NCBI GenBank assembly: GCA_021813325.1
Contig: JAKALA010000008.1
Location: 21,191-85,190 of the forward strand
DNA from: a bacterium
GTDB lineage: Bacteria > Verrucomicrobiota > Verrucomicrobiia > Limisphaerales > UBA11358
Length of the DNA stretch: 64,000 nt
Direction of reading: 5' to 3'
Position 1 is the stretch's first letter. Each line of letters starts with the position of its first letter. Of this stretch, positions 1 through 64,000 are shown piece by piece. The translations under genes and the position numbers were made by a program. The notes below the pieces were generated by a model. That model was not told the DNA's origin. It ran no database searches and saw only the letters and a program-made list of their open reading frames with translations.

Positions 1-2924
<2,924 letters not shown>

Positions 2925-2964
2925 AAACCCATGTTACAAAAGATGCCTTTTGGTTCAATATAAA

Positions 2965-2992
2965 AGATCAACGCATCTTGATGCGATGATAT
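2965..2992. promoter_or_regulatory. Candidate operator palindrome upstream of metH
   Basis: AGATCAACGCATC tt GATGCGATGATAT: 28-bp imperfect inverted repeat (about 11/13 arm matches, perfect CGCATC-tt-GATGCG core), ~41 bp upstream of the metH start codon. Confidence 0.45.
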
Positions 2993-3121
2993 GTATGCTG
3001 GGGTGGCGTCGGCATAATTCCGGCAACGGGGACGGTGCCAGCACTCTGAAGGGACCGCTTTTCATACCGCAAAGCCGAGTTATTTTGGACTTCCGCCGGT
3101 TGTGATTGGACATAAACTGGC

Positions 3122-3553
3122 GTGGTGAATAAGCACGAACGCATCACGGAATTGTCCCGCCAATTTGCAGCGGATGGTGTGGATGTTCGTTATGCCGGTT
3201 ATTTTGCGCTGTTCAATCAGCAGAAATTTTACGAGGCGCATGATGTGCTGGAGGATTTATGGCTGCCGGATCGCCAGGGGGCCAACGGGAATTTTTACAA
3301 AGGTCTGATCCAACTGGCGGGCGCGTTTGTGCATTTGCAAAAAAACCGGCTGCGGCCGGCGTCGGCTTTGTTGAAGCTTGCGCGGGCCAATTTCCAAAAA
3401 TATCCAGCGGTGCATGAGCGGTTGAATCTGGCGGCGGTTTTGCAAATGATTTCCGGCTGGCTTTGGCGGTTGGAAAAAGATGAATTCATGTTGAATCCAC
3501 TGTCGTTGTCGATGGTTCCCCAACTGGCATTGCGAAAGGAAATTTTTGCGTGA
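3122..3553 (+). CDS. DUF309 family protein
   Basis: FNQQKFYEAHDVLEDLW...FYKGLIQLAGAFVHLQKN is the DUF309 signature. Confidence 0.8.
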   Translation: MVNKHERITELSRQFAADGVDVRYAGYFALFNQQKFYEAHDVLEDLWLPDRQGANGNFYKGLIQLAGAFVHLQKNRLRPASALLKLARANFQKYPAVHERLNLAAVLQMISGWLWRLEKDEFMLNPLSLSMVPQLALRKEIFA

Positions 3554-4461
3554 GTGCGAACCGCATCATTATTGCCGGAGGCAGCGGTTTTATTGGCCGC
3601 GCGCTCACCCTGGATTTTTTAGCCCGTGGTTATGAGGTGGTCATTTTGACCCGTTCGCCGCGCACGCGCGCTGATGCGGCGCGCGAAGTGGCGTGGGACG
3701 GACGGACTCCGGGCGAATGGTGCCAATGGCTTGAGAGCGCCCGGGCGGTCATCAATCTCACTGGCAAAAATATCAACTGTCCCCACACGCCGGCAAATTT
3801 GCGCGACTTGATTGCTTCGCGTGAAAACTCGGTGAAGATTTTGGCCGAAACGATTGTCCGGTTAAACGTTCCGCCGACGGTTTGGGTTCAGGCGAGCGCG
3901 ACCGGTTTCTATGGCGATACTGGAGACCGGATTTGTGACGAAACATCGCCCGTGGGCAGCAATGCCCTGGCCACGATATGTCAGGAATGGGAGGCGGCTT
4001 TTCAGACCGCCAAGTTGACCGCCACCCGGCGGGTCATCTTACGAATCGGTTTTGTGTTGGGCCGGGATGGCGGGGCGTTGCCGGTCTTGAGGCGCATCAC
4101 ACAATTCTTTTTAGGCGGAACCGCTGGATCGGGAAAACAATTCATCAGTTGGATTCACCTTGACGATCTGGTGAGGCTGTTTGGAACTGCCGTGGAGAAC
4201 GCAGATTATGCCGGCACCTATAACGCCGTGGCCCCGAACCCAGTGACCAATGCCCAGTTCATGCGGGAATTGAGGCGCGTGCTGCGCCGTCCCTGGAGTC
4301 CGCCGGCGCCGGTTTTCGGCGTCAAATTGGGGGCCAGGCTGATGGGGAGCGATCCAGCGCTGGCACTGATCAGTTCCCGTTGCGTTTCACGGCGTTTGAA
4401 ACACAGCGGGTTCACGTTTCAATACTTCAATTTGCCTGAGGCTTTGATCAATTTGGTTTAA
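3550..4461 (+). CDS. TIGR01777-family NAD-dependent epimerase/dehydratase-like protein
   Basis: GTG start overlapping the previous stop; IIIAGGSGFIGRALTLDFLARGYEVVILTRSP Rossmann start; VQASATGFYGDTGD; SWIHLDDLVRLF. Confidence 0.85.
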   Translation: MSANRIIIAGGSGFIGRALTLDFLARGYEVVILTRSPRTRADAAREVAWDGRTPGEWCQWLESARAVINLTGKNINCPHTPANLRDLIASRENSVKILAETIVRLNVPPTVWVQASATGFYGDTGDRICDETSPVGSNALATICQEWEAAFQTAKLTATRRVILRIGFVLGRDGGALPVLRRITQFFLGGTAGSGKQFISWIHLDDLVRLFGTAVENADYAGTYNAVAPNPVTNAQFMRELRRVLRRPWSPPAPVFGVKLGARLMGSDPALALISSRCVSRRLKHSGFTFQYFNLPEALINLV

Positions 4462-4608
4462 GCCGCACCTGCTGACTCACTGCCCGCGAACGCCGCTGCC
4501 ATGGTCGGAGATTGTTGATTTTTTCCAGCGAAGGATATTGGCGGTAAATCGGGCCTTGGAATTTTTCATGTATTTTGGCGCGAAGCTCAACTAGCCTGCA
4601 TCGGACGT

Positions 4609-4977
4609 ATGTTGTCGATTGCGATTATTGGCGCGTCCTCGGACCGCAAAAAATTTGGCAATAAAGCTGTCCGCGCGTTTGTGTGGCAGGGATACACGGT
4701 TTTTCCGGTGAACCCAAAAGAATCACAAATTGAAAGCTTGCCGGTTTTTAAATCCATTTTGGAGGTGCCGGCGCGGCCTGATTTGGTGAGTGTTTACCTT
4801 CCGCCGGAGGTGTTATTGAAGGTGTTGCCGGACATCGCGGCGCGCGGCTGCGACGAGTTATGGCTGAATCCCGGAACGGAGTCGGAGGCGGTTTTGGCCG
4901 AGGTGGAACGCCTGCGGTTGAACTATATCCAGGCTTGCAGCATCATGGGCATCGGTTTGTCGCCAGATGAAATCTGA
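4609..4977 (+). CDS. CoA-binding domain protein (YccU-like)
   Basis: SIAIIGASSDRKKFGNKAVRAFVWQGYTVFPVNPKE; CoA-binding Rossmann fold. Confidence 0.85.
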   Translation: MLSIAIIGASSDRKKFGNKAVRAFVWQGYTVFPVNPKESQIESLPVFKSILEVPARPDLVSVYLPPEVLLKVLPDIAARGCDELWLNPGTESEAVLAEVERLRLNYIQACSIMGIGLSPDEI

Positions 4978-5086
4978 CGGGTAAATTCGGTGATCCTTTC
5001 CTCAAAACAACGAATCCGGGGGGTGCCGGAAGTAAACCAACTGGCGTTAAATGAATGGCCGGAAATATTGATGCCTTTTGAAACCG

Positions 5087-5105
5087 GCTCAAAATTATTT
5101 TGAGC
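5087..5105. repeat. Perfect short inverted repeat GCTCAAAAT-t-ATTTTGAGC
   Basis: 9-bp perfect arms with 1-nt centre, in noncoding DNA after the CoA-binding gene. Confidence 0.6.
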
Positions 5106-5420
5106 GATCCCCTCGCTGCGCTTTTGGCTCTGCGTCACGGCGGGCGTGTTGAGTTGTCCGCAGGGTAAATCCATCCTCAAACTGGCCGGCCCCAAGCGGG
5201 AACGAACTGGTGGCGCCGGTTATGGGAAAAGATTTTATCCCCCTTTCCCAACGGCAATGCAGTCGAAAACCGTCCGGCATTCACCAGCTAAATCAGCATG
5301 GAAAATCAACCGCTACTGCATGGTTCCGGCTTAAGCCGCGAAATGTCCGGAGTCGCCGACTGATCGGTTGGCGAACGCGGGCGGCGGAAATGAGTGGGAT
5401 TGGGCCGGTTTACGGCAAAA

Positions 5421-5448
5421 TAAAAAAGCGGCAGGGAACGCCTGCCGC
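5421..5448 (-). terminator. Intrinsic terminator of the phosphofructokinase gene
   Basis: On the minus strand GCGGCAGG cgttc CCTGCCGC followed by TTTTTTA, just past the stop at 5467. Confidence 0.85.
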
Positions 5449-5466
5449 CTGGGGCCGCTTGAATTC

Positions 5467-6756
5467 TTACTTGATTCCCACCAAATAGCCGAAGCGGGCG
5501 GTAAATTCCTCCGTCGTGAATTTGATCACGGCGGCGAGTTTGGCAAGTTGCTTTTCGTCCTCGAAATCTTCGCGCTCCAAGCGTATCATGTAAGCTTGGG
5601 CGCATTCGAACGCTTCGCCATCCACATTAACCCGGCGGTTTTGCATACGGCCGGTCTTGGGATCGAGCATGTCGTCAAACGGCAGCGGATTCATTCTGCC
5701 GTCCACAAAGCTGATGATGGCCCCGTATTTTTCAGCCTCGGGCGAGCGCAGGAATTTCACGGCGGCGTAGCCGAGATCGCGGGTGTATTCCGCGTCGAAC
5801 GGAATCGGGTCGGCGCAACGCAGTTCGTAGCCCAGATCCTTGTCGATGAAGGCCATTTTAATGCCGAGCTTTTCCAGCCGCACGGTGAGAAATTCCTTCA
5901 TCAGACGTCCGAATTCAATTTCACCGAGGCGCAGATGGCCGTGATCGTCGCGAATCACCTTGCCGAAACGTTCCAGATGCCCATCGGGCAGGGCGGCAAC
6001 CAGGCCTTTTTCCCCGAGCGATTCGATCAAACCTTCCGCCAAAACGACCAGACCGTAGTAGGAGCCTTCCGCTTTGCGTTTGATGATTGAGCCGATGATG
6101 ATGTCGCAAACCTCATCCACCGTGATGGTGCGTCCGCGGAATTCTTCAGAAATGATCGAAAGCGTGGCGGCCGAGGCCTTGGCAATGCCGAGCGCGAGAT
6201 GACCGGCGGCGCGGCCCATGCTGATGATGATATACCAGCGCGAGGTGGTGCGGGCGTCTTCCATCAGGTTGCGGACGATTTGCACGCCATAATGGCGGGC
6301 GGTTTCGTAACCGAAGGTCGGCGTGGAGCCGGGCAGGGGCAGGTCATTGTCAATGGTCTTGGGCACGTGGGCGACTTTGATTTTGCCGCCGCTGCGTTTG
6401 GCCACATGGCTGGCGGAAAAGGCGGTGTCGTCGCCGCCTATGGTTACCAGCGCGGTGACGCCCAATCTTTCCAGCACGGAGAAGACGTTTTGCATCTGCT
6501 CCTCGGACTTGGTTGGATTGGTTCGGGCCGTGCCGAGAATGGAGCCGCCTTTAATGTGAATGTCCTTTACCTCGCGAATGGTCAGCGGCTTGATTTGCGT
6601 GGCGTCACCGGCGGCAAGGTTCTTGAAGCCGTCGCGAAAGCCGATGACTTCGTAGCCTTGATTGATGCCTTCGATGGTGGCCGCCGCGATCACACCGTTC
6701 AAGCCGGGGGCGGGTCCGCCGCCGACCAGAATCCCCAATCTGCCTCTGTTGCTCAT
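5467..6756 (-). CDS. 6-phosphofructokinase, probably PPi-dependent type
   Basis: MSNRGRLGILVGGGPAPGLNGVI..., TIGGDDTAFSA, VPKTIDNDLPLPGSTPTFGYETA. GGDDT/PKTIDND typify PPi-PFK rather than ATP-PFK. Start placed at 6756; the 627-aa ORF extends upstream only as antisense to the next gene. Confidence 0.88.
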   Translation of the reverse strand: MSNRGRLGILVGGGPAPGLNGVIAAATIEGINQGYEVIGFRDGFKNLAAGDATQIKPLTIREVKDIHIKGGSILGTARTNPTKSEEQMQNVFSVLERLGVTALVTIGGDDTAFSASHVAKRSGGKIKVAHVPKTIDNDLPLPGSTPTFGYETARHYGVQIVRNLMEDARTTSRWYIIISMGRAAGHLALGIAKASAATLSIISEEFRGRTITVDEVCDIIIGSIIKRKAEGSYYGLVVLAEGLIESLGEKGLVAALPDGHLERFGKVIRDDHGHLRLGEIEFGRLMKEFLTVRLEKLGIKMAFIDKDLGYELRCADPIPFDAEYTRDLGYAAVKFLRSPEAEKYGAIISFVDGRMNPLPFDDMLDPKTGRMQNRRVNVDGEAFECAQAYMIRLEREDFEDEKQLAKLAAVIKFTTEEFTARFGYLVGIK

Positions 6757-6864
6757 GTGTTTTAAATGTAGGTTGATTTGCGAAATTGAAATTCGGGTCA
6801 TTTTGCACGGGTTCCCCAATATTTCAATTTCATTCTTGCCGCAAACCTCGCACAATTCGCGCGC

Positions 6865-7410
6865 ATGAACCGAGCTGTATTTCTGGACCGCGACGGCACG
6901 TTGATCGTTGAAAAGAACTATTTGCACCGCCCGGAGGAGGTGGAGATTTTTCCGGGTGCCGGAGCGGCGTTGAAACGGTTGTTGAAGGCTGATTTTAAGC
7001 TCATTATCGTGACCAACCAGTCCGGCATTGGCCGGGGCTATTACACGTTGGCCGAGGCCGAACGGGTGAATGAACGCGTCCGCGCCGAACTGGCCCGGGA
7101 TGGCGTGCGCTTCGAGAAAATTTACATCGCGCCCGAGGCGCCGGATCAACCCAGCCGGGGGCGCAAACCTTCGCCGCAATTTTTGTTTGATGCGCGGGAC
7201 GAGTTCGCGTTGAATCTGGCGGGGAGTTTCATGGTCGGCGACAAGCTCATCGATCTGGAGTGCGGCTGGAATGCCGGCGTGCAAAAAAGCATTCTGGTGC
7301 GCACCGGATATGGCGCAAAAGAAGCGCAAGAAAAACCTGAGCAGATCCAAAAGGCGGTGGTGGTAAACAACCTGGGCGAAACAGCGGAGTGGATTTTAAA
7401 ACACAAATAA
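6865..7410 (+). CDS. gmhB: D-glycero-beta-D-manno-heptose 1,7-bisphosphate 7-phosphatase-like HAD phosphatase
   Basis: MNRAVFLDRDGTLIVEKNYLHRPEEVEIFPGA; IVTNQSGIGRGYYT; MVGDKLIDLECGWNAGVQ. Confidence 0.85.
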   Translation: MNRAVFLDRDGTLIVEKNYLHRPEEVEIFPGAGAALKRLLKADFKLIIVTNQSGIGRGYYTLAEAERVNERVRAELARDGVRFEKIYIAPEAPDQPSRGRKPSPQFLFDARDEFALNLAGSFMVGDKLIDLECGWNAGVQKSILVRTGYGAKEAQEKPEQIQKAVVVNNLGETAEWILKHK

Positions 7411-7413
7411 ATT

Positions 7414-9270
7414 ATGTGCGGCATTATCGGATACATCGGAAAAAAATCAGCTTCGCCCGTCTTGTTGGAGGGGCTGCGGCGGCTGGAATATCGCGGCTAC
7501 GACAGCGCCGGCGTGGCGGTGCTGGACAAAACCGACCTCGTCGTCCGCAAGAAGCTGGGCAAGATCGACGAGGGCATCGCCCGGCTGCTTCAATCGGAAC
7601 CGGTCAGTGGTCACCTTGGAATCGCGCATACCCGTTGGGCGACCCACGGCGTTCCGTCCGACACCAATTCACATCCGCACTTGGATGCCTCCGGGAAAAT
7701 CGCCGTGGTGCATAATGGCGTTATCGAGAATTATGACACGCTCAAGCAACGGTTGCTCAAGGCCGGGCACAAATTCAAATCCGACACCGACACAGAAGTG
7801 CTTGCCCAGCTCATCGGCGATTACTATGAAAAGCGCCGCAAAAACGGCGGCAACAGCGAGGCGCTTACGCAGGCGGTTTGCGACGCGTTGCGCGATGTGA
7901 TCGGCACCTACGGACTGGCGGTGATCTGCACGGATTTTCCGAATACCATGGTCGGCGCCCGCCGCGGCTCGCCGCTGATCATCGGCCTTGGCCAGGATGA
8001 AAATTTTGTCACGAGCGACGCCAATGCGATCGTGGCGCACACCAGGGAAGTGGTTTATCTCAACGATTACGACGTTGCCACCATCACGGGTGATCGCTTT
8101 GACGTTCAGAATCTGGGCGCGGATACGGCGAATGTTCAGATCAGCCGGCTGGAATTCAGCCAGGAGGATGCGGCGCGCGGCAGTCATGCGCACTTCATGC
8201 TCAAGGAAATTTACGAGCAGCCGCAGACGGTTTTGAACGCCCTGCGCGGGCGCTTAGATTTTGAAGGCGCCACGGCGAAATTTGGGGGGTTGAACATGAG
8301 CGCGGCGGAATTGCGAAACATTGACCGTCTGGTCATTGCCGCCAGCGGCACGAGCTGGCACGCGGCGCTGGTGGGAGAATATTTATTCGAAGAGCTGGCG
8401 CAAATTCCCGTGGAAGTGGAGTTCGCCCACGAATTTTGCTACCGCAATTGTCCGCTCGAAAAAAACACGGTGCTGCTGGTGCTTTCGCAATCGGGCGAGA
8501 CGGCGGATACGCTCGCGGCTTTGCGCGAGGCGAAACGCCGCGGACACAAGGCGCTGGCCATCATCAACGTGGTGGGCAGCACCATTGCGCGTGAATCCGA
8601 CGGCGGCATTTACATGCACGCCGGACCGGAAATCGGCGTGGCTTCGACCAAGGCGTTTGTCTCGACCATCACGGTGCTGACGCTGCTGGCGATTCATCTG
8701 GGGCGGATGCGCCAGCTTTCCGCCAAACGCGCGCTGGAAATCCTGCGCGCCTTGGAGGACGTGCCCGCGCAAATCGAAGCGATTTTGACGCAGAACGAGC
8801 GGTTGCAGGAATTGGCCCAAAAATATGCCAAGGCAAGCGACTTCTTTTTCCTTGGTCGCGGTTACACGTTTCCCATCGCCCTCGAAGGCGCCTTGAAGCT
8901 CAAGGAAATTTCCTACATTCATGCGGAAGGCTACTCGGCGGCCGAGATGAAGCACGGTCCGATTGCGTTGATCGATGACCAAACCCCGACCGTGTTTCTG
9001 GTTCCCGATGATGTGATGTATGAAAAGACCATGGCCAACCTGGCCATGATCCGCGCGCGCAAAGGTCCGATCATTGCCCTGGCCACCGAAGGCGACGAAG
9101 CGGTGAAGAAGGTGGCGGATGACGTGATTTATGTGCCGAAGACTTTGGAACCTTTGAACCCGATTTTGACCAGCGTGCCGTTGCAGTTGTTTGCGTATCA
9201 CATTGCCGTGGCGCGCGGCTGTGACGTGGACAAGCCGCGGAATCTGGCCAAGAGCGTTACGGTTGAATAA
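7414..9270 (+). CDS. glmS: Glutamine--fructose-6-phosphate aminotransferase (isomerizing)
   Basis: MCGIIGYIGKKSASPVLLEGLRRLEYRGYDSAGVAV; two SIS domains; C-terminal PRNLAKSVTVE. Confidence 0.97.
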   Translation: MCGIIGYIGKKSASPVLLEGLRRLEYRGYDSAGVAVLDKTDLVVRKKLGKIDEGIARLLQSEPVSGHLGIAHTRWATHGVPSDTNSHPHLDASGKIAVVHNGVIENYDTLKQRLLKAGHKFKSDTDTEVLAQLIGDYYEKRRKNGGNSEALTQAVCDALRDVIGTYGLAVICTDFPNTMVGARRGSPLIIGLGQDENFVTSDANAIVAHTREVVYLNDYDVATITGDRFDVQNLGADTANVQISRLEFSQEDAARGSHAHFMLKEIYEQPQTVLNALRGRLDFEGATAKFGGLNMSAAELRNIDRLVIAASGTSWHAALVGEYLFEELAQIPVEVEFAHEFCYRNCPLEKNTVLLVLSQSGETADTLAALREAKRRGHKALAIINVVGSTIARESDGGIYMHAGPEIGVASTKAFVSTITVLTLLAIHLGRMRQLSAKRALEILRALEDVPAQIEAILTQNERLQELAQKYAKASDFFFLGRGYTFPIALEGALKLKEISYIHAEGYSAAEMKHGPIALIDDQTPTVFLVPDDVMYEKTMANLAMIRARKGPIIALATEGDEAVKKVADDVIYVPKTLEPLNPILTSVPLQLFAYHIAVARGCDVDKPRNLAKSVTVE

Positions 9271-9273
9271 CGG

Positions 9274-9894
9274 TCACTGCGGCAGCACGTGGTTTTGAAC
9301 GGTGCAGGTGGGCAATTCATCCACGGTGTTGATGCTGTAAATACCGCCGTCCGGGCACGAAGGAAAGGCGCCATCCTTTAAATACGGCAGTAAATCCTCG
9401 GCGGTCGGCACCGCGTCGCCAGACTTGCCTTTTTCCAAAGCCCACTGCTGTTTGGCCCCGTCGATCTGGCGGAGATTATTGACGCATTGATTCCGGTGAA
9501 GGATCGCAATGCCGGCATCCGTGACGCGGCGGTTTTCGGTTTGAAGCTGCTGCAAATGGTCGCTCTGCAATTCCAGGGCCGTTCGGGCGGTGTTCAGATT
9601 GGTGGAGAGTTTCTGATTCTCGGCTCTCAACTGCGCGATTTCCGCCTGGGCCTGCGCCAGCCGGTTGGTGTAAATTTCGTTTTGTTTGCGCAGCCCGGAA
9701 ATTTCCGCCGCCTGCATGCCGGCATTGGAATTTTTCAATGCGTCCAAATCCGATTGCATTTGCTGCGTCTGTTGCTGGGCCTCGTTCAATTTGACTTGCA
9801 GCGAATCCTTCTGGCGGATGGAGCGGAAGAGGAAAATTTCAGCCACCAGCATCAGCGCGAGGCAAAGCCAGGCAAACCAGCGTTTCAGGTTCAT
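9274..9894 (-). CDS. Membrane-anchored coiled-coil protein with pseudopilin-like C-terminal domain
   Basis: MNLKRWFAWLCLALMLVAEIFLF TM; long Q/L/E coiled coil; C-terminus CVNNLRQIDGAKQQWALEKGK...PTAEDLLPYLKDGAFPSCPDGGIYSINTVDELPTCTVQNHVLP. Confidence 0.7.
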   Translation of the reverse strand: MNLKRWFAWLCLALMLVAEIFLFRSIRQKDSLQVKLNEAQQQTQQMQSDLDALKNSNAGMQAAEISGLRKQNEIYTNRLAQAQAEIAQLRAENQKLSTNLNTARTALELQSDHLQQLQTENRRVTDAGIAILHRNQCVNNLRQIDGAKQQWALEKGKSGDAVPTAEDLLPYLKDGAFPSCPDGGIYSINTVDELPTCTVQNHVLPQ

Positions 9895-10023
9895 GGCCAG
9901 ACAGTTTCCGTCTTTGGCCAAAATCGTCAAATAGGAAATGGCACCGGGATGATTAATGCTTTGAAAAAGTAAGATAAATGTTTGCAACCACGTCCGTTTT
10001 CTGGCGTCTATAAACTATCCATT

Positions 10024-11388
10024 ATGAAAGACTCCATGAATCGACGGCAGTTCATCAAGACCACGGGTGTCATCGGCACCGGCATCGCCATGTCTGGCTA
10101 TTTCAGCTCCATTGGAACCGCCGCGTCCAAGAGCTTGTCTCCCGCCCGGAAAATTGGGCCCAACGGCCGGATCACGGCGGCGGTCATTGGCACCAACGGC
10201 CGCGGTCTGGCGCATATCGATTGCCTGACCAGTTTGCCGGGGGTTGAAGTCACTTATATTTGCGATGTGGACACACGCGCCGTGGCAAAAGGGATTAACG
10301 AAACCGCCAAGAAACAAACGAACAAGCCGCAAGGCTTGGGCGATTTCCGCAAAGCTTTGGCCGATCCTTCGCTGGATGTCGTCACCATCGCCACGCCGGA
10401 TCATTGGCACACGCCCATGGCGATCATGGCCATGGCTGCCGGCAAACATGTCTATTTGGAAAAGCCGTGCAGCCAAAATCCCTACGAAGGGGAATTGCTG
10501 CTGGCGGCGGTCAACAAATACCAGCGCGTCTGTCAAATGGGGGCGCAACGCCGCTCGTCGGCGCACATGCGCGAAATCATTCCGCAAATTCACTCCGGCC
10601 TCATCGGCAAGACCTATTACGGCAAAGGCTGGTATGCCAATGACCGCACCAGCATCGGTCATGGCAAACAGGTGCCCGTGCCGGAATGGCTGGATTACGA
10701 GCTTTGGCAGGGGCCGGCGCCGCGCCGCCCATACCTCGACAACCTCATCCATTACAACTGGCATTGGCGCTGGTTGTATGGCACCGGCGAAGCCCTCAAC
10801 AACGGCACGCATGAAATCGACGTTGCCCGCTGGGCTTTGGGCGTGAAATGGCCAACGCGCGTTTCTTCCAATGGCGGACGCTACGCGTTTCAGGACGACT
10901 GGGAGTCGCCGGATACGCAGAGTATTTCGTGGGATTTTCCCGAAGGCAAATCCATGAGCTGGGAAGGGCGGAGCTGCAACAGCTTCCCGGTGGAAGGCCG
11001 TTCCCGCGGCACGTTGATTTACGGCACGGAAGGAACCGCGCTGTTGGACGGGGACGATTACATCATTTACGACAAGAAGGGCAAAATCATCAAGCAGGCC
11101 AAGGGTTCCGAAGTGGTTGATCCCACCAATACCATCAGCGGCAGCGGCTTGGGAATGGATACGTCGCATGTTTCTAATTTCATCGAAACAGTTCGCGGCA
11201 CGCAGACATTGAACTGTCCTATTTCCGAAGGCTCCACCAGCGTGACCTTGTTGCTCCTGGGCAACATCGCCTGGCGCGTGGGGCGTGAATTAAATTGCGA
11301 TCCGGCCACTGGGCATATTTTGAAGGATCGGGGCGCCATGAAATTGTGGCGTCGCAAATACGAGTCCGGCTGGGAACCCAAAGTTTGA
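10024..11388 (+). CDS. Tat-exported Gfo/Idh/MocA family oxidoreductase
   Basis: NRRQFIKTTGVIGTGIAMSG Tat signal; VIGTNGRGLAH; VTIATPDHWHTPMAIMAMAAGKHVYLEKP. Confidence 0.9.
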   Translation: MKDSMNRRQFIKTTGVIGTGIAMSGYFSSIGTAASKSLSPARKIGPNGRITAAVIGTNGRGLAHIDCLTSLPGVEVTYICDVDTRAVAKGINETAKKQTNKPQGLGDFRKALADPSLDVVTIATPDHWHTPMAIMAMAAGKHVYLEKPCSQNPYEGELLLAAVNKYQRVCQMGAQRRSSAHMREIIPQIHSGLIGKTYYGKGWYANDRTSIGHGKQVPVPEWLDYELWQGPAPRRPYLDNLIHYNWHWRWLYGTGEALNNGTHEIDVARWALGVKWPTRVSSNGGRYAFQDDWESPDTQSISWDFPEGKSMSWEGRSCNSFPVEGRSRGTLIYGTEGTALLDGDDYIIYDKKGKIIKQAKGSEVVDPTNTISGSGLGMDTSHVSNFIETVRGTQTLNCPISEGSTSVTLLLLGNIAWRVGRELNCDPATGHILKDRGAMKLWRRKYESGWEPKV

Positions 11389-11653
11389 GCATCTCTGAAC
11401 CTGAGCTCACCGCGAGTTGATGCCTTGGCGGGCTGGAAGGGCAAGGTATTTCAACGTTCAAGCCAACTCAATAATTCATGGCGGTCTGGGCAAAGCCGCC
11501 GCTTACGCGAGAATCGGCGTAACCGGCTGACGGTGCTTAATTCCCGGAAACATTGACTGTTGCAAGCACAGTTTTGTTAAAGACTTGTAGATAGTTGCCG
11601 CGGTTTGAGATTTGCCATTTTCGGTTTACTTCGCGTAACCTGCTCGTGAACGA

Positions 11654-12387
<734 letters not shown>

Positions 12388-12391
<4 letters not shown>

Positions 12392-13203
12392 ACGGTCAAG
12401 CCGCTCAAATGGTCGAGGTGCCGCACTTGAACACGCTTTTCGAGGTTATCCACGAAGACGACGATTTATTGATCGTTCACAAGCCGGCGGACCTGGTCTG
12501 CCATCCCACCAAAGGCGATGAATATTCCAGCCTCATCAGCCGGGCGCGGATTTATCTCAAGGCCGACAAAGAGCCGCGCATGGTGAATCGTCTGGATCGC
12601 GAGACATCAGGATTGGTGGTGATAGCCAAGCATGCGGAAGCTGCCGGTGAATTGGGGAAAATCTGGGAGACACGCACGATTACCAAGGAATATGTCGCCA
12701 TTGTTCATGGTCACGTCGCGGCAGAACGAGGGATCATCGATGCGCCGCTCGGCAAGGATGAAGCCAGTAAAGTCGCGATCAAGGATTGTGTCCGGACGGA
12801 TGGCACACCGGCCCAGACGGAATTTTTTGTGGAGCGGAGATTTACCCGTAATTCGCCAGTTGATTCAAGCTTGGCCGAACCCTTCCGTGCGGATTTCGCG
12901 ATTGAGAAGAAATTTACTTTGCTTCGCCTCATTCCTCGCAGTGGACGCAAACACCAGATTCGCATTCACCTCTCGCACATCGGGCATCCTATTGTTGGGG
13001 ACAAGCTGTATGGCGGCGATGAAGATCTTTACCTGGCTTTGGTCGAACGAAGATTGACTGCCGAACAGCGGACGCGATTGATTTTGCCCACCCATGCCCT
13101 TCACGCCGGCCGGCTGCGATTCCAATGGCGCGGGCGCGACCTGGATTTTGCCTGTGCGCCGGAGCCGGACTTTACAAATTTTTGGGCGGGTGCGGCCGCG
13201 TAA
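12388..13203 (+). CDS. RluA-family pseudouridine synthase
   Basis: PRMVNRLDRETSGLVVIAK catalytic motif; SGRKHQIRIHLSHIGHPIVGDKLYGG. Start overlaps uppS stop by 4 bp. Confidence 0.9.
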
Positions 13204-13556
13204 TTCATGGGCTTCAGAGCGTTTAATGCCTTGTTGATGCGAAACATTTTTAATTCCGCGTAAATGGACTGGGCCAATCCGGATTTGGTGAAACCCAAGG
13301 CTTTTGCTCCTTTTGTGGCGAAGAATTTTTCGAAATCAGCCGAAGTGAAATGTTGCACCACCGGATAGTGGGCAAAATCCTTCAACACTTCATCGCGGTT
13401 TTCCGGGGCAATGTCATCGGCGATCAGCACGAAATGCAACCGCCCTTTGTTGGCGCGGAGACAGTCCCGCCCGACGAGCAGCGATCGCGATTTCAGCACA
13501 AATGGGAACAGCCGTTCCACGGGTCGCGACGGTTGTGCCGTTTCATCCGTCATCAC
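13101..13556 (-). CDS. Conserved hypothetical, possible ribosomal L7Ae/eL8-like RNA-binding protein
   Basis: LLVGRDCLRANKGRLHFVLIADDIAPENRDEVL...; 3' end overlaps the rluA-like gene in convergent orientation. Confidence 0.5.
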   Translation of the reverse strand: MMTDETAQPSRPVERLFPFVLKSRSLLVGRDCLRANKGRLHFVLIADDIAPENRDEVLKDFAHYPVVQHFTSADFEKFFATKGAKALGFTKSGLAQSIYAELKMFRINKALNALKPMNYAAAPAQKFVKSGSGAQAKSRSRPRHWNRSRPA

Positions 13557-15640
13557 GCTACCTTGGTCTTGACCTTGAACCCTTTGATCACAGTGCGATT
13601 AAGCTTGGAAACGATGCTGTTGACGTGTTCGCTGGCCACATCGACAAACAAATGCTTCTCCCGCACGTCCACCGTGCCGACGACTTTGCCGGGCAGGCCG
13701 GTTTCTCCCGCCACGGCGTTGACAATGTCAATCGGCTTGATGTCCTTATCCTGACCCAAGTTCATCCACAACCGGGTTTGGCCCTGGGGGGTGGCGCGGC
13801 TGGCCTTGGCCTTGGAGGCAGCAGGTTCTGATTTGGGTTTGAGAAACAGCTTTGATTCGGTGGCGGCAGCCGGAGTTTCAACGGACTTTAGAATTTCCTC
13901 GTCCGAATAGGTCTTTTCTGGTTTGGCAGCGGCAATGTCTGGCTTTCCCCCCTCGGAAACGGGGGCCGTGGTGTGTTCCGCCGGTGCAATCGCCGGTGCA
14001 ATGTTTCCGGTTTCGGCCGGTTGCATTGCCTTTTTAAAGCGAACAGAAACCTCATTGGTTTCCGGCTGCGGTGTTAGGACTTCCTTGGAACGAGCCGGTG
14101 GTTTCTCAGCGCGGCTGGGGCGTTCGGAACGATAATCGCGACGTTTTTCCAGGCCGGGACGCCGCTCCTCCTGGTAGCTGCTTTCACCGCGATCCTCGCG
14201 GCGCGGGCGCCGTTCATCGCGATAATCCCAGTCACGCGGGGCAAAACGCTCACGCCGTTCCTCAAACCGTCCGCTGCGCTGGCGGGGTTCAAAACGGTCG
14301 TCCCGCGGCGGACGTTCGTAGGCATCAGTTTTGGGTGCGGGTTTGGCGGCTTCTCCGCTTTGCAATTGGTGAATCAATGCGGATGCAATATCGGCGGATT
14401 CAAAACCGTCTTCGACCAGCCGTTCGATCAGGTGGTCAAAACGCTGATACTCTTTGGAAGCCAGCAATTGGCGCAGCTTGTCGAGAAAGACGTTTTCACG
14501 GGCTTCGGCGACTTCATCCACCGTGGGAATGCGTCCGCGCTGAATGCGGACATTGGTGAACCGTTCGATGTTGCGGATCTGGAACAATTCGCGGTAGGGC
14601 ACCAGCGAAATGGCCCGACCGCTGCGGCCCGCGCGGCCCGTGCGGCCGATGCGATGCACGTAATCTTCCGGGTCGTAAGGCAAATCGTAGTTGAAAACAA
14701 CCTCCACATCGTCCACGTCAATACCGCGCGCGGCCACGTCGGTGGCGACCAGAAATTCCAAACCGGATTGGCGGAACTTGTTCATCACGCGGTCGCGCAT
14801 GTTTTGGGTCATGTCGCCGTGCAGACGGTCGGCTTGATAACCGGCGGCTTCCAGGTAATCCACCAGATCATCCACCATGCGCTTGGTGTTGCAGAAAATG
14901 ATGCCGAGCTTGAGGTCGTGCAGGTCAATCAGCCGGGTGAGCAGCTCCATTTTGTGGCGACGGTCCACTTCGTAATAAGCCTGTTCGACGGTGGGAACGG
15001 TCATTTCCTTCCGTTCGATCTTCACATTCTGTGGATCGCGCGAATATTTCTCGATCAAATCGCGGATCGGCTTGGGCATGGTGGCGGAAAAGAAAACCGT
15101 CTGACGTTCGGCTGGCACGGCCTGGAGAATCAACTCGATATCTTCGCGGAACCCCATGTTCAACATGACGTCGGCTTCATCGAGAATGGCCATCTTGACG
15201 GTGTCGAGGCGCAGCGTGCCTCGGCGCATGTGATCCATGACCCGGCCCGGCGTGCCGATGACGATTTGCGCCCCCCGGCGCAAGCCGTCGAATTGGCGTT
15301 CGTAGGACTGGCCGCCATAAATCGGCAAGGCATGGATGCCGCGTTTGAAAAAGGCGAGTTTGTGAATTTCCTCCGACACTTGCACGGCGAGTTCGCGGGT
15401 GGGGCAGAGAATGAGCACCTGCACTTCGCGGCGGGCGGGATCTACCTTTTCCACCGCCGGAATGCCGAAGGCCGCCGTTTTGCCGGAGCCGGTTTGCGAC
15501 TGGCCGACGATGTCCTTGCCGGTCATCAGCACGGGAATGGCCTCGGCCTGAATCGGCGAAGCCTGCTCGAAACCGAGCTTGTCGATGGCCTTGAGCAGTT
15601 CGGGGGACAAACCCAATTCGGAAAATAATTTTGACGTCAT
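13553..15640 (-). CDS. DEAD-box RNA helicase (DeaD/CsdA-like) with C-terminal DbpA-type RNA-binding domain
   Basis: GQSQTGSGKTAAFGIP; ILDEADVMLNMGF; SATMP; HRIGRTGRAGRSG; Arg/Glu-rich linker; TRLWMNLGQDKDIKPIDIVNAVAGETGLP... Confidence 0.95.
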   Translation of the reverse strand: MTSKLFSELGLSPELLKAIDKLGFEQASPIQAEAIPVLMTGKDIVGQSQTGSGKTAAFGIPAVEKVDPARREVQVLILCPTRELAVQVSEEIHKLAFFKRGIHALPIYGGQSYERQFDGLRRGAQIVIGTPGRVMDHMRRGTLRLDTVKMAILDEADVMLNMGFREDIELILQAVPAERQTVFFSATMPKPIRDLIEKYSRDPQNVKIERKEMTVPTVEQAYYEVDRRHKMELLTRLIDLHDLKLGIIFCNTKRMVDDLVDYLEAAGYQADRLHGDMTQNMRDRVMNKFRQSGLEFLVATDVAARGIDVDDVEVVFNYDLPYDPEDYVHRIGRTGRAGRSGRAISLVPYRELFQIRNIERFTNVRIQRGRIPTVDEVAEARENVFLDKLRQLLASKEYQRFDHLIERLVEDGFESADIASALIHQLQSGEAAKPAPKTDAYERPPRDDRFEPRQRSGRFEERRERFAPRDWDYRDERRPRREDRGESSYQEERRPGLEKRRDYRSERPSRAEKPPARSKEVLTPQPETNEVSVRFKKAMQPAETGNIAPAIAPAEHTTAPVSEGGKPDIAAAKPEKTYSDEEILKSVETPAAATESKLFLKPKSEPAASKAKASRATPQGQTRLWMNLGQDKDIKPIDIVNAVAGETGLPGKVVGTVDVREKHLFVDVASEHVNSIVSKLNRTVIKGFKVKTKVA

Positions 15641-15800
15641 GTGGTTAAATCGTCTTGGCGACTTGGTCCACTGTAACAGAACGGCACGGGTAGCGAGAGC
15701 TAAATTTTAAGGGGTGCCAACGGGAGATTTTTCGCGTAACAGCAAGTTTGCCGTTGACACTTTGCCTTAAGTAAAGAGCATTGTGCATCCCGTTCCCCCT

Positions 15801-17366
15801 ATGAACAATCGTCACGATAAAATTCTATTCTGGGGCTGCTTTATTGCCCTCATTACCACCAGCTACGCCTTCATCAGCCGCATGATATTGTGCGGCGGCC
15901 AGTTCGTCACCGACTTTGGCTTGGACAAGGTGGCGGTGGGCGAACTTCAGGGGGCGGGTATCTGGCCGTTCGGGGTCAGCATCATCATTTTTAGCCTGTT
16001 CATTGATCGGATCGGCTACAAGGTGGCCATGATTTTTTCGTTCGTTTCCTATCTCATCTACACGGGCATGGCTTTCATGGCGTATCATGCCATTCACGGC
16101 GTGACCGGCAGCGAACTGATCGCGGCCCAGCACCATGGGCACCAGTTGTTATATTGGGGCAGCATCATTCTCGGCCTGGGCAATGGAAGCGTTGAGGCGT
16201 ATGCCAACCCAATTGTGGCGACCATGTTTAATCAGGACAAAGCAAAATGGCTGAACCGCCTGCACGCCGGCTGGCCGGGCGGCCTGGTGCTGGGCGGTCT
16301 CTGCACCATTGCTCTGGCCAACAATGCCGACTGGCGATTGACGCTCGGCTTGATCCTGATTCCCGCTTTTATTTTCTTCTTCATCTTGATTGGTTTAAAA
16401 TTTCCCAAAAGCGAACGGGAACAGGCCGGCATTGGCTACGTGCAAATGCTCAAGGAACTTGGCATGTTTGGCGCGTTGGTGGGCTTCGGACTGGTCTTTG
16501 CGCAACTGCAACAAGTGCTCGTTCCGGCGGCCTGGGCATGGCCGAGTTGGGCGTTCTGGGTTCCGACCGGCCTGGTGGTGTTGGTATTTGCCGCCGTCAC
16601 CAAGTCTTTCGGGCGGCTATTGCTGGCATGGCTCATCATCATCATGATGCCGCAAGCAACCACCGAACTGGGCACCAACGGCTGGATCACCGCGCTCATG
16701 GAAGATCCGATGAAAGCCGCCGGCTACAACGCCGCCTGGGTGCTGGTTTACACCTCGGCGATCATGTTGATTTTGCGTTTCTGCGCCGGACCGCTCATCC
16801 ACAAATTCTCGCCGCCGGGTTTGCTGCTGACGTGTTCGGCCCTGGCTGGCCTCGGCATTCTGGCGCTTTCCAAAACCGCGCACTCCGGGACGGGAACTAT
16901 TTTTGCGGCGGCCACCTTGTTTGGCATCGGCATCACGTTTTTCTGGCCAACCATTCTGGGTCTGACTTCGGAGCAATGTCCGAAGGGCGGGGCGCTAACG
17001 CTCAATGCGATGGGCGGGATCGGCATGTTGGCGGTGGGCATTCTGGGGTCGCCCTTTCTGGGATACATGCAGGAAAACACCACCACCCTGCAGCTGCGCG
17101 AAACCAATCCCGCGCTTTACCAGCAGGTGACCGTGAAGAAAAATTATCTGTTGGGCGCGTATGAAGCGATAGATCCCGATAAAAAGGCCGCCATCACTGA
17201 TGAAAAATCTCTGAACGACCTCAAGGCGGCGGAAATTTCCGGCAAGTTCAGCGCCCTTGGCAAAATGGCCATGTTCCCGATGTTTACCTTCCTGTGCTAC
17301 CTCCTGCTGATCGGCTATTTCAAAACGCGCGGTGGCTACAAGCCGGTTCTCTTGGACAAGAAGTAA
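15801..17366 (+). CDS. MFS transporter
   Basis: Multiple hydrophobic helices; FSLFIDRIGYKVAMIFSF MFS loop; WGSIILGLGNGSVEAYANPIVATMF. Confidence 0.8.
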   Translation: MNNRHDKILFWGCFIALITTSYAFISRMILCGGQFVTDFGLDKVAVGELQGAGIWPFGVSIIIFSLFIDRIGYKVAMIFSFVSYLIYTGMAFMAYHAIHGVTGSELIAAQHHGHQLLYWGSIILGLGNGSVEAYANPIVATMFNQDKAKWLNRLHAGWPGGLVLGGLCTIALANNADWRLTLGLILIPAFIFFFILIGLKFPKSEREQAGIGYVQMLKELGMFGALVGFGLVFAQLQQVLVPAAWAWPSWAFWVPTGLVVLVFAAVTKSFGRLLLAWLIIIMMPQATTELGTNGWITALMEDPMKAAGYNAAWVLVYTSAIMLILRFCAGPLIHKFSPPGLLLTCSALAGLGILALSKTAHSGTGTIFAAATLFGIGITFFWPTILGLTSEQCPKGGALTLNAMGGIGMLAVGILGSPFLGYMQENTTTLQLRETNPALYQQVTVKKNYLLGAYEAIDPDKKAAITDEKSLNDLKAAEISGKFSALGKMAMFPMFTFLCYLLLIGYFKTRGGYKPVLLDKK

Positions 17367-17373
17367 TTCCAGT

Positions 17374-18213
17374 TCATTCCGAAGTTGCCAGCGGAGGCGC
17401 GGTTCGCGATCCCAGATGCTGCCAGGTTTTCTCTTCATTAAGAAAAACCAGCCAGGCGGGGTTGCGCCGCAAAATCTCCTGAATCTCCGGTTCCTCCAGG
17501 ATCATGCAGGCGGTGGACAACGCATCGGATTCGGCGGCGGAATCCGCCAGCGCCCAGGTCCGATGATGCTTCGAACACGGCTGGCCCGTGCGTGGATCAA
17601 AAATATGTTTTCCTTTCACCGCCAGACCGGAGCCGCTCAATGAAGCCTGACTCAGCCAATGGCGACGCGGCGAATGATCATCGCCCAAGCCACAAGACCA
17701 GCCGGCAGAGTCCGCCGGCGCTTCTCCGGCGAGAATGCTGCTGCCGCCCGCGACTAGCAGATAGGCGGAACAACTCCACTCATGCAGCACCGTCGCCATG
17801 CGATCCAGGGCAAACCCTTTGCCGATGGCGCCCAAATCAAACTCCAGCCGCCCATTGTCGCAGCGGATGGTAAATTCCTTGTCCACCAGGCTCCAGAGCG
17901 GCTTGGTCGGTTGGGTCCGTAGTGCGGCGGCGGTGACGGAAAACGCGCCACGCGTGGCGAACTCCATTTTGCGGGCGAGGTTCAAACAGGCAAAGACTGG
18001 TTCCGTCAGACGTAATTTTTCGCCCACTTTGAGTTCGCCGATCTGGGCGATTTCGCTGTTGGCGCGGAAGCGGCTGAGTTTGGATTCGAGGTCATCCAAC
18101 AAGGCAAACGCCGCCTGCGCTGCCTGCTGCGCGTAGGCCTTTTCCTCGTTGGCAATGCGCACCTGGAATTGTGTGGCCATGGCGCGGCGGTTGAAGACGT
18201 GAATTTCGCTCAT
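17374..18213 (-). CDS. apbE: FAD:protein FMN transferase
   Basis: MATQFQVRI...; LDLGAIGKGFALDRM-like motif (FDLGAIGKGFALDRMATVL); LLVAGGSSILAGEAP; FDPRTGQPC. Confidence 0.88.
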   Translation of the reverse strand: MSEIHVFNRRAMATQFQVRIANEEKAYAQQAAQAAFALLDDLESKLSRFRANSEIAQIGELKVGEKLRLTEPVFACLNLARKMEFATRGAFSVTAAALRTQPTKPLWSLVDKEFTIRCDNGRLEFDLGAIGKGFALDRMATVLHEWSCSAYLLVAGGSSILAGEAPADSAGWSCGLGDDHSPRRHWLSQASLSGSGLAVKGKHIFDPRTGQPCSKHHRTWALADSAAESDALSTACMILEEPEIQEILRRNPAWLVFLNEEKTWQHLGSRTAPPLATSE

Positions 18214-19703
18214 GGAATATCCGCGTTCGGCACCCAGAGAATGAGCAGCACGTTTGGCCGCCAGCCAAAGAATTCGGGGCGATAATCTTTTAGCTCCGTG
18301 GTCAACGGCTCGATCACATCCGTGGAGGTGATAAAGTAATCCGCCGCGCCCGTGGTTTGTCCCGGTTGCCAGAATCCGACGTTTTGAAACTGGCGCAAAT
18401 ACCACGGCAACGGCCAGGGATCGGCTGCCACCACGGCGATGCGCGGATCGGTTTGGTGGTTTTTTTTAGCCAGAATTTTCAGGCGGCCCGGCAAGCGGAG
18501 CAAATCCTCGCCGGTGTGGGCATAGGCATATGGATTGGATTCATCGGCTGGCCTCAAGAAAGCCCATTGGCGCGTGTCGTGAGCCAGCAGCACGATTATG
18601 ATGGTCACCAGCAAAGAAGTTCCCAGACGAACCGAAAATTTTGACCAGCGCGTCCAAATCCAAGCGATGAATTGACCGGCAAAAATCGCCAAAGGCAGCC
18701 AAAAGTTGAGCGCCAGCCACGGGGTTTTGTAAGGAATGGCGCTGTAAACCAGCAGAATGATCAGCGCATATACCGCCAGCATGAAACTTGCGGAATACGC
18801 CGGCTGGCGCAGCGCCCGCAGCATTCCCAAACCCGCCAGCGCAAGTATGAGTGCGCCGGACCAGCCACCGCCCAACAAAACCAGATAATACCAGAATGGT
18901 TTCTCGTGACCTTCGCCGCCGGCCCGCGCCGTGAAATTTGGGATTGCTTTGAGCAGGTCGGCAAACACGGCCAGATTGCGCCCAAACCAGGTGAATAACA
19001 GGATGGTGACGATGAAAAAGGTGATGCCGAAGGCGGCCATTGCCTTGCGTTTTTTGGGCTGCCTGGCCGGACATTGAATCGGACACAAAAAACAACCCAG
19101 CACCAAGGCAGAGGCCAGGGCAAAAAAGTGGATGACGGCAGTTTCTTTGCAGGCCAACATGAAGGCGGCAAAGCCACCGGCGAATGCGGATGCTGTCAGC
19201 GCTCTGGTCTTTAACATGCGCGCCCCCGCTAGAATGATCCCCCAGGTTGAAGCAACAAACAAAGTTTCGTGAATGAAGTAACGGTCGTAATAAACAGGCA
19301 GGGGGGCCAGCGCGAGCAAAAGGGCGGCAATGACGCAACTTATAAACCCAAACATTTCGCAGCCAAGACCGAGCGAGAGCACTGTGAGCGTGCCAACGAG
19401 GACGGTCGTGAGTCGCAGTTCAGTTTCGGTCAGGCTGGCAAAGTCTTTTGCGCCCTGAAGTTTTACGATTGGCTCGGCCAGAGCAGGCAAACCCGGGCCG
19501 TGTCGATCTTGCGGGTCGTAGTGGAAGGCTTTGCCGGAAAGCAGTTCACCAATGGTGTAGGCGTTGATGGATTCATCCGTGTGCATGGGCCGCTCGCCCA
19601 ACTGCGGCAGGCGAACAGCCAGGGCAAGCAGGCCGATCAGCAGAAAAATCGCCCAATGCAATTTGGGCGATGGCGTCGTGAATGGCTTTGATTGAGGGGA
19701 CAA
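18210..19703 (-). CDS. Multi-TM glycosyltransferase-like protein (TIGR03663/Agl23, PMT/GT39-like)
   Basis: LGERPMHTDESINAYTIGELLSG...YDPQDRHGPGLPAL acidic first loop; ~10 TM segments; 4-bp overlap with apbE. Confidence 0.75.
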   Translation of the reverse strand: MSPQSKPFTTPSPKLHWAIFLLIGLLALAVRLPQLGERPMHTDESINAYTIGELLSGKAFHYDPQDRHGPGLPALAEPIVKLQGAKDFASLTETELRLTTVLVGTLTVLSLGLGCEMFGFISCVIAALLLALAPLPVYYDRYFIHETLFVASTWGIILAGARMLKTRALTASAFAGGFAAFMLACKETAVIHFFALASALVLGCFLCPIQCPARQPKKRKAMAAFGITFFIVTILLFTWFGRNLAVFADLLKAIPNFTARAGGEGHEKPFWYYLVLLGGGWSGALILALAGLGMLRALRQPAYSASFMLAVYALIILLVYSAIPYKTPWLALNFWLPLAIFAGQFIAWIWTRWSKFSVRLGTSLLVTIIIVLLAHDTRQWAFLRPADESNPYAYAHTGEDLLRLPGRLKILAKKNHQTDPRIAVVAADPWPLPWYLRQFQNVGFWQPGQTTGAADYFITSTDVIEPLTTELKDYRPEFFGWRPNVLLILWVPNADIP

Positions 19704-19765
19704 GATTTCACCTCAAGCTGAAGCCCGGCCCGGCGCATGGGCCGGGCCGGGTGAGCAATTGAAGT

Positions 19766-20428
19766 TTAAGCGGCGGGCTTGCCGTAAACTTCGACTTCGA
19801 TGTAATGGTTCATCTTATTGGTCGTGTTGCCTTTGCTGTAAAGGCGGACGTAGCGACCTTTGACGCCGTTGACATCGATCAACTTGCCGAAATAGGTTTC
19901 GATGTAGGGACGGTCTTTGCCGGCACCCAGGCCAAGTTCATTGCTGGCATCGTTGTTGTAAACGGTCGTCACGTTTTTTTCAAATTTGGGATCGTCGGAG
20001 ATTTGCACGACAACATCGAAATAAACGCGTTTTTGCGAATGATAGTGCCAAACGCAGATGGCGTAGATGTCGGATTCTTTTTCCAGGTCGATCTGCACCC
20101 ATTGTTTGCCGGGAGCAAATTCCACCCAGGAACCCTCATCGCCTTCCTTGTCGCCGTCGGTGATCAAGTCCAGCGTGCCAATGATGGGGTCGCTGTCGCT
20201 GGCGGTGACTTTTTTGCCGGCGGCAAGATTGACGGTGCCGGTCGGGACCATGAAATCCGTGGCGGCGCTTTTCTGTTCCGGTTCCAGGTTGGGAACTTTG
20301 ATCGGCACAGGCGTGCCCACGAACAGCGGTTTCGGCAGATCGATTTTGAGCGGAACTTTGTCTTGGGCCAGCGCTGCCACGCTGGTGAGCATGAGGGCAA
20401 TGGTCAGTTTTGGGAGCAATGATTTCAT
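19766..20428 (-). CDS. Secreted discoidin/F5-8C-like domain protein
   Basis: Signal peptide; VNLAAGKKVTASDSDPIIGTLDLITDGDKEGDEGSWVEFAPGKQWVQIDLEKESDIYAICVWHYHSQKRVYFDVVVQISDD. Confidence 0.7.
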   Translation of the reverse strand: MKSLLPKLTIALMLTSVAALAQDKVPLKIDLPKPLFVGTPVPIKVPNLEPEQKSAATDFMVPTGTVNLAAGKKVTASDSDPIIGTLDLITDGDKEGDEGSWVEFAPGKQWVQIDLEKESDIYAICVWHYHSQKRVYFDVVVQISDDPKFEKNVTTVYNNDASNELGLGAGKDRPYIETYFGKLIDVNGVKGRYVRLYSKGNTTNKMNHYIEVEVYGKPAA

Positions 20429-20437
20429 AAAACAGGC

Positions 20438-21793
20438 TTAAGCTTTGGTTTCTTCCTCGGAAATTTCAAGTATTTTGCGGGCGGCGATGGCTTCGTTGGC
20501 CTTGTGAATGACGTATTCGCTGGCGAACGCCTCATCCGCCGGGCAATTCAATTTGGCGGTGCCGCGAATGGCGTTGAAAAAGTTCTCCAGATGAGGCTGA
20601 TGAATTTTTTTGGCGAACGTGACCGGAATGTCGTATTGTAGCAGCGGCGCGGTTTCACGGACATCAACTTTGTCGGCATCGTTGGCCGGTTGCGTGGCGC
20701 TGGTGCGAAGGTAATTTTTGGCCACCAAGTCGTCCCAAGCCGGAGCGCGGTCTTCGCGGTAGAGTTTGGTGATGGACGGATTTTCCGACATTTTGATCGT
20801 GCCTTCATCGCCCATGAACATTTCAAAATAGCCGCCGCCGGCGCTGGTGGTGGTTTGCACCTGATAAAAGGCGCGGACGATGCCCGTCGGGATGGGGGAA
20901 TCGTGGGGAAGCTGATACTCGTAAACCACCATGGCGTTGTCATACCACTCGTGATTCTGGTAATAATCAACCCCGCCGCTGGCCATTACGGTTTTGGCGG
21001 GTGAACCGAGCCACCAGTTGAAAATGTCAATCTGGTGCGCTCCAAGATCGGACAACGGTCCGCCGCCAAGACCTTTGAACCAGCGCCAGTTGCGAAACTG
21101 GTGCATGTCTTTGAAACCGTATTTGGCCAATTCCGCCGCCGACATGTCGGAATGTTTGGGCCAGCCGAAATCTTCAGTAACGGCCCGGTTCCACTGCGCC
21201 TGTGCCGCAGTGAGGCGACCGCAAATTTTGGCGTCGTGAATCAGCCGGTTCAGCGCAAAAATGTAGCGCGGATTGCTGCGCCGCTGATGGCCGATCTGAA
21301 GCAATTTTCCGGTTTCACGCATGGTCTGCACCATTGAGCGGGCGCCTTCAATCGTGTTGCTCATCATCTTTTCACAATAGACGTGCAAACCGGCCTTGAG
21401 ACAGGCATTCGTGATGGGCGCGTGCCAGAAATCGGGCGTGGCGACGACGACCGCCTGCAAATCCTTTTCATGCGCGAGCAGGTCTTCGTAATTTTCGTAG
21501 CCGTTGACTTCCACGCCCTGGGCCTTGATGCGCCGAATGTTGCTTTCGCGATTGTATTTCCAAACGTCAACGATGGCCACGAGCTTGATGCCTTCAATGA
21601 CCAGCAAGGATTCCAGCAGCACCTGGCCTTCGGCGCCGCAACCGATGAGGGCGACGTTCAGATTGGAGAGGACGCCTTTGGAAGTGGCGGGTTTTTGTCC
21701 GGAATCGGGACTGCACGAGGCCAGCAGAAGTCCGGCCCCGGCCACCGCTGTGGTGCCGAGGAATTCGCGCCGGGTGTAAGTGGGTTTTACCAT
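20438..21793 (-). CDS. Tat/lipobox Gfo/Idh/MocA family oxidoreductase
   Basis: TRREFLGTTAVAGAGLLLASCSPDSG (twin-Arg plus lipobox LASC); VVVATPDFWHAPITNACLKAGLHVYCEKMM. Confidence 0.9.
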   Translation of the reverse strand: MVKPTYTRREFLGTTAVAGAGLLLASCSPDSGQKPATSKGVLSNLNVALIGCGAEGQVLLESLLVIEGIKLVAIVDVWKYNRESNIRRIKAQGVEVNGYENYEDLLAHEKDLQAVVVATPDFWHAPITNACLKAGLHVYCEKMMSNTIEGARSMVQTMRETGKLLQIGHQRRSNPRYIFALNRLIHDAKICGRLTAAQAQWNRAVTEDFGWPKHSDMSAAELAKYGFKDMHQFRNWRWFKGLGGGPLSDLGAHQIDIFNWWLGSPAKTVMASGGVDYYQNHEWYDNAMVVYEYQLPHDSPIPTGIVRAFYQVQTTTSAGGGYFEMFMGDEGTIKMSENPSITKLYREDRAPAWDDLVAKNYLRTSATQPANDADKVDVRETAPLLQYDIPVTFAKKIHQPHLENFFNAIRGTAKLNCPADEAFASEYVIHKANEAIAARKILEISEEETKA

Positions 21794-22341
21794 TTTTTGA
21801 GGAGCGCAAATTTGTTGTATTTGACGAGCATGAAGGCCATTGCGACCAGCGCCATGTGAATGCCCAGCCAGGAAATGCCGTCATCCTGTTTGATCAGGAT
21901 CAGGCCGATGGTCAGCATGATGTAGATCAAACCTTGCAGGAAAAGCGAAAGGCGGGTGCCGAGACCGAGCAGCAACATCACGCCCGTGGCCAGCAGGGCC
22001 GGTCCCAGCAGGGCGTTGAAGGCGTTCGTGGCGAAATGGGGCAGCATCACTTCATTGGCGAATTTGCCTTTCAGCCCCGCCGGAATGCCGGAGTAATTGG
22101 CGGCGGCGTAATACTTGACCTTCATTTCCACCAAGGCGCCGCTGGCGTCGGGCAGGCCGGTGGTCGGATCAATCAACGGCTGTTGCACCGTTTTATAGGC
22201 GCCAAACTTTTCAATGCCGGTGAAAAGCGCCCGCACCCCCAGCCAGCCGCGCAAGAGCAGGAAGGCGAGCGAGTAGTCCAAGTTGCCGCCACACTGGGTT
22301 TGGCCGGTGGCGTTCGGTTTGTTTTCAGTGGTTTCTTTCAT
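21787..22341 (-). CDS. DoxX-like membrane protein
   Basis: LLLRGWLGVRALFTGIEKFGAYK; four TM helices; overlaps the downstream Gfo/Idh/MocA gene by 7 bp. Confidence 0.7.
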   Translation of the reverse strand: MKETTENKPNATGQTQCGGNLDYSLAFLLLRGWLGVRALFTGIEKFGAYKTVQQPLIDPTTGLPDASGALVEMKVKYYAAANYSGIPAGLKGKFANEVMLPHFATNAFNALLGPALLATGVMLLLGLGTRLSLFLQGLIYIMLTIGLILIKQDDGISWLGIHMALVAMAFMLVKYNKFALLKKW

Positions 22342-22450
22342 TGTTTATTAACATTCAGGTTCCGAGCGGATGCGGGGGTAGGCGCTGGCTCTCGGCTGGA
22401 TGATTGTCGCCTGACACAATAGCCAAATTGCCTGAAGCGCCAATCATTTT

Positions 22451-23977
22451 TTAAGTTTTCCAATCCTTTCGGTAATGGGCCTGGATATATTTTTCGGCTT
22501 CCGGCTCGTGAGTCGCGCGCATCTCGCTTCCGTTCCAGCTTAATGTCTTTTGCATTCGCAAGGCCACCACGCCAGACAACACAATCTCCGTCAACTGGCC
22601 GCCGGTTTCAAAGTCTGAAAAAGTGGCCGGACCGCCATTGGCCGCATCCACCCATTCTTTCAGGTGGCCCGGGCTGCGGGGCAGTGTAAATGGGACATCT
22701 TGGGTGGCTTGATGATTCAAAATTCCCGACAATTTTTTTTCATCGTCCAATTGAATGTAATTGGCTCCGGGATGGGGCGCGCCGAATGTGAAACCGCGGT
22801 CGCCCCGAATCAACACGCCTGCATCCGGCAGGTTGCCAATGTGTTCGACGACGGACGCGGGGACAATTTTTTCGTCCGGCAACCAGCCGCCGTCATACCA
22901 CCAAAGAGTTACGGGCGGCAGTTCGTGGCGGGCGGCAAATTCAAAGCGGATGCGGACGCCTTTGGGATAGCTGTCGCTGTAACCATGCTGAACTTCCGGA
23001 GCGATGAAGGTTGGATATCCCAGCTTCAAGGCGCGGGCCGGCAAATTTAATCCATGACAACCCCAATCGGCCATCGAGCCGCCGCCAAAATCATACCACG
23101 CCCGCCACGCCCGCGGGTGATAGCAGCCGTCTTTGTAAGCGTGGAACGGCGCGGGGCCGATCCAGTTTTCCCAATGCAAACCCGCAGGCACGGGATTTTC
23201 GCCGGTGGGCCAGGATTGGCCGGCCTTGAAAGAACCGCTCGGCGGAACCCACACATGGACTTCGCGAACAGTGCCGATGGCGCCGCTCTGAATGATTTCT
23301 ATCGCCCGGCGCATGTTCGGCGAAGCGCTGCCTTGATTGCCCATTTGCGTGGCCTGCCGGGGGAATTGCCTGGCGAGTTGACGCAAAGCGCGCGCTTCGG
23401 AGATGGTATGGGTCAAAGGTTTTTCGCAAAACACATGTTTGCCGGCACGCAAGGCCGCTGCGGAGATCGACGCGTGCCAATGGTCGGGCGTGGCGATGAC
23501 CACCGCATCCACGTCGGACTGGAGCAAATCCCGGAAATCAGTGAATGTTTTCGGGGCGGGCGCCGGTTCCGGCAGGAATCGGCGGGCCTTGGCCATTTGT
23601 TCATCGTCCACGTCACAGAAAGCACTGACGTTGATCCCGCAGGTGAGACTCTCCTTCAACCGGCCGCTGCCCATGCCGCCGAGGCCAATGAATCCCACAT
23701 TAAGTTTCTGGTTGGAATCGGTCGCGCGAACCAAATTTGGAAATCCGATGGTGGACGAACCGGCCGCCAGCGCGGTGAGTTGCAGGAAGCGGCGGCGCGA
23801 CAGTTGTTTTTTGCCGCTTAAGTTAAGTTTGTTTAGTTTGCTCGTTCGTATGCTCACGCGCGTATCAAGGAGTTGACGTTTTTCGTTAAGTTCTGGTTTC
23901 AAAAAACATTGGCAGGTTATCAGGAATTGAAAATCTTTTTTTCGGATACTTGACCTGTCTGTCCGGCTTGGCAACAT
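22451..23977 (-). CDS. Tat-exported Gfo/Idh/MocA family oxidoreductase (start codon uncertain)
   Basis: LSRRRFLQLTALAAGSSTIGFP Tat signal; LNVGFIGLGGMGSGRLKES; VVIATPDHWHASISAAALRAGKHVFCEKPL. Confidence 0.88.
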   Translation of the reverse strand: MLPSRTDRSSIRKKDFQFLITCQCFLKPELNEKRQLLDTRVSIRTSKLNKLNLSGKKQLSRRRFLQLTALAAGSSTIGFPNLVRATDSNQKLNVGFIGLGGMGSGRLKESLTCGINVSAFCDVDDEQMAKARRFLPEPAPAPKTFTDFRDLLQSDVDAVVIATPDHWHASISAAALRAGKHVFCEKPLTHTISEARALRQLARQFPRQATQMGNQGSASPNMRRAIEIIQSGAIGTVREVHVWVPPSGSFKAGQSWPTGENPVPAGLHWENWIGPAPFHAYKDGCYHPRAWRAWYDFGGGSMADWGCHGLNLPARALKLGYPTFIAPEVQHGYSDSYPKGVRIRFEFAARHELPPVTLWWYDGGWLPDEKIVPASVVEHIGNLPDAGVLIRGDRGFTFGAPHPGANYIQLDDEKKLSGILNHQATQDVPFTLPRSPGHLKEWVDAANGGPATFSDFETGGQLTEIVLSGVVALRMQKTLSWNGSEMRATHEPEAEKYIQAHYRKDWKT

Positions 23978-24000
23978 GACGTCACAAATCTCACTTGCTT

Positions 24001-25038
24001 ATGTCACGAACTGTCACTCTCTTCACCGGTCAATGGGCCGATCTTCCGCTGGCCAAACTGCTGCCACTCGTCAAAAAGATGGGTTACGAAGGCGTGGAAC
24101 TCTGCTGCTGGGGCGATCACTTTGAAGTGGATCGCGCACTGGCGGAGCCAGATTACGTCAAAAAGAAGTGGGCGCTTCTAAGCAAGCACGGGCTGACATG
24201 TCAGGCCATTTCCACTCATCTGGTCGGTCAAGCGGTGTGCGATTTGATCGATGAGCGGCATCAACCGATTCTGCCGCCGGATGTCTGGGGCGATGGCAAG
24301 CCGGAAGGCGTGCGTCAACGGGCCGCTGAAAAAGTAAAAGCCACGGCGCGGGCGGCGAGAACGTTTTTCAACGCCAAACCCGGGCGCAAGGGCGGCGATG
24401 ACTTTCCGGCGGTCGTCAATGGCTTCACCGGTTCCAGCATCTGGCACGCGTTGTATGCGTTTCCGCCGACGAACCAGGCATACATCAATCGCGGCTTTGC
24501 CGATTTCGCCAAGCGCTGGCTGCCGATTCTGGATGTGTTTGAAAAGGAGAACGTCAATTTTGCTTTGGAGGTGCATCCCACGGAAATTGCGTTTGATATT
24601 GCTTCCGCCCGGCGCGCGCTGGAAGCCGTGAACAATCATCCGCGCTTTGGGTTCAACTACGATCCGTCACACCTGGGCTATCAAGGCGTGAATTACGTGA
24701 AATTCATTCGTGAATTTTCCCGGCGCATTTTCCACGCGCACATGAAGGACGCGTGGTGGGGGCACGGCGACGGTTCGGTGGGCGTGTTCGGCGGGCACAC
24801 GGATTTCACGGATGCCCGGCGTTATTGGGATTTTCGTTCGCTGGGCCACGGCGACATTAATTTCGAGGAAATCATCGTCGCACTGAATGACATTGGTTAT
24901 CGCGGGCCGCTTTCCGTGGAATGGGAAGACGGACGCATGGACCGCATTCACGGCGCCACGGAAAGTTGTGCGTTTGTCCGGAAACTCGACTTTACTCCCA
25001 ACCAGGCGGCCTTTGACGCCGCCTTCGCGAGAAAATAA
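24001..25038 (+). CDS. Sugar phosphate isomerase/epimerase (xylose isomerase-like TIM barrel)
   Basis: [69 protein letters not shown]. Confidence 0.87.
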
Positions 25039-25260
25039 CGAGTGGAAAGCCGGCATGATACTTCAGCCTCCGTTTTCACGGAGGCCGTTGCCGAAAGCTG
25101 TAATTAAAATTCGTGGCTTGTTTCAGGGACTTGGTTTCCCTAGTTTGAATTCTCCAATCAAAATTTTATGCCAGATCTGGTTCGAAACGGCTGACGCCAT
25201 TTGTCTTTGAACGAATGGCACGTGAAAACCCTCTTAAATAACCTTAAACAAATCACATCC

Positions 25261-26448
25261 ATGTCAAATAAACCCCTCAATGTCGGGCTGGTCGGCGGTG
25301 GCAAAGGCGCATTTATTGTAAATCCGCACCAAAAGGCCATTCACTTTGATGGCACGCGCCGCGTCGTGGCCGGGGCGCTTTTCCCTGATCCAAAAATTGC
25401 CTTGGAAGAGGCGGCCAAGTGGCCGTATCCCATTAAAGGTTACGGTTCCTACGATGAAATGATCGCGGCGAACCAGTCATTGCCTGAAGACGAAAAGCTG
25501 GATTACATCCTGATCGTCACGCCCAATTTTGTCCACTACGACCCGGCCATGAAAGCCATGAAAGCCGGGATTGCCGTCTTTTGTGAGAAGCCATTGTGCC
25601 TGAATTTGAAAGAAGCCAATGCGCTGGTCAAAACGTCCCGCAAACTGGGCGTGCCGTTTGCCGTGGCGCATACGTATCTCGGTCATTGGACAAGTCGCTT
25701 CGCCCGTTACATCGTGCAAAGCGGCCTGCTGGGCGACGTGCGCTGGGTGGACAGCTATTATAACCAAGGCTGGCTGGCGACCAAACTCGAGGCCACCGGC
25801 CAGCAGCAGGCCTCGTGGCGCGTTGATCCCAAGCGGGCTGGTGGTTCCGGCTGTGGCGGCGATATCGGCACCCACGCCTTGATGCAACTTCGCTATGTAA
25901 CCGGATTGAACGTCACCCACGTCTCGGCTCACATGGAAACATTTGTGCAAGGGCGGATGCTGGACGATCATTTCACGATCTATTGCAAGCTCAACAACGG
26001 TGGCAAGGCGCTGGTTCGCGCGTCGCAAATTTGCATTGGCCACAAAAATGAACTCGGCATCGTCGTGGCGGGCACCAAAGGCACCTTGCGCTGGCGGCAG
26101 GAGGAACCCGAGAGCATCACCATTCATCTACCCAACCAGCCGGATCGCGTTTACTGGCGGGGGGCGGTGACGCCCGGGGACGGGTTTTTGCCGGGCGATG
26201 TTCCGGCTGATTTGATGGCGGAACCGACCGTTCCTTCGGGCCATCCGGAAGCGTTCCACGATGCCTTTGCCCGGCTGCACAGGTGTTTCGAAGCCGATGT
26301 CCGCAAATGGAAGGCCGGCGAAAAATTCAGTTGCGATGGCAGCAAATACGCAAACGTGGAAGACGGCTGGAATGGAATTGCGTTCATTGAAACCTGCGTC
26401 AAGAGCAACCAAAAGAACGGCGCCTGGACGGCAATGCCTAAACAATAA
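25261..26448 (+). CDS. Gfo/Idh/MocA family oxidoreductase (no signal peptide)
   Basis: MSNKPLNVGLVGGGKGAFIVNPHQKAI; YILIVTPNFVHYDPAMKAMKAGIAVFCEKPLCLNL. Confidence 0.9.
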   Translation: MSNKPLNVGLVGGGKGAFIVNPHQKAIHFDGTRRVVAGALFPDPKIALEEAAKWPYPIKGYGSYDEMIAANQSLPEDEKLDYILIVTPNFVHYDPAMKAMKAGIAVFCEKPLCLNLKEANALVKTSRKLGVPFAVAHTYLGHWTSRFARYIVQSGLLGDVRWVDSYYNQGWLATKLEATGQQQASWRVDPKRAGGSGCGGDIGTHALMQLRYVTGLNVTHVSAHMETFVQGRMLDDHFTIYCKLNNGGKALVRASQICIGHKNELGIVVAGTKGTLRWRQEEPESITIHLPNQPDRVYWRGAVTPGDGFLPGDVPADLMAEPTVPSGHPEAFHDAFARLHRCFEADVRKWKAGEKFSCDGSKYANVEDGWNGIAFIETCVKSNQKNGAWTAMPKQ

Positions 26449-26472
26449 TTTCGTAACCATAACTAAAATCAC

Positions 26473-27300
26473 ATGAACATGAAAATAACCTCCCTGGCCT
26501 TGGTGACTGTTTTGACCGCGCTTTCGCCCCTGGCACACGCTCAAAAGCCGGTCGAAACCATCATTGATGGCGTTGCGGGCTTTCAAGACACGCCGATGGA
26601 ACCAGACGGCAAATGGCACGTGCATGATCCAGCGCGTCCGCAGCCCCCCATCGTAACGCCGGGCACCTTCAGCCAAAACGCCACGCCGCCAAGTGACGCG
26701 ATCGTGCTGTTTGATGGAAAAGATTTGTCGCAATGGCGGGACAAGGGCAAAGGCGGCCCCGCGCAATGGCGCGTGGAAGACGGCGTGGCGGTTTCCGCCA
26801 AGGGTGACATCGTCACCACCAACAAATTTGGTGACATTCAGTTGCATTTGGAATTCCGTGAGCCGACACCGCCTAGGGACAGCGGCCAGGGCCGGGGCAA
26901 CAGCGGCATTTTCTTCATGGGACTTTATGAAGTTCAGGTTCTGGATTGTTACAACAACAAAACCTATGCCGACGGAGCCACCGGAGGATTGTATGGGCAG
27001 CATCCGGCTCTGGCTAACGCCTGCCGCCCGCCCGGAGAATGGGAGACCTACGACATCATCTTTACCGCGCCTCGCTTCGGCGAAGGCGGAAAATTGGAGT
27101 CGCCGGCGTATGCGACGGTGATTTTGAATGGCGTAGTGGTGCAAAATCACCAGGCGTTTCGCGGGGCCACCAACTGGCGTTCGCTTGGCAGCTACTCGCC
27201 GCATGATGCGGAACTGCCATTGGGGCTGCAATATCACAACAATTCCGTTTCCTTCCGCAACATTTGGGTGCGGAAGGTGCCGATGGTGAACGAACCCTAA
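26473..27300 (+). CDS. Secreted DUF1080 (3-keto-disaccharide hydrolase) family protein
   Basis: Signal peptide; DAIVLFDGKDLSQWRDKGKGGPAQWRVEDGVAV; GNSGIFFMGLYEVQVLDCYNNKTYADG; PLGLQYHNNSVSFRNIWVRKV. Confidence 0.9.
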   Translation: MNMKITSLALVTVLTALSPLAHAQKPVETIIDGVAGFQDTPMEPDGKWHVHDPARPQPPIVTPGTFSQNATPPSDAIVLFDGKDLSQWRDKGKGGPAQWRVEDGVAVSAKGDIVTTNKFGDIQLHLEFREPTPPRDSGQGRGNSGIFFMGLYEVQVLDCYNNKTYADGATGGLYGQHPALANACRPPGEWETYDIIFTAPRFGEGGKLESPAYATVILNGVVVQNHQAFRGATNWRSLGSYSPHDAELPLGLQYHNNSVSFRNIWVRKVPMVNEP

Positions 27301-27322
27301 GCCGCGTGAACGAGGTAAAGTT

Positions 27323-28207
27323 ATGAAAAAAATTATCGTTTTACTGGCGATTTCACTGCTGACGGTGGCGGTTCAGGCCGCGCCCAAAAAATTGTTGGTG
27401 GTCACCACCACCACCGGGTTCCGTCACAGCTCCATTCCGACGCTTGAAAAGGTTCTGGCGGAGCTTGGTCAGGAAAGCGGCGAGTTTACGGTTGATTATA
27501 TTCATCAGCCGCCGGGACAGCCGGGAAATCTCAAGAACGATGCGTCGCCCGAAGAAAAAGCCGAGCATCAAGCGGCGGTTGAAAAATGGAACGCCGAGTT
27601 GAAAGCCGCTTTGCAGAAACTGTCGCCGGAGTCATTGAAAAATTATGATGGCGTGGTTTTCGCCAGCACGACGGGCGACTTGCCCATTCCCGACCCGCAG
27701 GGTCTGCTGGATTGGATTAAAGCCGGTCACGCGTTTATTGGCATTCATGCCGCCAGCGACACATTTCACAATTGGCCGGGTTACATCGAAATGCTGGGTG
27801 GCGAATTCAAGCATCATGGCCCGCAAGTGAGCGTGGTCTGTTTGAACGAAGACCCGCAGCATCCGGCCAACGTAAAATTGGGCAAGACCTGGACCATTTC
27901 GCAGGAGGAAATTTATCAATTCAAAAACTACGATGCGTCGAAAGTTCATGACCTGTTGATCATGGACAAACATCCGGAAAATCATGAGCCTGGTCACTTT
28001 CCTGTGTCCTGGTGCCATAACTATGGCGCGGGCAAGGTGTTTTATACTTCGCTGGGGCATCGGGAGGACATTATTGACGCGGATCCCACTCTAAAAGACC
28101 GCAAAAACTCCCCGGAAATCAGCCGGGCCTATCAGGCGCATGTGCTTGGAGGCATTGAATGGGCATTGGGATTGAAACCGGGTGCTCCCGCCGCTCCAGT
28201 CCAATGA
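27323..28207 (+). CDS. Secreted ThuA domain protein
   Basis: KKLLVVTTTTGFRHSSIPTLEKVL; FIGIHAASDTFHNWPGYIEMLGGEFKHH; PVSWCHNYGAGKVFYTSLGHRED. Confidence 0.9.
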   Translation: MKKIIVLLAISLLTVAVQAAPKKLLVVTTTTGFRHSSIPTLEKVLAELGQESGEFTVDYIHQPPGQPGNLKNDASPEEKAEHQAAVEKWNAELKAALQKLSPESLKNYDGVVFASTTGDLPIPDPQGLLDWIKAGHAFIGIHAASDTFHNWPGYIEMLGGEFKHHGPQVSVVCLNEDPQHPANVKLGKTWTISQEEIYQFKNYDASKVHDLLIMDKHPENHEPGHFPVSWCHNYGAGKVFYTSLGHREDIIDADPTLKDRKNSPEISRAYQAHVLGGIEWALGLKPGAPAAPVQ

Positions 28208-28242
28208 GCGGGTTGCGAGCGCAAGTTTGAGTCGCTCGTTTC

Positions 28243-28273
28243 GCAGACGCCGGATTGATAATCCGGCGTCTGC
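28243..28273 (+). terminator. Strong hairpin terminator after the ThuA gene
   Basis: Perfect 14-bp arms GCAGACGCCGGATT gat AATCCGGCGTCTGC followed by TATTTTG. Confidence 0.75.
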
Positions 28274-29082
28274 TATTTTGTGGCCTTGGCTGATTTCGGG
28301 ATTTACGTTAGAAATCGCATTCGATGCAACGGGCGGATGATCCTAGATTTCGCACTGGAAACCGCGAAATACGCGAACCGGCCAGGATTTCGGAACCATT
28401 ACTCATTCACCTGGTGGGTGAAGGAATTTGGCGGTCTCACAGACTCGCTTTGGCCTTGGTTTTCGGGGGGTGGGGGGGTGATCCGCAGTTTATCCCAACG
28501 CGGATTTTAGGTGGATGCGGGTTTGATTTTTGGCGGATCGAAATTTTGTAAAGCTTTCCAAATCAAGCATGCCGTTCAAAACCCAATCAATTTGGCGCGG
28601 GACCATTTGATTTGGAGAATAACGGCTTATCTGAAGGATTATAGAAATTGACTGTATGCTTTCTGTTTTGAAGTGTTTCAAATAAATGGACACAGAATTT
28701 TGCCGGGAAATTGCGGCCGGATTCGCGGGGCTGAAAGCGGGGTGGAAATTATTTCCGCCGTGGTGACGCGGTGGAAATAATGACCGGATCCGGCATTGGT
28801 TCAAGTTGGGAGGCTGGCAACATTTGCCTTCAGACGTTTGGAAGCAGACTTTTTTTCCGGGGATTTTGGGAATGGCAACCAATGGCCGCATCGGAAGTTT
28901 TTCATCGGAAAAAATGCGCGAAAATTTTTGTGAATTTTTTTTAGACTTGATTTCTGATTCCCGGTTTTTGCAAGGAACGCAATTGAAGGCAGTTCTGTTT
29001 TTTATAAAAACTTTAGCTGAATTTTTAGGGAAAAATACTGGGTCGCCAAACGATCTGGCAGCCTTTCTGCGATTGGTCTGGC

Positions 29083-29634
29083 ATGTTGTTGGAAGTCGTT
29101 CATCGCAGAGTAAAGTTGCTGGTCTTGAAGTTGATCATTACCGCCTTCCCGATTCTGGTTCTTCAATCTTCAGTTCATGCCGGACAAAGTATCACCTTGG
29201 CCTGGGATGCCAGTGGCGACTCCAGTGCCGCCGGCTACAAAATTTATTACGGAACCACGAGTCGCAATTACACCAACTCCGTGGATGTCGGAAACGTTAC
29301 AAATGCCACCCTCAATCTGCCCGAGACTGGAGTCACTTATTATTTTGCGGCCACGACCTATGATAGCGCCGGCAACGAAAGTGATTTTTCAAACGAAACC
29401 ACTGGTTATGTGGCGCAGGTGTCCAGCGTTGCCAGCGCGTTAACCGCCGTTACGAGCGGCGGCGGTCAATTTGGTTTTACGGTGACTGGAACATTCGGAG
29501 CTTCTTACATCGTTCAAGCCTCAACCAACATGGCGGATTGGGTTTCGGTGGAAACCAACGCGGCTCCGTTTAATTTCGTGGATGTTGAAGCGGCTTCGTA
29601 TCCTCAACGTTTCTATCGCACCGTTGCTCTGTAA
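29083..29634 (+). CDS. Secreted fibronectin type III domain protein
   Basis: QSITLAWDASGDSSAAGYKIYYGTTSRNYTNSVDVGNVTNATLNLPETGVTYYFAATTYDSAGNESDFSNE; C-terminal PQRFYRTVAL. Confidence 0.75.
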   Translation: MLLEVVHRRVKLLVLKLIITAFPILVLQSSVHAGQSITLAWDASGDSSAAGYKIYYGTTSRNYTNSVDVGNVTNATLNLPETGVTYYFAATTYDSAGNESDFSNETTGYVAQVSSVASALTAVTSGGGQFGFTVTGTFGASYIVQASTNMADWVSVETNAAPFNFVDVEAASYPQRFYRTVAL

Positions 29635-29728
29635 CGCGGTGGAGCGTGTGCGCCCGCCTCTTGCGCCGTCGATTTATCGCGATCTGACTGGTGATGGCTG
29701 CGGTCGATGTCCCGACGATTTTTCGGGA

Positions 29729-30307
29729 TTATGGCGGAATGCGGGCCTTTTCCACCCGGCCATCAAAATAGAGCGCATTTTTGCCCAAAGATTGCCCGTG
29801 AGCGCCGTGGAAGGGATTGGCATCACCAATGAGCGGGGTGTCATTCTTCCCGCCGAACAGGTCGTCCACGATCACTTGGGCCTGGTTCGTAAAGATCGGC
29901 GCTTGTTGCGGAGACTGGTAAGCGGCGCCATTGAGCCAGAAATTCCAGGAATAGCTGGTCAATTCCACGGGGAAAATCGTCAGATCCGCCGGGCAGGCAA
30001 ACAGCTTGTTCGTGGGTTGATTGGGGAATAGTGTGATGGTAATGGGCTTCCATTCCGGATGGCCGCTGGGCAGCAGCCCGGCGCATTTGGGCAGATGCTC
30101 GTTATTTTCCTGGACGTAAATATTCAATTGAATGCCAATCTGGTGCAGGTTGTTGACGCACGCGATGGAATGGGCCGCGCTCTTGGCGCGGGCCAGCGCC
30201 GGCATCAACATGGCGGCAAGGATGCCAATGATGGCAATGACCACCAGCAGTTCGATCAAGGTGAAGGCGATGGCGTCGGATCGTTTTGAGCAAGATTTTT
30301 TTCGCAT
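29729..30307 (-). CDS. Type II secretion/type IV-like prepilin (N-terminal methylation motif, DUF1559-type)
   Basis: [52 protein letters not shown]-terminal [11 protein letters not shown]. Confidence 0.85.
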
Positions 30308-30311
30308 AAAA

Positions 30312-30872
30312 TCAATGTTGCGGTTGAAGGCTGGAAATGGTTTTGAGCAGTTGCGAAATCACCGGGGTGGTCTGGTCGCGATAATAAACATCCTGGGTGT
30401 TGTAGAGGGCGGTGGCCTGCTTGAGCATTTGGTTGCCCTGTGGCGAAAACAGGCGCGCGCTCAACTCCGCGCGTTGGCCGGGCGTCAGATTTTCCCGGTA
30501 TTTTTCCACCCAGTTGGCCGAGGCGTTGATGTTGGCCTGACGCTGGTTTGCCGGCGAATGCTTGACCAGCAGTTGCATCGCGCGAATGTGGTCCTGGTCA
30601 AAGAAACCAAGGAATGCCTTTTCCCGATTGGCCGGATCGGTTTGCGGCCCGTAACGGCCTTCGAGGAATTTCTCAAACCGCTTGTCGGGATCGTGAATGT
30701 CGCGCGCCGCAATGCCCGCCCGGATGTCCTGCATCAATTCCGGAGGCAGATGCCGGATGCGATGAACGACATAAGCCCCGGCGACTACCAGCACGACCAG
30801 GAAAACAGCGTTGATCTGCCAGAAACGGCGCCAAAAATTGGATTTTCGCGTCTTGACGGGTTTTACTTGCAT
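30312..30872 (-). CDS. Membrane-anchored hypothetical protein
   Basis: Basic N-terminus and single TM ([27 protein letters not shown]), then a soluble domain. Confidence 0.55.
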
Positions 30873-30940
30873 GACCTGACTTTACCAAAAAGGCGGTGGG
30901 GATGGATGTGCCGGAAGTCATCTCCCGGCGACTCCAAAAG

Positions 30941-31597
30941 TCAGAGCAAACCCAGTTCCCGGGCCATGAGCGCGGCTTGGGTGCGATCCTGCACCCCCAA
31001 TTTCCCAAATACGTTGCTGAGGTGATTTTTTACCGTTCCCTCCGCCAGTTTGAGCGCCGAAGCGATCTCCTTGTTGCTTTTGCCTTCGGCCAGTTGTTGC
31101 AACACCTGGCATTCACGTTCGGAAAGCGGCTCGCGCAAAACGGCTTTGGCCGGGGCCGGGCGCGGAGCGGACAGGCGATTAAATTCTGCGAGCACTTTGG
31201 CGGCGATTGAAGGTTGCAAAAAAGATTCGCCGCGGGCGGCGGCGCGAATGGCATCGCCAAGCTTGTCCGGGGCCACATCCTTGAGCAGATACCCGGCGGC
31301 ACCGGCGCGCAAGGCTTCAAAAACTTCTTCATCATCGTCGAATGTGGTCAGCACAATCACCTGTGGTGGGTTGGCCTGGGATCGAATCCGCCGCGTGGCT
31401 TCCACGCCGCCCAATTGCGGCATGCGCAGGTCCATCAGAATCACGTTGGGCGCAAGTTCCGCCGCCAGTTCCACGCCCTCCACGCCATTGGCCGCCTCGC
31501 CCACAATTGAAAAATCCAGACGCGCCGAAAGCACGGCCCGCAAACCCTCGCGGAACAAGGCCTGGTCGTCCACCAGCAGAATGCGGATTTGATTCAT
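30941..31597 (-). CDS. NarL/LuxR-family response regulator
   Basis: IRILLVDDQALFREGLRAVL; VILMDLRMPQLGG; LSERECQVLQQLAEGKSNKEIASALKLAEGTVKNHLSNVFGKL. Confidence 0.95.
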   Translation of the reverse strand: MNQIRILLVDDQALFREGLRAVLSARLDFSIVGEAANGVEGVELAAELAPNVILMDLRMPQLGGVEATRRIRSQANPPQVIVLTTFDDDEEVFEALRAGAAGYLLKDVAPDKLGDAIRAAARGESFLQPSIAAKVLAEFNRLSAPRPAPAKAVLREPLSERECQVLQQLAEGKSNKEIASALKLAEGTVKNHLSNVFGKLGVQDRTQAALMARELGLL

Positions 31598-32919
31598 TCC
31601 GGCACCTCCAGTTTTAGTTTGAAGCCGACGCCGGGATGGCTTTGCAAAAGTAACGTGCCGCCGATTAGGTGGGCGCGTTCCCGCAGCCCAAGCAATCCAA
31701 ACCCCCCTCTATTCGCCTCAAGGTTTGTTCCCAATCCATCATCTTCCACGCTCAGAACGGTGCGGTGGGGATGTTCAAAATCCAGGTTGACCCGCACCAG
31801 TTTCGCCTGAGCATGCTTACGGACATTGGTCAATCCTTCTTGAACCGCCCGATACAGGGAAAGTTCGACCATCGACGACAACGGGCGCGGCACTCCTGCC
31901 AGGACAAACTCGGTCGGGAGTCCGGTTTGGTTGCTCGACGCGACCAATTCCTTTAAGGCTCCAGTCAATGATTGATTGTCCAAGGGAGACGCGCGCAAAG
32001 TAGCCAGCGAATTGCGGATGTCCTTCAGGCCCTGTTGGGTGAAGGCCTGCGCTTTGGCGATGGCTTCACGCGCATGGGCGGGATCGTTCGTTTCAACCGC
32101 GCGCGCGGCTTCCAACTGCATGTTCACAACGGTCAGATGGTGTCCCAAACTGTCGTGGATCTCCCGGGCAATGCGATTGCGTTCGCGCGTGACGGCGAGT
32201 TCCTCGGCTTGAACGGCGTATTCACGCAACTGGCGATTGGCCGCCTCCAGTTCGGTGGCCAGCCGTTGAACCTCATTGCGCGATTTTTCCGAATGCACGG
32301 CCAGCAGACTGAAAACCAGCGTGAATAAAACCGCGAAGCAAAAAGCCACCGCCGCGAGAATGGCAGAGACAAATCCCTGCCAGCGGTAGGCATTGGCCAC
32401 CAAAATGCCGATCATGATCAGTGAAACCAGGCTGATGCCCCGCCATTCGAGTAGAAAGACGGCATAGGCAACCGGCGGCAACAGCACGAGCCAGACTAGA
32501 TTGGGAATGTGCCCATGGTCGGCGGAGAGATAAACCATCCCGCCCAACGCAATTTGCGCCACGAAATAAGGCAACGCGCCAAACCGTGGCACCCGGGTTT
32601 CCAGTGGCGGCGGCGAATTGCTTTCCCACAATACCAACCCGATGATTCCTTGTGTTCCCACCAGATTCCAAACGATGTAACCCAGGCTGACAACACCTAA
32701 AATGATTATCCGGCTGGGTTTGAAATCGCCGTGATCGGCCAAAATGGAACTGACGACGCTGATGACCACCATGAGCGCCATGGCCAGATGACCGGCGCGC
32801 ACGGCGATTATCCGGCGCCGGAGCGATTCGGAATCGGTTTTAGCGATGGCCGGCCAGGCGGTGGCGAGCCAGCCCCAGGGCCGGTTGGGCGGATGAAGAT
32901 TGGGCGGGCGGCTCGTCAT
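31594..32919 (-). CDS. NarX/DesK-type sensor histidine kinase
   Basis: Six hydrophobic segments; ERNRIAREIHDSLGHHLTVVNMQLEAA; SVEDDGLGTNLEANRGGFGLLGLRERAHLIGG. Overlaps the RR start. Confidence 0.93.
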   Translation of the reverse strand: MTSRPPNLHPPNRPWGWLATAWPAIAKTDSESLRRRIIAVRAGHLAMALMVVISVVSSILADHGDFKPSRIIILGVVSLGYIVWNLVGTQGIIGLVLWESNSPPPLETRVPRFGALPYFVAQIALGGMVYLSADHGHIPNLVWLVLLPPVAYAVFLLEWRGISLVSLIMIGILVANAYRWQGFVSAILAAVAFCFAVLFTLVFSLLAVHSEKSRNEVQRLATELEAANRQLREYAVQAEELAVTRERNRIAREIHDSLGHHLTVVNMQLEAARAVETNDPAHAREAIAKAQAFTQQGLKDIRNSLATLRASPLDNQSLTGALKELVASSNQTGLPTEFVLAGVPRPLSSMVELSLYRAVQEGLTNVRKHAQAKLVRVNLDFEHPHRTVLSVEDDGLGTNLEANRGGFGLLGLRERAHLIGGTLLLQSHPGVGFKLKLEVPE

Positions 32920-33062
32920 GCCGGGATTTTAGCGTCTCACTTCAAAAACGCATGTGCTAAAAGTCATGCTCGCATTTGATTTCATCCCGTGCGGTTTGGG
33001 GTCATCCCTTTGGACGAGTAACATTTGCCAGTCGCTTTCGTCTATACTCGCGAATCCAGCTC

Positions 33063-34688
33063 ATGAAGTTCAAACCGCTTTCACCCAAATTGTGCTTACC
33101 GATGACGCATTCCGCTTTCGGCAAAATCAAACTGCTTTCGACCGTTGCGTTATCTTGTTTGCTCGGCAGCGAAGCCATGGCGGCCACCAAACCCAACATC
33201 ATTGTAATCCTGGTGGACGACATGGGTTGGAGCGATTTGGGCTGTTACGGCAGTGAAATTCCCACGCCGAATTTGGATCAACTGGCCAAAACCGGATTGC
33301 GTTTCACCCAGTTTTATAACACCGGGCGCTGTTGTCCTTCACGCGCGTCGTTGCTGACAGGATTGTATCCGCATGAAGCCGGGGTTGGGCACATGATGGA
33401 AGACCGCCATTTGCCGGGCTATCGCGGACATTTGAACGATGAATGCGTTACCATGGCCGAAGTGCTGAAACCCGCCGGCTACTTCACCGCCATGACGGGC
33501 AAATGGCATGTTGGCCAAAAGGCGGGGGTGGTGCCCTGGAAACGGGGCTTCGAGCGCAATCTGACCGCGCCGAGCGGCGGGTTTTATTACGGCGGCGCCC
33601 GGAACGCCAGCCTTTTTCTGAATGGCGACGCCATCGCCAATAACGATCCGCGTTTACCGAAAGACTGGTATTCCACGGATTTGTGGACCGATTACGGCAT
33701 CAAGTTCATCGACGAAGCGCTTGGGGAGAAGAAACCATTTTTTCTTTACCTGGCTTACAATGCTCCGCATTTCCCGTTGCAGGCGCCGGCGGAGGATATT
33801 GCCAAATTTCGGGGAAAATATCTCATTGGCTGGGATAAATTGCGGGAGCAGCGCCACGAACGGCAAAAGGAATTGGGCCTGCTTAATCCGGCCTGGGCCA
33901 TGTCGCCGCGCCCGCCGGAAGTGAGTGCCTGGGATGAGTTGAATGACCAGCAAAAAGATCGATTTGATCACATCATGTCCATCTACGCGGCGTGCGTATC
34001 GCACATGGACAAGGAAGTGGGCGTATTGGTCGAGGCGCTGAAACAGCGCGGGGTTTTGGACAACACGTTGATTTTGTTTATGAGCGACAATGGCGGCAAC
34101 CCCGAATCCGGCCCGCGTGGACGGCTGGAAGGAGCCAATCCCGGCAGCGTGGATAGCACGGTGTTTTGCGGTCAATCCTGGGCGACTTTGGAAAACACGC
34201 CATTGCGCCGCTACAAACATTTCAATCACGAAGGCGGTATCTCAACGCCATTGATTGTTCACTGGCCGGATGGATTCAAGTCACAAGGCGAATTGCGGCC
34301 GCAACCCGGCCATCTGGTGGACGTCATGGCCACGCTCGTCGACGTCAGCGGCGCGAAGTATCCCAAAGAATTCAATGGCAGGTCGATTTTGCCCATGGAG
34401 GGACGCAGCTTGGTTCCCGCCTTTAAAAACAAACCCATCGAACGAGACGCCTTGTATTGGGAGCACGAAGGCAACGCGGCGGTGCGGGTCGGCGACTGGA
34501 AGCTGGTTCGCAAGGGCGGAAATGGCGCGTGGGAACTTTACGACCTGAAGACAGATCGCACTGAACTCCATGACCTGTCCGGACAATTCCCGGACAAGGT
34601 TAAGGAACTCAGCGCGAAATGGCTCGCTTGGGCCAGGCGCGCCAAGGTCATCCCCGGACCTCCAGCCTTTAGCGGCAATGGAAATTAG
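33063..34688 (+). CDS. Sulfatase (arylsulfatase family)
   Basis: KPNIIVILVDDMGWSDLGCYGSEIPTPNLDQLA; formylglycine motif CPSRASLLTG; TGKWHVG; FMSDNGG. Confidence 0.94.
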   Translation: MKFKPLSPKLCLPMTHSAFGKIKLLSTVALSCLLGSEAMAATKPNIIVILVDDMGWSDLGCYGSEIPTPNLDQLAKTGLRFTQFYNTGRCCPSRASLLTGLYPHEAGVGHMMEDRHLPGYRGHLNDECVTMAEVLKPAGYFTAMTGKWHVGQKAGVVPWKRGFERNLTAPSGGFYYGGARNASLFLNGDAIANNDPRLPKDWYSTDLWTDYGIKFIDEALGEKKPFFLYLAYNAPHFPLQAPAEDIAKFRGKYLIGWDKLREQRHERQKELGLLNPAWAMSPRPPEVSAWDELNDQQKDRFDHIMSIYAACVSHMDKEVGVLVEALKQRGVLDNTLILFMSDNGGNPESGPRGRLEGANPGSVDSTVFCGQSWATLENTPLRRYKHFNHEGGISTPLIVHWPDGFKSQGELRPQPGHLVDVMATLVDVSGAKYPKEFNGRSILPMEGRSLVPAFKNKPIERDALYWEHEGNAAVRVGDWKLVRKGGNGAWELYDLKTDRTELHDLSGQFPDKVKELSAKWLAWARRAKVIPGPPAFSGNGN

Positions 34689-34813
34689 ATCGTCGCTTGT
34701 CTGTGTCGTTCAAGCCAGTCCAAATCTTTACACTGGCACCACTGCCCCCGTTTTTTGGCACTACTGGCTCTCGACAGTTTGCGTGCTGACCGACAAACTG
34801 GCGGCATCATCTT

Positions 34814-36145
34814 ATGCGCCCAATTCTGCTTACCCTCGCCCTTGTCACCGGCTGCCAACTCGCTTTTGGCGGTGTTCCGGATGAATTCAAGCCCACGCCC
34901 GCGCCGGCCCCGGGCGGTCTGTTGCTCAAGCGCGGAGATCGACTGGCCATTTGCGGTGATTCGATTACCGAACAAAAGATGTATTCGCGCCTGATCGAAG
35001 ATTATCTCACGGCATGCACGCCCGAGTTGAAAGTGAGCGTGCGCCAGTTCGGCTGGGGTGGGGAACGCACCGATGGTTTTCTCAAGCGCATGACGAACGA
35101 TTGCCTGCGTTTTAAGCCGTCCGTTGCGACCACCTGCTATGGCATGAATGATCACGAATATCGCCCTTACGAATCTAAAATCGGCGATACCTACCGCAAA
35201 TATTCGACCGCCGTGGTGGACAGTTTCAAAGCGCATGATGTGCGGGTGGTGCTGGGTTCCGCCGGCTGTGTGGGCAACCGTTCCTGGTGGCAGCCGGGGG
35301 CGACCTCGGAGGCGCTTAATTTGAATTTGTGCCAGTTGCGGAACATTGATGTTGAAATTGCCCAACAAGAAAACGTGCGTTTTGCCGATGTGTTCTGGCC
35401 GATGTTGAACGCGGCTTACACGGCGGAGGAGAAGTTCGGCGCCAGCTATCACTTGTCTGGCGGCGACGCTGTGCATCCCGGTTGGGCTGGGCATACCATC
35501 ATGGCCTACGCGTTTCTCAAGGCGCTGGGGTTGGACGGTAACATTGCCGATTTCAAGGTGGATTTATCCTCGGGAAAAATGACCGTGTCTGAAGGTCATA
35601 AATTGCTCAAAGCAAAAGACGGCGTTTACACGATCCGCAGTTCGCGTTATCCGTTTTGTCCCGACGCGCCCATGGGCTTGGCGGCGGACTGGTATCCCAC
35701 CATCGGATTGAACAGCGTGACCAATAGTGACAGCATTCGCTCCGGCATGACGCTGGTGCCGTTCAATGAAGATCTCAACCGGTTCATGCTGACGGTCAAC
35801 CATGCCACGGCGGACAAATATCGGGTGACTTGGGGTGAGAACAGCCGGGAGTTTACCAAGGAACAATTGGCCAGCGGCGTCAATCTGGCCGCGGAATTCA
35901 CGGCGAATCCGTTCTCCACGCAGTTCGCGTTGATTGATGCTGCTGTGGCCAGCAAACAGGCATTCGAAACCCGCGAGGTCAAGGTGTTGTTCCGGACAGG
36001 CGACGACAAGGCGACCATGGAGCAAATTTCCGCCAAAACGGATCAAGTGATTAAAGCAAGCGAAAAGGAGCACGCCGCGCTGGATGCCGTCATTCGGGCG
36101 GCTTACAAACCCATCACTTACACCCTGAAGATCACCGCTGAATGA
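34814..36145 (+). CDS. Secreted SGNH/GDSL-type hydrolase
   Basis: LAICGDSITEQKMYSRLIEDYL; QFGWGGERTDGF; GGDAVHPGWAGHTIMAYAF. Confidence 0.85.
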   Translation: MRPILLTLALVTGCQLAFGGVPDEFKPTPAPAPGGLLLKRGDRLAICGDSITEQKMYSRLIEDYLTACTPELKVSVRQFGWGGERTDGFLKRMTNDCLRFKPSVATTCYGMNDHEYRPYESKIGDTYRKYSTAVVDSFKAHDVRVVLGSAGCVGNRSWWQPGATSEALNLNLCQLRNIDVEIAQQENVRFADVFWPMLNAAYTAEEKFGASYHLSGGDAVHPGWAGHTIMAYAFLKALGLDGNIADFKVDLSSGKMTVSEGHKLLKAKDGVYTIRSSRYPFCPDAPMGLAADWYPTIGLNSVTNSDSIRSGMTLVPFNEDLNRFMLTVNHATADKYRVTWGENSREFTKEQLASGVNLAAEFTANPFSTQFALIDAAVASKQAFETREVKVLFRTGDDKATMEQISAKTDQVIKASEKEHAALDAVIRAAYKPITYTLKITAE

Positions 36146-38505
36146 GCTTTTGCGCCAAATGCTGGATGGTGACGGGACTTGCCTCCGCGCTATTTTTTCA
36201 GATTCCAAGCTCAGCCCTCAAGGCCGACTCGTTGGTGGATGCGGTCAATCCACTGATCGGCGCCAGCACGAGTATTGAATATGGCGAGGGCAAAACGTTT
36301 CCCGGAGCGGCCACGCCGTTTGGTTTGGTGCAGTTAAGCCCGGACACCATTACCGGCGGGGACAACGGACCGGGCTATTCGCACGAGCACACCACGATTG
36401 AAGGTTTCAGTTTCATCCACATGAGCGGCATTGGCTGGTATGGTGATTTCGGCAATTTTCTGGTGATGCCGACCACAGGGCCATTGCACACCGCCAGCGG
36501 GGTGAAGGGCGGGGGAGATGGCTATCGTTCGCGCTTCAGCCATGACACCGAAGTGGCCAAGGCGGGATATTATGCCGTGACGTTGAGTGATTATTCCGTG
36601 CGCGCCGAAGCCACGGCGGCACCTCATGCCGGCATTTTGCGCTTCACGTTTCCGCAGAACGATGAAAGCCGCATTCAAATTGATCTGGCTCGGCGCATTG
36701 GTGGAACTTCTTCCCGCCAATACGTCAAAGTGGTGGATGACCATACGATTGAGGGCTGGATGAAATGTCCGCCGGAATGCGGCGGCTGGGGCAACGGCGA
36801 TGGCAAGGCGAATTACACGGTTTATTTTTATGCCCAGTTCAGCCGGCCATTGAAAAAGTTTGGTGTCTGGTCGGCCGACATTCCCAAAGACTGGGTGCGA
36901 AAACGCGACGAAGTCGTCAGCCAAAAATATCGTGAGGTTGTGGCGGCCGCGAAGGTGCTGGACGGCTGCCAGGAAATGGAAGGCGATCATCTGGGCTTTT
37001 TCAGCGAGTTTGCGACGACCAATGGCGAGCCGGTTTTGCTGAAGGCCGGAATTTCATTTGTGGACGTGGCCGGGGCGAGGGAGAATCTGGAACACGACAT
37101 TCCCGGCTGGGATTTCAACGTGGTGCGGGCGCAATCAAAGGCGCTTTGGGAAAAGGCATTCTCTGGCATCGCCATCAAGGGGGGAAATGCCGTCCAGCAT
37201 GAAGCGTTTGCCACCGCGATGTATCATTCCATGCTTGATCCCCGGGCGTATTCGGATGTGAACGGCAATTATAAAGGCGCCGACGGCCGGGTGCATCGCG
37301 CCGAGCATTTCACCTACCGCACCATTTTCAGCGGCTGGGATGTGTTTCGCAGTGAGTTTCCCTTACTCACGATCATTCGCCCCGATGTGGTGAATGACGA
37401 GGTGAATTCGCTCATGCAGCAGGCGGAATTGAGCGGCAACGGTTATCTGGCCCGCTGGGAATTGGTGGCGATAGAATCCGGCTGCATGATCGGCGATCCG
37501 GCAGTCTCAGTCATTGCCGATGCGTATCTCAAAGGGATCCGCGGCTACGATGCACAGGAGGCTTACAAATTGTGCCGCCAGACGGTGGAGTTGGATCGTG
37601 AGAACGGAAACCTGCGGCCTGAATATCGCCAGCTTGGCTTTGCTCCAGGCAGTGTTTCGGTGACGCTGGAAGACGCTTACTTTGATTACTGCGCCGGACG
37701 TTTCGCGGAGGCCTTGGGCAAAACCGATGATGCCAAACGGCTCATGCAACGTTCCCAAAACTACCGGAATATCTACGATCCCGCCGTGGGCAACATGCAC
37801 GCGAAGAACGCCGACGGTTCCTGGACGAAATGGGAGGGCGCCACCAAGCAGGGGCAGGGCTGTGTCGAGAGCGATCCGTATCAGCAGGGCTGGTTTGTGC
37901 CGCAGGACGTGGCGGGGCTGATGGATTTGATGGGACACGATTATTTTGTTCGTTACCTGACCGAGTTTTTTGAGAAAACACCGCTGACCTTCAAGTGGAA
38001 CGATTATTACAACCACGCCAATGAACCGGTGCATCATGTCGCCTATTTGTTTGCCTATGCGGGCAAGCCGTGGCTGACGCAGAAATGCTCCCGCATCATC
38101 ATGGATCACGCCTATGGCGCCGGCGTAAAAGGCTTGTGCGGCAACGAAGACGTGGGCCAGATGTCCGCCTGGTATATTCTCAGTGCGGCGGGCCTCCATC
38201 CGGTTTCACCGGTGGACGGTATTTATGTCATCGGCAGCCCGCTGTTTGCGGAAACCACCTTCCAACTCGATCCGGCATATTATCCCGGCAAAACCTTCAC
38301 CATTCGTGCCCGGAACAATTCCGCGAAAAACATGTATGTGCAATCGGCCACGCTGAATGGCAAGCCACTGAACCGCGCCTGGCTGCGCCACGCGGAAATC
38401 GCCGCCGGCGGCACGCTGGAATTGGTGATGGGACCGCAGCCAAACGAGAATTGGGGATCGGCGCCGGATGAATTGCCACCGCGCAATTTTCCATCTACTA
38501 AGTAG
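36142..38505 (+). CDS. GH92 family glycoside hydrolase (predicted exo-alpha-mannosidase)
   Basis: VNPLIGASTSIEYGEGKTFPGAATPFGLVQLSPDT; GYSHEHTTIEGFSFIHMSG; TYRTIFSGWDVFRSEFPL; GNEDVGQMSAWYILSAAGLHPV. Confidence 0.92.
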   Translation: MSFCAKCWMVTGLASALFFQIPSSALKADSLVDAVNPLIGASTSIEYGEGKTFPGAATPFGLVQLSPDTITGGDNGPGYSHEHTTIEGFSFIHMSGIGWYGDFGNFLVMPTTGPLHTASGVKGGGDGYRSRFSHDTEVAKAGYYAVTLSDYSVRAEATAAPHAGILRFTFPQNDESRIQIDLARRIGGTSSRQYVKVVDDHTIEGWMKCPPECGGWGNGDGKANYTVYFYAQFSRPLKKFGVWSADIPKDWVRKRDEVVSQKYREVVAAAKVLDGCQEMEGDHLGFFSEFATTNGEPVLLKAGISFVDVAGARENLEHDIPGWDFNVVRAQSKALWEKAFSGIAIKGGNAVQHEAFATAMYHSMLDPRAYSDVNGNYKGADGRVHRAEHFTYRTIFSGWDVFRSEFPLLTIIRPDVVNDEVNSLMQQAELSGNGYLARWELVAIESGCMIGDPAVSVIADAYLKGIRGYDAQEAYKLCRQTVELDRENGNLRPEYRQLGFAPGSVSVTLEDAYFDYCAGRFAEALGKTDDAKRLMQRSQNYRNIYDPAVGNMHAKNADGSWTKWEGATKQGQGCVESDPYQQGWFVPQDVAGLMDLMGHDYFVRYLTEFFEKTPLTFKWNDYYNHANEPVHHVAYLFAYAGKPWLTQKCSRIIMDHAYGAGVKGLCGNEDVGQMSAWYILSAAGLHPVSPVDGIYVIGSPLFAETTFQLDPAYYPGKTFTIRARNNSAKNMYVQSATLNGKPLNRAWLRHAEIAAGGTLELVMGPQPNENWGSAPDELPPRNFPSTK

Positions 38506-38508
38506 CGT

Positions 38509-41079
38509 GTGTTGAAATTCATTAAACGGCTCGCTTGGATGCTCGCGTTTTGTTGCGCCGGCAATGGGGTCTTCGCCGCGCCAACGGCCTGGTTTGTGGA
38601 CGGATACCACGGCGGCATTTATGGTCATTACCCGCCGTCCTTCACCCGTTTCATGGTGGATGCCTTGAACGCCCATCCAGATTGGAAACTGAACTTGGAG
38701 ATTGAACCCGTCACCTGGGATTTTGTTCAAACGAACACGCCGGAAGACTACGCCGCCTTCCTAAAGCTTGCGGCCGATCAATCCGTCAAGGGCCGGATCG
38801 AATTTGTGAACCCCGCCTACGGGCAAAGCTATCTCTGGACGGCTTCGGGAGAGAGCATGATTCAGCAATTCCATATCGGAATGCGCAAGATTCGGGAACA
38901 CTTTACGAATGCGGAGTTTCAAACTTATAGTTCTGAAGAACCTTGCTTTACCAGCGCGCTGCCGGGAATTCTCAAGTCGTTTGGTTTTGATCACGCCGTG
39001 TTGAAAAACCCCAATACCTGCTGGGGCGGTTACACCCGGGCGTTTGGCGGTGAACTGGTGAACTGGATTGGGCCGGATGGCACTGGCATTCCGACGGTGC
39101 CGCGCTACGCAATCGAATCGCTCAAACCCGGTTCCACCTGGGAAACCATGGCTTGCGCCAATGCGCCTGAATATGTGGATGCCGCGATTCAAGCGGGCAT
39201 TCAACATCCGGTTGGAATGTGTTTGCAGGACGCCGGCTGGCGCTTCGGGCCGTGGCTGGATTATGTGCATGGCTCCTATGAACCGTCGATTTCCACGACC
39301 TGGCGAAATTATTTTGAAAACATCGCCATCAAAACGCCGGGGCAGGATTGGCATTTCAACCAGGAAGACGTCCAGGTGAGCCTGGTTTGGGGTTCCCAAG
39401 TGTTGCAAGGCATCGCCCGGAATGTTCATCGCGCGGAAAATCGCATCGTGGCTGCTGAAAAGCTGGCCACGCTTGCCTCCGTCTTTGGAGACGAGAACTG
39501 GCCAGAAGCCAAATTTGAAAACGCTTGGGAATCGCTGTTGTTGTCGCAACACCACGATTGCTGGATTGTTCCTTACAATGGCCGGCGTAACAACACCTGG
39601 GCTGACAAGGTTGCCGCTTGGACCAGCAACACGGTTCAGCAAAGCAGCGAGATTGCCCGAAATGCGATGGAAACCTTGGCTCCACCAGGGGCGAATGACG
39701 CTCCGTATCAGGTGCGGGTTTTCAATACTCTTGCGATTGGCCGGACGAATGCGGTGATCGTGGATCTGCCGGAACATTGGGCGGGCAATCCAATCATCAA
39801 AGATCAGACTGGAAAAGCGATGGCGTCCCAAGGTATCGACGGAAATCAAAAGCTTCTGTTTTCCGCTCCGGTGCCGCCGCTGGGCTACGAAATATTTGTG
39901 ATGGAGCCCGGCGCCAAGTCGGATGCGCCCAAGCCGCTGGTCTCCGTCCAAACCAACGGATGCACCATCATCGACACGGATCTTTATCGAATCGAACTTG
40001 ATCCTGCTCATGGAGGTGTGATTCGCAGCCTGGTCACCAAGCAATTGAGCCGGCGTGAATGGTGTCAGCCTGGCGGCGAACGTTCCCTCAACGAATTGCG
40101 GGGATATTTCACTCAAGCCGGGAAGTTTTTTTCGTCCGCCGACAACCCAGCCAGGATTGAAATTCTGGAAAATGGCCCGGTGCGCGCACAGGTTCGTGTG
40201 ACTGGCCAGATCGCTTCAAATCCGTTTTCTCAAGTCATCACGGTCACTGAGGGCCAGCGGCGGATCGACTGCCATGTCCGGATTGATTGGCAGAGCAATG
40301 TTCGGGTAGGTTCCGATTTTGAAACAAAGGATTCCTTCCATCGCGAACACGATCGGAAAGCCTTTTACGATGATCGCTTTAAATTGCAGGTTTTGTTCCC
40401 GGTCAGCTTGAAACAGCAAAAAATATTTAAGGACGCTCCGTTCGACGTTACGGCCAGCAAGCTTCCAGACACATTTTTTGATTCATGGAGGAACATTAAA
40501 AACAACATCATTTTGAATTGGGTGGATGCGTTTGATCCCGAAGAAAAGCTCGGATTTTCTTTATTTACCGATCACACCACCAGTTACGCGCATGGCCCCC
40601 AAGATCCACTCGGGCTGACGCTGCTTTTTTCCGGGGTGGGGTTATGGGGACGCGATTATCATATTCACGGTCCAACCGATGTGAATTATTCGTTCATGCC
40701 GCATGCTGGCAACTGGGATCAAGCGCAAGTGGAAGCAGAGAACGGCGCGTGGAATGAGCCGTTACTGGCTCAAGTCTATCACACGATGAACAACGCGAAA
40801 TCCGCTTGTCTATCCTTGCTTGCTTTTGATCAATCGGGCTGGGTTGTGCCAACCATGCGCCTGGAGGATGGGAAAGTGATCGTTCGTTTGTTTAATGCCA
40901 CGGAAAGACCCATCACTCAACAAGCCGTTTATGCCGGATCCGTCGCCAAAGTGGAGCAGGTGCAACTCAACGGGGCGGTCATTCGCGAAATTCCGTTTGA
41001 GAAATCGGCTGATGGCAAAAGCCATTTTCGCATCAGCTTGCCGGGCTTGGGGGTGGGAACGTTACGAATTACTCGTTGA
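38509..41079 (+). CDS. GH38-like glycoside hydrolase (divergent alpha-mannosidase family)
   Basis: WFVDGYHGGIYGHYPPSFTRFMVDAL; ALPGILKSFGFDHAVLKN; LLLSQHHDCWIVPYNGR; C-terminal beta domains. Confidence 0.75.
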   Translation: MLKFIKRLAWMLAFCCAGNGVFAAPTAWFVDGYHGGIYGHYPPSFTRFMVDALNAHPDWKLNLEIEPVTWDFVQTNTPEDYAAFLKLAADQSVKGRIEFVNPAYGQSYLWTASGESMIQQFHIGMRKIREHFTNAEFQTYSSEEPCFTSALPGILKSFGFDHAVLKNPNTCWGGYTRAFGGELVNWIGPDGTGIPTVPRYAIESLKPGSTWETMACANAPEYVDAAIQAGIQHPVGMCLQDAGWRFGPWLDYVHGSYEPSISTTWRNYFENIAIKTPGQDWHFNQEDVQVSLVWGSQVLQGIARNVHRAENRIVAAEKLATLASVFGDENWPEAKFENAWESLLLSQHHDCWIVPYNGRRNNTWADKVAAWTSNTVQQSSEIARNAMETLAPPGANDAPYQVRVFNTLAIGRTNAVIVDLPEHWAGNPIIKDQTGKAMASQGIDGNQKLLFSAPVPPLGYEIFVMEPGAKSDAPKPLVSVQTNGCTIIDTDLYRIELDPAHGGVIRSLVTKQLSRREWCQPGGERSLNELRGYFTQAGKFFSSADNPARIEILENGPVRAQVRVTGQIASNPFSQVITVTEGQRRIDCHVRIDWQSNVRVGSDFETKDSFHREHDRKAFYDDRFKLQVLFPVSLKQQKIFKDAPFDVTASKLPDTFFDSWRNIKNNIILNWVDAFDPEEKLGFSLFTDHTTSYAHGPQDPLGLTLLFSGVGLWGRDYHIHGPTDVNYSFMPHAGNWDQAQVEAENGAWNEPLLAQVYHTMNNAKSACLSLLAFDQSGWVVPTMRLEDGKVIVRLFNATERPITQQAVYAGSVAKVEQVQLNGAVIREIPFEKSADGKSHFRISLPGLGVGTLRITR

Positions 41080-42937
41080 ACTTCGCGCGGGCATCGGTTG
41101 AGGATGCCAGCCGTCGGTTGTAACCCGCCGCCGCTCGATTATCCGGTTGGAGCTTCAGCATCGCGCTCATGGCTTCACGGGCCTGCTCCCATTTGTTTTG
41201 AGCCACCAGCGCCCGGGCCAGGATAAAATGTGCGTCCGGCAGAAAATACTTCAATTGGATTGCGCGGCGGGCAGCCGCTTCGGCCTCGTCTGGCTGGCCG
41301 AGTCGGAGCGATGCCTCGGCTAATCCCAGCCAGACCATCGGATCGCGTTCTTCTGTCTTGAGAGCAGCACGAGCCAGTTCGGCCAGCGGTTGCCATTCGC
41401 GAAGTCGCAGCAGCAACAAGCCCATTTGCCGTAAAATCAATGGATGGGTGGGATTTGTCTGGATGGCTTCATAAACCAACTGGCGGGCCTGGCGAACGTC
41501 GCGTTTCGCCAGAGCCAGTTCTGCGCGTGGCAGCAGGGAAAAAACACCCGGTGGCAGCGTCTCCAGAAGCACTTCGAGCGTCGCTTCCGCGTCAGTTAAT
41601 CGCCCGAGATTCAACTGGCAATGAAACAAGGCGTTGGCAAAGTCATTTCGCTCGGGAAAACTGGCAAACAAATCTTCGAGCACAGGCAAAGCGACGGCAA
41701 GTTGCGCTGACTCCAGGCAGGATTGCGTGAAATTCCACTGAGCTTCGCGCTGAACGGCCAAGGCTGCCGGCACACCGGATTGAGCAACCGGCGGGGCGAT
41801 GTCACCGGAAGAAGCTTCCGTCTCCCAACTGGCCACGCGCTGAATAGCAGGCGGATCCTGGAATGCTTCCACCCAGACACGCCCTTCCATGTCGTCGCCG
41901 ATCGGCAACCCGAACCACGTTAAAATGGTTGGGACCACATCCAGCACGCTTGCTCCATGCAACAGCCCGTCCTGAACCAGTTCGGGGCCGCTGGCAGTGA
42001 TGATCCCCACGGGTGACTTCCAGGCATCAGCGTCGTTTTGCGGGAAACCGGCTGGCGGAAAATCCGGACTGCGCACGCCGTGGGCCGAGATAAGCATTGC
42101 CGTGGTGTTCCGTCCCGCCGTTTGCAGCAAAGCCCCGAGCATCCGGTCCAAAATCCGGTATTCCATGCGAACCACGTCCTGATAAAGGTCAAAATCATTC
42201 TCGTTGATCCACGCTCTTCGTGGCGCGGAGAAGGGCAGGAACCATCGGGAGATGTGACCGGGCGCGGGCAAACGCACGGTGGCAAAGTCCCATTCACAGG
42301 TTTGCATCAAATGCAGGATGGCGGCGTGATGGGAAAAATCCGCTGTCAACAGCACCCGTAGTTGACCGATCCGACGATCACGCTTTTGATCCACGCGTTT
42401 CCATTGCGGGATGTATTGCGAAATTAAATCGGCTCCAATCGTTTCCGGACTCACCCGCATCGAGTCGAGCGCATTCGCCAGGAAATTTTGGTTGTAGGTT
42501 CCAGGCGATGCGGGAGGCCAAGGTTTCACACCGGGAGCGGCGGTGGGTTCCGAGTAACGATCAGAGACAATCATCCCGGCATTCTCGGCGCTGCCATGCG
42601 TGGCGGGCCAGCCTACCACCAAACTGCGTTTGTCTGCGCGAGCCAGAATTTCCCACAAGGCGCAAACGCGACGGGCGTGGCGGTTGGTCGGAACGAGCTG
42701 CTGATCTTGGGCATCCCACTCGCGCGAATGAATGATTCCATGACGCCAGGGACGTTTTCCGGTGGCCACGCTCGTCCACAGGGCGGCGGTGTTGAGCGGC
42801 TGACAGGCCATGAGTTCGCCAACCACACCGGTTTCCACGAGTTGGTTCAGCGCCGGCAGTTCACCGGCGTCCATCAGCGGATTGAGAATTTTCCAATCAG
42901 CGGCATCCCAGCCGATCAGCAGGAATTTTTTCTGCAT
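41069..42937 (-). CDS. Alkaline-phosphatase-superfamily (type I phosphodiesterase-like) domain fused to TPR repeats
   Basis: KKFLLIGWDAADWKILNPLMDAGELPALNQLVETG; TAALWTSVATGKRPWRHGI; C-terminal TPR-like helices. Confidence 0.8.
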   Translation of the reverse strand: MQKKFLLIGWDAADWKILNPLMDAGELPALNQLVETGVVGELMACQPLNTAALWTSVATGKRPWRHGIIHSREWDAQDQQLVPTNRHARRVCALWEILARADKRSLVVGWPATHGSAENAGMIVSDRYSEPTAAPGVKPWPPASPGTYNQNFLANALDSMRVSPETIGADLISQYIPQWKRVDQKRDRRIGQLRVLLTADFSHHAAILHLMQTCEWDFATVRLPAPGHISRWFLPFSAPRRAWINENDFDLYQDVVRMEYRILDRMLGALLQTAGRNTTAMLISAHGVRSPDFPPAGFPQNDADAWKSPVGIITASGPELVQDGLLHGASVLDVVPTILTWFGLPIGDDMEGRVWVEAFQDPPAIQRVASWETEASSGDIAPPVAQSGVPAALAVQREAQWNFTQSCLESAQLAVALPVLEDLFASFPERNDFANALFHCQLNLGRLTDAEATLEVLLETLPPGVFSLLPRAELALAKRDVRQARQLVYEAIQTNPTHPLILRQMGLLLLRLREWQPLAELARAALKTEERDPMVWLGLAEASLRLGQPDEAEAAARRAIQLKYFLPDAHFILARALVAQNKWEQAREAMSAMLKLQPDNRAAAGYNRRLASSTDARAKFNE

Positions 42938-42978
42938 GTGAACGTCAGCAGAGTAGGGGATGCGTTGAACAATGCAAG

Positions 42979-43746
42979 CTACCGATTGCCGGAAACGGCA
43001 TTGGTGCGTTCGTGGGCGAGCAGCCAGGAATAAAGCTCTGGATTATTGAAAGTCTCGGTCCAGGCGTCGTGCATGGCCTCGGGATAAATCGTCAGTTTCA
43101 CTTCCTGGCCGCCGAATTTTTTTAGGCAGGCCACTGTGCGTTCGGATTCATCGACCGGCACCACGGGATCTTTGGCGCCGTGAAAGGCCCAGACGGGCAG
43201 TGTTTTCAGCGCTGCGGCATGCTCCGGCGTTACGAGAATAATGTCCAGCAAATCACCGCCACCGGAAATGGGCACAATGGCTGCGAATTTTTCCGGGTAA
43301 CAAAGTCCCAGTTTCCACGTGCCGTAACCGCCCATGCTCAAGCCGGCCAGATAAACCCGCTTTTCGTCCACGTTGAAGGTCTTTTCGGCATGGGCCAAAA
43401 GTAGCAGCAATGAATCGCTGTTCCAGAGGTGATCCGTTGCGCACTGCGGGGCCACGATGATAAAAGGCAAATCGTGGCCGGCTTTGATATATTTCAGCGG
43501 TCCGTGAACTTCGACCTGCTGAACATTGTCGCCGCGTTCGCCGGCTCCATGCAAAAACAGCATCAGCGGCCAGCGTTTGGCGTCCTTGGCGTCATAACCT
43601 TTTGGCAAATAATATTCAAACTTCATGTCGCCACTGTGCGAGGCTGTCCATGGGAGCGAATCCGATTTCATTTCGTGGATGCCCTGCTGGGCCGACAGTT
43701 TGGCGGCCAGAATGAGACTGGCGAAGACAAGAAGGATGGATTTCAT
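42979..43746 (-). CDS. Secreted alpha/beta hydrolase (esterase/PHB depolymerase-like)
   Basis: YYLPKGYDAKDAKRWPLMLFLHGAGERGDN; VYLAGLSMGGYGTW (GxSxGG); PVWAFHGAKDPVVPV. Confidence 0.88.
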   Translation of the reverse strand: MKSILLVFASLILAAKLSAQQGIHEMKSDSLPWTASHSGDMKFEYYLPKGYDAKDAKRWPLMLFLHGAGERGDNVQQVEVHGPLKYIKAGHDLPFIIVAPQCATDHLWNSDSLLLLLAHAEKTFNVDEKRVYLAGLSMGGYGTWKLGLCYPEKFAAIVPISGGGDLLDIILVTPEHAAALKTLPVWAFHGAKDPVVPVDESERTVACLKKFGGQEVKLTIYPEAMHDAWTETFNNPELYSWLLAHERTNAVSGNR

Positions 43747-43839
43747 GACCCGTTATGTTGGTTGGAAAACGCGCCTGTTTTCAAGAATCAAAACCGGGAG
43801 TCGCTCGTAATCGTAATATTTGTTCAATCGGAACACAGA

Positions 43840-46413
43840 TTAGCTGTAGGTGTTATAGACACTTCGAACGGTCAGCGCCTGTTTAAACTCGGCGAGCGCC
43901 AACTGACGTTTGGTGGTCACGTTTATCTCGACGGAGTGGCCGGCGTTTAGATGCACAAAATTATCCGAGTAGCGGGCATCAAGGTCACCCAAATTCAACC
44001 AAACCCACAGGGCGGGCTTTTCCGCGGATACGATGACGCGGAACCCCGTTGCAGTTTGCTTCACGTGGGTTTGCAATTTTGGGTCCACGAGTTCCAATTC
44101 CTTGGGGCGACCAAACGTGACCAGATTTTGCGACACGACCTGGTCTGACTGGGTGAGCTTGAGCCAAAGCATAAGGTTGTTTTCACCGTGTTGTTGCGCC
44201 AGCGAATCCAGTTTTAGTGTGCTGACAACCTGACTGTGTCGCGCGGGCGATTCCACGCCGATTTTCCCGGAGTCAAGCGTGACTCCCTGTAGATTGCTGA
44301 CGAGCCATTCAGCATTCCCTTTGAACGGAGCGCCCAAATCCGAGGTGAGATAGATGTCCACGGTTTTATTTTTGATGTCTTCCAGCCCGGAGATCATCAC
44401 CGGCGCATAAAAATGACGGGCGGCGTAATGCAGCGCCTTCCAGCGTCCGTAATAATCTACCGAAGCCCAGCTGGCCACGGGCCAGCAGTCATTGTATTGC
44501 CAGAACAGGCAGCCCATCGATTTGGGCATGTGCTGCCGCCAATATTCGGCTCCCAGCTTGATGCCGTAGGCTTGCACCAGTTGACTTACCCAAAGCGTAT
44601 TGTCGAAATCTTTGCCAGTGCGGAAATAGTTTCCGATCATGTTTTTGATCCGGTCATTTCCCAACGGACAGCGCTGGTGCCACTTCATGACCTCGGACAT
44701 GGTGGAAGCCCGATCATTGCTGGCATTGGTGTAAGAATGAACGGTGCGCGGTTCCGGGTAGGATTGATAGCCGAATTCGCTCATGAACCCGCTCAGTTCG
44801 CGATAGGCCTCAAACGTGCGCGCGCCCCACCAGACTTCCCAGTAATGCACATCGCCACAGTCCGGGCTGCCGGAGACGTAACTGGTCTGCGGCGAGCAGG
44901 TCTTGACCTCATCGCCTAAAACCTCCTTGAACAGGTAATCATAACCATCGCGGCCCATGGAAAACACCGACCAGTCGTCTTTGACCAGCAGGGAAATTTC
45001 GTTATTGCCGCACCAAACCGCAATGCAAGGGTGATGGCGAAGGCGCTTCAGATTATCGCGCGCTTCGTGGCGCACGTTGTCCACGAATTGCGCGTCAAAG
45101 GCGGGGTAACTGGCGCAGGCAAATTTAAAATCGGCCCACACGCAAATTCCCATTTCGTCGCAGGCGTCGAAGAGCGCATCTTCCTCGTAATAGCCGCCGC
45201 CCCAAAAGCGCAGCATGTTCATGTTCACCGCCGCGGCATCGGCCACATAGCGGCGCAGGCTTTCAGCCGTGACGCGATTGTAAAAAGCGTCCGACGGAAT
45301 CCAATTGGCGCCCTTGGCAAAAAACTCCACGCCGTTCACCTCAAAGCGAAGCGGATTGCCGGCAGCTTGATTTAAAATTCCCAGCGTGCGTAATCCGATG
45401 CGTTTGGAGACGGAATCGAGAATGCGCCCATCGTCATCAAGCAAATCGACCGCCACTGTGTAAAGCGGCTGTTCACCCATCCCGTTCGGCCACCAAAGGT
45501 TCGGATGCTTGACCGTCAATTCACAGCGCGCTTCGCCATCAATCAATTTAACCTTTGCCTTGTCGATGGCCTGGCGCTCGTGAGACACCGCAATTTTGGC
45601 ACACAGCGGTTTCTTGGCGACAGCCAAGGCGGACAATTCGACTGTGAGCGTTACGCGATTTTTGACCGAGTGATCCTGCAAGATCAGCACATCATCAATC
45701 CTGGCTTCGTCCATTGCCTCCAGTGAGATGCTTTTCCAGATCCCCGCCGTGATCAACGTAGGCGCCCAATCCCAGCCAAACTGGCAGGGCTGTTTGCGCA
45801 ACCAGGCCCGCCCGGTGACGCCGCGATTTTCATTCCGCTTTTCCTCGAGTTTCTTGGTAAAATTGGCAGCGGATTTGATAAGAATTTCAATTTTGTTTTC
45901 GCCCTCGTGCAGGAGCGATTTGACGTCAAATTCCCAGCTCCGGAACATGTTGTCGGTTTCGGCCATTTTTTGACCGTTGACACTGATCGTGGCCAGCGTG
46001 TCCAAACCTTCGCAACGCAACAAAACAGTTTTGCGGGCCAGCAGTTCGGGCGGCACTTGAAAGGTCCGGCGGAACAGCCAGTCGGTCTCACCGATCCATT
46101 GCACGTCTTTTTCTTGATCGCGGTAAAACGGGTCAAGAATTTTACCCGCCGCCAGCAAATCCGTGTGGATGCAGCCCGGAACCGTGGCCGAAATCCAATC
46201 ACCCGTGCCGGCTTTGCTTGCCTGCCATTGCCCATCCAACGATAGGATTTGCCGTTTGTTTACCGCGGCAGACGCGGTGCGCGCAAACATGCTGCCGCCC
46301 ACGCACGCGGCGGCCGTGGCCATGGCGGAAGTGGTCAGAAACTGACGGCGCGAGACGCCGGCGGCGGGGGATGATGAGAAATTCATGCGTAAAGGCACTA
46401 GAGTTGATGTCAT
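43840..46413 (-). CDS. Tat-exported GH2-family glycoside hydrolase, predicted beta-mannosidase
   Basis: VSRRQFLTTSAMATAAACVGGSMFA Tat signal; WIGETDWLFRRTFQVP; LRFWGGGYYEEDALFDACDEMGICVWADFKFACASYPAF; CIAVWCGNNE. Confidence 0.9.
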   Translation of the reverse strand: MTSTLVPLRMNFSSSPAAGVSRRQFLTTSAMATAAACVGGSMFARTASAAVNKRQILSLDGQWQASKAGTGDWISATVPGCIHTDLLAAGKILDPFYRDQEKDVQWIGETDWLFRRTFQVPPELLARKTVLLRCEGLDTLATISVNGQKMAETDNMFRSWEFDVKSLLHEGENKIEILIKSAANFTKKLEEKRNENRGVTGRAWLRKQPCQFGWDWAPTLITAGIWKSISLEAMDEARIDDVLILQDHSVKNRVTLTVELSALAVAKKPLCAKIAVSHERQAIDKAKVKLIDGEARCELTVKHPNLWWPNGMGEQPLYTVAVDLLDDDGRILDSVSKRIGLRTLGILNQAAGNPLRFEVNGVEFFAKGANWIPSDAFYNRVTAESLRRYVADAAAVNMNMLRFWGGGYYEEDALFDACDEMGICVWADFKFACASYPAFDAQFVDNVRHEARDNLKRLRHHPCIAVWCGNNEISLLVKDDWSVFSMGRDGYDYLFKEVLGDEVKTCSPQTSYVSGSPDCGDVHYWEVWWGARTFEAYRELSGFMSEFGYQSYPEPRTVHSYTNASNDRASTMSEVMKWHQRCPLGNDRIKNMIGNYFRTGKDFDNTLWVSQLVQAYGIKLGAEYWRQHMPKSMGCLFWQYNDCWPVASWASVDYYGRWKALHYAARHFYAPVMISGLEDIKNKTVDIYLTSDLGAPFKGNAEWLVSNLQGVTLDSGKIGVESPARHSQVVSTLKLDSLAQQHGENNLMLWLKLTQSDQVVSQNLVTFGRPKELELVDPKLQTHVKQTATGFRVIVSAEKPALWVWLNLGDLDARYSDNFVHLNAGHSVEINVTTKRQLALAEFKQALTVRSVYNTYS

Positions 46414-46675
46414 TTTAATGAACCCAAAGCAACTGTCGCTGGGCGGGTGTGCCAAAATTGCGGGGCACACGTGCCAGTGAATTGACGTGATGGAACCGAA
46501 TCCAGACCATTTGGCCATCAATTTTGAAACCAGCGAAGACGGACGATCGGGAGCGACTGTATTGGTAATTTAACGAGACTTTCTGTAAAAGCGTGAAGCC
46601 TTTTTTCAAGATTAAATCTGGTTTTTATCGGCGATTTTTCTGGCCACGGTCGCGAATATCCGTATTTGTTTCGCC

Positions 46676-49600
46676 ATGCGCCAGAAAACACGTTTGAGCC
46701 AGAGGACGAGATTCGTCTGGGCCGACGTATTGGGAAAATCATTGGCGATCGGCGGGACGGCGCGTGAATGGTCGGTTTTTGCTCAAAGCTCGCGGCGGCG
46801 GCGGGCGATGCTAAAATGGTTAATGGCAACCTTTGCCGCCGGCCTTTTGCTTGAGGCAACGACGCCTGTCGCGGCGGAAAATTTCCAACGGGAGCCGGCG
46901 CCGGTCTTCACCAACATTTGCCAGGTGCTCACGCGAACGGATGCGTTTCCTTTGCGTTCCTTGTTGCCGGTCCGGCTGAATGGCGTGGTGCTGGTGGGAG
47001 GAAGACATTCGATTGTCGTGCGATTTGACGGCTCGTCGTCCATCCAAATCCTGCCGTTGCCCTCCGAGCATCCTGTTCTCCAGCGTGGCGACCGCTTTGA
47101 GTTGGAAGGCCGGTGCCTGGTGGATGCCACCAATTTGATTTTTGAACCGGAACCATTGATAGACAATGACGGTTTGCATTCAGCTTATGAACGTTCCGCC
47201 GGCATTTGGTGGTCTCGCGGTCAACATGAAATGGCGCTGAATTACTTTAACCATGGAGGAGAAGGCGCCGTAAAATTATTTTTGGCCGGACCTGGAATGG
47301 CGCGGCAGCCACTGCCGGCAGACATGATGTTTCATGTTTTGACCAGCGGCGACCGCCAATCGTCAGCTAATTTGCCGGGCTGGGGGTTCAAATGCTACGA
47401 GGGAGCCTGGGGTAATTTACCGGATTTTTCGAAGCTGAAGCCGTATAAAACCGGCGTTTGTTCCCGCATAGATTTTGACTTGGCGGATCGAGAGACGAAC
47501 TTCGGAATGGCGTTCAACGGCTTTCTGGAAGTCCGCCAACTGGGATTATACACGCTTTCCCTGGAATCGGACGATGGCTCCCAATTATTCGCTGATCCGC
47601 CGCAATACCGAGTTGCGACCGGTGGTAAAACTAACCTTGCCACCTTGCGTCAAGTGGCTGCCGGCCAGTTTCTCCCGGCGGATGATCCTGAAAAATTTTG
47701 TGCCCAAATGGAAGGCACCGTGACATTTGCCGTTCACGAAGGAGACTCGTTGCGGATTGAAATTGTCAATGGCCGCAGCCGTGCGCTGGCGATTGTGCCT
47801 GCGGTGGCCGCCGCCGATTTTCAATGGCTGTTAGGCGCACGCATTCGGCTGGCCGGCATTTGCGAGAGCGTTTTTAATTCGGCCGGTTATCGGGTGGCCG
47901 GGCGGATCGAGGTGCCCGGGCTGGAGCAATTGCAATTGCTGGAAGCGGGGGAGAAACTGTGGCAAACGCAGCCGCCCATGTCTGCCGCCGCAGTGTTGCG
48001 CGCGGCCGGTTCGAATGCTGTTCCGTCGCTGGTGAATCTGACCGGAACATTGCGGCGGCAAGATTTGGATGGCGCGTGGCAGGTGGCGGATTCGACCGGA
48101 AGTTTCTCCCTGCGCCTTGCCGACAGCCAGTCGCTGAACAGCGGCATGAAGGTGCGGATTTTGGGGAAAGTCGAAACGGTTTCCAGCAACACGTTTGTGG
48201 TGAGCGGCCTGGCACGCCGTCTGGGCGAAAATGGAAATGGCAGCGGCCAATTGCCCTTGTTGACGGGCGTGGAGCAGATCAAGCAGATGAGCCGGGAAGA
48301 GGCCAAGCGGGGTTATCCGGTCAAAGTGCGCGGGATCATCACGTTTGTCTGGCCCGACGCGGGCTTTTTTTTGCAGGACGCCAACTGGGCGATCGATGTG
48401 CGGATGAGCCCTTCGGCGGCCACCAGTATTCCGAGCATCGGAGATTACTGGGAAGTCGAAGGCGAAACCTTTGCTGAATTTGCCCCGAACATCCGGGCCA
48501 CGCACGCCCGGCGCCTTGGTCCGGGCAGTTTGCCCGACGTGGTGCATCCCAACTGGAGCCAGTTGATCGACGGCAGTCTGGATGCGCAATACATCGAAGT
48601 GCAGGGGGTGGTTTCGCGCACGGATACTAATTTGCTTTATCTTTTGACCTGGGGCGGTCGCATCAAAATCAAACTGCCGGAAACTTCTTTTGACATGCTG
48701 CAACGATTCGAAGGAGCGCTGGTGCGCGTGCGCGGTTGCTTGATTCCCGGTCGCGATATTGTCACCCAGCAGGTCAAGCTGGGGGAATTTGAATTGCGCA
48801 ATGCCTCGGTTGCCGTGGATGAACCCGCGCCCAAGGATGTTTTTGCTCTGCCGTTGAAGCACGCCTCGGATCTTTTGCTGTTCGATGCTCACGCCAGCCC
48901 GATTCAACGGGTAAAATTGCGGGGTATCGTTTTGCATCAACGGGACGGCATGTGTTATTTCATGGACGGAGCCAATGGAGTTCGCCTGGCGCCGAAATTG
49001 GATGTCACCCTGAAGCCGGGCACTCGGATTGAAGTGGTGGGGTTTCCGGATTTGAATGCGCCTTCGCCGCTGTTGCGCGATGCAGTGGTGCGAGCCATCG
49101 GGACCGGCCCGCTGCCAGCCGCGACGGTCCTGTCCGGGGACGATTTGGTGGAAAATCGTTACGATGCCACGCGCGTGAAAATCAGCGCCACGCTGGTGTC
49201 GCGTCGCACCAGTGAAACTGATCAAATTTTGGAGATGCGTTCCGGCACGCGTCTGTGGCTGGCACGGCTGGCCCTGGCGAGCGGAGCCTTGCCCAATCTG
49301 GTCTTGGGCAGCGAACTCCAGTTGACCGGGGTTTATGCCGGGCAGGGCGTGGGTGGCGGCGAAGCCGGACGCCAGCCGGCCTCGTTCGAGTTGTTCCTAA
49401 ATTCGCCGTTGAACGTAGCGGTATTAAAAGAGCCGTCGTGGTGGACGGCGCGACATGCCCTAGTTGTCGCCGGCGGACTGCTCGGCGTGTTATTGCTGGC
49501 GTTTGGCTGGATTACCGTCCTGCACCGGCAGGTGGACCAGCGGACCACCGAATTGAAGCAGGAAATTGAGGACCACAAACGCACCGAATTGCAGCTTGAA

Positions 49601-50533
49601 GAGAAAACCACCATGTTGACGCGGGAAATTGAGGAACGGGTGAAAATGGAGGCTGAAGTGGAGCGGGGACACAAACAATTGCTGGTGACTTCGCGTCTGG
49701 CCGGCATGGCGGAGGTGGCCATCAGCGTGCTCCATAACGTGGGCAATGTCATGACGAGCGTCAATGTTCTGAGCGCCTCGATTGTGGAATATGTTCGCCA
49801 CTCCAAAATTTCGAGTGTGGGACGGCTGGCGGAATTGCTGGGAACTCATCGTTCTGATTTGCCGCGTTTTTTCAAGGAGGACCAACGGGGCCAGAAAATG
49901 CCGGATTATTGCGCACGGCTTTCCCAGCACCTGGCGGACGAGCAAAAACAGTTGCTGGATAAAGTGCGCGTTTTGAACGACAACATTGAGCACATCAACG
50001 AAATTGTCGGCATGCAACAAAGTTACGCGAAGGTTTCGGGGGTTTTGGAGCATTTGCCGCCCGCCGAGGTTTTGGAGGACGCCATCCGCATGCACGGACA
50101 GTCGCTGGAACGTCACGGGATCACGCTGGTGCGCCACTTTAAACCGGCCCCCATGATGACGATGGATCGCCACAAAGTTTTGCAGATCATGTTTAACCTC
50201 CTGGAAAACGCCAAATATGCCTGTTTGCAGGGCAGCGCCGCCGAAAAACAAGTGGTGGTGGAACTGGAAACCAGCCGCCAAGATTTTATCAAAATCACGG
50301 TGGCGGACAATGGCATGGGCATTTCGCCAGAAAATTTGAAGCGCATCTTCCGGCAGGGTTTTTCCACGCGACGCGATGGCCACGGTTTCGGTTTGCACAG
50401 CAGCATCTTGGCGGCCCAAGACATGGGCGGCAGCATGACGGTGAGCAGCGATGGAGTTGGCAAAGGGGCCAAATTTATGTTGGAGATTCCAATCGCAGTC
50501 CAAAAAAGTAATCTTCAACCGCAGCCGTCATGA
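46676..50533 (+). CDS. Giant membrane sensor histidine kinase with periplasmic PA14-like and repeated OB-like domains
   Basis: ~900-aa extracytoplasmic region; TM HALVVAGGLLGVLLLAFGWITVLHRQV; H-box GMAEVAISVLHNVGNVMTSVNVLSA; NLLENAKYACLQG; DNGMGISPENLKRIF. Confidence 0.85.
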   Translation: MRQKTRLSQRTRFVWADVLGKSLAIGGTAREWSVFAQSSRRRRAMLKWLMATFAAGLLLEATTPVAAENFQREPAPVFTNICQVLTRTDAFPLRSLLPVRLNGVVLVGGRHSIVVRFDGSSSIQILPLPSEHPVLQRGDRFELEGRCLVDATNLIFEPEPLIDNDGLHSAYERSAGIWWSRGQHEMALNYFNHGGEGAVKLFLAGPGMARQPLPADMMFHVLTSGDRQSSANLPGWGFKCYEGAWGNLPDFSKLKPYKTGVCSRIDFDLADRETNFGMAFNGFLEVRQLGLYTLSLESDDGSQLFADPPQYRVATGGKTNLATLRQVAAGQFLPADDPEKFCAQMEGTVTFAVHEGDSLRIEIVNGRSRALAIVPAVAAADFQWLLGARIRLAGICESVFNSAGYRVAGRIEVPGLEQLQLLEAGEKLWQTQPPMSAAAVLRAAGSNAVPSLVNLTGTLRRQDLDGAWQVADSTGSFSLRLADSQSLNSGMKVRILGKVETVSSNTFVVSGLARRLGENGNGSGQLPLLTGVEQIKQMSREEAKRGYPVKVRGIITFVWPDAGFFLQDANWAIDVRMSPSAATSIPSIGDYWEVEGETFAEFAPNIRATHARRLGPGSLPDVVHPNWSQLIDGSLDAQYIEVQGVVSRTDTNLLYLLTWGGRIKIKLPETSFDMLQRFEGALVRVRGCLIPGRDIVTQQVKLGEFELRNASVAVDEPAPKDVFALPLKHASDLLLFDAHASPIQRVKLRGIVLHQRDGMCYFMDGANGVRLAPKLDVTLKPGTRIEVVGFPDLNAPSPLLRDAVVRAIGTGPLPAATVLSGDDLVENRYDATRVKISATLVSRRTSETDQILEMRSGTRLWLARLALASGALPNLVLGSELQLTGVYAGQGVGGGEAGRQPASFELFLNSPLNVAVLKEPSWWTARHALVVAGGLLGVLLLAFGWITVLHRQVDQRTTELKQEIEDHKRTELQLEEKTTMLTREIEERVKMEAEVERGHKQLLVTSRLAGMAEVAISVLHNVGNVMTSVNVLSASIVEYVRHSKISSVGRLAELLGTHRSDLPRFFKEDQRGQKMPDYCARLSQHLADEQKQLLDKVRVLNDNIEHINEIVGMQQSYAKVSGVLEHLPPAEVLEDAIRMHGQSLERHGITLVRHFKPAPMMTMDRHKVLQIMFNLLENAKYACLQGSAAEKQVVVELETSRQDFIKITVADNGMGISPENLKRIFRQGFSTRRDGHGFGLHSSILAAQDMGGSMTVSSDGVGKGAKFMLEIPIAVQKSNLQPQPS

Positions 50534-50564
50534 GTTGTTCCAACCTGAATTGATTTTACCGATT

Positions 50565-51995
50565 ATGCCGATCGAAACAGCCTCCGATTCCGTCTTCGCC
50601 CGAATTCTGGTGATAGATGACAATCCCAGTGTGCATGACGCCTTTGATGGAATCTTGCGGGGCATGGTTGGCAATGATGAACTGGACGCGGACGAGGCGT
50701 TTATGTTCGGCAAAAATCCCGGCGACAAACCTGCCCGCCCGAAATACGAAATCGAGCACGCGATGTCGGGTATGGAAGGGATCGACAAGGTGCGGCAGGC
50801 GGTTGAAACCGGGCGACCCTATCAAGTTGCTTTTGTGGATGTCCGCATGCCGGGCATTGACGGGGTGGAAACCATCGAACGATTTTGGAAGCTGGATCAG
50901 CAGGTTCAGACCGTCATCTGCACCGCTTACGCGGATTACCGGTGGGAAGATTTAGCCAAACACCTGGGAGCGACGGATTGTCTGCTGCTCTTGAAGAAAC
51001 CTTTTCACAACATCGAAGTGTTGCAGATGGCCAGCACGCTGTCGCACAAATGGTTTCTGGCCAAACAGGCGGCGTTGAAACTGGAGCAAATGGAACGGTG
51101 GGTTTCTCAACGCACGCAAAAATTACTGGAAATGCAGCGGCGGGAAAATTCCAAGGCGGGAGAAACCGGCCACCCGGCGGCGGATGCGACTTCGGTTGAG
51201 TCTGCCCCCGCAATGATTGCGGAAAGCGAGTTGCCGGTGATTTTGCTGGTCGGCGGGAATGGCGATCAATTGAACGCCGTTCGAACAGGTTTGGCCGGCA
51301 CCTACAATCTTCTGGCGGCAACGGAGCTTGGGCAGGCCACGACGACGGCCGAAGAGAATGTTCCAGACACTATTTTGGTGGATGCCGCCATCGCCGATGA
51401 TGGCGGACTGCGGCTTTGCGCTGATTTCAAACAACGTCCAATCACAAGCCACATTCCCGTGATTTTACTCACAACGGACGATTCGGATGTCGCCCGGATG
51501 CGGGCTTTGGAGGCGGGCGTGAGCGAATTTCTGGTGAAACCGCCGCGGCTTCCGCTGCTGCGCGCCCGGTTGGATAATTTGCTCGAAAACCGGCGCAAAC
51601 TTCATGAGCATTTCCAGCAACTCCACAGCGTGCTGCCTCGCGAACTGGCGGCGAACAAAACGGAGGCGGAATTTCTTCAGCGGGTGGTGGCCATTGTCGA
51701 AAAAAACCTGCCGGATTATGAATTCGACGTAGAAAAGCTGGCCCGGCAGCTCGGGGTCAGCCGGCGACAATTATTTCGGAAGTTCAAAGCCGTGGCCGGT
51801 TGCACGCCCAACGTGTTTATGCGCGACATCCGGCTCAAACACGCGGCGAAACTGCTGGCCGAATCCCAATTGACCGTTTCGGAAATCATCTATGCGGTGG
51901 GATTTTCCGATCCTAAATACTTCCGCACGGTTTTCCGGGAACGGTTTGGGGTTTTGCCGGGCGAATACGGGCGGTCTTCCAGGCCTGAGGCTTGA
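50565..51995 (+). CDS. Response regulator with two receiver domains and C-terminal AraC HTH
   Basis: ILVIDDNPSVHDAF...FVDVRMPGIDGVETIERF; second REC ILLVGGNGDQLNAV...ILVDAAIADDGG...VPVILL-like; AraC tail LARQLGVSRRQLFRKFKAVAG...VSEIIYAVGFSDPKYFRTVFRERFGVLPGEY. Confidence 0.92.
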   Translation: MPIETASDSVFARILVIDDNPSVHDAFDGILRGMVGNDELDADEAFMFGKNPGDKPARPKYEIEHAMSGMEGIDKVRQAVETGRPYQVAFVDVRMPGIDGVETIERFWKLDQQVQTVICTAYADYRWEDLAKHLGATDCLLLLKKPFHNIEVLQMASTLSHKWFLAKQAALKLEQMERWVSQRTQKLLEMQRRENSKAGETGHPAADATSVESAPAMIAESELPVILLVGGNGDQLNAVRTGLAGTYNLLAATELGQATTTAEENVPDTILVDAAIADDGGLRLCADFKQRPITSHIPVILLTTDDSDVARMRALEAGVSEFLVKPPRLPLLRARLDNLLENRRKLHEHFQQLHSVLPRELAANKTEAEFLQRVVAIVEKNLPDYEFDVEKLARQLGVSRRQLFRKFKAVAGCTPNVFMRDIRLKHAAKLLAESQLTVSEIIYAVGFSDPKYFRTVFRERFGVLPGEYGRSSRPEA

Positions 51996-52004
51996 TTGCC
52001 TGAA

Positions 52005-52023
52005 CCAAGCCATTCGGGCTTGG
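52005..52023 (+). terminator. Possible stem-loop terminator after the AraC-type regulator
   Basis: CCAAGCC attcg GGCTTGG, 10 nt past the stop; no strong T-run. Confidence 0.4.
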
Positions 52024-52094
52024 CACCTTTGCCCCTCATCTTTGGCACGCCCCGCCTGCGACAGGCCGGTTGAGGTTTTGCTATATCTTGGAGC

Positions 52095-52212
52095 ATGTCA
52101 CCCCTAAGTCGCAATGACGCCCGTGTTGTCTCGGATCATATGCTCTTCAGGAAGTTGCCAAAACGGCGCTTCGGCCAGAGCCTTTGCGGATGGTCATGCA
52201 GAAATGCTCAAA
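52095..52212 (+). pseudogene. Decayed C-terminal fragment of a DUF1559-type prepilin
   Basis: Reading around 52149-52212 gives SGSCQNGASARAFADGHAEMLKWRG, resembling the HNGA-x-FSFADGHAEI-KW prepilin tail; no N-terminal methylation segment nearby; upstream similarity (ARVVSDHMLF) is in another frame. Confidence 0.4.
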
Positions 52213-52396
52213 TGGCGCGGCTTGCACATCAAACCAATTGTCTCAACCAAGCCATGCCACCGGTTTGCCGCCACCCTCTCGGCGGGCAATTTTTTGAGAG
52301 ATATTCGCTGGTTGTCCCGTATGCCTTCCATCACGGGTGGCCACCAAGTCTTTAGAGTATTTTCACCGATTAATTTTCGTTGCAACCCCAAAACCT

Positions 52397-55300
52397 ATGA
52401 ACAAAAAACAAACATTCGCTGTTGCCTCCACGTCGGTTCTGGCTGCCGGCATGGCACAAGGTGCCATCGTGTATTCAGGCCCGATTTCGTATGCAATCAC
52501 CGGTAATGACTCCTACCCGGTCGATTTGAATCAAGATTCAAACATGGATTACATCGTCCACTTCGATGGAGCCAATGGAGACAATCAACTCAAACCCTTT
52601 GTGGATAGTCGCAACACGAATCCTAACGCCTGGGTTCTTTCCAAATCCAATAGCGGCGCGCCCGTGAGCCCGTTTGGATTCACCAACGACGCCAGCTACA
52701 TGGCCACCTATCCGACCAACAAAGTCGGCTATCTCTATCAGGACGGCGGTGGCAACGTCGTGGGTGATTGGTCTTCCACCGCCGACACCGAAGGTTACGT
52801 CGGCGTGGAGTTGAATGACGGCGTTTCGACGAATTACGGTTGGATTCACCTGATTTACAAAGCCCAATCCGTAAACACTAAATCGCTGGTGCTGGTTGAC
52901 TACGCCTACGAAACCGCATCCGGCAAGGGCATCATCTTCGGGGCCACCAACACTCCGGCGGCCCCCATTATCTATGTTGGGCCATCCGCGCAAACCGTGG
53001 GCAGTGGCAGCGATGTGACCATGTCGGTGACGGCACTGGCCGATCCTCCGCCATCTTATCAGTGGCAGGCTGGCGCGGTCGGCAGCGGTGTTTACACCAA
53101 TTTGACCGACAACGGGCGCTTTTCTGGAACAACCACACCCACATTATCAATTACCGGAGCCACGCAATCCGACACGGCGGACTACATCGTGGTGGTGAGC
53201 AACACGCTTGGCAAAGCCACGAATGCGCCTCCCGCCACGTTGAATGTGCTGAATCTGATTCTGGGCACCCCGCAACCGGCGCAAGCCCGTATTTTCGCCG
53301 GCCAGAACCCCAGCTTTAATATCGGCGTGTTATCCGGCGTTCCCACGGGATTCCAATGGCAGAAGGATGGCACCAATGTGCAGGATGGAGCCAAGTATTC
53401 CGGGACGACCAGTTCCAATTTGATTGTGAACGGGCTTACTTCGGATGACTCCGGGAATTACGATGTGGTTGTGGATTCAGCCGGCGGTCCCGTGACCAGC
53501 GCCAATGCAAACCTTGCCGTGGTGGCCACCAACGGCGGCGCTTATGAAGCCGAAACGCTGGCGGATGGCCCGTTGGATTATTTCCGGCTGAACGAAACCG
53601 AATTGCCCGCCACCAACAACGTGGTCGCCTTTGACAATATTCGTGGCCGGAATGGCATTTACGGGATCGATGTGTTAAACGGCTCCGTGAACTATGGCAT
53701 CGCCGGTCCGCGGCCAGCGGATGGGTTTGTCGGATTTACGACCGATAACGCGGCGATTACCACCTCTCTAAATGACACCAATGCTTTGATTTCTCTCGCG
53801 CCTTGGAATCTCTACACCAATACCGTCACCATCTGCGCATGGATTAATCCGCAAGCCCAGCAGGTCAGCGGCGCTGGCGTGGTTTACACCCGCAGCACCA
53901 ACAACATGGTTTGCGGCCTCGCCTATCATGGCGCTGCGGATACCAACGGCCAATACAGCCTGGGCTATAACTGGAATGACCAAATGTTCGCGTGGAACTG
54001 GACTTCCGGCCTGAAGGTGCCGCAAAACCAGTGGTCGTTTGTGTCGCTGGTGGTTACCCCCACGAATGCCACCGTCTATGTCATTAATACCAACGGCAGC
54101 AATTTTGCTGTCAACACGGCGAATCACGCTCCCCAGGCATTCAACGACACGATTATCATCGGGTCGGATCCGGCTTCTGCGACCGGCGGCCGGAATTTCG
54201 CCGGCAGCATTGATGAGGTGTCGGTCTTTGGTTATTCACTGTCTCGGGATCAAATCTACCGCCTTTATGCGCGGGCGATTGGCCAGGTTGCCTTGCCGCC
54301 GCAAATTACCCAACAACCTGTTTCACAGATGCTCTATGCCGGGCAGACATCGCACCTGCGTGTCAGCGCAATCGGGTCCGATCCATTGTCGTTCCAATGG
54401 AAAGCCGGTTCCGGTGGCGTCTATACCAATCTTGATGGCGCCACCAACAGTTCGCTGGCGATCCCCAATTTTTCAGCAGGCAAGGTGGCGGATTATGTTG
54501 TGGAAGTCTCTAACAATGGCGGCTCGGTTTCCAGCACTGTGGCCCATGTGGGCTTGTATGCCGGAACGCCCGGAATCTACGATTCCACCGTGCTGGCTCT
54601 TGGCGGCAGTTCCGGTGGCTTGGCTGCCTTCTACCCGTTGGACGAAACCACCGATCCAGCTCTTGGCGGAGCGGTCGCCTTTGACACCGCCGGAGGATTC
54701 AACGGCATCTACGGCATCCCGGTGATGAACGGCAATGCCAACTACGCCATCGCTGGCCCGCGTCCGGCTGATGGCTTCATCGGCTTCAGTCCGACGAACA
54801 CGGCGGCCCGGTTCACCACCGCATTGGGTGGGCAGTCGGAAATTGTCTGTCAGCCGTTGAACCTGACCACCAATGCCCTGACCATCACCGCCTGGATCAA
54901 TCCGGCTTCGCCGCCGCAACAATGGGCCGGCTTGGTTTTCTGCCGGGGCAATGGCGGCAATGTGGGGGGATTGGATTTCACCGAGCTTAACGGTTCGGGC
55001 GAAACCTGTCTCGGCTATCACTGGAAAGACAGCTTCGACACTTACTCTTGGGTTTCTGGTTTGGTGCCGCCGCAAAATCAGTGGTCATTCGTGGCGTTGG
55101 TGATTGATCCTGCCACGACGAACGCGACCATTTGGATGATGAATACCAATGGAACCAAATCGGCTTCCAATTTCACCACCAACAATCTGTCGCCTATGAC
55201 GTTTGCCGCGAATACCACCATCGGAAATGACCCGTATGACACGAGTTCAGGCCGTGTTTTTGACGGTTCGATTGACAGCGTGGCCATCTTCCCGCAGGCG

Positions 55301-55525
55301 CTGACACCGGCGCAGATTCAAACGCTCTATTCCGGAGCGATGGGCATTGCCGCCGTTAACATCCAAATCCATCAGGTCGGCAATCAGATCGAGCTGGATT
55401 GGCCGCGTGGCACGTTGCTGGAAGCGGACAGCCTCAACGGACCGTGGACGACAAACTACGCGGTTTCGCCCTATCTGCTGGCGCCCGAAGCCCCACAAAA
55501 ATTCTACAAGGTCAGCGTGCAATAG
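52397..55525 (+). CDS. Large secreted protein with Ig-like and two LamG-like domains
   Basis: Signal peptide MNKKQTFAVASTSVLAAGMAQGA; Ig-like repeats (YQWQAG..., FQWQKDG..., FQWKAGSG...); two tandem LamG modules sharing NYGIAGPRPADGFVGF / NYAIAGPRPADGFIGF. Confidence 0.85.
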   Translation: MNKKQTFAVASTSVLAAGMAQGAIVYSGPISYAITGNDSYPVDLNQDSNMDYIVHFDGANGDNQLKPFVDSRNTNPNAWVLSKSNSGAPVSPFGFTNDASYMATYPTNKVGYLYQDGGGNVVGDWSSTADTEGYVGVELNDGVSTNYGWIHLIYKAQSVNTKSLVLVDYAYETASGKGIIFGATNTPAAPIIYVGPSAQTVGSGSDVTMSVTALADPPPSYQWQAGAVGSGVYTNLTDNGRFSGTTTPTLSITGATQSDTADYIVVVSNTLGKATNAPPATLNVLNLILGTPQPAQARIFAGQNPSFNIGVLSGVPTGFQWQKDGTNVQDGAKYSGTTSSNLIVNGLTSDDSGNYDVVVDSAGGPVTSANANLAVVATNGGAYEAETLADGPLDYFRLNETELPATNNVVAFDNIRGRNGIYGIDVLNGSVNYGIAGPRPADGFVGFTTDNAAITTSLNDTNALISLAPWNLYTNTVTICAWINPQAQQVSGAGVVYTRSTNNMVCGLAYHGAADTNGQYSLGYNWNDQMFAWNWTSGLKVPQNQWSFVSLVVTPTNATVYVINTNGSNFAVNTANHAPQAFNDTIIIGSDPASATGGRNFAGSIDEVSVFGYSLSRDQIYRLYARAIGQVALPPQITQQPVSQMLYAGQTSHLRVSAIGSDPLSFQWKAGSGGVYTNLDGATNSSLAIPNFSAGKVADYVVEVSNNGGSVSSTVAHVGLYAGTPGIYDSTVLALGGSSGGLAAFYPLDETTDPALGGAVAFDTAGGFNGIYGIPVMNGNANYAIAGPRPADGFIGFSPTNTAARFTTALGGQSEIVCQPLNLTTNALTITAWINPASPPQQWAGLVFCRGNGGNVGGLDFTELNGSGETCLGYHWKDSFDTYSWVSGLVPPQNQWSFVALVIDPATTNATIWMMNTNGTKSASNFTTNNLSPMTFAANTTIGNDPYDTSSGRVFDGSIDSVAIFPQALTPAQIQTLYSGAMGIAAVNIQIHQVGNQIELDWPRGTLLEADSLNGPWTTNYAVSPYLLAPEAPQKFYKVSVQ

Positions 55526-55624
55526 CGATCGATCCTGTAGTATGTCGAGCGGCGGAGCGGGTTGTTGACGCTCCGCCGCTTTTTAAATCACCACCATGCG
55601 ATCCGTCATCGTAGCGGCGGATAA

Positions 55625-58600
55625 TTGCAAACAATACCAATGATTGTTGTGGATTTTCGGAAATCGAAATCGATTGCTCATTTAGCACTTTGCCTGGCGT
55701 TACCATTCCTTTTCATCTCTTCCCACGCGGCGATTTTGGAGAACGGCAGTTTTGAATCGGGTCTGGCAGGTTGGAACACCAATGTTTCCAGCGGTGGCGC
55801 GGCGTCCTTTGTGGTCACCAACAGCCTGGTGCATACCGGCAGCAAGGCGCTGGTGGTTTCCGTGACCAACGCGGGTTCGGCGACCAACGCGGTCCAATTG
55901 CTACACTCCAGTTTTACCGCCAGCCCCACCAACACCTATGTGCTGCGTTTCTGGGCCAATTCCGACGTGAAGTTTGCGGATATGAACGTCGTTCTGACCG
56001 GAGCCACGCCGGCTTTCCCCGAAATTCCATTTAACATTTCCACGAACAACAACGGCTACCAGGAATACATCTATTCCTTTCGCGCATCAGGCGAGGTTTC
56101 CATCGGTTTTAACTTTAACACTTCATCCAACAATTATTATCTGGATGACGTCGAAGTGCTGGACGTGAATAACACCAACGGCTGGGACGTGTTGATGACT
56201 TATCTCTGGCGTTGGGGACAAATGGACTACGCTAAAACCAATCCCGTTGGCTGGGGCAGCGGAGACAATAGCAAATCCGTGCTGTTGCCGGACGGCAGCG
56301 TGCTCTGGATTTTTAACGATTCGTGGATGGCGAACTTGAATTTCTACTCGAACATTCATGGCGGCGGGAACTTTCCGCGCAATTGTGCCGTGCATCAGGT
56401 TGGAACCAATTTGTATCCGTTATCCATCAATACCTTTTTCGTGCCCACCAATCCGGCTGACTTGTTCTGGATCGGTGATGCCGTCGTGGACAACAACAAG
56501 GTGCGCGTGCTGTTGAGCGACATCAACGCGACCTCCATCACACGCCTGGGCACGGCGATTGGGACGCTTTCGGATCTAAAACTGGAGAGCATCGATTACA
56601 TTCCCGCCACCGGACCCGATGATTACAACCAGGTCGTGAATGGCAACGATGGTTACTATTATATTTATTGGTCCACAAACGCTTCGATCAATCCATTTTG
56701 GTCGCCAACGAATCTGGTTAATGTCGCCCGCGCGCCCGTTGGCTCCCTGTCTGACAATTCCGCCTGGCGATTCTGGGACGGCGCGAACTGGCAAACCAAT
56801 CATCTTCAAACGTCGGCACTGAAAGGTTTGGTCGCTCCTTGGTCCTTTACCCGGCTTGGACCCAGCAATTACGTCGCCGTTTACATGCCCACGGTGAGCC
56901 TCACGATCAAAGCCCAATTTGCCACTTTGCCCATGGGACCGTGGACCCCGCCAATCCCGATATTTAACACCTATGGCGAATGGGGAGAATTGAATTACAT
57001 GCCCAACATCTGCGCCGGAACCGGCGATGACGGAATTTACACCATTTGTTACTCCGATAACGGCTCACCCGATAATCTGGCCAAGGTGGCTTCCGACAAG
57101 TCGTATTATATGCAGCATTTCATCAAGGCGAATCTCCGCCAGATGTCGCCCTACACGCCATTTGACATCGCCGCCTCGCACAAGTTTTCGGGAACGATTT
57201 TGGGTGCCAGCGGCATTGGCAGCAGCACGGCCGGCAAGGTGTTCGACAACGATCTTACCACCTACTTTGATGCCATCGGCGGCTCGGGGTGGGTGAGCAT
57301 GGATTTGGGCGCGTTGAATCAAAAAATTCTAAGCCTGATTCGTTATTGTCCGCGCGCCAACAACGCCAGTCGCATGGTGGGCGGTGTATTCCAAGGCGCC
57401 AATGCTGCGGACTTCAGCGATGCGGTAACACTCTACACGGTGCCTTTAACTCCCATCGAAGGGTTCTTTACCACCGTTTCCATTCCCAACACCACGCCAT
57501 ATCGCTATCTGCGTTACCTGGGCCCGGCGGGGTCGTATTGTAATGTTTCGGAAATCCAATTTTACGGCGCCACGATACCGGACGCGCCCGCCAATTTCAC
57601 GGCAACTCCGGGCAATCATCAGGTGCAGTTGTCGTGGTCAAACGGTTCGGAAGCCATATCGTTCAACGTATCGCGCGCGATCAGCACCAACGGACCGTTT
57701 GAGCGAATCTTCTCCGGCACAACCAACACGGCCTGCATCGATGCCGGCTTGCAGAATGGCCTGACGTATTATTATCGCGTCACGGCGGTGGATGTCGGCT
57801 TGGCAAGCACCAATGTGGCCACGACATTTGCCACGCCGTTTGGTCCGCCCGATGAACCGGTCAATCTGGTCGCCGTAGCCAGCACCAATCATGCGGTGTC
57901 ATTGTCCTGGGCTGGTGATTTGAGCGCTGTGGGGTATGTCATCAAACGTTCCACCGTGAGCGGTGCGGCTGGAGAAACAGTCGGTTACGCCGGCATCACC
58001 CGATTCACCGATCAGGCCCCAGTGAATGGCACCACTTATTACTACGTTGTGGCGGCCACGAACAATTATGGTAACAGTGCCGATTCGGCTAAAGTCAGCG
58101 CTCAACCCGGTGGATATGGAAGCTGGCTGGCTACATCTGGAGCCGTGGCTTGGTGGCGATTGAATGAAATATCCGGTTCAACGGCGCTTGACTCGGTTGG
58201 CTTTAACCATGGCACAAATAGTTCAACGGTTAAACTGGGAGTCGCCGGCTCCGGTGGCGACGGCTTCAGTTCTCCGCATCGTGCCGCGCATTACAATGGC
58301 TCGGATGCCTTCACGCAGATTCCCAATCTCATCGGCGCCGGCAATTTTACCATCGCGTTCTGGGTGCGCACCACGGCGAGCGGGGGCACGCCGAACTGGT
58401 ATAACGGCACCGGGTTGGTGGATGGCGAAGTGGGTGGGGTTACCACTGATTTTGGGACGGCTTTGGTCGGCGGCAAGTCGCTTTTGGCGTTGGCAGTCCT
58501 GACACAACCTTGCTGTCGAGCCAGTCCATCAATGATGGTCAATGGCACTTTATCGCAGCTACGCGCAATTCCACCACCGGCACCATGCTCGTGTTTGTGG

Positions 58601-58979
58601 ATGGCGTGCCGGGCGCGGCGCCCACTCTGGTCCCACGGGGCCCCGACAGGCTGCGGCCAATTTGCGCATTGGCAGTTTGCAGACGGGAGTCAGCGGCTCG
58701 TTCTTCAACGGCGATATTTCGGATGTGTCCATGTTTGATCAAACGTTGGGTGCTTCGCAGATCAATACGCTGTATCAAGCGGGTGCGGGAATCTTTTATG
58801 ATGTTGCTTTGGCACCGCAATGGGCAGGCGGTCATCTCCAGTTTAGCTGGCCGGGCGGGGGAAAACTCATGCAGGCGGATCGTTTGGATGGCCCGTGGAC
58901 AAAAGTGAATTCCGCCACTTCGCCCTATTCGGTTACGGCGACGGAATCGCAAAAATTTTTCCGCATCCAAGTTCAATGA
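55625..58979 (+). pseudogene. Large secreted CBM/DUF5005-like/discoidin/Fn3/LamG protein split by two apparent 1-nt frameshifts
   Basis: Reading frame moves 2 -> 1 -> 0: ...DFGTALVGGK | FGVGSPDTTLLSSQSINDGQWHFIAATRNSTTGTMLVFVDGVPGAAPTL | GPRQAAANLRIGSLQTGVSGSFFNGDISDVSMFDQTLG...QKFFRIQVQ. Could be assembly error rather than a true pseudogene. Confidence 0.75.
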
Positions 58980-58996
58980 CTTTACCATGAAGCATT

Positions 58997-59571
58997 CCCG
59001 AAGTTTGACAACTCCGGGAGTCGTTTGTGAGGCTAACTTTCGTGAAGTGCTCAAGGTTTACGAAAGGATCGGCCATGCAAACGCATGAAAGTCTGAAACA
59101 CACGACATGGGAATGCAAATACCATGTGGTGTTCATCCCGAAGTGTCGGCGGAAGGTGTTGTATCAGGGAATCCGACCGGAGTTGGGAACGGTGTTTCGT
59201 GGTTTGGCGGAACAATGGGAATGCACCGTGGAGGAGGGGCATCTGATGTCCGGCCCTGTGCATATGCTCCTGATGATACCACCGAAGCATGCGGTGTCGC
59301 AGGTGCTGGGGTTCATCAAGGGCAAGAGCGCGATTCATATTGCGCGGGTGTATGCTGGGCGGCGGCGGAATTTCGTCGGTCAGCATTTTTGGGCGCGAGG
59401 TTATTGGGTATCAACGGTCGGCAAGAACGAGGCTGCCGTGCGTCAATATATCCAGGACCAGGAAAAAGAAGACAAACGCCTGAACAACTGGAGCTGCGGG
59501 CGCTTTGAGCGCCTCCAGCTTTTAACCGCCTTGGGCGGTTCACGCTATCTCAAGCCTCCGGCTTTGCCGGA
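58997..59571 (+). mobile_element. IS200-like single-ORF insertion sequence (ends approximate)
   Basis: Left hairpin CCCGAAGTT tgac AACTCCGGG (58997-59018, one mismatch), tnpA-like ORF, right hairpins AACCGCC ttg GGCGGTT (59524-59540) and TCCGGC ttt GCCGGA (59557-59571). Confidence 0.6.
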
Positions 59572-59584
59572 AGTCGCTGACTGA
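59075..59584 (+). CDS. tnpA: IS200/IS605-family Y1 transposase TnpA
   Basis: MQTHESLKHTTWECKYHVVFIPKCRRKVLY; VHMLLMIPPKHAVSQVLGFIKGKSAIHIARVY; FVGQHFWARGYWVSTVGKNEAAVRQYIQDQ (catalytic Tyr region). Confidence 0.9.
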   Translation: MQTHESLKHTTWECKYHVVFIPKCRRKVLYQGIRPELGTVFRGLAEQWECTVEEGHLMSGPVHMLLMIPPKHAVSQVLGFIKGKSAIHIARVYAGRRRNFVGQHFWARGYWVSTVGKNEAAVRQYIQDQEKEDKRLNNWSCGRFERLQLLTALGGSRYLKPPALPEVAD

Positions 59585-59821
59585 TTGTTTAAATCCGCCC
59601 TTGCCGTTAAACTCGCAGGCATTATCCAGAATTAGAGACAAGCCCCGCGAAGCGTCATAAATAAGAAAGTTAAGATCAAAACCGCTACTCATCGCGGATA
59701 TGGTAAATCAAGAAAGTAAATATAACAAACATTGTCCATCTTTAATTGTCTGTTTGGCTCTTATTCAGATGTTGTCTTGCTTGGTTCCAAGTTCTCAGTT
59801 GTTTTTAAAATTCAACAGTTG

Positions 59822-60619
59822 TCAGGGGCGGTAGATTTGCTGATTGAAATATTTGACCAGACGTCGCACAAACGCACGTGGCAGGAACCGGACGAGCTGA
59901 ACTGTCAGCTTATTGGCAATCCCAGGAATAATGACCACTCGACCTCGACGAAATTGGTCATACCCATAACGGGCGACAAAGTCGGCTGACATGCCGGGAA
60001 GTTTGCGCCGACGCACCTTGTTGCCGCGGGCCACTTTACCGAAGTTGGTTTCGGTTGGTCCGGGGCAAAGCACTGAAATAACTAGATTTGTCCCGGATAA
60101 TTCAGCCGCCAACGCTTCCGTGAACGACTGAACGTAGGCTTTGCTGGCAAAATAGAGCGCCATGCACGGCCCGGGCTGAAATGCGGCGATGGATCCTACG
60201 TTTAAAATCCCGCCGTAATTGCGCTCGATCATGCCCGGCAAAAACAAACCAGTAAGCGCAGTGAGTGCAGTTTGGTTGACCTGCAAGATTTCCAATTGCC
60301 GGTTCAATGGAAGTTCGTGAAACATGCCGTGCAACCCGAAACCGGCATTATTGACCAGCATATCAACTTCAATCCCTGCCCTGCCCGCTTCTTGGAAAAC
60401 AAACTCAGCCGAATCGGGTTTGGCGAGGTCAGCCGTGATGACCTGGATTTTGATCTGAAATTTCGCACGCAGTTCAACCGCCAAAGTTTTCAATGCGTCC
60501 GTGTTGCGCGCCACCAAAACGAGATTGGATTTATCGGCGGCAAAACATTTGGCCAGTTCAAGCCCGATGCCCGAGGATGCACCGGTCACCAGCACTGTTT
60601 CTTGCCGGGGCGGATTCAT
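59822..60619 (-). CDS. SDR family oxidoreductase
   Basis: VLVTGASSGIGLELAKCFA; LVNNAGFGLHG; YFASKAYVQSFTEAL. Confidence 0.93.
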   Translation of the reverse strand: MNPPRQETVLVTGASSGIGLELAKCFAADKSNLVLVARNTDALKTLAVELRAKFQIKIQVITADLAKPDSAEFVFQEAGRAGIEVDMLVNNAGFGLHGMFHELPLNRQLEILQVNQTALTALTGLFLPGMIERNYGGILNVGSIAAFQPGPCMALYFASKAYVQSFTEALAAELSGTNLVISVLCPGPTETNFGKVARGNKVRRRKLPGMSADFVARYGYDQFRRGRVVIIPGIANKLTVQLVRFLPRAFVRRLVKYFNQQIYRP

Positions 60620-60629
60620 TCACGTTGGA

Positions 60630-61841
60630 CTATTGATTTCCCCAACCGAACCGGGTGGTCAACGGCCAATAAACGAAGAACGATTTCCCAATCACATTAT
60701 TCGCCGGGAAAGTTCCCCAAGAACGCGAATCGTAGCTGTTGCAGGTGTTGTCGCCCATGACCATGTAATTGTTGCCTGAGTTATCAAACACAGTTTGTTC
60801 ATCGGGAAACCGGGGAGCCAAGTTGGGAATCAAACCGAATTTTGTGTCAACAGTGCCGTTCACGTGTCCGGAATATTGGCTTTCGCGCGGCGGATCCTTG
60901 GGATCAAAACCATAAACATTTGCAAAATGTGGTGTCGAAGCGTCGAGCCGAACACCGTTGATCCGCAAATGGCGGTCATCGCCGATCTGGACTTTTTCCC
61001 CAGGCAAAGCGACTAGGCGTTTGATGTAAAATTGATCCTGCTGAGGAATTTCGGTTCCTACCGTGGCAAACACAACGATTTCACCGCGTTCAGGCTTGCG
61101 AAAGTTATAAGTTAAACGATCAACGAATAGATGATCGCCAGCCGCCAAGCGCAATTTGATGACATGATCGCCTTTGTGATAGTAATGATCGCGACTCAAT
61201 CCAGCCCGATATGCCAAGGCATCGGCGTTCGGAGGTGCTTCTCCGTAATCGGGCGGAAACCAGATGGTGTATTCATGTCCGCCCAACCGGAATCTTTGCC
61301 AGAAGTTGATCAGCTTGATGCCAACTGGCTGCGAGATGTCTTCGATGGCGCCATCATTTTGGGCTACGACGTCGATATAAGAAATGCCTTCAAAAAATTC
61401 CTTAATGCGTTCCCAACCGGTGGGAATTTGAAAGTTGGGATTGTTTCCGGGCGCCAAATAATTCTTGGAAGTGACGCCAAACAGAGTTGGCTGCATTGAT
61501 CCCGTGGGAATTTTAAACGGCTGCAAAAAGAAGGTGCGGATGGCCATGGCCACGGCCAACGCCACCAGCAGCACTTCCACGTTTTCCCGCCAAGTGGCAT
61601 TCGGATAAGGTTTTAGCCACTTTTCAGCCGCGAACTGAAGTTCTTCGGCTTTTATTCTGATGGCACCTTTGTTTGCGCCTGTGTTGATGGTGGATTTTAG
61701 ACTATCTAAAGCCGCTTGCACCGGTCCGATGGCTTGCGCTGATAAAACATCCGACTGCGATGCGAGCAGGCGCCGGTAATGTTTATGCACCACGCACGCT
61801 TCGCGGACGGTTTTGGAGATAAACCAGCGCAAAATGTTCAT
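60630..61841 (-). CDS. lepB: Signal peptidase I
   Basis: FKIPTGSMQPTLFG catalytic Ser motif; RGEIVVFATVGTEIPQQDQFYIKRLVALPGEKVQI; YMVMGDNTCNSYDSRSWGTFP. Confidence 0.93.
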   Translation of the reverse strand: MNILRWFISKTVREACVVHKHYRRLLASQSDVLSAQAIGPVQAALDSLKSTINTGANKGAIRIKAEELQFAAEKWLKPYPNATWRENVEVLLVALAVAMAIRTFFLQPFKIPTGSMQPTLFGVTSKNYLAPGNNPNFQIPTGWERIKEFFEGISYIDVVAQNDGAIEDISQPVGIKLINFWQRFRLGGHEYTIWFPPDYGEAPPNADALAYRAGLSRDHYYHKGDHVIKLRLAAGDHLFVDRLTYNFRKPERGEIVVFATVGTEIPQQDQFYIKRLVALPGEKVQIGDDRHLRINGVRLDASTPHFANVYGFDPKDPPRESQYSGHVNGTVDTKFGLIPNLAPRFPDEQTVFDNSGNNYMVMGDNTCNSYDSRSWGTFPANNVIGKSFFVYWPLTTRFGWGNQ

Positions 61842-61926
61842 AAGAGTTTAAATTTTTCAGTCAGCACGGCCATGTTTGTCTTCCAGAACTGACAACTCAA
61901 TTCGGATTTTGTTCATGACTAGCGGG

Positions 61927-63717
61927 TTAGGCTTTGAGGACTTCGATGAATGCTTCCTGCGGAATGTTGACGTTGCCGATGGATTTCATCCGCTTTTTGC
62001 CTTCTTTTTGCTTCTCCAAAAGTTTGCGTTTGCGGGAGACGTCACCGCCGTAGCATTTTGCGGTCACGTCTTTCCGGAAAGCGCTCACCACTTCGGAGGC
62101 AACGATTTTGCCGCCAATGGTCGCCTGGATTTTTACTTGAAATTGCTGGCGTGGAATTACTTCCTTCAACTTTTCAGCCAGGGCGCGTCCCCTGCCCTCG
62201 GCTTTGGTGCGGTGAACAATACAGGAAAAGGCGTCCATCGGTTCGGCGTTCACCAGCATGTCGAGTTTGACCATGTCGCTTTCCAGGTAGCCCGCCGGCT
62301 CATAATCCATTGAACCAAAACCGCGGGTTATGCTTTTTATGCGATCATGGAAATCAATGAGGATCTCATTTAAAGGAATCAAGCTGGTCAACATGACGCG
62401 GCGCGAATCGAGTGTTTCCGTGTGATCCACGTTCCCGCGTTTTTCGGAGATCAAGGCCATCATGTCGCCAATATTTTCGTTCGGACAAATGACAAAGGAT
62501 TTGACCATCGGTTCCTCAATCTTGTCGATATATGTGACTTCAGGCAAAAATGCGGGATTATCGACTTCCTTTAAGATGCCGTCGGTGAGGGTGACTTTAT
62601 AGACCACGCTGGGATAAGTGGCGATAATGTCCATGTCGTATTCGCGACGAAGCCGTTCCTGCACGATTTCCAAGTGCAACAACCCGAGGAACCCGCAACG
62701 GAAGCCAAAGCCCAGCGCCACAGACGTTTCTGAAGAGTAAACGAAGGCTGAATCGTTTAACTTCAATTTTGCCATCGAAGATTTTAGCTGTTCGTAATCC
62801 GCCGTGTTGATCGGGTAAATGCCGCTGAACACCATCGGATGAATTTCCTTGAATCCAGGCAATTCACTGGACGGATTGCGAGCGTCCGTGATGGTATCCC
62901 CCATCTTAACGTCGCTTGGGGATTTGATATTCGCTGTCATGTAGCCGGTTTCACCGGCTTCAAGCTTCTCCCGCAAATAGGGCTTGGGGTTGAAACTGCC
63001 GACTTCCTTGACCTCAACGTTTCGGCCGGAATGCAACAATTTGACCATCATTCCCGGTTTAATCTCTCCGTTGAAAACGCGAATGTGGGTAACTACACCT
63101 TTGTAAGTGTCGAAATAAGAGTCAAATGCCAAGGCCTGCACGGAGGGTTCGCCGGTCGGCTTCGGCGGCGGAACTCGTTCGACAATGGCTTCCAGAATAT
63201 CATCAATGCCTATGCCTTGCTTGGCACTGCACGGAATGGCCCATTCACTGGGAATGGCCAGCACTTCTTCAAGCTGTTGCTTGGCTTGGGGCACGTTGGC
63301 GTGACCAAGGTCAATCTTGTTGATGACCGGAATGATGGTCAGGTTTTGCTTGGAAGCCAGATGAAAGTTGGCCACCGTTTGCGCTTCAACACCTTGCGCC
63401 GCATCGATCACCAGCAATGCACCTTCGCAAGCGCTCAGACTGCGGGAAACTTCGTAGGCAAAGTCCACATGGCCAGGGGTGTCGATAAGATTTAACTCAT
63501 AAGTCTCACCATTTTTGGCTTGGTAATACATGGTGACAGGATGGGCCTTGATCGTAATGCCGCGTTCGCGTTCAAGGTCCATCGCATCAAGCAATTGATC
63601 CGACATGTCCCTGGTGGCAATCGTCCCAGTTCGATGCAACAAGCGGTCGGACAACGTTGTCTTTCCGTGATCAATATGGGCAATGATGCTGAAATTTCTA
63701 ATGTGTGCCGGGTCCAT
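61927..63717 (-). CDS. lepA: Translation elongation factor 4
   Basis: HIRNFSIIAHIDHGKTTLSDRLLHRTGTI; DTPGHVDFAYEVSRSLSACEGALLVIDAAQGVEAQT; C-terminal AKCYGGDVSRKRKLLEKQKEGKKRMK. Confidence 0.98.
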   Translation of the reverse strand: MDPAHIRNFSIIAHIDHGKTTLSDRLLHRTGTIATRDMSDQLLDAMDLERERGITIKAHPVTMYYQAKNGETYELNLIDTPGHVDFAYEVSRSLSACEGALLVIDAAQGVEAQTVANFHLASKQNLTIIPVINKIDLGHANVPQAKQQLEEVLAIPSEWAIPCSAKQGIGIDDILEAIVERVPPPKPTGEPSVQALAFDSYFDTYKGVVTHIRVFNGEIKPGMMVKLLHSGRNVEVKEVGSFNPKPYLREKLEAGETGYMTANIKSPSDVKMGDTITDARNPSSELPGFKEIHPMVFSGIYPINTADYEQLKSSMAKLKLNDSAFVYSSETSVALGFGFRCGFLGLLHLEIVQERLRREYDMDIIATYPSVVYKVTLTDGILKEVDNPAFLPEVTYIDKIEEPMVKSFVICPNENIGDMMALISEKRGNVDHTETLDSRRVMLTSLIPLNEILIDFHDRIKSITRGFGSMDYEPAGYLESDMVKLDMLVNAEPMDAFSCIVHRTKAEGRGRALAEKLKEVIPRQQFQVKIQATIGGKIVASEVVSAFRKDVTAKCYGGDVSRKRKLLEKQKEGKKRMKSIGNVNIPQEAFIEVLKA

Positions 63718-63954
63718 TTATAAAATCAAAACTGTCGCAAATCCAAATTGCGATTCGAGCGCAACAGAATATCTGGATTAATTATGAAGAAAAGGAAATT
63801 TGAGGTTTGCCAAGACTCATATCCAACGGAATTGACAATGCTACCCAAGGACAAAAAAACATTGTTCGCTAAAAGAGGGTGTTACGAAAGCCAAAGCATG
63901 ACACTTTGATTTCATTGGGCATTTTGCGAATTTGTGTTGTATGTCGGCGAAACT

Positions 63955-63980
63955 GACCTTGCGGTTTGCCGCTCAAGGTC
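63955..63980. repeat. Stem-loop near right window edge, function unknown
   Basis: GACCTTG cgg tttg ccg ct CAAGGTC: 7-bp outer stem and 3-bp inner stem, in noncoding sequence upstream of lepA. Confidence 0.5.
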
Positions 63981-64000
63981 CAGCGGGAGTTGAACTGGCA

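Follow-up and report, generated by a model that had tools for sequence, protein, structure and literature searches.

A split HTCS-like kinase-regulator pair and its predicted alpha-mannoside regulon in Verrucomicrobia

Results

Analysis of a 64,000-nucleotide stretch of verrucomicrobial DNA (henceforth referred to as the window) revealed a sensor kinase gene and an adjacent gene for a regulator with two receiver (REC) domains and an AraC-type DNA-binding domain. We consider it probable that this pair is a split activator, resembling the hybrid two-component system (HTCS) regulators of Bacteroidetes, of a dispersed alpha-mannoside regulon, and that it was built from modules of three older systems. 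A more specific reading, which we also favour though with less assurance, is that an intact receiver from another kinase class drives the AraC domain via a pseudo-receiver, that the sensor has been exchanged at least twice, and that the system governs a dispersed alpha-mannoside regulon of Verrucomicrobia through a defined operator. Glycan gene regulation in Verrucomicrobia is little described (narrow searches of the literature on this subject found no paper), and in the present case a regulator is joined by a candidate operator sequence and a list of predicted targets.

A PA14/OB sensor joined to a VLHNVGN transmitter

Both open reading frames named in the initial annotation, a 1285-aa sensor kinase and an adjacent dual-receiver AraC regulator, were found. 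The kinase frame (46676..50533, + strand) reaches 1285 aa when read from its first ATG; judged by the position of the signal peptide, translation likely starts at Met45 (ATG 46808), where a signal-peptide-like sequence opens. A transmembrane helix near aa 925-949 (approximately 49448..49522, + strand, placed from sequence; helix 858-872 in the structural model) gives a periplasmic part of about 870-880 aa, which agrees with the ~900 aa previously proposed to lie outside the membrane. The AlphaFold model of this sensor (46877..49495, + strand; mean pLDDT 89.5), searched with Foldseek, comprises one OB-like domain, a PA14-like domain (47114..47692, + strand) and about six more OB-like domains leading into the transmembrane helix; the count of about seven OB-like units was made by eye from the strand pattern of the model, and the PA14-like region sits between units one and two. 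The best matches of the model in the PDB are tandem OB-fold proteins (CTC1, 6.8e-11; p204 HIN, 2.4e-10), with AsnRS and cold-shock OB folds also among the matches and with low global TM-scores, since many small domains are being compared; the structure prediction thereby bears out the repeated OB-like segments of the initial annotation. The PA14-like block suggested there is likewise upheld by profile comparison: the Pfam score is sub-threshold in the window kinase (0.0016) and above the cut-off in the homologue at locus L151 (3.4e-10), and a profile of the region built from 22 sequences (A3) matched the solved PA14 proteins 6qdi (4.2e-22) and RsgI3, 6qe7 (1.4e-10). Because a search of the PDB with the isolated domain model returned no fold match with E <0.001, the assignment to PA14 is, at the level of fold, consistent rather than proven.

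On the cytoplasmic side a coiled linker connects the transmembrane helix to a DHp region (approximately 49673..49900, + strand), which contains the VLHNVGN H-box with the predicted phospho-accepting His1020 (49733-49735, + strand) and is followed by the catalytic ATPase domain HATPase_c (50165..50494, + strand; Pfam PF02518, 2.9e-17). No HisKA model of Pfam matches the window kinase; the combination of HATPase_c with an H-box histidine after a transmembrane helix is that of a two-component sensor histidine kinase. The H-box had been described as unusual. This cannot be maintained, and we rejected its reading as an oddity: the sequence GMAEVATxVLHNVGNVLNS is kept nearly invariant across ~40 kinase relatives, and VLHNVGN is the usual H-box in its kinase class, which occurs in 51 of the 286 genomes sampled from the taxonomic class of the host. 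A literature search on LHNVGN kinases found no paper. A REC1-type protein is encoded directly downstream in 63 of 96 VLHNVGN kinase matches. In one genome (G093, L157 7110-15298) two VLHNVGN sensor kinases are encoded in tandem.

The two receivers of the regulator are not equivalent

The regulator gene was assigned to 50565..51995 (+ strand), its start having been moved by homologue alignment from 50451, where a longer frame opens. The initial annotation had given its domains as two RECs and an AraC HTH, all of which were found with Pfam; the receivers, however, are not equivalent. REC1 (50601..51020, + strand) is intact, with D56/D57, D130, T158 and K182/K183 invariant in five homologues. REC2 (51234..51590, + strand), an HTCS-type receiver, has a degenerate active site: none of the five homologues compared has the whole set of acidic pair, Asp, Thr and Lys, which the receivers of HTCS proteins (L160, L161) do have, and in the window REC2 the acidic pair is gone (GGN), with Asp, Thr and Lys retained. 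We infer, mainly from the missing acidic pair and from the REC2 of the relatives, that REC2 is a pseudo-receiver, so that only REC1 looks phosphorylatable. The AraC-type DNA-binding domain follows at 51738..51974 (+ strand; Pfam HTH_18, 6.5e-25).

A very unlikely alternative is that the pair is an ordinary sensor kinase with its response regulator, important only locally, and that the two RECs both act in a phosphorelay. REC1-type proteins usually continue into further kinase modules, so relay logic exists in the family, and the three residues retained by the window REC2 would fit such a role. Against this, the incomplete catalytic set is shared by all five homologues, the pair comes without an HPt or a second kinase, and the unlinked operator sites described below speak against a purely local role. 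We therefore keep to the reading in which REC2 is a pseudo-receiver. Phosphorylation of the REC relieves its inhibition of the AraC domain in HTCS proteins (PMC11253607), and a pseudo-receiver that separates REC1 from the DNA-binding domain is relevant to the way in which the REC-AraC units of HTCS are held inactive.

The pair combines modules of three signalling systems

As judged from sequence comparisons, the kinase-regulator pair is a chimera of modules from three older signalling systems. The first supplied the sensor. Sensor relatives occur in 86 of the 286 sampled genomes of the host's taxonomic class, and nearly all of the long ones carry a HisKA_3 (NarX-type) transmitter (ARDLHD), many adjoining a NarL-type regulator; these PA14/OB kinases (e.g. 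L090-L106) have the periplasmic sensor architecture of the window kinase, whereas in the window pair both the transmitter and the response regulator have been replaced. The sensor tree places the window kinase with L150 and L151 in a clade (100/97) nested among the HisKA_3 sensors. The regulator at L152 is of the same kind, but its kinase has a sensor from another OB clade; sensors have therefore been exchanged while transmitter, REC1 and output stayed together. The second system comprises the Verrucomicrobia pairs of a VLHNVGN kinase with a REC1-coil-(PAS)-kinase protein, for which the nearest NCBIfam matches, far below cut-off, are EspC/EspA of Myxococcus. With these the window pair shares its transmitter, the cognate REC1 and the gene order, and amino acids 1-200 of the regulator match their REC1-coil proteins; it differs from them in its PA14/OB sensor and in having REC2-AraC, not further kinase modules, as output. 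That output came from the third system, since amino acids 205-473 match the C-termini of ~1300-aa HTCS proteins (E 1e-55), L160 and L161 among them. The pair is in this sense a natural modular rewiring, in which sensor, transmitter and output derive from different systems and the match between transmitter and REC1 was kept.

The full-length REC1-REC2-AraC arrangement is rare. Among 320 genomes of the order it was found only in the window, in G477 (two loci), in G467 and in G349, that is, at four loci in three other Verrucomicrobia genomes, one of which (G477) belongs to the same genus as the window genome. The 286-genome sample of the class yielded no further full-length example (G246 matched over part of its length), and in a contig scan of 84,980 species the only full-length match was the record of G477 itself, a Verrucomicrobia subdivision 3 MAG. 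All five REC1-REC2-AraC genes adjoin a VLHNVGN kinase. Kinase and regulator are separate frames at each of the four loci whose contigs contain the pair in full, as they are at L153, where the kinase is cut by the end of the contig. Since most of the genomes concerned are drafts in tens to hundreds of contigs, the chimera might be suspected to be a misassembly, or a wrong reading of frames, in one metagenome-assembled genome. We give this explanation virtually no weight: it is refuted by three other genomes, in which the REC1-REC2-AraC order recurs (46-63% identity) and the homologue frames are open and free of internal stops.

A predicted direct-repeat operator at the pair and at glycan genes

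By comparing promoter regions we obtained a shared 27-bp sequence, which on the coding strand reads GGCAC-N17-TGGCAC or, in a longer form, GGCAC, N13, TTTTGGCAC, and thus consists of two direct GGCAC repeats, spaced by 22 bp, and a CCCC core. The initial annotation had proposed mapping candidate AraC sites near 33-46 kb and 52-59 kb; the motif occurs three times in the window, and the number expected from shuffles is 0.00. Predicted operator site 1 (46449..46475, + strand) lies between the GH2 beta-mannosidase operon and the kinase. The GH2 beta-mannosidase-like gene (43840..46386, - strand; Pfam GH2 domains; 70% identical to its L151 homologue) is a predicted target, together with an esterase gene (42979-43746, - strand) and a phosphodiesterase-TPR gene (41069-42937, - strand) predicted to be co-transcribed with it. 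The GH2 start is probably 46386 and not 46521, as both the TAT-like signal and the operator spacing then agree with L151 (63 bp from start to site 1 in the window, 62 bp in L151). Site 2 (52022..52048, - strand) lies between the regulator and a LamG/Ig gene, which is, with the following DUF5005-like/fn3 gene, a predicted target (52397..58738, + strand). Site 3 (34735..34761, - strand) lies upstream of genes for a GDSL esterase and for GH92 and GH38 alpha-mannosidases (34814..41079, + strand; Pfam), a predicted target operon; a sulfatase completes the window cluster. Two further features of the neighbourhood may be recorded. A pseudopilin gene remnant (52153-52332) lies between site 2 and the LamG gene, in a place occupied at L150 by an intact pseudopilin gene, which the remnant matches by tblastn at 1.6e-7. 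A separate pair of a HisKA_3 kinase and a NarL-type regulator, unrelated to the chimeric pair, adjoins the sulfatase gene (30941-32919).

That the pair might serve the adjacent glycan cluster, as first suggested, gains support from synteny at two other loci and from the operator motif shared by the glycan genes. L151 keeps the pair together with homologues of GH2 (70%), the esterase (62%), GH38 (63%) and the DUF5005-like protein (53-57%), and L150 keeps it with LamG (53%) and the phosphodiesterase-TPR protein (69%); at L152 a GH92 gene adjoins the pair. The motif adjoins the pair at L150, L151 and L152 as well as in the window. Conservation of the site between L151 and the window could partly reflect common descent of the GH2 promoter, and unlinked sites at GH92 genes are better evidence. 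Searching with the motif alone gave such sites upstream of a GH92 gene in the window's own genome (contig C32); in G477, upstream of GH92 (twice), of a sulfatase gene and of a DUF5005 gene; and in G349, upstream of a pseudopilin-GH106 region. Not every GH92 gene has a site (two of nine do in the window's own genome), so the regulon would be selective. C32 has two copies of the operator with its flanks, 2.3 kb from each other (L192 7902-7928 and 10233-10259), which surround a sigma-factor/secretin-like frame upstream of GH92.

The sites are also consistently placed relative to genes and promoters. All 18 listed sites share one orientation relative to the next gene, and a -35/-10-like pair lies at a fixed 10-11 bp downstream of the sites with a score of 143, where 1000 shuffles averaged 92.5 and reached at most 108 (no other offset scored above 106); both statistics are partly post hoc, because the list mixes pair-adjacent sites with sites found by motif and because its last two sites (G314, G492), from genomes without a detected regulator, were kept for their positions at a GH99-like and a GDSL gene. 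On the predicted promoters, this placement is the layout of an AraC-type activator beside a -35 box.

In a search of ten genomes, exact motif matches occurred only in three of the four that bear the regulator. Across 320 genomes, a match was present in 4 of 4 with the regulator and in 14 of 316 without it (Fisher 7e-6); as the motif had been discovered in G000, the window's own genome, and in G477, leaving these two out gives an independent comparison of 2 of 2 with 14 of 316 (p 0.002). An exact site in G361 was taken as chance on account of its orientation, which is that of its gene, for a HisKA_3-like kinase. Matches with a CGTGCGCA core in genus g16 represent a different conserved sequence and were excluded from the count; a conserved GTGCCAAAAAATCGTGCGCAAAGTGCC, with the same outer repeats and a different core, recurs in several genomes (L206-L210, L202; genus g16 and others).

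A few genomes without a detected regulator of this kind have sites as well (G314, which is only 80% complete, ahead of a GH99-like gene, and G492 ahead of a GDSL gene), so another AraC protein could use the motif. It follows that motif and regulon might be real and yet be bound by a different AraC-family regulator, the pair being a neighbour and perhaps itself a target. The many AraC proteins of the genome and a second AraC gene beside the pair at L152 would also fit this explanation, which we regard as rather unlikely: the motif tracks the chimeric regulator across the 320 genomes, it stands beside the pair at all four loci named above, and its direct-repeat form and spacing are as expected of HTCS-type AraC domains (PMC3878776).

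Proposed mode of action and comparison with HTCS regulators

In the proposed scheme, the periplasmic PA14/OB sensor would bind a mannoside or a breakdown product of one, whereupon the VLHNVGN transmitter, to judge by its conserved residues, would autophosphorylate His1020 and pass the phosphoryl group to Asp130 of REC1, the partner type encoded with this kinase class. REC2, presumably no longer phosphorylated, may act as a fixed connector through which the state of REC1 determines whether the AraC domain is held or released; REC1 would then have to control the REC-AraC contact indirectly. The motif suggests that an AraC dimer binds the pair of GGCAC repeats, which are spaced by 22 bp and lie shortly before weak -35 boxes, and so could activate dispersed alpha-mannoside genes encoding GH92, GH38, GH2, esterases, a sulfatase, LamG and DUF5005 proteins.

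A function like that of the Bacteroidetes HTCS, with a different sensor and domain split, had been anticipated in the initial annotation, and the match to HTCS C-termini and the 22-bp direct-repeat motif at glycan genes point the same way. Systems such as HTCS_Man of B. thetaiotaomicron (PMC3878776; PMC11253607) have the REC-AraC output end in common with the window pair. Their motifs are direct repeats with an average of 21 bp (PMC3878776), and the motif of the window pair is likewise a direct repeat, spaced by about two helical turns, at glycan genes; HTCS_Man regulators control alpha-mannan loci (PMC3878776), as is predicted for the window pair. In contrast, HTCS carry sensor, kinase, REC and AraC DNA-binding domain in one polypeptide, whereas the window pair consists of two proteins, has a PA14/OB sensor, a VLHNVGN transmitter and an extra, intact REC1, and, in the window as in its relatives, the REC next to the DNA-binding domain appears degenerate at the level of sequence. 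The pair would work like an HTCS and yet, because of the split and of this receiver, falls outside the family as defined.

The window's own genome encodes a second OB-sensor VLHNVGN kinase (L159, contig C31, 5935-9351). We considered it as a second copy of the system and rejected it, as no regulator adjoins it and the best motif score nearby, 11.9, is within the chance range. Its surroundings contain a GH92 gene with a PA14 tail, a sulfatase and a GH127 gene.
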